A DNA stretch of 36,363 bases from an uncultured Verrucomicrobia subdivision 3 bacterium (GTDB lineage Bacteria > Verrucomicrobiota > Verrucomicrobiia > Limisphaerales > UBA11358), in NCBI GenBank assembly GCA_903888765.1, contig CAISVF010000213.1:1-36363 (forward strand), in the 5' to 3' direction. Below, piece after piece: positions 1-36,363 of this stretch. The notes beneath the pieces were generated by a model. It was not told where the DNA came from. It saw only the letters and a list, made by a program, of their open reading frames with translations, and ran no database searches. Positions within the stretch are counted from its first letter, which is position 1. Each line of letters opens with the position of its first letter. A program made the translations under genes and the position numbers.

Positions 1-720
1 CTGGAGCCAGGGGATTTGACGATTACGCGTCCGTGGCAAAAGCATCGCGTCGGCGATCCCCGGGTAACAGCATCGCGTTTGATCTGGCTGATTCTGGATG
101 TCGGCGTGCGACGGCCCAATCAGGTCTGGCGATGGCCCCGATGGTTGTTGTTGCCGCCGGCACAACTGCAACGCCTGACCCACCAGCTCCGGCACAATGA
201 AAAGATTTCCTGGCGGGCTAATGGCGAAGTCACGCGCTGCTTTGCGGCCATTGCGGCTGCCAGTGAAAACAAGCCGGACGCCGAAAATCTGACGCGGTTG
301 AAAATTCTCGTGAATGAACTTCTGATCGCGCTGGGCGGATTGCTGTCCGAAAAACGCTTGCGGCTGGATACGACGCTGTCTTCCGCCGAGCGCACGGTAA
401 GATTATTTCTGGCCGAGCTAGCGCAACGTTGCGACGAGCCTTGGACCTTGGAGACGATGGCCCGGCAGTGCGGGCTGGGGCGCAGCCATTTCAGTCATTA
501 CTGCCGGAAACTCACGAACCGCACGCCCATCAATCAGCTGACATTCTGTCGCGTAGAAAAGGCCTGTGGACTTTTACGTTCGCAACCGGAGCACAGCATC
601 ACAGAAATCGCTTTCGCGTGTGGGTTTCAATCCAGCCAATATTTTGCGACGGTATTCGCGAAGCAAATAGGTTGCAGTCCCTTGGGGTGGCGCAGAAAGA
701 GTTTTCTGGAGAAAGGCTAA
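1..720 (+). CDS. AraC-family transcriptional regulator, 5' truncated by window edge
   Basis: The frame is open to base 1 and reads LEPGDLTITRPW before the first candidate start (TTG at 16). That segment is typical of the cupin sensor arm of AraC regulators, so the true start lies outside the window and the TTG is probably internal. The C-terminal ~110 residues hold the two helix-turn-helix motifs of the family: the first around TLETMARQCGLGRSHFSHYCRKL, the second around SITEIAFACGFQSSQYFATVF, followed by a usual GCSPLGWRR ending. The family normally binds a small ligand, often a sugar, in the cupin and activates a nearby promoter. The target and ligand are not visible. The next gene on the same strand starts 171 nt later; no terminator was recognised between them. 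Confidence 0.9.
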   Translation: MEPGDLTITRPWQKHRVGDPRVTASRLIWLILDVGVRRPNQVWRWPRWLLLPPAQLQRLTHQLRHNEKISWRANGEVTRCFAAIAAASENKPDAENLTRLKILVNELLIALGGLLSEKRLRLDTTLSSAERTVRLFLAELAQRCDEPWTLETMARQCGLGRSHFSHYCRKLTNRTPINQLTFCRVEKACGLLRSQPEHSITEIAFACGFQSSQYFATVFAKQIGCSPLGWRRKSFLEKG

Positions 721-891
721 TCTCGCATCCGCAGGTCGCTTACAGTTCAACTGTCCGCAAAAACCCACTTCGATGGCTAGCGAAGCTGCTGGTTTGATCA
801 AAAAACTCTTCAGTTTCCAAGGTGATCTGCTATTTTTCTGGTGCCTGAATCAATGCAACCGACCGGTGCCATCTGTGGTTAGAATTTCCCT

Positions 892-1701
892 GTGAGTGTG
901 CTGGCCGAACCAACTTTTGCTTGGGAGCCTCTCACGCCGCGCGGGGTGGCGGCGTTTGCGCGCGCCTCGCTGGAGCGACTTTTCATCGTGCAGGGTATTT
1001 TTGCGCTGATAGCCGCTGCCGCAGTGGGATGGTTGTTGACGGACGGCATTTTCCCGACCGTAGTTGCCGCCATCGGTGAATTGCCCGATACAGGCCAAAT
1101 CCGCGCCGGCCGGCTGGATTGGCAGGATGATTCCCCGCTCATTCTAGGGGAGGGTAAGATCCTTTCCTGCTCCGTGGACCTGGAACACGCGGGCGCATTG
1201 CGATCCCCGGCAGACTTTCAGTTAGAATTCGGGCGCAACTCTCTCCTGGTCATTTCCCTGCTGGGTGAAATGGAATTGGCCTATCCACCCGAATACGTTT
1301 TTGCCGCCAACCAGCGCGACCTGCGACCGATGTGGGGGGCCTGGTCTCCGGATATTCTGGGGCTTGCCGCCGTGGGGACATTTGTGGGGTTGCTATTGAG
1401 TTGGATGGTGCTGGCCACGGTTTATTGCTTTCCGGTCTGGCTGATCTGTTTTTTCAGTAACCGCGATTTGGGTTTGCTGGCCAGCTGGAAGCTTGCCGCT
1501 GCCGCTCTATTGCCGGGGGCGATGTTGCTTTCGTGCTCCTTGGTCCTGTACGAAGCGGGTTTGCTTGATTTGATTCAATTGGGCTTTGCTTTTGGCATGC
1601 ACGTGATCGTCGGCTGGATTTATCTTTTTGTCGCTCCAATGTTTCTAAACCGCATGGTGCCCGCCATGAAAAAAAATCCGTTCCTGACGGAGGCCAAGTG
1701 A
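892..1701 (+). CDS. hypothetical integral membrane protein (269 aa)
   Basis: I do not recognise this family. It starts with GTG at 892 (Val-Ser-Val-Leu); no ATG fits better, and no Shine-Dalgarno sequence precedes it. Hydrophobic stretches at about residues 29-50, 154-188, 200-220 and 228-250 suggest four or more membrane segments. A soluble loop of ~100 residues (about 52-150) lies between the first and second, rich in beta-prone and acidic residues. This layout resembles small DUF1189-like or Yip1-like proteins, but I see no diagnostic motif. The C-terminus (KKNPFLTEAK) is short and charged. The gene converges with the coiled-coil gene, 12 nt away, and its stop codon sits in the loop of a hairpin that may terminate both. 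Confidence 0.7.
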   Translation: MSVLAEPTFAWEPLTPRGVAAFARASLERLFIVQGIFALIAAAAVGWLLTDGIFPTVVAAIGELPDTGQIRAGRLDWQDDSPLILGEGKILSCSVDLEHAGALRSPADFQLEFGRNSLLVISLLGEMELAYPPEYVFAANQRDLRPMWGAWSPDILGLAAVGTFVGLLLSWMVLATVYCFPVWLICFFSNRDLGLLASWKLAAAALLPGAMLLSCSLVLYEAGLLDLIQLGFAFGMHVIVGWIYLFVAPMFLNRMVPAMKKNPFLTEAK

Positions 1702-1709
1702 GCTTGGCC
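1692..1709. terminator. candidate bidirectional hairpin between convergent genes
   Basis: A perfect 7-bp stem (GGCCAAG at 1692-1698, CTTGGCC at 1703-1709) encloses a 4-nt loop whose first three bases are the TGA stop of the membrane-protein gene. It lies between two convergent genes only 12 nt apart. There is no U-run on either side, so a rho-independent terminator is only a possibility. Confidence 0.35.
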
Positions 1710-1713
1710 GCAC

Positions 1714-2334
1714 TTATTGGGTCATGACGTGTCCGGGATGGGAGCAGCCGGGCAGTTCGCCCACGGCGTTAATGGAATAAATGCCGCCTTCGGGACAGAT
1801 GGGAAAAGCGCCATCCTTCAAGTACGGCAGCAAATCCTGTAGCACCGGCACATCGGCATCACTCTTGGTCTTTTCCAGCGCCCATTGCTGCTTGGCGGCA
1901 TCCAACTGGTGGAGGTTGGCAATGCAGGTGTTCTGGTGTATCACTGCCACCCCGGCGGCGGCGAGTTGCTGCTTCTCACCCTGAAGTTGCTGCAAATGTT
2001 CCTGTTGCAAACCCAGCGCGGCGCGGGCGGTGCTTAATTGCTGGGCGGTGCGGCGGTTTTCGGCCTGGGCCCGGTCCAGTTCCGCCTGGGCAGCGGCCAG
2101 CCGGTTGGTGAGAATTTCATTCTGTTTGCGCAGCCGGGAATATTCGGACGCCTGGACGCCGACGGCGGAATTTTTCATCGCCTCAATATCCGCCTGGGCC
2201 GCCTTCAACTGCTGCTGCGACTCGCGCAAATCTGCCTGCGCTGTATCGCGCTCATGGATTGCGCGGAAAAGAAAAAAGTCGGCGACCAGCATCAGGCCCA
2301 GACAGGCTCCGGCAAACCAGCGTTTGAGGTTCAT
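1714..2334 (-). CDS. membrane-anchored coiled-coil protein with pseudopilin-like C-terminal tail (206 aa)
   Basis: The ATG at 2334 is preferred over an in-frame TTG at 2397, because it puts a clean signal anchor at the N-terminus (basic MNLKRW, then a hydrophobic stretch at about residues 7-24). Residues 28-127 are a long Gln/Ala/Glu-rich coiled coil with no proline. The last ~70 residues differ: C137-IANL-HQLDAAKQQWALE, then PICPEGGIYSINAVG and PGCSHPGH, with Cys137, Cys180 and Cys197. From memory, this matches the C-terminal half of verrucomicrobial type II/IV prepilin-like proteins. The usual prepilin N-terminus (cleavage Gly followed by FTLIE) is absent, so the tail appears grafted onto a coiled-coil anchor. 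A periplasmic role at a pilus or secretion assembly is inference. It is divergent from the 821-codon secreted gene. Confidence 0.75.
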   Translation of the reverse strand: MNLKRWFAGACLGLMLVADFFLFRAIHERDTAQADLRESQQQLKAAQADIEAMKNSAVGVQASEYSRLRKQNEILTNRLAAAQAELDRAQAENRRTAQQLSTARAALGLQQEHLQQLQGEKQQLAAAGVAVIHQNTCIANLHQLDAAKQQWALEKTKSDADVPVLQDLLPYLKDGAFPICPEGGIYSINAVGELPGCSHPGHVMTQ

Positions 2335-2510
2335 GGCGGAGAAGTTTCGCCCTTTGGCGGAAATCGTCAAACAGGAAATGAGGCCCGGCGCAGGCAACCG
2401 GGTAATTCAAAAAAACAAATCTTCTGCGGACGTGAGCTGAAATGGATCGGTGAAGCCGCCAGAGGCAGGCGCGGGATTTTGCCAGCCAGGCATTTCGTTC
2501 GCACGTAAAC

Positions 2511-2534
2511 CCGGTTACCGATTACCGGTTTTTT
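2511..2534 (+). terminator. candidate rho-independent terminator upstream of the 821-codon gene
   Basis: CCGGT (2511-2515) pairs with ACCGG (2524-2528) across an 8-nt loop, followed at once by six T (2529-2534). Two more A-T pairs are possible beyond one mismatch. The orientation is plus-strand, yet no plus-strand gene ends just upstream. It could shield the downstream gene from read-through, or end a transcript antisense to the coiled-coil gene. Confidence 0.4.
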
Positions 2535-2582
2535 CCATTGGATGAAGAGATGCCATGATTTTATCTTGATATTTAACCCTGC

Positions 2583-2611
2583 TTGATAGAATACAACTTA
2601 TCAATTATTTA
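2583..2611 (+). promoter_or_regulatory. candidate sigma-70-type promoter of the 821-codon gene
   Basis: TTGATA (2583-2588) and TATTTA (2606-2611) are 17 bp apart. Transcription would begin near 2618 and leave a leader of about 33 nt before the TTG at 2651. An overlapping alternative, TTGATA 2566-2571 with TAGAAT 2587-2592, has a short 15-bp spacer. The region is AT-rich, so chance matches are likely. Confidence 0.35.
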
Positions 2612-2650
2612 GAATTAAAATCTGGATCCAACTGGCTCAAGAACTGGGGC

Positions 2651-5116
2651 TTGGTTGGCTTGCTGGTGTTTTTGTTGGGGGGAATGAGTTTATCGGCTCG
2701 CATGCCACCCGATGCCTCAGATCCGCTCGGATTTTTCAGCGTGGTTGCCGATAAACTGCTGCGGAGCACTTTTAGTTTTGGGGTGACGAATATTCCGGTG
2801 TATGTGAATGGCCAGTTTGTATATACGCCGTCGGTCAACCGGTTATTGCAACTGGCGGCGAACGTTTATGATGCCGGCAACACGAATTATTTTCCCGTGG
2901 TTTTTCGTCCGTGTTTTGGTCGCATAGGCAATGATGTCTTCATCACCGGCTATGAATGGGTGTATTCGTCAGTGCAACTGGATTTTCCGCTGGCGCAAAC
3001 GCCCATGGATATTACCGATCCGCGCGTTGGCACCATTGCGGGCATTAATGTTTTTGGTATCCCGTGGATTATTGGCGCGAAGAAAGGGCTGCCGAATTTT
3101 AATCAACTTGCTTTGGTGAATACGGTAACAGTCACGCGCAAGTTGCAGGTGATCCGTGACAGTCTCAATATTTTCCCTGCAAACTTCCCTGCAAACTACG
3201 TTACCAACCAGATGTATGCGATGAGCATTGGCAACAGCCTCGGAATTTCCTTCTGGAATTCCTACAACAACAGCTATCCGCGCCCGCTCACGATTTACGC
3301 GGCGGATTGGTTGAATGTGACACTAACCAACGCTGCGGCAAGTTGGAAATCAATGTTTAAGTTTGATCTTCCTCCAACGGTTATTCCGGCGTGGCCGGGA
3401 TCGCAATGGAGTGGTTTGCCACCGAATACGACTCCCAATACCGCTTCCTTTTTTGCCACCAATTGGAATTTCACCTTTCTGGCACCTTCGGTTTATCACT
3501 TTGCGACGGCCACATTTGATCCTGTGAATTCGCCCACCGCGCAACAATGGGACCCGCTTTATCCATTACCACAGTTTACGTTGCTGAGCACCAACTACCT
3601 TCAAGCCATAATTTTAGATGGCACCAACGTGATTGATTATGTTCAATTGAAAGGGATTTCCAGTGGTGGAAATCTCAACAGTGCGCTTGCCGACCCGAAT
3701 TATCCGGATGCTTTTAACCAGCGTTATCAGTGGAGTACCAACCAGTTAGCCGGGACTGCACCGAACTGGGGGATTTTGAATCAGATTATGGTCTCAATGG
3801 ATCCAATGCTTTCCAGTGCCCTTTACGGAAATTACTGGGTGCCTCCCTCGGCAACGGCACAAGCGGGTGGCTTTATCTTCCCGGCGGCGGAATCAGCCTA
3901 CTTTAAAGGCTTTTTCACGAAAACCTTCCAATATAATGGAGTAAATTACATCAATTCGGATTTAACTGTGCAAGTGCCCTATACCCCCTCGCGGACGATA
4001 TATAACACCTATCTGTTGCAGGCAAACGATCCGCTGGTGCATTATCTTGCCAGTGATTTAGCTTCACAGCCGGGTAACAGTGCCATTTGGCGCAATGGGA
4101 CGTGGAAAAATGGATATTGGTACCACAGTGACGATCCTGCAATTGAGCCCTTGCCGCAAATTCCTTCCACCTCGGTTAAGGGACGTTACCAGCCATGGGG
4201 ACAAAAGTGGCAAATGGCATCAGCGCCAAATGTGGATACCAACGCTTACAACTGTCTCTTCAGAGATCCCATTGTCTGGAATTCAGATAACTGGAATTTT
4301 CCGAGCAATCTTTTGTTCTCGTTGAATGGACTCGGTCAAGTGCATCGTGGCACGCCTTGGCAAACTATTTATCTCAAGAGCGGTGATATTCTTACCGAGG
4401 GGCCGTTCCCTGGGAATGGTCAGCAGAACATTGGCACCAATACCTGGATGCAATGGACCGGTGACCTGGATCCGGCTGATGCCGGATTAATGGCCCCCAC
4501 GAAAGATTGGCACCTGGCAAGTCTGTTGGCAACGTTGCTGGGTACGAATGACGCAACGCAACTTTTTCCAGTGAACGACCCGAATATAAACGATTGGCTG
4601 AATCTTTTTAATGGCATGGTGGTTTATTCCAATTCCACGACGAGACCTTACTCAAATCATGCACCAGAATTTGATACTTATCAAATTGTCAGCAATTCTT
4701 TGCCGGCTGGGGTCGTGGCCAGCGCTATCCAGCAGGCACAAAGCAAATGGCCGATTCCGCATAGGGCCGATGCAGGAGACATTCTGGCGACGCCAGAATT
4801 GACCATCCATTCGCCTTGGCTGAATACCAATGGCATCCAGTTGGTATATGGTATCAGTGATGCCACCTACGAAGGCATCCCGTCGCAACTGTTGCCCCTA
4901 TTGCGGCCCGATTCCACCGGCCGGTGGCTGGCTACAAATGGTGGCTGGATTTTGCAGTTTTCCGGTTCTGACGCCTTGACCTACGAGGTGCAGTCGTCGG
5001 CTGATTTGGTAAGCTGGCAGAGCATCGGTACGAACCAGCCCGTGCAAGGTCTTTTCAACCTGCCCTATGCTCCTTTGTCGCCTTCCGGATTTTATCGCAC
5101 GCGGCTGGTACCGTGA
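2651..5116 (+). CDS. secreted protein of unknown function, AT-rich gene (821 aa)
   Basis: I cannot assign a function. From the TTG at 2651 the protein opens with a hydrophobic stretch (VGLLVFLLGGMSLSA) that looks like a signal peptide, but without the usual leading positive charge. The frame runs back to a stop at 2567 with no ATG/GTG, and upstream codons include a Lys (NWLKNWG), so the true start may be a rarer codon. The body is rich in Asn, Trp, Tyr and Pro and has no recognisable catalytic motif. From memory, similar proteins (segments like NTNYFPVVFRP, GIPWIIGAKKGLPNF, TRKLQV) occur in verrucomicrobial genomes near pilin-like genes. The C-terminal ~55 residues (YEVQSSADLVSWQSIG ... GFYRTRLVP) match a tail also present on three other secreted proteins here. 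Base composition is lower in G+C than its neighbours. Its 3' end overlaps the convergent MFS gene by 25 nt. Confidence 0.8.
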   Translation: MVGLLVFLLGGMSLSARMPPDASDPLGFFSVVADKLLRSTFSFGVTNIPVYVNGQFVYTPSVNRLLQLAANVYDAGNTNYFPVVFRPCFGRIGNDVFITGYEWVYSSVQLDFPLAQTPMDITDPRVGTIAGINVFGIPWIIGAKKGLPNFNQLALVNTVTVTRKLQVIRDSLNIFPANFPANYVTNQMYAMSIGNSLGISFWNSYNNSYPRPLTIYAADWLNVTLTNAAASWKSMFKFDLPPTVIPAWPGSQWSGLPPNTTPNTASFFATNWNFTFLAPSVYHFATATFDPVNSPTAQQWDPLYPLPQFTLLSTNYLQAIILDGTNVIDYVQLKGISSGGNLNSALADPNYPDAFNQRYQWSTNQLAGTAPNWGILNQIMVSMDPMLSSALYGNYWVPPSATAQAGGFIFPAAESAYFKGFFTKTFQYNGVNYINSDLTVQVPYTPSRTIYNTYLLQANDPLVHYLASDLASQPGNSAIWRNGTWKNGYWYHSDDPAIEPLPQIPSTSVKGRYQPWGQKWQMASAPNVDTNAYNCLFRDPIVWNSDNWNFPSNLLFSLNGLGQVHRGTPWQTIYLKSGDILTEGPFPGNGQQNIGTNTWMQWTGDLDPADAGLMAPTKDWHLASLLATLLGTNDATQLFPVNDPNINDWLNLFNGMVVYSNSTTRPYSNHAPEFDTYQIVSNSLPAGVVASAIQQAQSKWPIPHRADAGDILATPELTIHSPWLNTNGIQLVYGISDATYEGIPSQLLPLLRPDSTGRWLATNGGWILQFSGSDALTYEVQSSADLVSWQSIGTNQPVQGLFNLPYAPLSPSGFYRTRLVP

Positions 5117-6309
5117 ATGGCCCGGGGCTCTTCGCGATAGGCGTTCAGGAAATAGATCAGCACCATGGACACCGTGGCTGCCAGTCCGCCCCAGAAAAGC
5201 GGCCAGTGAGTGACCTGCCGATTCGTACAAGTCGCAAACCACCAGCCGCTACCCAGATAGCCGATGAGATTGCCCACGCCTCCGTTCATCAAGGTCATCA
5301 ACGCTTGCGCGCGGGAGCGCCAGGCCGGATCAATATTTTGATCGAGGAAAATTTGCGCGGTGATAAAGACCAGGACAAAGGACGCCCCGTGCAAAGTGAC
5401 GCCGAGCAGCAGCGACGTTTTGGTGTTCATGGCGCTCAGCACAAACCGCGTCACGCCGAAACCCAGGCCGCAGGCGAAAATCCATTTCCAGCGCCAGTTC
5501 CAGAGCAGCCATGCCAGGCTAAACATTGCAATGATTTCCGTGACCTGGCCCAGGCTCATCCAGGCGCTGGTATGCGTGAAACCCAGGTCGTGCAAATGAG
5601 TCGGCGCATAGGGATAAAAGGCGCAGAGCGGGATGTTAAAAAGCGAGGTGGTGATGAAGACGACGCGCGTATCTCGGTCTTTCAATAACTTGAGTGCATC
5701 GAGGCCGAGCCGCTCATGCCAGGAAAGATGCTCGGCGGAGCTGGGCACTGCCAGCATAGGCAGAAAAAATGTGAACCCGGAGACGAGCAGCCAGAAAGCC
5801 GCCCCGAGATAGCCGGTAAACGCCGAGCGATCGAGGTTTAACGCGCTGATCAGGATTGCGCCCAGCATCCAGCCGATGGTGGCCAGCGCACGCACGGGGC
5901 CGAACTCCTTTTTTGCATCCGCCAGCCGCGCGAGGACCAGCGCTGTGGAAATGCTGAACATAGGGGCATAGGCCAGATAAAAAATCTGGATCAATCCGAG
6001 TATCAGCCAGGGATGGCAGTGCCATTGGATGGCTGTGCTGATGCCAGCCATGAGCAGGGCGGTGGCAAAAGACAGGCCGCGCAGCACTATGGCCGGGGGC
6101 ACATGGCGGTCGGCCATCGCGCCGAACATCAGCGGGGAAATGAAGGCCGCCACCGCCGATGCCGCAAAGGCGTAAGGTTTAATGCCATGCAAATCATGCG
6201 CATCCAGGATCGGGCCGAGCGGCACGAACCAGATGGCCATCGCCGCCGCCTGGATGAAAAATAAAATCATCAGTTCGGCGTACTCGGCTTTGCGCAACGT
6301 CGTTAACAT
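5092..6309 (-). CDS. MFS transporter, nucleoside:H+ symporter-like
   Basis: A 405-residue, almost wholly hydrophobic protein with about twelve membrane segments. The ATG at 6309 is chosen because it directly precedes MLTTLRKAEYAELMILFF, the usual start of this family; the open frame upstream (from 6411) overlaps the GH16 gene and is not membrane-like. The pattern, with the loop FGAMADRHVPP after the second or third helix and a charged central loop (about residues 200-215, EHLSWHERLGLDALKLLKDRD), resembles the NupG-like branch of the major facilitator superfamily. It lies 61 nt downstream of a GH16 glycanase gene on the same strand, so sugar or oligosaccharide import is as plausible as nucleoside import. 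A 5-bp GC-rich hairpin (6356-6371) lies in the gap and could attenuate transcription. Confidence 0.8.
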   Translation of the reverse strand: MLTTLRKAEYAELMILFFIQAAAMAIWFVPLGPILDAHDLHGIKPYAFAASAVAAFISPLMFGAMADRHVPPAIVLRGLSFATALLMAGISTAIQWHCHPWLILGLIQIFYLAYAPMFSISTALVLARLADAKKEFGPVRALATIGWMLGAILISALNLDRSAFTGYLGAAFWLLVSGFTFFLPMLAVPSSAEHLSWHERLGLDALKLLKDRDTRVVFITTSLFNIPLCAFYPYAPTHLHDLGFTHTSAWMSLGQVTEIIAMFSLAWLLWNWRWKWIFACGLGFGVTRFVLSAMNTKTSLLLGVTLHGASFVLVFITAQIFLDQNIDPAWRSRAQALMTLMNGGVGNLIGYLGSGWWFATCTNRQVTHWPLFWGGLAATVSMVLIYFLNAYREEPRAIHGTSRVR

Positions 6310-6370
6310 GGACGACAAGCATAACCGATTGGCGGTCAAATAAAAGCGGGGAAGCGCCGGTATCCGCCGG

Positions 6371-7198
6371 CTAATGGCCGCGCTGATAAACGCGCACCCA
6401 GTCCACCTCAAAGCGGATGGGAAATGCGGTGTGGGCGGGATCGCCGCCAGTGGCCCCGATGGCCTGATTGAGAATCAAATAAAGCGGTTTGTGAAAGGGG
6501 TTTTCCGGTTCGGCGCGGTTGGCCTCCGCCAGCGTGAGATGATTGGCAAGTTTGCCATCCAATTTGAGATCAATGGTTTGGTCATCCCAATCCATGGTCC
6601 AAATATGGAAATTTCTGGCCCACGCCTTCCCGCCGAATGCCTGCACGGGCTGCTTAACGGTGGACCAGCTAATTTTTCCGTCCAACTGATAGCCGAGGTT
6701 GGCGAGCACTGTGCCGGTATAATATTCCATGATGTCGATCTCGCCGCACGCTGGCCATTGCGTGCGATCGGCATCCGCTCCAAGAGTCCAGAAGGCCGGC
6801 CAACTACCGCGCCGGATATCAATGCGCGCCCGCATTTCCAGGCGGCCATAACGAAACTCGTGCAAACCTCGCGTGGTCAGGCTGGCGGAGGTGTAGTCAA
6901 TCCATTCGCGGTTCCGCTGCCAATCGTTGCTACCGGCCGCATAGTGCGGGTTCTTTTTATGCTCCGGCCGCGCCTCAATGACGAGGAGGCCGTTGGTGCA
7001 GATCGCATTTTCGGGTTGATACCATTGCAATTCCTCGTTGCGCACAAAGCCGTGCTCATAATTCCAATTGGCCGGGTCGGGAGCCCCATTGACGTTGAAC
7101 TCATCGTGCCAGACCAATTTGGCGGGATGCGTGGCACAGCCGCTCGCCGCCAGCAACCCAAGACCGATCAACCGGCCAAGCATTGTATTCATCTTCAT
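6371..7198 (-). CDS. GH16 family glycoside hydrolase, predicted lipoprotein (275 aa)
   Basis: Family GH16 enzymes cut beta-1,3/1,4-glucans or galactans with retention. The diagnostic active-site motif is present as GEIDIMEYY at residues 152-160, giving Glu153 as nucleophile, Asp155 as helper and Glu158 as acid/base. Supporting sandwich segments are LVWHDEFN (28-35), FRYGRLEMRARID (115-127) and WPAFWTLG (133-140). The N-terminus is a short signal ending in ASGC, so Cys21 is probably lipidated and the enzyme anchored to a membrane. The start is uncertain between ATG at 7198 and ATG at 7192. The domain fills the whole length, with no binding module. The overall pattern favours a laminarinase-like activity over agarase or carrageenase, but the substrate is not proven. 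It is followed by the MFS gene on the same strand, a likely two-gene operon. Confidence 0.9.
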   Translation of the reverse strand: MKMNTMLGRLIGLGLLAASGCATHPAKLVWHDEFNVNGAPDPANWNYEHGFVRNEELQWYQPENAICTNGLLVIEARPEHKKNPHYAAGSNDWQRNREWIDYTSASLTTRGLHEFRYGRLEMRARIDIRRGSWPAFWTLGADADRTQWPACGEIDIMEYYTGTVLANLGYQLDGKISWSTVKQPVQAFGGKAWARNFHIWTMDWDDQTIDLKLDGKLANHLTLAEANRAEPENPFHKPLYLILNQAIGATGGDPAHTAFPIRFEVDWVRVYQRGH

Positions 7199-7453
7199 TC
7201 GTGAAACGCCAGACGCATGACTGATGCGGAAGATTACTGAATTCGGATGTGTCCAGCCTGGCCTGCCTCAATTTAAAAACCGTTTGGTTTTATATTGCTC
7301 CCGATTTCTCCCGACATTTAACCCTGCTGTTTCGCCACCAGCTCGATTGCTGGGGTCAGAAAGACCAGCGTCTGGCGTTGGCGGTGGCGGGCGAGAGTTT
7401 TCCCTGCAAGAAAACTTTGCGCCGGTGCGCCGCTGTTGTTTTAATAACGCGTC
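7199..7453. other. intergenic region between divergent GH16 and mpl genes
   Basis: This 255-nt gap contains an inverted repeat, AGTTTTC (7396-7402) and GAAAACT (7410-7416), with a 7-nt spacer, ending 37 nt before the mpl start. It could be an operator or a leader hairpin. I saw no convincing -35/-10 pair and no Shine-Dalgarno sequence for mpl. Confidence 0.4.
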
Positions 7454-8848
7454 ATGTTTTCATCCGATATTAAAACTGTCCATTTCACTGGCATTGGTGG
7501 CACAGCGATGGCCGCAGCGGCGGCAGCCGTGCTGGACAAAGGCTTTCAAGTCACCGGCTCTGATCAGAATGTTTACGAGCCCATGGCCTCGTTTCTCAAA
7601 TCAAAAAACATTCCTGTGAGCAGTTTCGACGAGCGCAACTTGGCTTCGCGGCCCGATCTCGTGGTCATCGGCAACGCCATCTCGCGCGGCAACTCCGAGG
7701 CGGAATATGCCCTGGATCACAAACTGCGTTATTGCTCGCTGCCGGCGCTGCTAGCCGAATTTTTCATTCGCGGCAAACGGTCATTGGTGGTTAGCGGCAC
7801 GCACGGCAAAACCACCACGACGAGTTTGTTGACCTGGGTGTTTGAGCACAACGGATTGAATCCCAGCTACCTCATTGGCGGCATCCCCAATAATTTTGCG
7901 CAGGGCGCGCGCTTCACGGACAGCGAATGGTTTATCATTGAGGGCGATGAATATGACACCGCGTTTTTTGACAAGCGCAGTAAATTCATCCATTACCAGC
8001 CGGAGGTCGCCATCATAAATAACCTGGAATTTGATCATGCGGATATTTTTGAAAATCTGGATGCAATCAAGAAAACCTTCAGCCATTTCATCCGCCTCGT
8101 ACCGCGCAATGGCCTCCTGCTGGGCAATGGGGATGACGATAATCTGACCTCGCTCCTGAATGTCACCCATTGCCCGGTCAAACGGTTCGGGCTGGGCTCA
8201 GCCAATGCCGTGCAAGGTTTCAATCTGCGGTTTGGACCTACCGCGACCGAATTTGAAATCCCCAGCTTCAAATTTCATCTCAATCTGGTGGGCGAATTAA
8301 ATGTCCGCAATGCCCTGGCGGTGATCGGGGCTGCCAAGCATTGCGGCCTATCCAACAAGCAAATCCAATCCGCCTTCGACACGTTTAAAGGCATCAAGCG
8401 GCGGATGGAGGTGAGGGGCATCGCCGGCGGCATTACGGTCATTGATGATTTTGGTCATCATCCAACCGCCATCCGCGAGACGCTTCGGGCGCTGCGCTTG
8501 CGTTATGGTCGGGAAAAAATCTGGGCGGTATTTGAGCCGCGCAGCAATACTACCCGCCGTAACGTGTTTCAGGATGAACTGGCGGCTTCCTTTGCGGATG
8601 CCTCGGCGGTGGTGGTGGCTGCGGTCGCCCGGTTGGAACAAATCGCGCCCGAACAGCGCCTCAGTCCGGAAAAACTGATGCAGGATATACAGGCTTCCGG
8701 CAAAGCGGCAGCCTATCTGCCGGACGCCAATGCCATTGTCGCCCATCTTGCCAAACACGCCCAAGGTGGCGAGGTCATCTGCATTTTCAGCAATGGCGGG
8801 TTCGATGGCATTCACGGCAAATTGCTGGAGCGGCTTAACCGCCTGTAA
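7454..8848 (+). CDS. mpl: UDP-N-acetylmuramate:L-alanyl-gamma-D-glutamyl-meso-diaminopimelate ligase
   Basis: Mpl recycles peptidoglycan in the cytoplasm: it uses ATP to attach the recovered tripeptide L-Ala-D-Glu-meso-DAP to UDP-MurNAc. The 464-residue length fits the family (E. coli Mpl is about 457). Visible signatures are the N-terminal nucleotide-sugar loop HFTGIGGTAMA (10-20), the Mur-ligase P-loop GTHGKTTTT (115-123), the Mpl-type segment EGDEYDTAFFDKRSKF (163-178), NLEFDHADIF (190-199), and a C-terminal domain with DDFGHHPTAI. The DEYDTAFFDKRSKF stretch separates Mpl from MurC. The ATG at 7454 gives the expected N-terminus; no Shine-Dalgarno sequence precedes it. It stands alone: the gene upstream is divergent and the one downstream is convergent. 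It implies a DAP-containing wall. Confidence 0.95.
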   Translation: MFSSDIKTVHFTGIGGTAMAAAAAAVLDKGFQVTGSDQNVYEPMASFLKSKNIPVSSFDERNLASRPDLVVIGNAISRGNSEAEYALDHKLRYCSLPALLAEFFIRGKRSLVVSGTHGKTTTTSLLTWVFEHNGLNPSYLIGGIPNNFAQGARFTDSEWFIIEGDEYDTAFFDKRSKFIHYQPEVAIINNLEFDHADIFENLDAIKKTFSHFIRLVPRNGLLLGNGDDDNLTSLLNVTHCPVKRFGLGSANAVQGFNLRFGPTATEFEIPSFKFHLNLVGELNVRNALAVIGAAKHCGLSNKQIQSAFDTFKGIKRRMEVRGIAGGITVIDDFGHHPTAIRETLRALRLRYGREKIWAVFEPRSNTTRRNVFQDELAASFADASAVVVAAVARLEQIAPEQRLSPEKLMQDIQASGKAAAYLPDANAIVAHLAKHAQGGEVICIFSNGGFDGIHGKLLERLNRL

Positions 8849-9106
8849 GGAGGGGACTCACCAATCCCGTTTCCGGCTTCTTCGGGAGCTGGTTTTGAAC
8901 AACCTGCTTCCGCTATTGCCACAGCGGAAGCAACGGGTTTGCCATTCCCAATGGGGCTTAAACATCAAGCCCGGCGTTGCGGTGTCAGCGGCTACGCTGG
9001 GCCTACCGCACAGCGAAATTCATCAAACCCTGAAAGGGTTGAGTTACCCGCAGGAGCATGGCAAATCAGGCTGCATCGTTCCGCTGGCGGCACGACGATG
9101 TTCGCT
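8849..9106. repeat. structured intergenic element with several hairpins
   Basis: This gap between convergent mpl and the giant surface-protein gene contains three separate inverted repeats. The first is GCTTCCGCT/AGCGGAAGC (8906-8914 / 8923-8931, 9-bp stem, 8-nt loop). The second is nested: TGCGGT/ACCGCA (8978-8983 / 9005-9010) outside CAGCG/CGCTG (8986-8990 / 8995-8999). The third is AACCCT/AGGGTT (9026-9031 / 9035-9040, 3-nt loop). None is followed by a clear U-run. The element could end both transcripts, or be a copy of a dispersed palindromic repeat of the kind common between verrucomicrobial genes. No protein gene is supported. Confidence 0.5.
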
Positions 9107-12100
9107 TCAATGCTCGATAATCCGGTAATAGCACGCGGCTCCTTTGGTCGCTTTATCGAGCAGCATTAATGTGCCGTTCGTCAGGCTTGGTGCTCCGGGC
9201 AGCGTCACCCAGTTCACGAGGTTGCTGCTGGTCTGCACCTCGAAATTCACGAGGTCCGCTGGCGCGGGCGCTCCGCCGTCGGCGTCGGTCGAGGACAGGA
9301 GCAACCAGCCATTGGGTAACAATTTAGCCGGCCCGAGGACTTGCGGTACGCGCACTTTTACGATGGCGTTGCTGCTGCTGTTGCTCCCGCTGGCATTGGT
9401 GATAGTCACAAAATAAATTCCACTTTGTGCGCGTCCGACGTTGTTCAAAATGAGCGTGGGGCTGTTGCTGCCGATGATGTTTCCATTCTGCCGCCATTGA
9501 TAGGTCGGCGGCGGGTAACCGCTGGCTGCGACGCTTAACTGTACGGTCGTGCCCATGTTTGCCGTCTGGCTCACGGGCTGCAAGGTGATGGCTGGCGCGC
9601 CAGAGAGGGTTAGCAATGCCGGCGCGCTGGTCACGCTGTCAATCAGGTTGGTGATGATTACCGAATAAACGCCAGCGTCGGATGCTTGCACGTTGGCCAG
9701 GATTAGGGTGGCGGTGGCGGACCCGGCGATGTTGGCGCTATCGGTTAGGTTCGCTCCGTTTTTTCGCCACTGATACCCCAAAGCCGGCGCGCCCAGAGTA
9801 GTTACGGTGAAGTTCACCGTCGTGTTGGTCGCCGCCGTTTGATTGCCTGTTTGTCGGATGATGTACGGAGACCCGTCGTTTTGGATGGCTAAAAGATGTC
9901 CGTTACCTCCGGAAATAGCCACCACATTGGTCAAGCCGGCAGCCACGTTGGTCTGTTCGTAAGAGTTGTCACCCCATGCCGTCAAGGTGCCGTCGGCTTT
10001 CAGCGCGACGCTTTGGTCGCCGTCCGCCGTGATGGCCACCGCGTTGGTGAGGTCGCCGGGCACATTGGTTTGCCCGGAACCGTTGTATCCCCACGCCGCC
10101 ACGCTGCCGTTTACTCGCAGGGCCATGCTGTGGTTATTGCCGGCGGCAATCGCCACGGCATTTGTCAGTCCAGCGGGCACACTGGTTTCACCGTTGCCAT
10201 TATATCCCCAGGCAACGACGATTCCGCTGGCTTGCAACGCCAGGCCGTGATTATCACCGGCGGCAATCGCCACTGCATTCGTCAATTCCACAGGCACATT
10301 GGTTCGGTCAAAGCTATTGTCTCCCCAGGCTGTTACCGTGCCATCGGTGTGGATTGCCAGGCTGAAAAATTCACCGTCGGCAATCGCCGCGATGTTCGTG
10401 AGCCCCTGAAAACCGTTGGTTGTCCCATTGCTGCTGGTTCCCCAGGCCGCCACCGTACGGTCGGCTTTTAAGGCCAGGCTATGACTTTCACCGCCGGCGA
10501 TGGCCAGCACGTTGCTCATTCCAGCCGGTACATTGATTTCGCCCCAGACGTTGTCTCCCCAAGCCATCACCGTTCCGTCGGTTTGGAGAGCGAGACTGTG
10601 AGTGTCGCCGGCGCTGATCGCGGTGACGTCCAATAACTCGGGCGGCACATTGGTTTGGCCATTATAGTTATTTCCCCAGGCGATCACGCGTGTCCTCGTC
10701 ACGACCAATCTGGCCATAGAACTGGCGGCGGAACCGATCGCATTGGTCGCCACGATGCAATAGGATCCGGCGTTGGCTGGTCGCACATTCGTGAGATTCA
10801 ACACGGCATTGGTGGCTCCATCGAGATTCGTCCCGTTGAACTGCCATTGATATGTGATCGGCAATGTCCCGGTGGCGGTTGCCTCGAATGTTGCCGTTGT
10901 GCCGACAAACTGAACTGAACTGGTCGGTTGGCTGTTAATGACCGGTGGACCGTCAATCACCGCCAGCACCGCCGGCGAACTCGTAATGCTGCCGTAATTA
11001 TTGGTGATAATGACCATATAGGCCGCGGCGTCATTTTCTTGCACATTGGTCAGGGTCAAGCTGCTGGTTGTCGATCCTCCCACATTGCCGCCATCTTGCA
11101 GCGATACGCCGTTCTTTTGCCACTGATACGTCAGGGGCGACGCGCCGGTCGCGATTACCGGGAATGTCACCGCTGTTCCTGCGTTATTAGTGGCGCCCGC
11201 AGGCGACGTGACCATGACCGGCTGGCCGTTCAATACCGTGAGCGACGCCGGTGAACTGGTCGCGCGCCCACCGAGATTGGTGACAATCACGGAGTAATTG
11301 GCGGCATCCGGATAATCAATCGGGTTTAAGGTGAGAATCGAACTGTTTGCACCCGACACGTTGCCACCGTTCACCAGAACTGTGCCGTTCTTTAGCCACT
11401 GATAGCTCAATGGCGCCGTGCCGGTGGTGGTCACGCTAAAGGCAACTGCCGAGCCTTGATAATTCGTCAGGTTCGACGGCTGATGTGTAAGGTTCGGCGG
11501 GGCGGTGAATGAAAACTGATCCACAAATCCGGCATCAAGTCCCGAATCAAATGTGGGATCTTTTGCATAGTGCCATTGCAAGACGTTTGTGCCGGCGGCT
11601 ATCGGAAAACTGGCCTGTTGCCAGTTCACCTCGCCGGAAATGACGACTTGCACATTGCCGTTGATGCGGAAATCTAGCGTGTCAAAAAATTGTTCCGAGG
11701 AAACTTTCCACCAGAACGTCACATTGCCGGCGACATTGGTGACGAGTGTTGTTGTCAAGTCACTGCTTTGGGAGCCGCCGATGCCGCCGCTGCGTGCCGC
11801 GGAAACGCCGTCATGAGAGTAATTCGTCTGACCATACCATGGCGTGGCTCCGGTACTGGTCCAGTTCAACCAGGAGCCGATGGAATAAGCGCCATTGCTG
11901 TAGGTGGCATTGGTGGTGTTCAGCGCGATACCCAGGGGAATGATCACGGAAAGCTTCGCGTATTTGCTCACCGTTACTCCGTAGGCATTGCTGGCAGCGA
12001 GTTGGTAAACACCCGAGGCTAGCGGTTGCCAGGCTCCGGTGATCAAACGGGTCGCGCCAATTACTAAGGTGTCGTTCGTCGCCGCCGGAATATTGGTTCC

Positions 12101-15100
12101 GTTAGCCTGCCATTGATAGGTGACCGGCTGTACGCCGACGCACTTGCCGGAGAACCACACGCTCGTTGCGGTATTGGCAATCGTTCGGTTCCACGGTTGC
12201 ACGGTAAACTTCGGCGTGCGCGTGCCGAGTAGCGCGAAATCGTGGTCGCCGCCGCAGGCAATTTGGGCGACATTGGTCGTGTCCGCTGGCACCGAGTTGG
12301 AGGCGAGGCCAGAATAGGCGCTTCCCCACGAAACCACGGTGCCGTCATTTTTCAATGCGGTGACGTGCGTACCCGAGGCGGAGACCGCCACCACGTTGCT
12401 CAAGTTGGCCGGCACCTGATATTGAATAATGCCGCTGCCCCATTCCATCACCTTGCCGTCCGCGCGCAAGCCGACGCTGAAATTGTTGCCGGCAGCAATG
12501 GCCACGATGTTCGTGGTCAACGCCGTGACCAAAGTGTCTGGATAGCCCCAGCTCACGACGCTGCCATCGGCACGCAGCGCCAGGCTGTGCGAGGTGCCGG
12601 CCGCAATCGCGACGACGTTGGTGGCGGCAGGATTGTTGGTCGCCTGCCCGTAAACCGGCGCTTGCAAGGTGTCGCCCCAGGCAACGACTGTGCCATCTGA
12701 TTTCTGTGCGAGATCGTGATAACCGCCGCAGGAGATGGCGGTAACCCCGCTCAGGTTTGATGGTGCATTTGTCTGCCCATAGCCGCCATAGCCCCAGGCA
12801 TATACTGTGCCATCCGATTTCAGTGCCAGGCTGTGCTGATATCCGGCGGCGATGGCCGTAATGGTGTAGTTAGTTAGGGCCGAAACCGTCGCTTCACCAT
12901 AGTATGATGTGCCATTGGCCCAGGCGGTCACCTTGCCATCCGCGCCCAGCGCCAGATAATGGCTCGTGCTCACGCCGGCTGAACCGCCGGTGGCCACAGC
13001 GACGGCGTTAGTCACGTTGACCGGCGGATTACTGACCGCATTGTAGCCCCAGGCGCGGGCGAACCATACCCGGACATTCACCGGTGCGCTGGTTACGCCG
13101 CCCACGAGATTGCTGGCCGCGAGGTAATAATTTCCCGAGTGGTACGCCAATGCGGGATCCATCGTCAGCACCGGGTTCGTCGCGCCGGCCATGGCTGTGT
13201 AATTTTTATTCGTCGGCGAGAAGAACCATTGGTAATTCACCGGGCCGCTGCCCTGCACCGTTAGGCCGCCCACGGTGAACTTGCCGGCCTGATACAAATT
13301 CGTGGTGGAGGCTGTGATCTGACTCAAAATCGTCAGCGGTGCGATAATGACATTCACTCGTGCCGGCAGACTGATCGTGGTGCCGAAAGCATTGCTCGCT
13401 AGCAACTGATAGCTTCCCGCGTTGGCCAGCTGGATGTTGGGCAGGGATAGGCTTGAATTGGTGGCGCCGGCAAGATTCGTGCCATTTAGCAGCCATTGAT
13501 AACTCAGGGGTGCAGCCCCGGCGACGCTGGCTGGCAACAATACATCGCGTCCCGTGTAAGCGGTGAGGCCGACGGGCGGTTGTAAAATTTGCGGGCTGCC
13601 GTCATTCAATAGCGCGAGGCCGTGGAGCGGTGCGGCGCTGGCTGCCACCGTGAACCAGTGGTTCAGTGTGGCGGGCGGATTGGTTTCGCCATTCGGGCTG
13701 TCGCCCCAGGCAACCACCGTTCCATTGGAGCGGACCGCCAGGCTAAAGTTGTAGGAGCTGGTCAGGTTTTGCGCGCTCGCATAAACCGCCGCGATGTTGG
13801 TCAAGCCGGCGGGCAGGTTGGTGCCGCTGCCGGTGCCCCAGGCGACCACGGTGCCATTGGCTTTTAGCGCGAGGCTGTGCGTCAAGCCGGCCGCGATGCC
13901 GTTCACACCCGCCAAACCCGCGGGAACATTGGTGCCCGCACCCGTGCCCCACCCGATAACTGTACCGTCTGTCCGCAAGGCGAGCGAATGGGTATAGCCA
14001 CAGGCAATCGCCGTGGCGTTGTTTGCCTTGGGCGGCACGGAGCTGTAGGGGGTCGTTCCCCACCCGATAACGGTGCCGTCCGTCCGTAGGGCTAGACCGA
14101 ATGAATTTCCACCCATCGCCACGGAAATGATGTTGGTCAGCGCCGGCAGTGCCGTCCCATTCCACCCGACGACCGTGCCATCGGCCCGTAGCACGGCCGT
14201 GGCACCGTTGGCTGATGTGGAAATGGCAATGACATTGGTGGCGTTGGCCGGAATCTTCGTCACATTCGACGCGCCGCTGCCGCCCCATGCCACCACGTTG
14301 CCATCGGCCCGCAGGGCAAAGCCCGCGCCGGAGGTTCCCGCGACGGCCACCACTTGGCTCAAATTGGGCGGCGGCAAGGATTCGTTGTTTAAGTTCCTGC
14401 CCCAGGCGGCGACTGGCCCGTAGGTCAACTGGGCATCAGTACTACTGACCGTTCCGACGGAGTTGCTGGCGAAGAGATGGTAAAAGCCAAGATCGTTGCT
14501 GCCGACTGTGCTGGCGGTGTAGTTTGTGCCGGTCGCGCCGGGTATATTGGTGCCATTCAATTGCCACTGGAGGCTCGGCGTCGGGATTCCCGTCGCGCTG
14601 GCGTTGAAGGTTGTTGGCATCCCCGGCGGCACCGAGCGTCCCACCGGTTGCACGGTGATCACAGGTGGCACCAGCACTGTCAAACTGGCGATAGCGCTGT
14701 TGTCCGAGCCGGAGATATTATTTACGTGCAGGGTATAATTTCCCGCGTCCGCCGTGGTCAGGTTGGAAATGCTCAAGCTGTTGGTGGCGGATCCGGCCAG
14801 GTGGATGCCATCGTCCGTCAGTGGATTGCCATTGGAGTACCATTGATAATTGTAGGGTGGGGTGCCTGTCACGCTGACCGTGAAAAAGACATTGGAACCG
14901 GTCGTAGCGGTCTGGCTGATCGGTTGTACTGTTATGACGGGCGGCAAAATAATCGGCGTCAGCATCGCCACGGAACTGGTCGTGACCCCGACGATGTTGG
15001 AAGCGACCAGTTGGTAATTGCCGCCATTGTTGGTTTGTACATTGGCAATGGTCAGGCAGGCGTTCGTGGAACCGCTGATGCCGCTGTCGTCCGTAAGCGG

Positions 15101-18100
15101 CGCGTTGTTGAAATACCATTGCAGGGACATTGGCAGGCTACCGGAAAGGCTCGTGGCGAAACTCGCGTTGCTGCTTACAATCACGGCGGTGTTGGTCGGC
15201 TGTATGGCAAATGTCGGCGGGGTCAGATGGTTCAGGTGCAGCACTAGGTTGCCGGCATCTGAACTGTAGCCGCCGGCGAGAATGAAATAAGTCATGCCAG
15301 CTAGAGTCGGCAGGCTGATTTGTGAAGTCACACCGCCGCTGTCATCGTTGCATGCCAGTTCGGTCAGCGTATCGCAGGAGCCGGTGTATAGCGCCAGTCC
15401 GGTGTCGAAGTCGCTGCCAAAGGTATCTACGTTGAGCCGGCCGCTGGCTGGGGCGGTGAATTGATACCATACGCCGTGACCGAATCCATCCACGCAATCG
15501 GGCAGGGGATCGCCCCATGCGCTGGCCCGGAGTGTGGATTGAAGGTTGGTGGTGGCGGCGTTGGTGATGGCGATGGCTCCGCTGCACAAATCGTTGGCCA
15601 CGGTGTCGATCACCTTCAGCGTCATCGCCGTGCTCATCGCGGTGCCATTGGCGTTGCTGACCAGACAGATGAATTTGCTCCCGGAATCAGCCAGTTGCGC
15701 ATTGAACAGGGAGTAACTGGAATTGGTGGCAGCTAAAATCAAAGTGCCGTTTCGCAGCCAGAAATAATTCATCGGCGCGGAGTTGCTCGCCGTGACACTA
15801 AAGGTCGCCGTGCCGCCGAGCAGTACCACCTGATTCGGGCTTTGCGCCAGCATGACTGGCGGTGCCGGTGGTACAATCACCGTGAGCACTGCGTTAGAAC
15901 TCGCTATCGATCCGGCGGCGTTGGCCACCACCACGGCATAGCTGCCAGCCTGCGCCGGTGTGAGATTGCTCAAAATGAGCGTCGCGTTGGTTGCGCTTGC
16001 CAGATTGGTGCCGTTGTAGCTCCATTGATAATTCAACGGGGTGGAACCGCTGGCGACGACGTTTAAAACCGCCGTGCCAGTGGCGGTCACGGTCAAATTG
16101 GTTGGCTGGGTGAGGATGGTTGGAGGCACCAAGGGTAAGCCGAACGGTGTGACGTTCTGGTAAATCTGGAGGGTCGAATCATAGGCGTTGCAAAAAACCA
16201 CATCTGGACGGCCGTCGCCGTCCAGATCGCCGGCCGTGATGCCCCAGGCGTTCCAGCCCGTGCCGAAATCCGCGCGCGGCGCGAAAGTGCTGGTCGTGAA
16301 ATTGCCTGGCGTGCTGGTGTTTTGAAAAATGGACAGGTAACTCGGCAATTCACCGACCACGCCGAGGTCCGGCTTGCCGTCGCCGTTGAAATCCGCCACG
16401 GTCACGGTGTGGGCCCAGCCGGGCGTGCCAAAATCTATGCGTGGGGCGAACGAGTTCGTGGTTAGTAAGCCACCTTGGCTGACGTTTCGAAGCAGACCAA
16501 CCGAATTGTTGAGGATCGAACCAACCGTTAGATCCAATTTACCGTCGCCGTCCAGATCAACGGCGGCAATGGTTTGTACTTCGGTACCCGCTGGCAGGTC
16601 AAACGCGGGCAGGAATGAATTGGTGGCGATGACCCCGGCGACGGTGCTGTTTTGAAAAATGGAAACCGTGCCGCTGTCCGAATTCACTGCGGCGAGGTCC
16701 GGTTTGCCGTCGCCATCCAGATCCGCAATGGCGAGTTCATACGGTCCGCCTGGTGCGGTAAGCCGCACGGCCGGTGCAAAGGAATTGGTCGTCAGGCTTC
16801 CCGGGACACCGACATTTTTGAACAGGGAAATGCTTTTAGCCCCATAATTTAGCGCTACAACGTCTGCGCGTCCATCGCCGTCCAGATCGGCGGCGGTGGC
16901 AAAACGGCAATCGCTGCCAGCCACTAGGGCAAAGGCGGGGTCGAAGGAATTCGTCGTGAGGGTGCCCGGCGTGGCGAGGTTGTGAAAAACCGAGACCCGG
17001 TTGCCATTAATCTCGCAGGCGATCAAATCCAGTTTGCCGTCGCCATCCAAATCCACCGCCCGGATGCGGTAGGGATTGCCGCTGATGCCACTGGTCGGAA
17101 AAGCTAGGTTTACCACCGGGGCAAATGAGGCTGCGCCGAGCACCGTGCCATTTGTGCTGAGGTTTCGGAATATGGAAAGGACCTTTCCATCGCCGCAAAC
17201 CAGCGCGAGGTCCGGTTTGCCATCACCGTCCAGATCGGCAATGACGCAGGATCCCGGTCCGCTACCCGTGCCTAGGTTGAAGCTGGGGGCAAAGCTGCCG
17301 GCGCTGATGGGCGCACCGGTGCCCGGAAATGTCGGTTCAAAAAATGCTCCCGATGCTGTTGCCAAACCGCCGACGTTGACCGTTATCGGGCCGAATGTCG
17401 CGCCGGGTGGAACTGCCACCGCCAGATTGGTCGGATTGGCGGCCAGCACCGGTGCCCGCACGGCTCCAAAATAGACCGTGTTTGCCGCCGCGCTCTCGCT
17501 GAAATGGGTTCCACTGATGCTTATCGTTGTTCCATTGGTGCCGGCCACGGGCGAAAAACTCGTGATGACTGGCACCGCGGCGGCGACGGAGGAGCATTTG
17601 CCCGCGCTGCCGGCGTTGTTGATGGCTGCAATTTCGCTCGCAGACAGTGCCCGATTGTAGATCGAAAGCTCGTCGATGATTCCGCCGAACATGGAGAGAT
17701 AGGGTGTCCACGTGCCCGAGGTTCCGATGAAAATCGGCGTGGTGTCGTAATCCAGCGCAAAGCCGGGTGTCGCCGTCGCTTCCAGCACGCCATTGACATA
17801 CAGCTTGGACTGGTTGCCGTCGTAAGTTGCCGCAACGTGATACCAGACGCCCCGCTGCGCGATCGTCAGGGAATTGATGGGGACTTGATTGCCAAAGCGT
17901 GAGACGCAAAACTGGAAGCGGTCCGAATAGGTTCCATCCCCGTTGTCGATGGTTGTTTTCAGCAGGCTGTAACCCTCAAACCACGCGGCCCAAGTGTTTT
18001 TCTTGAATACAATTTGCTCGCCGCCATTATGGGCGGGCAGGCTGGGGTCGAGCCAGACCCAGACCTCGCATGTGATATTGGCCGGTTTAAGCGCGTCGGA

Positions 18101-18361
18101 ATCGGGGATTTGCGCGTAACCGTTGGTTCCATCAAAACGAAAACCCCATCCCACTTTTCCCGGCGCAAAAGTCGCGCCGCCTTGCAAAGTCCCGTGGTGG
18201 GCAGCCGCAATGTCATTTGCGTTGCCTTCCCCCGGCCACCAAGCGACCAAGCCGACCGCTGGCGGCGTGCAGGGCGACCCTTGCAATGGCGACGTGGCAA
18301 CAAATAACGCCGCCAGCAGGGCTAAGCCGCTTCCAGAGGTGAAATGGAGGAACCTTTTCAT
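9107..18361 (-). CDS. giant multidomain surface protein: LamG, IPT, FG-GAP, Ig-like and RCC1-like repeats (3084 aa)
   Basis: An uninterrupted 9.25-kb gene. The ATG at 18361 gives a clear signal peptide (MKRFLHF then a hydrophobic core to about residue 28); AAGAG lies 8 nt upstream. Approximate order: LamG-like lectin fold 36-250, IPT/TIG 262-340, seven FG-GAP/VCBS repeats 367-735, two Ig-like domains, a PPC-like sandwich 920-1043, three Ig, seven RCC1-like repeats 1313-1597, two Ig, seven RCC1-like 1767-2052, one Ig, a sandwich domain 2143-2290, three Ig, seven RCC1-like 2555-2832, two Ig, and a C-terminal module 3009-3084. The DxDGDG motifs of the FG-GAP repeats should bind calcium. No catalytic domain, sortase motif or membrane anchor is visible. 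A cell-surface adhesin or matrix protein is inferred from architecture. It has its own 261-nt upstream gap, so it is probably transcribed separately. Confidence 0.85.
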   Translation of the reverse strand: MKRFLHFTSGSGLALLAALFVATSPLQGSPCTPPAVGLVAWWPGEGNANDIAAAHHGTLQGGATFAPGKVGWGFRFDGTNGYAQIPDSDALKPANITCEVWVWLDPSLPAHNGGEQIVFKKNTWAAWFEGYSLLKTTIDNGDGTYSDRFQFCVSRFGNQVPINSLTIAQRGVWYHVAATYDGNQSKLYVNGVLEATATPGFALDYDTTPIFIGTSGTWTPYLSMFGGIIDELSIYNRALSASEIAAINNAGSAGKCSSVAAAVPVITSFSPVAGTNGTTISISGTHFSESAAANTVYFGAVRAPVLAANPTNLAVAVPPGATFGPITVNVGGLATASGAFFEPTFPGTGAPISAGSFAPSFNLGTGSGPGSCVIADLDGDGKPDLALVCGDGKVLSIFRNLSTNGTVLGAASFAPVVNLAFPTSGISGNPYRIRAVDLDGDGKLDLIACEINGNRVSVFHNLATPGTLTTNSFDPAFALVAGSDCRFATAADLDGDGRADVVALNYGAKSISLFKNVGVPGSLTTNSFAPAVRLTAPGGPYELAIADLDGDGKPDLAAVNSDSGTVSIFQNSTVAGVIATNSFLPAFDLPAGTEVQTIAAVDLDGDGKLDLTVGSILNNSVGLLRNVSQGGLLTTNSFAPRIDFGTPGWAHTVTVADFNGDGKPDLGVVGELPSYLSIFQNTSTPGNFTTSTFAPRADFGTGWNAWGITAGDLDGDGRPDVVFCNAYDSTLQIYQNVTPFGLPLVPPTILTQPTNLTVTATGTAVLNVVASGSTPLNYQWSYNGTNLASATNATLILSNLTPAQAGSYAVVVANAAGSIASSNAVLTVIVPPAPPVMLAQSPNQVVLLGGTATFSVTASNSAPMNYFWLRNGTLILAATNSSYSLFNAQLADSGSKFICLVSNANGTAMSTAMTLKVIDTVANDLCSGAIAITNAATTNLQSTLRASAWGDPLPDCVDGFGHGVWYQFTAPASGRLNVDTFGSDFDTGLALYTGSCDTLTELACNDDSGGVTSQISLPTLAGMTYFILAGGYSSDAGNLVLHLNHLTPPTFAIQPTNTAVIVSSNASFATSLSGSLPMSLQWYFNNAPLTDDSGISGSTNACLTIANVQTNNGGNYQLVASNIVGVTTSSVAMLTPIILPPVITVQPISQTATTGSNVFFTVSVTGTPPYNYQWYSNGNPLTDDGIHLAGSATNSLSISNLTTADAGNYTLHVNNISGSDNSAIASLTVLVPPVITVQPVGRSVPPGMPTTFNASATGIPTPSLQWQLNGTNIPGATGTNYTASTVGSNDLGFYHLFASNSVGTVSSTDAQLTYGPVAAWGRNLNNESLPPPNLSQVVAVAGTSGAGFALRADGNVVAWGGSGASNVTKIPANATNVIAISTSANGATAVLRADGTVVGWNGTALPALTNIISVAMGGNSFGLALRTDGTVIGWGTTPYSSVPPKANNATAIACGYTHSLALRTDGTVIGWGTGAGTNVPAGLAGVNGIAAGLTHSLALKANGTVVAWGTGSGTNLPAGLTNIAAVYASAQNLTSSYNFSLAVRSNGTVVAWGDSPNGETNPPATLNHWFTVAASAAPLHGLALLNDGSPQILQPPVGLTAYTGRDVLLPASVAGAAPLSYQWLLNGTNLAGATNSSLSLPNIQLANAGSYQLLASNAFGTTISLPARVNVIIAPLTILSQITASTTNLYQAGKFTVGGLTVQGSGPVNYQWFFSPTNKNYTAMAGATNPVLTMDPALAYHSGNYYLAASNLVGGVTSAPVNVRVWFARAWGYNAVSNPPVNVTNAVAVATGGSAGVSTSHYLALGADGKVTAWANGTSYYGEATVSALTNYTITAIAAGYQHSLALKSDGTVYAWGYGGYGQTNAPSNLSGVTAISCGGYHDLAQKSDGTVVAWGDTLQAPVYGQATNNPAATNVVAIAAGTSHSLALRADGSVVSWGYPDTLVTALTTNIVAIAAGNNFSVGLRADGKVMEWGSGIIQYQVPANLSNVVAVSASGTHVTALKNDGTVVSWGSAYSGLASNSVPADTTNVAQIACGGDHDFALLGTRTPKFTVQPWNRTIANTATSVWFSGKCVGVQPVTYQWQANGTNIPAATNDTLVIGATRLITGAWQPLASGVYQLAASNAYGVTVSKYAKLSVIIPLGIALNTTNATYSNGAYSIGSWLNWTSTGATPWYGQTNYSHDGVSAARSGGIGGSQSSDLTTTLVTNVAGNVTFWWKVSSEQFFDTLDFRINGNVQVVISGEVNWQQASFPIAAGTNVLQWHYAKDPTFDSGLDAGFVDQFSFTAPPNLTHQPSNLTNYQGSAVAFSVTTTGTAPLSYQWLKNGTVLVNGGNVSGANSSILTLNPIDYPDAANYSVIVTNLGGRATSSPASLTVLNGQPVMVTSPAGATNNAGTAVTFPVIATGASPLTYQWQKNGVSLQDGGNVGGSTTSSLTLTNVQENDAAAYMVIITNNYGSITSSPAVLAVIDGPPVINSQPTSSVQFVGTTATFEATATGTLPITYQWQFNGTNLDGATNAVLNLTNVRPANAGSYCIVATNAIGSAASSMARLVVTRTRVIAWGNNYNGQTNVPPELLDVTAISAGDTHSLALQTDGTVMAWGDNVWGEINVPAGMSNVLAIAGGESHSLALKADRTVAAWGTSSNGTTNGFQGLTNIAAIADGEFFSLAIHTDGTVTAWGDNSFDRTNVPVELTNAVAIAAGDNHGLALQASGIVVAWGYNGNGETSVPAGLTNAVAIAAGNNHSMALRVNGSVAAWGYNGSGQTNVPGDLTNAVAITADGDQSVALKADGTLTAWGDNSYEQTNVAAGLTNVVAISGGNGHLLAIQNDGSPYIIRQTGNQTAATNTTVNFTVTTLGAPALGYQWRKNGANLTDSANIAGSATATLILANVQASDAGVYSVIITNLIDSVTSAPALLTLSGAPAITLQPVSQTANMGTTVQLSVAASGYPPPTYQWRQNGNIIGSNSPTLILNNVGRAQSGIYFVTITNASGSNSSSNAIVKVRVPQVLGPAKLLPNGWLLLSSTDADGGAPAPADLVNFEVQTSSNLVNWVTLPGAPSLTNGTLMLLDKATKGAACYYRIIEH
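9870..10695 (-). repeat. RCC1-like repeat block C, seven units with exact 117-bp period
   Basis: Seven units of the pattern AWGxNxxxxTNVPxxLTNxxAIAxGxxHSLALxxDGxV. The conserved CCCC of the Trp-Gly codon region falls at 9972, 10089, 10206, 10323, 10440, 10557 and 10674, exactly 117 bp (39 codons) apart each time. Seven units would close one beta-propeller. This block is more regular than the other two in the same gene. Confidence 0.85.
12205..13060 (-). repeat. RCC1-like repeat block B, seven irregular units
   Basis: Seven AWG/SWG/EWG-type units (starting at ARAWGYNAVS and ending at VVSWGSAYSG) of varying length, with the same DGxVxxWG and HSLAL signatures. They would form a second complete seven-bladed propeller between Ig-like domains. 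Confidence 0.75.
13570..14425 (-). repeat. RCC1-like repeat block A, seven units
   Basis: Seven units from VAAWGRNLNNE to VVAWGDSPNGE, each with a GxWG (or GWN) start and an xALRxDGTV end. They close a third seven-bladed propeller. The units are less regular than in block C. Confidence 0.75.
16150..17260 (-). repeat. FG-GAP/VCBS repeat block, seven calcium-loop units
   Basis: Seven copies of D(L/F)(D/N)GDG(K/R)xD at intervals of roughly 165-185 bp. In order they include IADLDGDGKPD, AVDLDGDGKLD, AADLDGDGRAD, a second IADLDGDGKPD, a second AVDLDGDGKLD, VADFNGDGKPD and AGDLDGDGRPD. The loop is the calcium site of integrin-type seven-bladed propellers. Confidence 0.85.
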
Positions 18362-18622
18362 AATAATTGCTCTTAAAAAGTGCTTTCTTAACAGTTCGGC
18401 AGGGGCACCGGCTCCACAGTGTACAAATAACGAAGCCAGTCCTTCACTAATATCCCTGCTAATTAGGTTTGGCTATCTAAAAAGTGTCTTCCATCAAATG
18501 AGCATTCGGGGTGCCAATTGCTAAACCGAGAATGACCAGGATTTTGCCCGCGCTGGCAAAAATAAAACTTTGCCCTGCGGTATATTTTTACGCCGTTTGC
18601 GTGAAATTGACGCGGTAGGCGT
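18362..18622. other. intergenic region upstream of the giant surface-protein gene
   Basis: A 261-nt AT-rich gap that should carry the promoter of the giant gene, though no hexamer pair stands out. It contains an inverted repeat, TTTTGCC/GGCAAAA (18542-18548 / 18555-18561), nearer the end of the DUF4230 gene. The DUF4230 stop codon itself overlaps a small hairpin (GGTAG/CTACC around 18614-18627). Confidence 0.4.
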
Positions 18623-19201
18623 CTACCGGAATTCCACCTGTTCGAAGCCCGCGCGTTTAAAGAAGTTTTCCAGTTCTGTCTGTCCGCGCTGGTTTGCTTC
18701 CGTCAGAATATTGGCCTTGCGTGCCGCCAGTGTGATTTCTTTCACCGCATTCAGGCGCGCGGCCTGTTCCAGATCCTTGTCAAAAGCCCGGAGCAGCCCC
18801 GTGGAATGATCAATTACCCGGCTTGCTCGATCATCGAGATAAACATCGGTGATTTGCGCTGGCGGCAGCCGCAGGGAAATCTTTTTGCCAGCAATAGAAA
18901 CATCCGTGGCTTGCAGGCGATGCAATTCCAATCCCGCCTTGACGATGCCATGAGCCAGCAGCAGCACCCGGCTTTCGCCATACCATTTTACATCCTCCAG
19001 CACCACTACCTTGTCGAGGACGTATTTGACTGTCACGAGGTCTGAGAGCGACTGCACCTCATGAACCACGGTAGTCGTATCCCAGAAAAACCGGCTGCCG
19101 CCACTATCCAGTCGGCGAAATCCATAAACTCCCACCGCTGCCACCAACCCCAGCAACCCTACCGCCGTTAGCGTCCATAACACATTGCGTAATTGCTGCA
19201 T
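18623..19201 (-). CDS. DUF4230 family protein, membrane-anchored (192 aa)
   Basis: The ATG at 19201 is preferred over a TTG at 19240; it gives the N-terminal anchor (LWTLTAVGLLGLVAAVGVYGF, residues 8-28, split here only by its short charged flanks). The rest matches the DUF4230 pattern as I know it: an early beta-rich part (VHEVQSLSDLVTVKY), a hydrophobic strand with HGIVKAGLEL, the segment VSIAGKKISLRLPPAQITDVYLDD, and a helical end with ANILTEANQRGQTELENFFKRAGF. The function of the family is unknown; the fold is expected outside the cytoplasmic membrane. It lies 82 nt downstream of the response-regulator gene on the same strand and could be the last gene of that transcript. There is no clear ribosome-binding site. 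Confidence 0.8.
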   Translation of the reverse strand: MQQLRNVLWTLTAVGLLGLVAAVGVYGFRRLDSGGSRFFWDTTTVVHEVQSLSDLVTVKYVLDKVVVLEDVKWYGESRVLLLAHGIVKAGLELHRLQATDVSIAGKKISLRLPPAQITDVYLDDRASRVIDHSTGLLRAFDKDLEQAARLNAVKEITLAARKANILTEANQRGQTELENFFKRAGFEQVEFR

Positions 19202-19283
19202 AGCGGAAAGGTAAAACCATTTTGCCCCCTTGCAAAGCAATGTTCACATCTGTTTGGCGAGGCTTTATCCTCGTCGGTGTTTT

Positions 19284-19973
19284 TTAGAATAGCCGTTCCT
19301 TGAGGGCCTTGGCGACCGCGCCGGTACGGGTGTGGACGTGCAGTTTGGTGTAAATGTTCCGTAAATGTGTGTCGATGGTGTGATAGCTTAGGGACAGATG
19401 GTCGGCCACTTCCTTTTTGATCAGGCCCTGTGTCATCAGCTCCAGAATTTTCTGCTCGCGCGAGGTCAAGCCATAATCCTGCTTCGGCTGAGCCATTTTG
19501 GAAAACATTTGCAGTACGGAACCCGCCACGCGCGGCGTCATCGGTGCCCCGCCAGCGAGCGCCTCGTGGATAGATTCCACGATCCGCTCCACCGGCGAGG
19601 TCTTAAGCAGATAGCCGGAGGCACCGGCGCAGATGGCCTTGAAAACTTTTTCGTGGTCGTCAAACACCGTAAGCATCACGACGCGGGTGGACGGCGAGAT
19701 GGATTTGATTTTTTGCACCGCCTCAATACCGTTCTGGCCCGGCAGTTCCACATCAAGCAACAGCACATCCGGCACCCCCCCGCCCAGCATGGCGTCAAGC
19801 GCATCCTCCGCGTTGGAGAAATGCTGCGAACATTCAATACCCTCAACGCGGCTCAAAACACGCGCGACCGTGTTTCGAAACGCATGGTTATCCTCCACAA
19901 GCCAGACGCACACCGGCGGCCGGCTGGCTATGCGCACCCCGGCTGGCTTGGCGGTTCTGATCAATTTTTCCAT
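19284..19973 (-). CDS. NarL/LuxR-family response regulator (229 aa)
   Basis: A standard two-domain regulator. The receiver domain covers about residues 21-140, with the acidic pair Glu27-Asp28 in WLVEDN, the phospho-acceptor Asp74 in LLLDVELPG, Thr102 in MLTVFDD and Lys124 in YLLKTSP. A LuxR-type helix-turn-helix follows at 168-225 (LTSREQKILELM ... KKEVADHLSLSYHTIDTHLRNIYTKL). A basic N-terminal extension of about 20 residues precedes the receiver; the ATG at 19973 is the only good start. The gene lies 68 nt after the histidine-kinase gene, so the kinase is its probable partner. It should bind DNA as a phosphorylated dimer; likely targets are promoters in this block, but no operator was identified. 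Confidence 0.93.
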   Translation of the reverse strand: MEKLIRTAKPAGVRIASRPPVCVWLVEDNHAFRNTVARVLSRVEGIECSQHFSNAEDALDAMLGGGVPDVLLLDVELPGQNGIEAVQKIKSISPSTRVVMLTVFDDHEKVFKAICAGASGYLLKTSPVERIVESIHEALAGGAPMTPRVAGSVLQMFSKMAQPKQDYGLTSREQKILELMTQGLIKKEVADHLSLSYHTIDTHLRNIYTKLHVHTRTGAVAKALKERLF

Positions 19974-20041
19974 GCAATTAAAATTTTCTCTGCGGTCTTA
20001 TAAAATCATAGCTCAATATTCCACTGCCGCCAGTCCCGCAT

Positions 20042-23000
20042 TCACGGGATGGGTGCGGTCAGGGTAATGGTGGTACCGTCGCCAGGTGAACTCTCAATTT
20101 TCAGGTGCCCGCCGATTTCCTGCGCACGACGCTTCAAGTTTTTGAGGCCGTTGCCGGAACTTTTGGCTCCGGGATGGAAACCGACACCGTTGTCCTGCAC
20201 GCGAAAGGTAAATTGTTTTTCCAGCCGCTGAATGGAAATCTGCACCTGCGTGGCGCGGGAATGTTTCAGCACGTTGTGCAAGGTCTCCTTGAACAGGGGC
20301 GGCACATTGCGGCGAAAGCTCAGGGGCAGGTTGGCGGAACGAAAATCCCCGGATTGCTCGAACTGGCAGGCGATGGTGGCCAGCATCACTCGGGCCGTCT
20401 CTTGCAAGCGTGCCACCAGGTCGCTCAACTTATCATGCGTCGGGTCAATGAACCAAATGATGTCGCGCAGAGTATCGATGGTTTGTACCGCCAGGCCGCG
20501 CACCTGCGTAGCGTCGGCGCTGGACGGGCTTTGCTCCATGATTTGGGCGAGCAGGGAAATACTACCAAGATTTGCTCCGACCTCGTCGTGCAAATCGCGG
20601 GCGATGCGCAGGCGGAGGCTTTCCATGGCCCGCAAGCGCGTAATGCGGACAGAATAAATCGTCACCAGCACTGCCACGATGCCGAGGCCAATTGCCAGTT
20701 TGAACCACCAGCGTTGCCAAAAATAAGGCAGGACGGTGAGTTCCACGGTGGCGGGAGACTCGCTCCAGACACCGTCATTGTTGCAGGCCAGAGTTTCGAA
20801 CCGGTAACTGCCCGGCGGGATGAAGCTATAACTCGCCGCGCGGCGGTTGCCACCATCCACCCAGTTTTTTTCGAGGCCGGCCAGCCGCCATTTGAATTTC
20901 ACCTTGTCAGGCGCGGTGAAACTCAAGGCGCAAAATCTGAATTCGAAATAATGTTGTCCGGCGGCGATGCTGATTTTTTTGGGGAGTTCGACAGACGGCT
21001 GTGACGCGAGCACGTTTTTTTCGGCGAGGCTTTTGCCATCTACCAACACTTCCTCGACCCGCACCGGCGGCGGCAGACGGTTCGGCCGCAACATCGCCGG
21101 GTCCACCCACACCGCACCCTTAACGGTAGCGAACCAGAGGTGCCCGTCGTGACTGCGCCAGCAGTTGGGCTGGGAACCGCCGGAACATTCAAGCGTGGGC
21201 AGGCCATCGAATTTTCCGTAGGTCACACAGGTTGGCAGCACTTTTCCGCCGTCGGCAAAATCGTTCAGTTCACGCTTGCTCACGCGGACGATGCCGACGC
21301 GGGTGCCGAGCCAGAGGTGGCCGTTTCCATCCTCCAAAATCTGACTGACGTATTCACTCGGCAAATCATCACGCGTGGTGAAACGCGTAAATTGCCCATC
21401 CTTGAACCGCAGCAACCCGCCGCCGAGCGCGCCGGTCCATAACACGCCCTCGTCATCCGCGTACAACGCCCAAAACCGCTCGCCTCCGGTCTGCACGCCG
21501 AGGCTGCGGTTCTGACTGGGTTTCTCGCCTTCCGCTGCCGTCGCTGCCGCCGCTGCAATCTGCGGATCCGTGGGACTGTCCTTGGGCCAGTAGCTGGTAA
21601 ATTTTCCATTCTGGTAGCGGCGCAATTCGCCGAGCGCCGTGCCGATCCAAAGATTGCCTGTCCTGTCCTCCGTGATGGCCGTCACATACGCCGGCGTGAA
21701 ACCATCCGCCGCCCGAAAGCGTTTCAACCGGCCTTGTTCCCAGCAAAATAAGCCAAATTCGCCGCCGAGCCAGATTTTATCGGCCTTATCCTTGTAAATG
21801 ACCCGCGCCACTGTGCCAATATCATCCGCAGGAAACGGGCGGGCAAACTTTTCAGCTTCCAGCGTCACCACCCCGTTCTGCACGCTGCCCACCCACAACC
21901 GCCCCGCAGCATCCGGACAAACCGTAATTTCGCGCCCAACGGTTTTTTCAGTCGGCGGAATGAAGTTGGTGAACTCGCCGTTGCGCCAGCGCAGCACCGT
22001 ATCACCGGAAGTGCCGAACCACATCACCCCCGCCTGATCCTCGCAAACCGAACGGGCTGCCGCAGTCATCACCCCTCTCGGCGGCCAGACGGTGTGAAAT
22101 GCCCGCACCCGCACGCAGGCCAGACCACCGCCGTTCAGCCCAAGCCATACGTTGCCCTCGCGATCTTCAAACCAGCATTCCACGAGGGCGTTGGGCAGCC
22201 CTTGCGCCTCGCCCACGTGTGAAACCTGGCCATCCGCACCCACATGCCACAACCCGTCGCCGTAATGTGACACCCATAACCCACCGCGTGAATCGGCATA
22301 AATACTCCGCTTTGCGTGTCCCAAGGGGCTGGTGGGGAAGGAGGCTGACCGCAATCCCGGCCCATCCCAGGATTTCACCCGCGCCACCCACTGCCGGCCC
22401 CGGCATTTCCGCAATTTATTTTCTGCCCACACCCACAGCGACCCGTCCGGGCAAGTAGCGATTTGTTGCACCCGCAAATCCGGCTCGCCATTCGTCGGCG
22501 TCAGATTTTCAAACTGTTTGCCATCCCACCGTGCCAATTCCTTGTCCGTGCCGACCCAGATTTGACTGGTCACATCAGTGGCGAGCGTGTTGATCCGCAG
22601 GCTGCGCAATCCCGGCGGCTCTGGCATGGGTATGAACTGATTGTTGCAAACCTGACCGAACGATCCGTCATATAATCGATACCAAATCACGCCTCGAGCG
22701 TCGGCACAGAGAAAAGCGCCAGAGTCAGAAACCGGCGGTTTGATCGTGTCCCAGTGATTGGTCTCGCCGACGCGTGTCCCGCGAAACAGCCAGCCGCTAA
22801 TGGAGGACAGCACCACGGAATTGCTGTCAGACGAAAGCACACTGCCCAGCCAGGACTGCGGCATTTCCGGACTTATCTGCTCAAAGCGAAACCGTCCGTC
22901 GCGTAAAGAACTCAACGCCCCTATCACCGTGTCCACCCACAGCGTCCCCTGCGAATCCACCAATACATTTTGGATTTCCATTGACCGCAACTCCGGTGTG

Positions 23001-23275
23001 TTGCCTGGATGAAAGTTCACAAACCGCACGCCATCAAACCGCGCCAGTCCGCCAAACAAGGTACCGATCCACAAGTAACCGTCCGGGGTCTGCGCGATGC
23101 TGCTCACCGAACTGTGCGGCAGACCGGAATCCGTGTCCCACACCTGCACGACAAAATCATCCGCAGACTCCGAATATTGCCCAGCACCCGCTGACCACAC
23201 GAGGGCCGAGAGAATCAGGCAAATCAATTTCAATGGGAATGTCAGTGGATTGGTAATTTGGCGGGAAACTAGCAT
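20042..23275 (-). CDS. sensor histidine kinase with Reg_prop propellers and Y_Y_Y domain (1077 aa)
   Basis: A transmembrane sensor. A signal segment (about residues 15-32) is followed by roughly 760 residues with 14 recognisable Trp motifs of the type GxLWxGT, enough for two seven-bladed propellers. A Y_Y_Y domain follows at about 770-860 (FEFRFCALSF ... PPGSYRFETLACN), then a transmembrane helix in WWFKLAIGLGIVAVLVTIY. The cytoplasmic part is HisKA_3 with phospho-acceptor His896 in RDLHDEVGANLGS, and HATPase_c with N-box ETLHNVLKHS (Asn1001) and G-box DNGVGF (from Asp1028). In Bacteroidetes this sensor layout occurs in hybrid systems that detect oligosaccharides; here the receiver is not fused but is the next gene. 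The gene begins 52 nt after the PA14/GH43-like gene. Ligand is unknown; a glycan fragment is inferred. Confidence 0.92.
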   Translation of the reverse strand: MLVSRQITNPLTFPLKLICLILSALVWSAGAGQYSESADDFVVQVWDTDSGLPHSSVSSIAQTPDGYLWIGTLFGGLARFDGVRFVNFHPGNTPELRSMEIQNVLVDSQGTLWVDTVIGALSSLRDGRFRFEQISPEMPQSWLGSVLSSDSNSVVLSSISGWLFRGTRVGETNHWDTIKPPVSDSGAFLCADARGVIWYRLYDGSFGQVCNNQFIPMPEPPGLRSLRINTLATDVTSQIWVGTDKELARWDGKQFENLTPTNGEPDLRVQQIATCPDGSLWVWAENKLRKCRGRQWVARVKSWDGPGLRSASFPTSPLGHAKRSIYADSRGGLWVSHYGDGLWHVGADGQVSHVGEAQGLPNALVECWFEDREGNVWLGLNGGGLACVRVRAFHTVWPPRGVMTAAARSVCEDQAGVMWFGTSGDTVLRWRNGEFTNFIPPTEKTVGREITVCPDAAGRLWVGSVQNGVVTLEAEKFARPFPADDIGTVARVIYKDKADKIWLGGEFGLFCWEQGRLKRFRAADGFTPAYVTAITEDRTGNLWIGTALGELRRYQNGKFTSYWPKDSPTDPQIAAAAATAAEGEKPSQNRSLGVQTGGERFWALYADDEGVLWTGALGGGLLRFKDGQFTRFTTRDDLPSEYVSQILEDGNGHLWLGTRVGIVRVSKRELNDFADGGKVLPTCVTYGKFDGLPTLECSGGSQPNCWRSHDGHLWFATVKGAVWVDPAMLRPNRLPPPVRVEEVLVDGKSLAEKNVLASQPSVELPKKISIAAGQHYFEFRFCALSFTAPDKVKFKWRLAGLEKNWVDGGNRRAASYSFIPPGSYRFETLACNNDGVWSESPATVELTVLPYFWQRWWFKLAIGLGIVAVLVTIYSVRITRLRAMESLRLRIARDLHDEVGANLGSISLLAQIMEQSPSSADATQVRGLAVQTIDTLRDIIWFIDPTHDKLSDLVARLQETARVMLATIACQFEQSGDFRSANLPLSFRRNVPPLFKETLHNVLKHSRATQVQISIQRLEKQFTFRVQDNGVGFHPGAKSSGNGLKNLKRRAQEIGGHLKIESSPGDGTTITLTAPIP

Positions 23276-23327
23276 TCGTTTAGCGCAGCCTCAAGCTGGT
23301 ACCATCGCCGGCCAGTGAAATGAAAAA

Positions 23328-23800
23328 TTAAGGTCCCAATTGCACACGGTAGAGTTTCTGGTTGTAATTGTGCAAGTTGGGATCGGTGAACGTGAACGGC
23401 GGCGAGGCCGCTGCATTGGTTATGATCGGCAACCAACCAGCCGGCCGCGTCACATTGGTGGTGATTTGCAAAATATAATCCGGCCCGGCGACCCCGTTGA
23501 CCAGCACCGAAAAAGTATTGAGGCCCAATGCCGGGCTGACTAACGACGGAGCCGGCGGTGGCATCACCGTGACCATGAAACTTTGCGTTGTGACTAGCGG
23601 CGGCATGCCATAGTCCGTCACTCGCACGACAATCATATTGGTAGTGGCTGACTGGCTGATGACTGGCCTCCAGGATATGGCTCCCGAGACTGGATTGATC
23701 GTCATGCCCGCCGGGGCGGACAACAAGGAATAACTGAGGCGTAGCGGTGGCAAGTTGGGATCGGTCGCGTGGACCGGCAACTTCAGCGAGATTCCCGCAG
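23328..23800 (-). repeat. 3' copy of duplicated Ig-plus-tail module
   Basis: The last ~155 codons (DPNLPPLRLSYSLLSAP ... ISWRPVISQSATTN ... GPDYILQITTN ... LYRVQLGP) are clearly homologous to the end of the preceding gene at 26949-27440, including matching DNA around the stop codons. This indicates domain duplication or recombination between neighbours. Confidence 0.75.
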
Positions 23801-26800
23801 TGAAATTTGTACCGGGCAGTGCTGCGATAGCTGGTGCGGCATTCAGAGGCACCACCAGATATTTCAAATCGCCGGCCACCCAGTTAGCCCACAGCGAGGT
23901 GTCGTTGGTCGAGTCCACGGTCGAACCGGACAGCACATAGGACGCGATGCCATCCTGATTGTAATTCACCGGCCGTTTTTGGGAATTCATCAGCAATCCG
24001 TAGCCTTCTCCCAGAGTCCAACTGAACGGGTTGGTCAATGTTAGCGTCTGCACATAGGTCCAGTTGGTGGTATAATATTCGAGCTTGGATTCGTTGATGA
24101 TGACGAATTGTGATAGGTTATCGTCGAAGGCGAGATCGAGACTAAATCCGCCTATGGTGCCGGAGGAAATGCTCACCACGTTGGTAAAGTTGCCGGGCGT
24201 GAACGCCGGGTCCAGGGAGCGAATGATGCGCACGTAGGTACCGTTGTTTGTGCTGACATCGGTGTAAATCATGTAGAAGTAGCCGTTTGGGGCCGGTACC
24301 ACGGCGGGTTGACCAATGCCATAAACAGCGGCATCCGCCGGGTTGGGAGAAAGGATAGCGTTGCCATTGTTCAACCGTTGAAAGGTCCGGCCGCCATCGT
24401 AACTGATGGCCATGCCGAGCCGCGTGGTGGCCACCAACTGGCTGCCGTCCGTATTGCCGCCATACGCCATGTACATCAAGTTTCCCACGCGATACACGTT
24501 GGGATCACAGGCATGAATCTGGTCAAATTTTGTCGGGTCCAGACTGGGTTGCAACGCCACCGTTAATGGTGCGGTCATCAGTCCTTGCAACGAGGTCGCC
24601 TCGCGGTAAAGAATGTTGTCGCCGCCTACACAGCCGGGAATCCCCGCACCACACATCCAGATTTTGTAAAGGCCCTCCACCTCGTCATACATGAATGACG
24701 GCGCGTAGTTATAAACCGCCGTGGAGTCTTGCACGATATTTTGATAAACCGGCTGGCGCACCGACAAGTTGGTCAGGCCGGAGAGGGACAGGGCTGAACT
24801 GGGGATGGGCTGCTTCGCAAAACCTGGGCCGGCCCAACTGGCATTTAATACTTGCGCATCCGCCGTCTGAAAGTAGCCAATGACCAACGCGTGCATTCCG
24901 GCAGAGAGGTTGGTTACGGTGGAAACTTCGGCGGGTGCATGAACACCGTCATTATTGACCACCAGGTTTCCATCCAACCAGAGGCGCGATCCGTCCGCCG
25001 AATTCAAATACAAAGTGTAACTGCCGTTGGTAGGAACGCTGAGAGAACCGGAGAAGCGCATGAAATAATTGGTGTCGCGGCGCCGTTGGGTCAGGTCAAT
25101 ATTTGTCACGACCCGGCCAAAAATCGGATGCGTGACCACGAGTGAATTGGTAAAGCTCGGCAGCGCGCTCAACGGTGCCGCGAGCGTGCGTCCGGCGACG
25201 CCGGGGTTTACGGTGATCGGCACTTCCCAGTATTCGCACAGCAATCCGCCGCCGACGCGCGCCGCTCCGCCCGCCGGGGCGGATAAAACCAGATTCAGGG
25301 CATTGCTCTGATAGCTCAATGACGCTGTCAGGTCGCCAAAACCGGTCAGTGTGACGTTCGTTGTGGCGAACTGCGACTGGTCTGCGTAGCCGGCATGCAG
25401 GATGAGCGGAAACGTGCCGGGCTGCGCCAGCCAGCGCATGTAACACGAGCCGTCCACCGCCAACTGGCTGCCGGGCGCAATGCCAAACTGCGCATTGGGA
25501 ATTCGAATCGGCGAAAAGCCTTGAGCATCCATTTCCAACCGCAGCTTGCCCGCGCCGCCCACCTGCAACCCCACACCGCCAACGGCAGTATCCTGCAAGA
25601 GAAATTGTGAACCTTGTGCTTTCAAATCTCCGTTAACCAACAGCGTTCCGGTCCACGACGTCACGCCGGAAGAAATGGTGAAGGAACAATTGCTCACGCC
25701 CGTCGCTCCGATAGTCAGATTGCTGGCGTAAATTGTGCCGCCCCATTGGAACAATTGCGATCCGGCCGCGCCCGCCGCCGCGCCGACCACAACGGCTGGA
25801 GTTGAAAGCACCGCCTGGCCCGCCATCAACATCTGCCCCAAGCCTTGGTTGCCAACCATCACGGTGCCGTTCGGGTTGGACAATTTCACCGTGCCACCCG
25901 AGAAATTGTAATTTCCGCTTGCGCCAGTGCCGCCGCCTGTCGCGTCGCCCACGCTGACAACGCCATTCACCGTAAGCACACCGCCGGACTGGTTGAACTG
26001 ACCGAAATTGGTTCCATCGCGGCCCAAAAAAATATTTGCCGCCGTCAACGTCGCACCGGGCCGGAACAAAACTGTTCCCGACGGCGTCTGATTTCCCTGT
26101 CCGACATAAAGGCTCGCGCAGGTTCCCACGCTCGAATCCACCGTTATTACGCTACCATTTAGAATGTCCGGACTTTGGCTCGTTCCCGGCACCACGCCCC
26201 CGTTCCAATAGGAGGGCACATTCCAATCGCCACTTAGCGGTACAAAAACGGCGAGCGCCGGCGGCGCGTCATTGGTTCCCAGTCCCGCTTGGACGGAAAC
26301 AGCAGTAAAATCCACGCTATGACCAGTCGCGGGATTGAGGTTGTAAAGCTGGATGCACGGCACGCCGTTGAAGCTTGCTGGCGTGGTGAAAATATAAGTG
26401 AAATATTGGAACACCGTGTTATTGGCGGCAATCCCGCCAGAAGTTACAAAGGAACCGTTCTGGTCGCCAATCTGCACCATGAACACATTCCCCGACTCGC
26501 CGTTTCGCGCCGCCGCTTGGAAACTCAAAGTGTAAGTGGTATTCGTGAGCAACGTGGGCAGATTTTGCGCGAGTTCCTTGGTGCTCGAAGCCTGAATGAA
26601 CAGAAAGGTATTCCCGCCTGTGCTGGCCGGGCCGAAAACACTCGTGACGGTGCCTGCGCCATTCACGCCGTAGCCGCCCGCTGAACCGGACACTTGTGTC
26701 CAGCCCGGGACATTGGTGGGATCGCTGCCAGAACCAACATACCCCGGCCATGTCACGAACGCGGTCGCGTTATTTGTGAAATTGCCGTTCACCACCAGGT

Positions 26801-26933
26801 TTTGCGCAATCGCCGGCAGGGCCAGTGCATAAATAAATCCGCCGGCAACAATCGCCAGCCCATGGCTGTAAACTTGGTGCTTGGCCGCAAAGGCAGAAAT
26901 ATTTTTCAGGAACATGGTCTCAATATTTCCCAT
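23328..26933 (-). CDS. secreted protein with PA14 domain and GH43-like propeller (1201 aa)
   Basis: The ATG at 26933 is chosen because GGGAG (26941-26945) lies 7 nt upstream; an ATG 6 nt earlier would leave only 1 nt. A signal region (GLAIVAGGFIYALALPAIAQ) ends near residue 45. Next come a sandwich domain (VVNGNFTNN ..., about 45-215), a Gly/Asn-rich beta-solenoid-like stretch to about 555, PA14 at about 560-715 (LLCEYWEVP, SADGSRLWLDGNLVV), and a five-bladed-type propeller at about 725-1010 with YNYAPSFMYDEVEGLYKIWMC, DPNVYRVGNLMYMAYGG and GQPAVVPAPNGYFYMIYTD. That pattern is like GH43/GH32-clan enzymes, but I cannot assign the catalytic acids. A putative Ig (He_PIG) domain and the shared C-terminal tail follow. 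It is probably co-transcribed with the gene 15 nt upstream. Glycan binding or hydrolysis is inferred. Confidence 0.8.
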   Translation of the reverse strand: MGNIETMFLKNISAFAAKHQVYSHGLAIVAGGFIYALALPAIAQNLVVNGNFTNNATAFVTWPGYVGSGSDPTNVPGWTQVSGSAGGYGVNGAGTVTSVFGPASTGGNTFLFIQASSTKELAQNLPTLLTNTTYTLSFQAAARNGESGNVFMVQIGDQNGSFVTSGGIAANNTVFQYFTYIFTTPASFNGVPCIQLYNLNPATGHSVDFTAVSVQAGLGTNDAPPALAVFVPLSGDWNVPSYWNGGVVPGTSQSPDILNGSVITVDSSVGTCASLYVGQGNQTPSGTVLFRPGATLTAANIFLGRDGTNFGQFNQSGGVLTVNGVVSVGDATGGGTGASGNYNFSGGTVKLSNPNGTVMVGNQGLGQMLMAGQAVLSTPAVVVGAAAGAAGSQLFQWGGTIYASNLTIGATGVSNCSFTISSGVTSWTGTLLVNGDLKAQGSQFLLQDTAVGGVGLQVGGAGKLRLEMDAQGFSPIRIPNAQFGIAPGSQLAVDGSCYMRWLAQPGTFPLILHAGYADQSQFATTNVTLTGFGDLTASLSYQSNALNLVLSAPAGGAARVGGGLLCEYWEVPITVNPGVAGRTLAAPLSALPSFTNSLVVTHPIFGRVVTNIDLTQRRRDTNYFMRFSGSLSVPTNGSYTLYLNSADGSRLWLDGNLVVNNDGVHAPAEVSTVTNLSAGMHALVIGYFQTADAQVLNASWAGPGFAKQPIPSSALSLSGLTNLSVRQPVYQNIVQDSTAVYNYAPSFMYDEVEGLYKIWMCGAGIPGCVGGDNILYREATSLQGLMTAPLTVALQPSLDPTKFDQIHACDPNVYRVGNLMYMAYGGNTDGSQLVATTRLGMAISYDGGRTFQRLNNGNAILSPNPADAAVYGIGQPAVVPAPNGYFYMIYTDVSTNNGTYVRIIRSLDPAFTPGNFTNVVSISSGTIGGFSLDLAFDDNLSQFVIINESKLEYYTTNWTYVQTLTLTNPFSWTLGEGYGLLMNSQKRPVNYNQDGIASYVLSGSTVDSTNDTSLWANWVAGDLKYLVVPLNAAPAIAALPGTNFTAGISLKLPVHATDPNLPPLRLSYSLLSAPAGMTINPVSGAISWRPVISQSATTNMIVVRVTDYGMPPLVTTQSFMVTVMPPPAPSLVSPALGLNTFSVLVNGVAGPDYILQITTNVTRPAGWLPIITNAAASPPFTFTDPNLHNYNQKLYRVQLGP

Positions 26934-26940
26934 AGGCATG

Positions 26941-26945
26941 CTCCC
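26941..26945 (-). promoter_or_regulatory. ribosome-binding site GGGAG deciding the start at 26933
   Basis: GGGAG on the minus strand lies 7 nt before the ATG at 26933, within the 15-nt gap after the upstream stop codon. It is one of very few Shine-Dalgarno-like sites in the window. Confidence 0.5.
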
Positions 26946-26948
26946 AGC

Positions 26949-27440
26949 TCAAGGTCCCAGGAGCACGCGGTAGAATTTTTGGTTGAAATTCGTCGTGACG
27001 GGGTCGGTGACGGTAAACGGCGGAGTCGCCACCAGATTGGTCTGCCCCGGCAGCCACGTGATGGGCGGGTTCAGATTCGTCGCGGACTGCAAATAATAAT
27101 CCGGTCCCGTGGAACCGTTCACCAGCATCGAGAAAATTCCATTGGCATAACCTCTCACGGAAAACGTCGGGGATGCCGGCTGGGTCACCGTCACCACAAA
27201 ACTTTGTGTCGCGCTCACTGGCGGGGTACTGTTGTCTGAAACTTGTACGATGATTGAATTTGTGGTCGGCGACTGCGCCACTATCGGACGCCAGGTAAGA
27301 ATGCCGTTGGTTGCATTCAGTATCATGCCGTTGGGTGCTGTCAGCAGGCTGAACGTCAGCGTTAGCGGCGGCGCATTCGGATCGCTGGCCGTGTTCGTCA
27401 CCGTGAGCGTCTGGCCGGCAATCAGCGATTGGTTGGCAAT
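26949..27440 (-). repeat. 5' copy of duplicated Ig-plus-tail module
   Basis: The final ~160 codons (DPNAPPLTLTFSLLTAP ... LTWRPIVAQSPTTN ... GPDYYLQSATN ... FYRVLLGP) match the end of the next gene at 23328-23800 in order and spacing. Confidence 0.75.
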
Positions 27441-30400
27441 GGGACTCAACACTGGTGCCGACCGCAGCAAAGTGAGGTTGTCAAACGTTGCGGCATTGGC
27501 CAGGGCGTTGTTGTGCGCGGTCACCGCCAGCCCCCAGAGCGCAGTGCTAGCGAAACCGGTGAGATTTGAGCTGCCCAACGTCGTCCAGCTCGTGCCGTTG
27601 ACCGAGGTTTGCGCGGTGAAAGTCGTGCCGCTCCGCGCCAGTCGCAACCAATATGGCGCCGTCAAGCCAATCGTGGTCGAGTTGAAGGACGCACCGCCGG
27701 TGCTCGGGCGATTCTGGAAACTGACGCCATTGTTCGGCGTGATGCAAACAAAGACATTTTTGGCACCGGCCGCGGCACTTTCGCGAACCATGACTCCGGC
27801 TTTGGACCACGAATCGGCCGCAGTCTGACTGGAGACTCGGGCGGTGATGGTACCGTCGCCGTTGTTGGTCTGCCAGACGAAGTGAAAGGCATCGCTGGTT
27901 CCCCAGATGTCCGCACCGGAACCGAGCAGTGTATAGTTGGTGCCACTGATGGCTGATCCGCCGGCGACCCCGGGACTGCCAATCTCCGCGTCACTCCACC
28001 AACCCAGCGGATTGATGGGTGCGAAGAAAAACTGGCGGTCGCGGACGATGCCGAGCGGGTCTTGTGGATTCCAGAAGGCTTCGAGATAGGCATTATCGTT
28101 CGTGGCATTGATGATGCCATTGGCGAGCGTTACGGCGAACAAGTTTGTGGTCGCCCCCGGCTGCAGCAGGTTGGTGAAGCACAAACCCTCGGCGGTCAAA
28201 ACGCTTGAGGTTATTTCCATGCCGTTGGTGGTGAAGTAGCGCGTGGTGACGCCGGGCACCGTGCCAGCCTGTCCGGCCAGGGTTGGCAGGCATTGGACGT
28301 CGCCGTTGTTTTGCAGTTGAAGTTGATTGCCGGTGCCGTTTGTCGTGGTCGTGAGGTTCAATGGTTCCAGACTACCGTTCGTGTCCGAAATGCCTTTCAA
28401 ATATTTAATTCCCGACAACGCGAGGTGCGCGAAGCTGCCCGCCTGTGTCTCGGGCACGACGGCGTAAGGTATCCCCCAATACCAGCTTTCAAAAAGATAA
28501 CGGTTCGCGCGCCCGCCTTCCTGCTGATGCAAACGCAGGCTGCTCAGGCTGCTGGCTTCGTAATAGAGATTGGCCGCATTCGTCGAACCCTGATTGGCAG
28601 CGCTCGCGTTGCCCACGTTGCAGATCAGCGTATGCCGGCAGTTGCGCGACTGGAGATAGGATTCATAGATGCGGATCTTCTGGCGCATGGTGGCTTCATC
28701 CGCCGCCGTGCCCACGCCCAGGCCGCCAAAATAATTCCACGGTGCATCGCTTTGGAGCGAGAAGTAAGGGTGCCCTATGTCGCGCGCCATATTCACAAAC
28801 GAACCAATGATGCTGTGGGCGTTGAACGAAAACGCCGTCGTCGGGTTGGTGACTGTGAAGGTAATCTGGTTCACCACTTCCGCCGGATAACTGTCCCACG
28901 GCCAATATTCGGGCTGGCTGGTTTGACCGACTTTGACGCCGGGGAATTGCCCGTAATAACCCTTGAATAAATCGCTCCAGATGCCGTTGGTGTAGGGATA
29001 TGTGCCGTCAGCCACGGTCAGATCGCCGGTCCACCACGCGATCTGATCATTCGTCGGCCAGGTTGGGTTCACCTGGCAGAGCGGCTTCATATTTTCCATA
29101 TGGTAATCGTGTGTGAACTCGGACCAGATAATGCCGTTCGCCTGCATGTTCGCTGCCGTGCCACCCCATGTGCTTAATTGTCCCAGATACCAGTTCGTGG
29201 AGGGGTTCGGACAATCACCACCCAATTCCGGCCAGTATTTCGTGTTGTATTGGAGCAGATTGGCCGCCATTGATTGCTGCCAGGCTGCCGTCCCGACACT
29301 CGCCGTGTGGAAAAAATAACCGTCCTGAAACCTCTGAACCAACGGCCATTGCGAATAGTTGGTCATTCCGGTGTTGTCCGAAATGCCGCCCCACCAGATT
29401 TCGGATGGTATCGGCCGGGGGCGGACGCCGGTGGTCGCTCCCAGCGTCAACGTTAGCAAGATGCTGTTGCTTTGAATAGTGCCCGCGCCGTTTTGCGCAA
29501 AGATGGTTACTGTGTTGGTACCCGCGCGCAAATGCCGGACGGTGATGTTCCACTGCGAAGTGGCCGGTGCCGCGCCGAAATCCCACATCTTGTTGGCTTG
29601 GTCGCGAACCTCATACCAGATGGGTCCGGTCGGCGTGCCCCGCAAAACCCCGCCCAGATTGGTTGTCAGGGTGGAAATCACAAAGCTGGCGTTCGTGAAT
29701 TGCACCAGCGGAAACTGCTGGGTGCAAACCAGGGACACCACGTTGGCCACGTTGGTTTTTACCATGAACGCCCACGCCGACAAGGGCGAGATCGTAACGC
29801 CGTTGTTGGTCAGCTTGCCTCGATAAGAAATAATCGTATAGCTGGTGTTGCTGACAATACCAAAATCGCTCACACTGATCTGACCGCCCAAAGTGACATT
29901 GCCAAATACCGTCATGGAGCCGGAGCTTGCCGCCCCGCCCAACGCCGGTTGAAACGTCGCGTTACTGCTCATCAACAAACCGGTTGTACTGGTGATCTGC
30001 CCATTCAAGGCCAGCGTACCGTTGCCGATTGTGGTGCTGCCAGTGTAGACATTAGTGCCGTTCAAGGTCAGCGTGGCGTTGCCTTGCTTGACCAGATTGA
30101 TGCCGGCATTGCCCGTCGTGCCGATGGCTCCATTGAACGTCGTGTTCGCGGTGTTGCTGACCGTCAACGTGGCGACGTTGCCACTGCTGTTGATCACTGC
30201 ATTGCCGCCCCAATTCGCCGTCACGCCGGCCACCGTCTGGCCGAAACCCGCCAGGTCAAAATAGACCGTACCCGAACTGCCGACGCGGTTCAAATTCAGC
30301 GTGGTTGTCACCGGCAGTCCGTTGCCCACCCCCAATTTCAAGGTCGAAGACAACTGCGCCGTGCCCACCTGCATCGTCGTGCTGCCGGCGTAATTATTCG

Positions 30401-32231
30401 TGGAGTTGGCCAGCGTAAAAGTCGCCCAATGCGAAGCGGCGCTGCCACCTTCCGGGCGGATGGTAAGATTTCCGCTGCCCGTCAACTGGCCAGACAAAAT
30501 GACATTGTAAGTCACGCCGTAACTGCCAATTGCAGCGTTGAGCGAGTTTAAATTGATTTGTCCCGGCCAAGTCACTGTGGCGTTGCCGCCGCCGTGAAAA
30601 TCCAGGGAGCCGCCGAACGATCCGTTCGCGGTGCTGGCGCCGTTGATGGTGGTTGGCAGGTTCGCAAAAGTGCCAGCCAGATCTGGCTGGACAACGGCAC
30701 CGTTGGCAATGTTCAAAGAACTAGCCGCCGGCACCGCGCTCAGATGGTTCAAAACCAGCGCGCCGGAATTAACGATGGTTAGTCCACTGTATAAGTCCTC
30801 TGCGCCCAGCGTCAGATTGCCGCTGCCAGACTTGATTAAAGCTGTGGAGCCGCCGATGCCCCCGGAGCCAGTGATGGAATAATTGTTGGTGTTGTTGAGG
30901 AAAGCCACACTCATTGGCTTGACCATGCTGTTCACGGTGATCGCAAAATTGCCGGTGGCCGTGTCGTCAAAAATCACCTGGTTGGTGTCGGCATACGTTA
31001 ACCCGGCTTGGGTGGAAAGCTTCCAGTTTGGCGTATTAGTGATGTCCCACAGCGCGTTGGCGTTGCCGTTCCAATAAATCAGGTTGTTGTAACCCACGCC
31101 TGCGGTAACAGTCAGGTCGATCGAATTGTTGGCGAGATTATTTGTGAGTCTGGCGGTCACTCCAGCCGGCAATGTGCCCAGGCTGAAAATTCCCAAACCG
31201 GTCAGGCTGCCATATTTAATCATCGGGAACTGCCCGGCGAAAAGCGCGCCGTTGGTGATATTGATCGTGCAGGTGCCGTTGACATTCAGCACGCCCGTCA
31301 CGGCGATAATCGGATTCGGTGGATTACCATTGGTGCTCAAGTTGAAGTTGAGGGTGGTGGCATCCGTGCCGGTGGTTCCCAAAGTCAGGCTGGAATTGGT
31401 CAATGCCCGGCTGTTGGCGAGCGTCACCCCGAGCGTCGCTGAATTGCTGACCGAATAAGTTCCTGCCCCCGTGGCAGTCGTGACCGTGTTCAGCGTCGCA
31501 CCGCTAGAAATGAGGGTAGGGCCGGTGTAGGAATTGGCGGCGTCGAGCGTCAGCGTGCCGCTGCTGACGGTTAGCGAAGAGCCGCTGGCCGTCAGGTTAG
31601 GTAAAGCGGACACCACCTCCCAGATGCCGGTGCCAGTTTTGAGGTAATTTAGCGGGCCAGTAGCGTTGACGTTGTTGAACGTGGTATTCAACGTGCCGTA
31701 AAATGAGCCGCCTAGTTCGATGGCCCAAGAAGTTGGGGCAGGAGCATCGCCGCGTAAATTGATCTGCGAGGTGGAGAGACTCAGCGGGCCGGCGGCTGCG
31801 TTGAACCGGCGGCTGGTCGTGGTGCCACCGATATCAAACAGGGAAAATATACCGTTGATGGTCTGGAGATTGGTGCTGTTGTTGATGAAAACATCCGGCC
31901 CGGTGGCCGCGCCCAACTGCTGGCCGTTGATGATGACGATCATCGGCGCGGTGCCAGCGTTGAAGGTCCAGGTCTGAGGGTTGCCGCTCGAATCACAATT
32001 GGCCGTGTTCGTCGCCCCGCTGGCGAGCGGTCCGAAACCGACAGGTACGTTGTTGATATTGTTGCCCGATGGGCCATTTCCCACGCCCCAGTTATTGGGG
32101 TTGCTGAAATTGTTGTTGGTGACACTGCCCGCACCGTTCCAGAGTGGATTGCCGGCGTGAAGGTCTAAACTCAAAAGGGTGGCAACCACCAACGTCAACC
32201 CCATAAAAAGCGGCCGGAAACAATGATTCAT
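26949..32231 (-). CDS. secreted protein with autotransporter-associated repeats and an unassigned catalytic-like domain (1760 aa)
   Basis: The ATG at 32231 is preferred over a TTG at 32249 and begins a signal peptide (MNHCFRPLFMGLTLVVATLL). The first ~800 residues are beta-helical and Asn/Gly/Thr-rich, with at least four autotransporter-associated repeats such as LTLNGTNVYTGSTTIGNGTL and LTLGAEDLYSGLTIVNSGAL, but there is no C-terminal autotransporter barrel. Residues about 935-1280 form a compact Trp-rich domain (SEIWWGGISD, IIWSEFTHDYHMEN, HPYFSLQSDAPW, RYLFESWYWGIPYAVVPETQ) that reads like a TIM-barrel hydrolase of no family I can name. Next comes a LamG/DUF1349-like sandwich at about 1455-1585 (DGTITARVSSQTAADSWSKA), then He_PIG and the shared tail. 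It is followed after 15 nt by the PA14 gene and preceded by GH106, so an extracellular glycan-active role is inferred. Confidence 0.8.
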   Translation of the reverse strand: MNHCFRPLFMGLTLVVATLLSLDLHAGNPLWNGAGSVTNNNFSNPNNWGVGNGPSGNNINNVPVGFGPLASGATNTANCDSSGNPQTWTFNAGTAPMIVIINGQQLGAATGPDVFINNSTNLQTINGIFSLFDIGGTTTSRRFNAAAGPLSLSTSQINLRGDAPAPTSWAIELGGSFYGTLNTTFNNVNATGPLNYLKTGTGIWEVVSALPNLTASGSSLTVSSGTLTLDAANSYTGPTLISSGATLNTVTTATGAGTYSVSNSATLGVTLANSRALTNSSLTLGTTGTDATTLNFNLSTNGNPPNPIIAVTGVLNVNGTCTINITNGALFAGQFPMIKYGSLTGLGIFSLGTLPAGVTARLTNNLANNSIDLTVTAGVGYNNLIYWNGNANALWDITNTPNWKLSTQAGLTYADTNQVIFDDTATGNFAITVNSMVKPMSVAFLNNTNNYSITGSGGIGGSTALIKSGSGNLTLGAEDLYSGLTIVNSGALVLNHLSAVPAASSLNIANGAVVQPDLAGTFANLPTTINGASTANGSFGGSLDFHGGGNATVTWPGQINLNSLNAAIGSYGVTYNVILSGQLTGSGNLTIRPEGGSAASHWATFTLANSTNNYAGSTTMQVGTAQLSSTLKLGVGNGLPVTTTLNLNRVGSSGTVYFDLAGFGQTVAGVTANWGGNAVINSSGNVATLTVSNTANTTFNGAIGTTGNAGINLVKQGNATLTLNGTNVYTGSTTIGNGTLALNGQITSTTGLLMSSNATFQPALGGAASSGSMTVFGNVTLGGQISVSDFGIVSNTSYTIISYRGKLTNNGVTISPLSAWAFMVKTNVANVVSLVCTQQFPLVQFTNASFVISTLTTNLGGVLRGTPTGPIWYEVRDQANKMWDFGAAPATSQWNITVRHLRAGTNTVTIFAQNGAGTIQSNSILLTLTLGATTGVRPRPIPSEIWWGGISDNTGMTNYSQWPLVQRFQDGYFFHTASVGTAAWQQSMAANLLQYNTKYWPELGGDCPNPSTNWYLGQLSTWGGTAANMQANGIIWSEFTHDYHMENMKPLCQVNPTWPTNDQIAWWTGDLTVADGTYPYTNGIWSDLFKGYYGQFPGVKVGQTSQPEYWPWDSYPAEVVNQITFTVTNPTTAFSFNAHSIIGSFVNMARDIGHPYFSLQSDAPWNYFGGLGVGTAADEATMRQKIRIYESYLQSRNCRHTLICNVGNASAANQGSTNAANLYYEASSLSSLRLHQQEGGRANRYLFESWYWGIPYAVVPETQAGSFAHLALSGIKYLKGISDTNGSLEPLNLTTTTNGTGNQLQLQNNGDVQCLPTLAGQAGTVPGVTTRYFTTNGMEITSSVLTAEGLCFTNLLQPGATTNLFAVTLANGIINATNDNAYLEAFWNPQDPLGIVRDRQFFFAPINPLGWWSDAEIGSPGVAGGSAISGTNYTLLGSGADIWGTSDAFHFVWQTNNGDGTITARVSSQTAADSWSKAGVMVRESAAAGAKNVFVCITPNNGVSFQNRPSTGGASFNSTTIGLTAPYWLRLARSGTTFTAQTSVNGTSWTTLGSSNLTGFASTALWGLAVTAHNNALANAATFDNLTLLRSAPVLSPIANQSLIAGQTLTVTNTASDPNAPPLTLTFSLLTAPNGMILNATNGILTWRPIVAQSPTTNSIIVQVSDNSTPPVSATQSFVVTVTQPASPTFSVRGYANGIFSMLVNGSTGPDYYLQSATNLNPPITWLPGQTNLVATPPFTVTDPVTTNFNQKFYRVLLGP
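29990..31570 (-). repeat. autotransporter-associated beta-strand (PATR) repeats
   Basis: At least four copies of LTLxxxNxYxGxTxIxxGxL lie near 30000-30080, 30345-30425, 30745-30825 and 31490-31565. This motif forms beta-helix rungs in surface proteins. The copies are diverged rather than identical. Confidence 0.7.
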
Positions 32232-32403
32232 AAAACGGTCAATGGTCAACTGGATGAAAACTGCAGAAAATTAGCACGAAAATAGACCTCTTGCCATCCC
32301 GTAAACGCGGGGTAATCATCCACTAAGCAGGCTGGATCTGAATGCGTCAAAATCCTGCCAGCACTGCGGGCAGAGGTCAATGCCACTGTTTCGGGATGGA
32401 AAT
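32232..32403. other. intergenic region after the GH106 gene
   Basis: A 172-nt gap that probably holds a promoter for the two-gene secreted-protein unit. Two short inverted repeats are visible: CCCG/CGGG around 32299-32313 and CTGCC/GGCAG around 32356-32374. No convincing hexamer pair was found. Confidence 0.35.
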
Positions 32404-35400
32404 TTAAGGAACTTGCTGAAGGGTTACCGGTCCAATCAGGCCCGCTGGTAGCAACGGTGACTTTTTATTTACCGTCGGCGCGGTGATAGACGTATGCCGC
32501 TGTTCCACGGGCAACGCCGCGTCGCCCGCAAGCCGGTTGTTCCAGGTATTCACGACGTCCACCTCGAGCATGTTTCCGCCGGACTTAATCGCAGTAGAGA
32601 TGTCCACTCGATATGGCGGCTGCCAGAGCGTGCCGAGTTTCTGGCCATTCACTCGCACAACGGCGATATCGTTGACTTTCCCGAGATCCAGAATCAATGC
32701 GGAGTGCGGAGTGCGAAGCGCGAGATCGGAACCATCAAAAGTATAGTGATAGGTGGCCTTGCCGGAAAAATATTTAATTCCGTCCTCAGACCGTTTTGTC
32801 CAGTCGGTGAGATGGCCGAATGTAATTTTTTCTGGCGCACCCCAGCCGGGAGGGAAGCTCACTTCCCACGGTCCGGCGATTTCCATCGGCGCGGCAGTGG
32901 CTGGCACCGCCAATGTACACGCGTGGCCGTCGGCGAACTTCAGTTCGTAATCGCCAGACTTTCCACCTTGGGCATTGATTCGGCCATAAGTGGTACGCGT
33001 CAACTGGAACGGAAGTTCGCTCGCACCATCCCCGGGTTGCCGCATGGAGGGTATGAGTTGGGCGATCTCGGCTGCGCTCAAGGGGCGGGAGAATTGTTCG
33101 ATGGCACCCAGTTTCCCGCGAAATTTGGCTTCGGCGTGTCCTGCCCCGGAATGCACGATGTGGGTGCTCTTCAAGCCCGTTCGCGCCAGCATGCCGTTCA
33201 GATATAGATTCGGCTGGCCGCCGCGATACACCACCGCCACATGTGTCCAATTCGTGAGCGTGGCGGCGTAAACCAGCGTGGGCGCAAAATAATTCCCGCT
33301 ATGCTCGAACACACCCACACCATTGCGCCCGACAGCCAATCCGCAGCCGGCATGAGTTTGGCCACCGAAACCCTCGCCATGCGGCGGGAAGAACACATCG
33401 TTGCGCGGCTCAGCCATGCCCACGATGCCGCTGTTCGCCTCGCGGACGAGCGTGATGTCATCGTCGGGTTTGACCCAGACGGCAAAGGTGAAATTGTCCG
33501 GATTATCGCTGACAACATCGCCGGTGCCGGTGCTGACTGCCGACTTCATCGCTGTGCCTAGGATTTCCTGGCCGCCGCAGGTGACCGAGATAATGCGCTC
33601 CGCCGGGGGCGCGGCTTTTTCTCGAAACACCACAAAGACCGAACCAGCCGGCCCGAAGGACAACGGCAGTCTCACCACGCCATCCGCCACGTCGTAAACC
33701 GCCGGGCGGTCGATGCGTCCGGAATCCGGCGACCACAACTCCGGCGCGCGATCTCCGACCCGGAAGGCCGCCGTCGTCGTCACTGGTTCTGCCGTGGGAT
33801 TGGCGACAAAATAAATGTCCCTGTCGGCGCGATGCCGGTGGATGAAACCGAGTTTTGCCGAATTTTCAAAATCCGGCTTCAATTTCAGCTCCGCTAAAAT
33901 GGGGTCAAGGCTGTTGCCCCAAAAGACGCGGCCTTTGCCGAACGGATGTTCGCCCGGCTGCTGCGGGGCGGCGTTGCCCCAGATTTCGCGGGCGAGCGTC
34001 TGGACTTCGGCGTCGCACTTCGGGAAATTTTCCAGGCTCGGCGAACGCGATGGCGGCGTTCCCACAATCGTCGCCCCGGCCTTCACCAATTCGCGGATTT
34101 TATTCAGTAACCCGGGGCGCATCGTTGCTGACTCTGGCAACGCGAGCAGCCGGTAACTCATGCCGTCCGGCAACGTCAATCGGCCGTCCTGCACCGCCAG
34201 CCGGTGCTCGATCACGTCGGCGTTAATGAAGTCATAGTCAAATCCGGACGGCAAGGGCGGCTGTTGCGGGCCGGCCATCTTGGGCGCGTCCTCGCTGATG
34301 AAGTAGGCCACATCGGCCACGTGCTTGCCGGCCTGCAACATCACGCTGCACCGCCGCAGATAATCAATCCACGCCTTCGACTGCTCGAACCAGGTGTTGT
34401 TGCGGTTGAACTCCGTGCCGAACCAGGCATTAACGCCGGGTAGTTTTTCGTCAGTCGGCTGGTGGATATAGACGTGAAACACGAACTGGTTGATGCCTTC
34501 GCAGAACGCCCAGTCGCCGCGCGCCTTCAAGTCGCGGGGCGAGTTGATGAAGGCCGGACCTCCCGTGAAGGCCTCGGCCCACGTAACCGGCTTGTCATAA
34601 ATGTTCGCGGCGGAGGATGCGTCGCGCAATTCATATCGGCCAAGGTAGCCGGTGTCCCGCTGGTCCAGAAAATTGCCATTGGCCCAGAACTCGCCAGCAA
34701 TCTCATCGCAGTCGCCTCCATACAACAGGAACTCACTGGGAAACCCCCAATGCCCGTAATTCTCCAGCCACATTTTCATGCCGTGCTCGTGGCACAAGTC
34801 GCGCAGACCGCCGACGTAATTGTGCGCCACCCGGTCCGCAACCAGACGTCGCAGATCCCAAAGAAAACGGTCCGACTGATCTACGCTGCCGACGATGCGC
34901 CCGGTCATCACCGGCAGAAACGCCATCGGAGCGTAACCGTAGCGCTTCTGAAAATCTGTCGCGAAGCCGTCTGTCCAATTTTCTGGTCCCATTTCATAAC
35001 TGTCGGCCACGACGTGTTTCCAGGACTTGCGATCCGCCGCTGGCAGCCGTTTGAGCAGATCGCCAACATACGCGTCGAAGTGCGACCGCAGCGAGGTGCG
35101 GTTCATCTTGTCCACTTCCAAACCGGTTGCCTCCGGCGGCGCTGGGCCATTCTTCGTGCCAGTCGGCGTCATTGCCGAGCGCAAGACAATCCAATCGCCA
35201 GCCGGCACGTCCCAATGCAAAGTTCCGTCCGCCGCCATCAATTTGCTGAGATTGCGCACCGCGTCTGGTTTGATTACCAGACCGGACGCATCCGGTTCGG
35301 CTTCGCTGGGCCAAGTGTAAAAATCATAAAGCGGATGCGGTTCCTGACACACCTTCTGCAAGGATTTTTCCGCAAAACTTTCCACGCGCGCAGCTGGCGA

Positions 35401-36231
35401 AAGCTGGATGTCGCCGAGTTCGCAAGCCGCCGAAAATTTTAACTGAAAGAACCGGCCGGAGGCTTTCGGAAAAGTTGCCACGACGGGAGCGAGTGGCACC
35501 GGGCCAACGCCGGGACCGAGGTTGTGCCGGTCAATCGTGAATTTTTTCACTGTCCAATACTGCTGCCCGTTGTCTGACGCCAGCAATTCTGCTGAGACGT
35601 TCACTTTTCCCGCAGGCTGCACTATCACGCTCCGCGCCGTGAAAGACACCGGCATCTGGAAGTTCACGAGCGTTGGCGTGCGCGAAATGATTTTCGCCAT
35701 TTTACCTTCGCCAGTTGGGGCTGGGAACGCCAGCACCGCGAGATCCTGAAACTCCCCTGGCGGCAATGGTAATTTGCCGGCGAAATGTTGCGGCCCTTGC
35801 AACCGCAATTCCGGCAGGGTGACGTAGCGCATCGCTTGGGAAGGTTTCACCCACGGCCCGCCGGACTGACTCCAGCCGGGCGAGTTAAACAAGCCAACGT
35901 CCACGCCGAGCCGAGTGCCTTCGCGCGCGGCGTGCTCAATATAACTCCACCAATCATCGGTGAGCGCTTTGGTCGTGCTGGTCGTCGGCGTGCCGCTCTG
36001 GCCGCTGATGACGCCAATGTAGCCTTCGCCGATGCCCACGCGCTTCATCGCTTCGAGATCGCGCGTGATGCCCACCTTGGTGATCTGGCCATCCATCCAA
36101 TACCAGTAACACCGCGGCTTGGTCGCCGCTGGCGGCTGGTTGAATGCCTGCTCCAGCGTGTCAGCGGCTCCAGCCATCGTCATGGAAACAAGCCAGCAGC
36201 AAACAACTAATCGCATTTTATTTTTTTTCAT
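32404..36231 (-). CDS. GH106 alpha-L-rhamnosidase-like glycoside hydrolase with LamG insert (1275 aa)
   Basis: GH106 enzymes remove terminal alpha-L-rhamnose from plant or microbial polysaccharides by inversion. The ATG at 36231 gives a signal peptide (MKKNKMRLVV ... AGAA, cleavage near residue 23); a TTG at 36252 adds only seven residues. The family opening is clear: CYWYWMDGQITKVGITRDLE and RVGIGEGYIGVISG. The catalytic barrel includes HVVADSYEMGPENW, KMWLENYGHWGFPSEF (Glu490) and TWAEAF (Glu553); these acids are plausible catalytic or calcium ligands but I have not assigned them. A LamG-like domain is inserted at about residues 905-1060 (DNFTFAVWVKPDDD ... SRPLSAAEIAQLI), before a final galactose-binding sandwich (DIAVVRVNGQKLGTLW). 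It is the first gene of the seven-gene minus-strand run. A TATAAA lies 28-33 nt upstream, without a matching -35. Confidence 0.9.
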   Translation of the reverse strand: MKKNKMRLVVCCWLVSMTMAGAADTLEQAFNQPPAATKPRCYWYWMDGQITKVGITRDLEAMKRVGIGEGYIGVISGQSGTPTTSTTKALTDDWWSYIEHAAREGTRLGVDVGLFNSPGWSQSGGPWVKPSQAMRYVTLPELRLQGPQHFAGKLPLPPGEFQDLAVLAFPAPTGEGKMAKIISRTPTLVNFQMPVSFTARSVIVQPAGKVNVSAELLASDNGQQYWTVKKFTIDRHNLGPGVGPVPLAPVVATFPKASGRFFQLKFSAACELGDIQLSPAARVESFAEKSLQKVCQEPHPLYDFYTWPSEAEPDASGLVIKPDAVRNLSKLMAADGTLHWDVPAGDWIVLRSAMTPTGTKNGPAPPEATGLEVDKMNRTSLRSHFDAYVGDLLKRLPAADRKSWKHVVADSYEMGPENWTDGFATDFQKRYGYAPMAFLPVMTGRIVGSVDQSDRFLWDLRRLVADRVAHNYVGGLRDLCHEHGMKMWLENYGHWGFPSEFLLYGGDCDEIAGEFWANGNFLDQRDTGYLGRYELRDASSAANIYDKPVTWAEAFTGGPAFINSPRDLKARGDWAFCEGINQFVFHVYIHQPTDEKLPGVNAWFGTEFNRNNTWFEQSKAWIDYLRRCSVMLQAGKHVADVAYFISEDAPKMAGPQQPPLPSGFDYDFINADVIEHRLAVQDGRLTLPDGMSYRLLALPESATMRPGLLNKIRELVKAGATIVGTPPSRSPSLENFPKCDAEVQTLAREIWGNAAPQQPGEHPFGKGRVFWGNSLDPILAELKLKPDFENSAKLGFIHRHRADRDIYFVANPTAEPVTTTAAFRVGDRAPELWSPDSGRIDRPAVYDVADGVVRLPLSFGPAGSVFVVFREKAAPPAERIISVTCGGQEILGTAMKSAVSTGTGDVVSDNPDNFTFAVWVKPDDDITLVREANSGIVGMAEPRNDVFFPPHGEGFGGQTHAGCGLAVGRNGVGVFEHSGNYFAPTLVYAATLTNWTHVAVVYRGGQPNLYLNGMLARTGLKSTHIVHSGAGHAEAKFRGKLGAIEQFSRPLSAAEIAQLIPSMRQPGDGASELPFQLTRTTYGRINAQGGKSGDYELKFADGHACTLAVPATAAPMEIAGPWEVSFPPGWGAPEKITFGHLTDWTKRSEDGIKYFSGKATYHYTFDGSDLALRTPHSALILDLGKVNDIAVVRVNGQKLGTLWQPPYRVDISTAIKSGGNMLEVDVVNTWNNRLAGDAALPVEQRHTSITAPTVNKKSPLLPAGLIGPVTLQQVP

Positions 36232-36316
36232 AACAAATTTGGACCAAATCAAAGTTTTATATCCCTGTAAGCAGCCGGATACCTCTTGTTGCGCGCAAAA
36301 ATTTTCGGTTTGTCTG

Positions 36317-36363
36317 TCATGGAATCACGATGGTCGTGTTAGCCAACGGTCCTTGCCGGACGC
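36317..36363 (-). CDS. possible 3' end of an upstream gene, cut by the window edge
   Basis: One minus-strand frame reads VRQGPLANTTIVIP followed by TGA and is open to the edge. The strand-like composition resembles the C-terminus of a secreted protein, but 14 codons prove nothing. If real, 85 nt separate it from the GH106 start and the two could be co-transcribed. Confidence 0.25.
   Translation of the reverse strand, partial: VRQGPLANTTIVIP

Follow-up and report, generated by a model that had tools for sequence, protein, structure and literature searches.

Several described systems come close to the protein considered in this study. BLIP-II (PDB 1jtd, 3qhy) is a single free domain of about 270 residues which inhibits beta-lactamases, and its seven blades are made of short repeats of the RCC1 type, each about 39 residues long. 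For propellers of the RCC1/BLIP-II type, the view has been put forward that amplification from single blades continues (PMC9218822). The integrin-alpha-type or FG-GAP propellers (PF13517, PF01839) are likewise built from seven repeats, and bacterial cases are on record (PMC3192720). Lastly, the C-terminal domains of Type IX secretion in Bacteroidota (PMC5445135, PMC10202324) are conserved domains that occupy the extreme C-terminus of many exported proteins per genome.

Our window, the whole stretch of 36,363 nucleotides that was analysed, comes from an uncultured Verrucomicrobia bacterium and contains a gene whose product recalls all of these at once. It is a single ORF with an ATG start and encodes a modular protein of 3084 residues. 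Like BLIP-II it has blocks of seven short RCC1-type repeats, but it combines three such blocks with Ig domains and an end-domain in one chain. In Pfam the protein is matched by RCC1_2 (PF13540, E=2e-92), FG-GAP_3 (E=5e-47) and Ig_3 (E=2e-118). Its features are listed below with the evidence for each.

9107..18361 (-): whole gene, modular protein of 3084 residues (ORF and Pfam)
18275..18361 (-): N-terminal stretch up to about residue 29, probably a signal peptide (by eye, MKRF followed by a hydrophobic run)
17627..18133 (-): Laminin_G_3 or ConA-like domain, residues 77-245 (Pfam, E=4e-24)
17351..17572 (-): IPT/TIG domain, residues 264-337 (Pfam, E=1e-10)
16148..17260 (-): FG-GAP block of seven repeats, modelled as a seven-bladed propeller, residues 368-738 (Pfam, repeat count, AlphaFold2, Foldseek)
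15278..15598 (-): PPC or galactose-binding-like sandwich, residues 922-1028 (Pfam, slightly below the cut-offs)
13595..14413 (-): RCC1 block A of seven repeats, residues 1317-1589 (repeat count, superposition on BLIP-II)
12218..13060 (-): RCC1 block B of seven repeats, residues 1768-2048 (repeat count, sequence match to BLIP-II)
11507..11854 (-): spacer lacking an Ig motif and resembling a beta-sandwich, residues about 2170-2285 (by eye, no Pfam match)
9869..10687 (-): RCC1 block C of seven repeats of exactly 39 residues each, residues 2559-2831 (repeat count, BLIP-II at E=7e-41)
9338..11059 (-): cassette of one Ig domain, block C and two Ig domains, approximately residues 2435-3008 (comparison with orthologues, left edge within about 60 residues)
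9110..9334 (-): unnamed C-terminal domain, residues 3010-3084, shared by about 80-100 proteins of the same genome

From Pfam and a further search, 13 Ig-like domains were counted, two of which, near residues 1085 and 1270, were recognised by eye. The count agrees with the preliminary description, which was made from the letters of the sequence and had proposed about thirteen Ig-like spacers together with LamG, PPC-like and other sandwich domains. The LamG and TIG domains are clear in Pfam, while the PPC assignment stands on two matches, PPC (7e-5) and GBD_T9SS_assoc (1e-5), both slightly below the Pfam cut-offs. It had also reported that no enzyme domain was visible, and no enzyme family was recognised by Pfam in the 3084 residues.

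We lean towards reading the giant protein as a modular binding protein that is exported and probably sits on the cell surface or in the surrounding matrix. A Sec-type signal peptide would take it across the inner membrane, and the Ig-like, LamG, TIG and PPC-like domains would then form an extended chain which spaces four seven-bladed propellers. The faces and loops of these propellers may bind glycans or proteins, the FG-GAP propeller would probably hold up to seven calcium ions, and the last 70 or so residues, an end-domain that occurs throughout the lineage, may direct the final sorting or the attachment to the surface. The preliminary description had pictured a long extended adhesin with four binding heads; adhesion, anchoring and a ligand are what we infer for the protein.

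The FG-GAP block is the part whose fold is best defined. Its D-x-[DN]-G-D-G motifs start at residues 376, 437, 492, 547, 602, 657 and 712, which gives seven repeats. The block was modelled by AlphaFold2 with nine homologous rows, and the model (pLDDT 89.7, pTM 0.90) shows 28 strands arranged as seven four-stranded blades, so that at the level of a predicted structure the block is a seven-bladed propeller. Foldseek matched the model to the propellers of integrin alpha, CRTAC1 and KICSTOR, with integrin alphaV at E=1e-8. The loops are conserved across nine orthologous FG-GAP blocks, and calcium binding by the seven of them is plausible from their sequence. The likeness to the integrin-alpha type lies in the seven repeats, the loop and the confident seven-bladed model. 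On the other hand, the motif counted here is looser than the integrin motif of PMC3192720 and, unlike integrin alpha, the giant protein has neither an integrin partner nor a membrane anchor.

For the three RCC1 blocks, the repeats were counted singly and gave 7 in A, 7 in B and 7 in C. BLIP-II is their nearest relative in sequence among solved structures: all three match it, block C with E=7e-41. The AlphaFold2 model of the A-B segment is weak (mean pLDDT 55.7, pTM 0.40), and its B half did not resolve. Within this low-confidence model, block A, at model residues 3-277, superposes on nearly the whole of BLIP-II, from residue 39 to 311 (Z 31.1; 253 residues of 1jtd_B, rmsd 1.9 A), and Foldseek gave a TM of 0.84 over the BLIP-II chain. 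In this model, of low confidence as a whole (pLDDT 56), block A thus takes a closed, seven-bladed, BLIP-II-like fold, and the sequence matches support blocks B and C as propellers of the RCC1/BLIP-II type. The preliminary description had proposed four closed seven-bladed propellers. The FG-GAP propeller is borne out by a confident model and block A by the superposition of a low-confidence one, and for B and C the proposal stands on sequence.

The nearness of blocks A-C to BLIP-II, a secreted seven-bladed binder (PMC9218822), also suggests another role, in which the giant protein is secreted and free and acts as a soluble inhibitor or decoy in the way that BLIP-II acts on beta-lactamases, with the Ig chain contributing merely size. 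We consider this rather unlikely. BLIP-II is a single domain, whereas here there are four propellers, 13 Ig domains and an end-domain positioned like a sorting signal, and a common fold tells nothing about the target.

The preliminary description had drawn attention to the exact number of repeats, seven in the one FG-GAP block and in each of the three RCC1 blocks, and our counts one by one agree (7/7/7/7). We compared this number with that in related loci. Repeat profiles were built from the giant protein and enlarged with repeats of the related loci, and the repeats were then counted per block. Seven repeats were found in 61 of the 67 interior RCC1 blocks and in all 17 FG-GAP blocks; since the loci were picked by similarity to the giant protein, these rates hold for its kin and not for all bacteria. 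The six RCC1 exceptions were counted automatically at 3, 5, 6, 6, 8 and 8 repeats and are irregularly spaced, which suggests missed or split repeats. Such rates are expected from the known seven-bladed folds of both families. As repeats, the blocks of the giant protein are far beyond chance, and seven per block is the norm of the family.

A special mechanism of counting or selection in the giant protein could be invoked for the sevens, as all four of its blocks hold seven repeats and its orthologues differ by whole sevens. We regard such a mechanism as highly improbable and rejected it, since seven is the rule across the related loci. At a rate of 91% per block, all three RCC1 blocks would have seven repeats in about three cases out of four, and the closure of a seven-bladed ring suffices as the explanation.

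Orthologues of the giant protein were found within the same genus, and the named records of its relatives are metagenome-assembled genomes of Limisphaerales or Verrucomicrobia subdivision 3. The arrangement of blocks varies among them. Orthologue L069 carries two FG-GAP blocks and no block C, while L073 is without an FG-GAP block and shows two additional RCC1 blocks. A single FG-GAP block together with A and B is present in L070, L071, L072 and L075. Every complete block in the dissected orthologues consists of seven repeats, and the orthologues differ by complete seven-repeat blocks, which is the outcome anticipated in the preliminary description when it proposed to follow the gain and loss of blocks among homologues. 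In eight orthologues whose C-terminus is complete, the end-domain follows directly on the Ig region near residue 2377-2434, and the cassette of about 570 residues with block C is missing. One orthologue (L076, also L116) is split in two frames (in L076 at 4328 and 6820; 856 and 889 residues) between A and B, by either a frameshift or an assembly error.

The history of the blocks was followed by a register test, in which the identity between two blocks was evaluated at the seven possible cyclic shifts. When A and B were compared with their ten best counterparts, the identity at shift 0 was 0.55-0.76, against 0.41-0.49 at the next shift. This preference indicates that A and B were inherited as whole propellers, blade for blade. 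For block C, no cyclic shift stood out in comparison with each of the 65 other blocks. It was either amplified separately or has lost its register, and the register test does not separate the two. Such a history is in line with the view of PMC9218822 on continuing amplification from single blades. The internal similarity of block C is 0.52, compared with 0.41-0.43 for A and B; higher internal similarity and the lack of a blade register are shared with the repetitive propellers of PMC9218822 and are as expected under separate amplification. The recent cases of that study are near-identical, whereas the blades of the giant protein are 35-67% alike within a block, and A and B are mature. When A, B and C were compared with each other, no cyclic shift stood out, and the idea that they are recent copies of one another is unsupported for lack of a cyclic register between them.

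The surroundings of the gene bear on a further explanation. A DUF4230 gene (18623-19240, -) lies upstream, and a gene for an Mpl-like Mur ligase (7454-8848, +) lies downstream and is convergent with the giant gene. The DUF4230 and convergent Mpl genes flank the giant gene in several orthologues too. Since Mpl is a murein peptide ligase, this adjacency, together with the highly repetitive all-beta build, could point to a structural role in the envelope or matrix, similar to that of an S-layer or a cell-cell glue, in which the propellers bind their own copies or envelope polymers and not outside ligands. However, the Mpl gene lies outside the transcription unit of the giant gene, and the adjacency may reflect shared ancestry of the locus alone, and the rapid turnover of modules among related species suits a variable outward binder better. 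We therefore give a structural role a low probability and retain the exported binding protein as the preferred reading.

Other neighbours were also considered. A histidine kinase with Reg_prop and Y_Y_Y domains (20042-23275, -), which is another propeller-type protein in the window, is followed by a LuxR-type response regulator (19284-19973, -). This pair is not kept beside the orthologues examined, except that the kinase has a weak match in L072/L111. Genes of GH16 and GH106 also neighbour the giant gene, and none was found beside the orthologues examined. A link to these glycoside hydrolases was dropped for this reason, and a polysaccharide ligand is left with no genomic support.

The last 70 or so residues of the giant protein resemble the ends of three other proteins in the window and of many proteins in related loci. 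The copies in the window are as follows.

9110-9334 (-): end-domain of the giant protein
4919-5113 (+): end-domain of another window protein
23331-23552 (-): end-domain of another window protein
26952-27173 (-): end-domain of another window protein

A profile was built from 15 protein ends, and its search against this genome gave 102 matches with an E value of 0.01 or less and 79 at 1e-4. In the best 30 loci, 28 carry the end-domain motif searched for. The distance from the motif to the stop is 3-6 residues in 26 of these, 10 in one and 269 in one; the profile and the motif come from protein ends, so that a C-terminal position is favoured by the choice of motif, while the genome search was not limited to ends. 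In a set of 20 end-domain proteins that are whole or nearly so, a simple hydrophobicity rule gave a plausible signal peptide for the majority of the proteins whose start is complete. The end-domain is present in 57 of the 58 Limisphaerales genomes sampled, with up to 92 matches each, and in 31 of 115 genomes across the phylum. Two genomes outside the phylum gave 0 matches, a sample of two that carries little weight.

No family of Pfam or NCBIfam fits the end-domain, as none was matched by more than one of the 15 members (E=0.1), and the comparison with solved structures returned two weak matches, with E values of 0.013 and 0.07. We found no described Verrucomicrobia end-domain like it in the literature, mainly that outside subscription. 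When compared to the C-terminal domains of Type IX secretion, the end-domain is of similar size, is conserved, lies at the extreme C-terminus and is carried by many exported proteins per genome, but it differs in having no match in Pfam or NCBIfam. A Type IX secretion substrate was rejected, since the end-domain fits no known T9SS family in these two collections. A search for SprA gave no match in the genome, and the control genomes were equally silent. Exosortase (PF09721) has four matches in the genome, on contigs C246, C1, C236 and C249, which indicates that a sorting route of the PEP-CTERM type also exists there.

From its spread and its place at the C-terminus, the end-domain is a candidate sorting signal. 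Going further, we tentatively suggest, with somewhat more doubt than trust, that it is a so far undescribed domain for sorting or attachment in Verrucomicrobiota, carried by tens of exported proteins per Limisphaerales genome and served by an export or anchoring machinery of its own.

The locus offers a clean single case in which propeller modules are swapped as whole sevens and two of the blocks have been inherited with their blades in register, and its value in this respect is modest. The propellers add new members to families already known, and what could be new is the end-domain. If the end-domain acts as a sorting signal, it would mark a large share of the proteins that a mostly uncultured and poorly known order secretes or carries on its surface, and the export route of that order would become testable.
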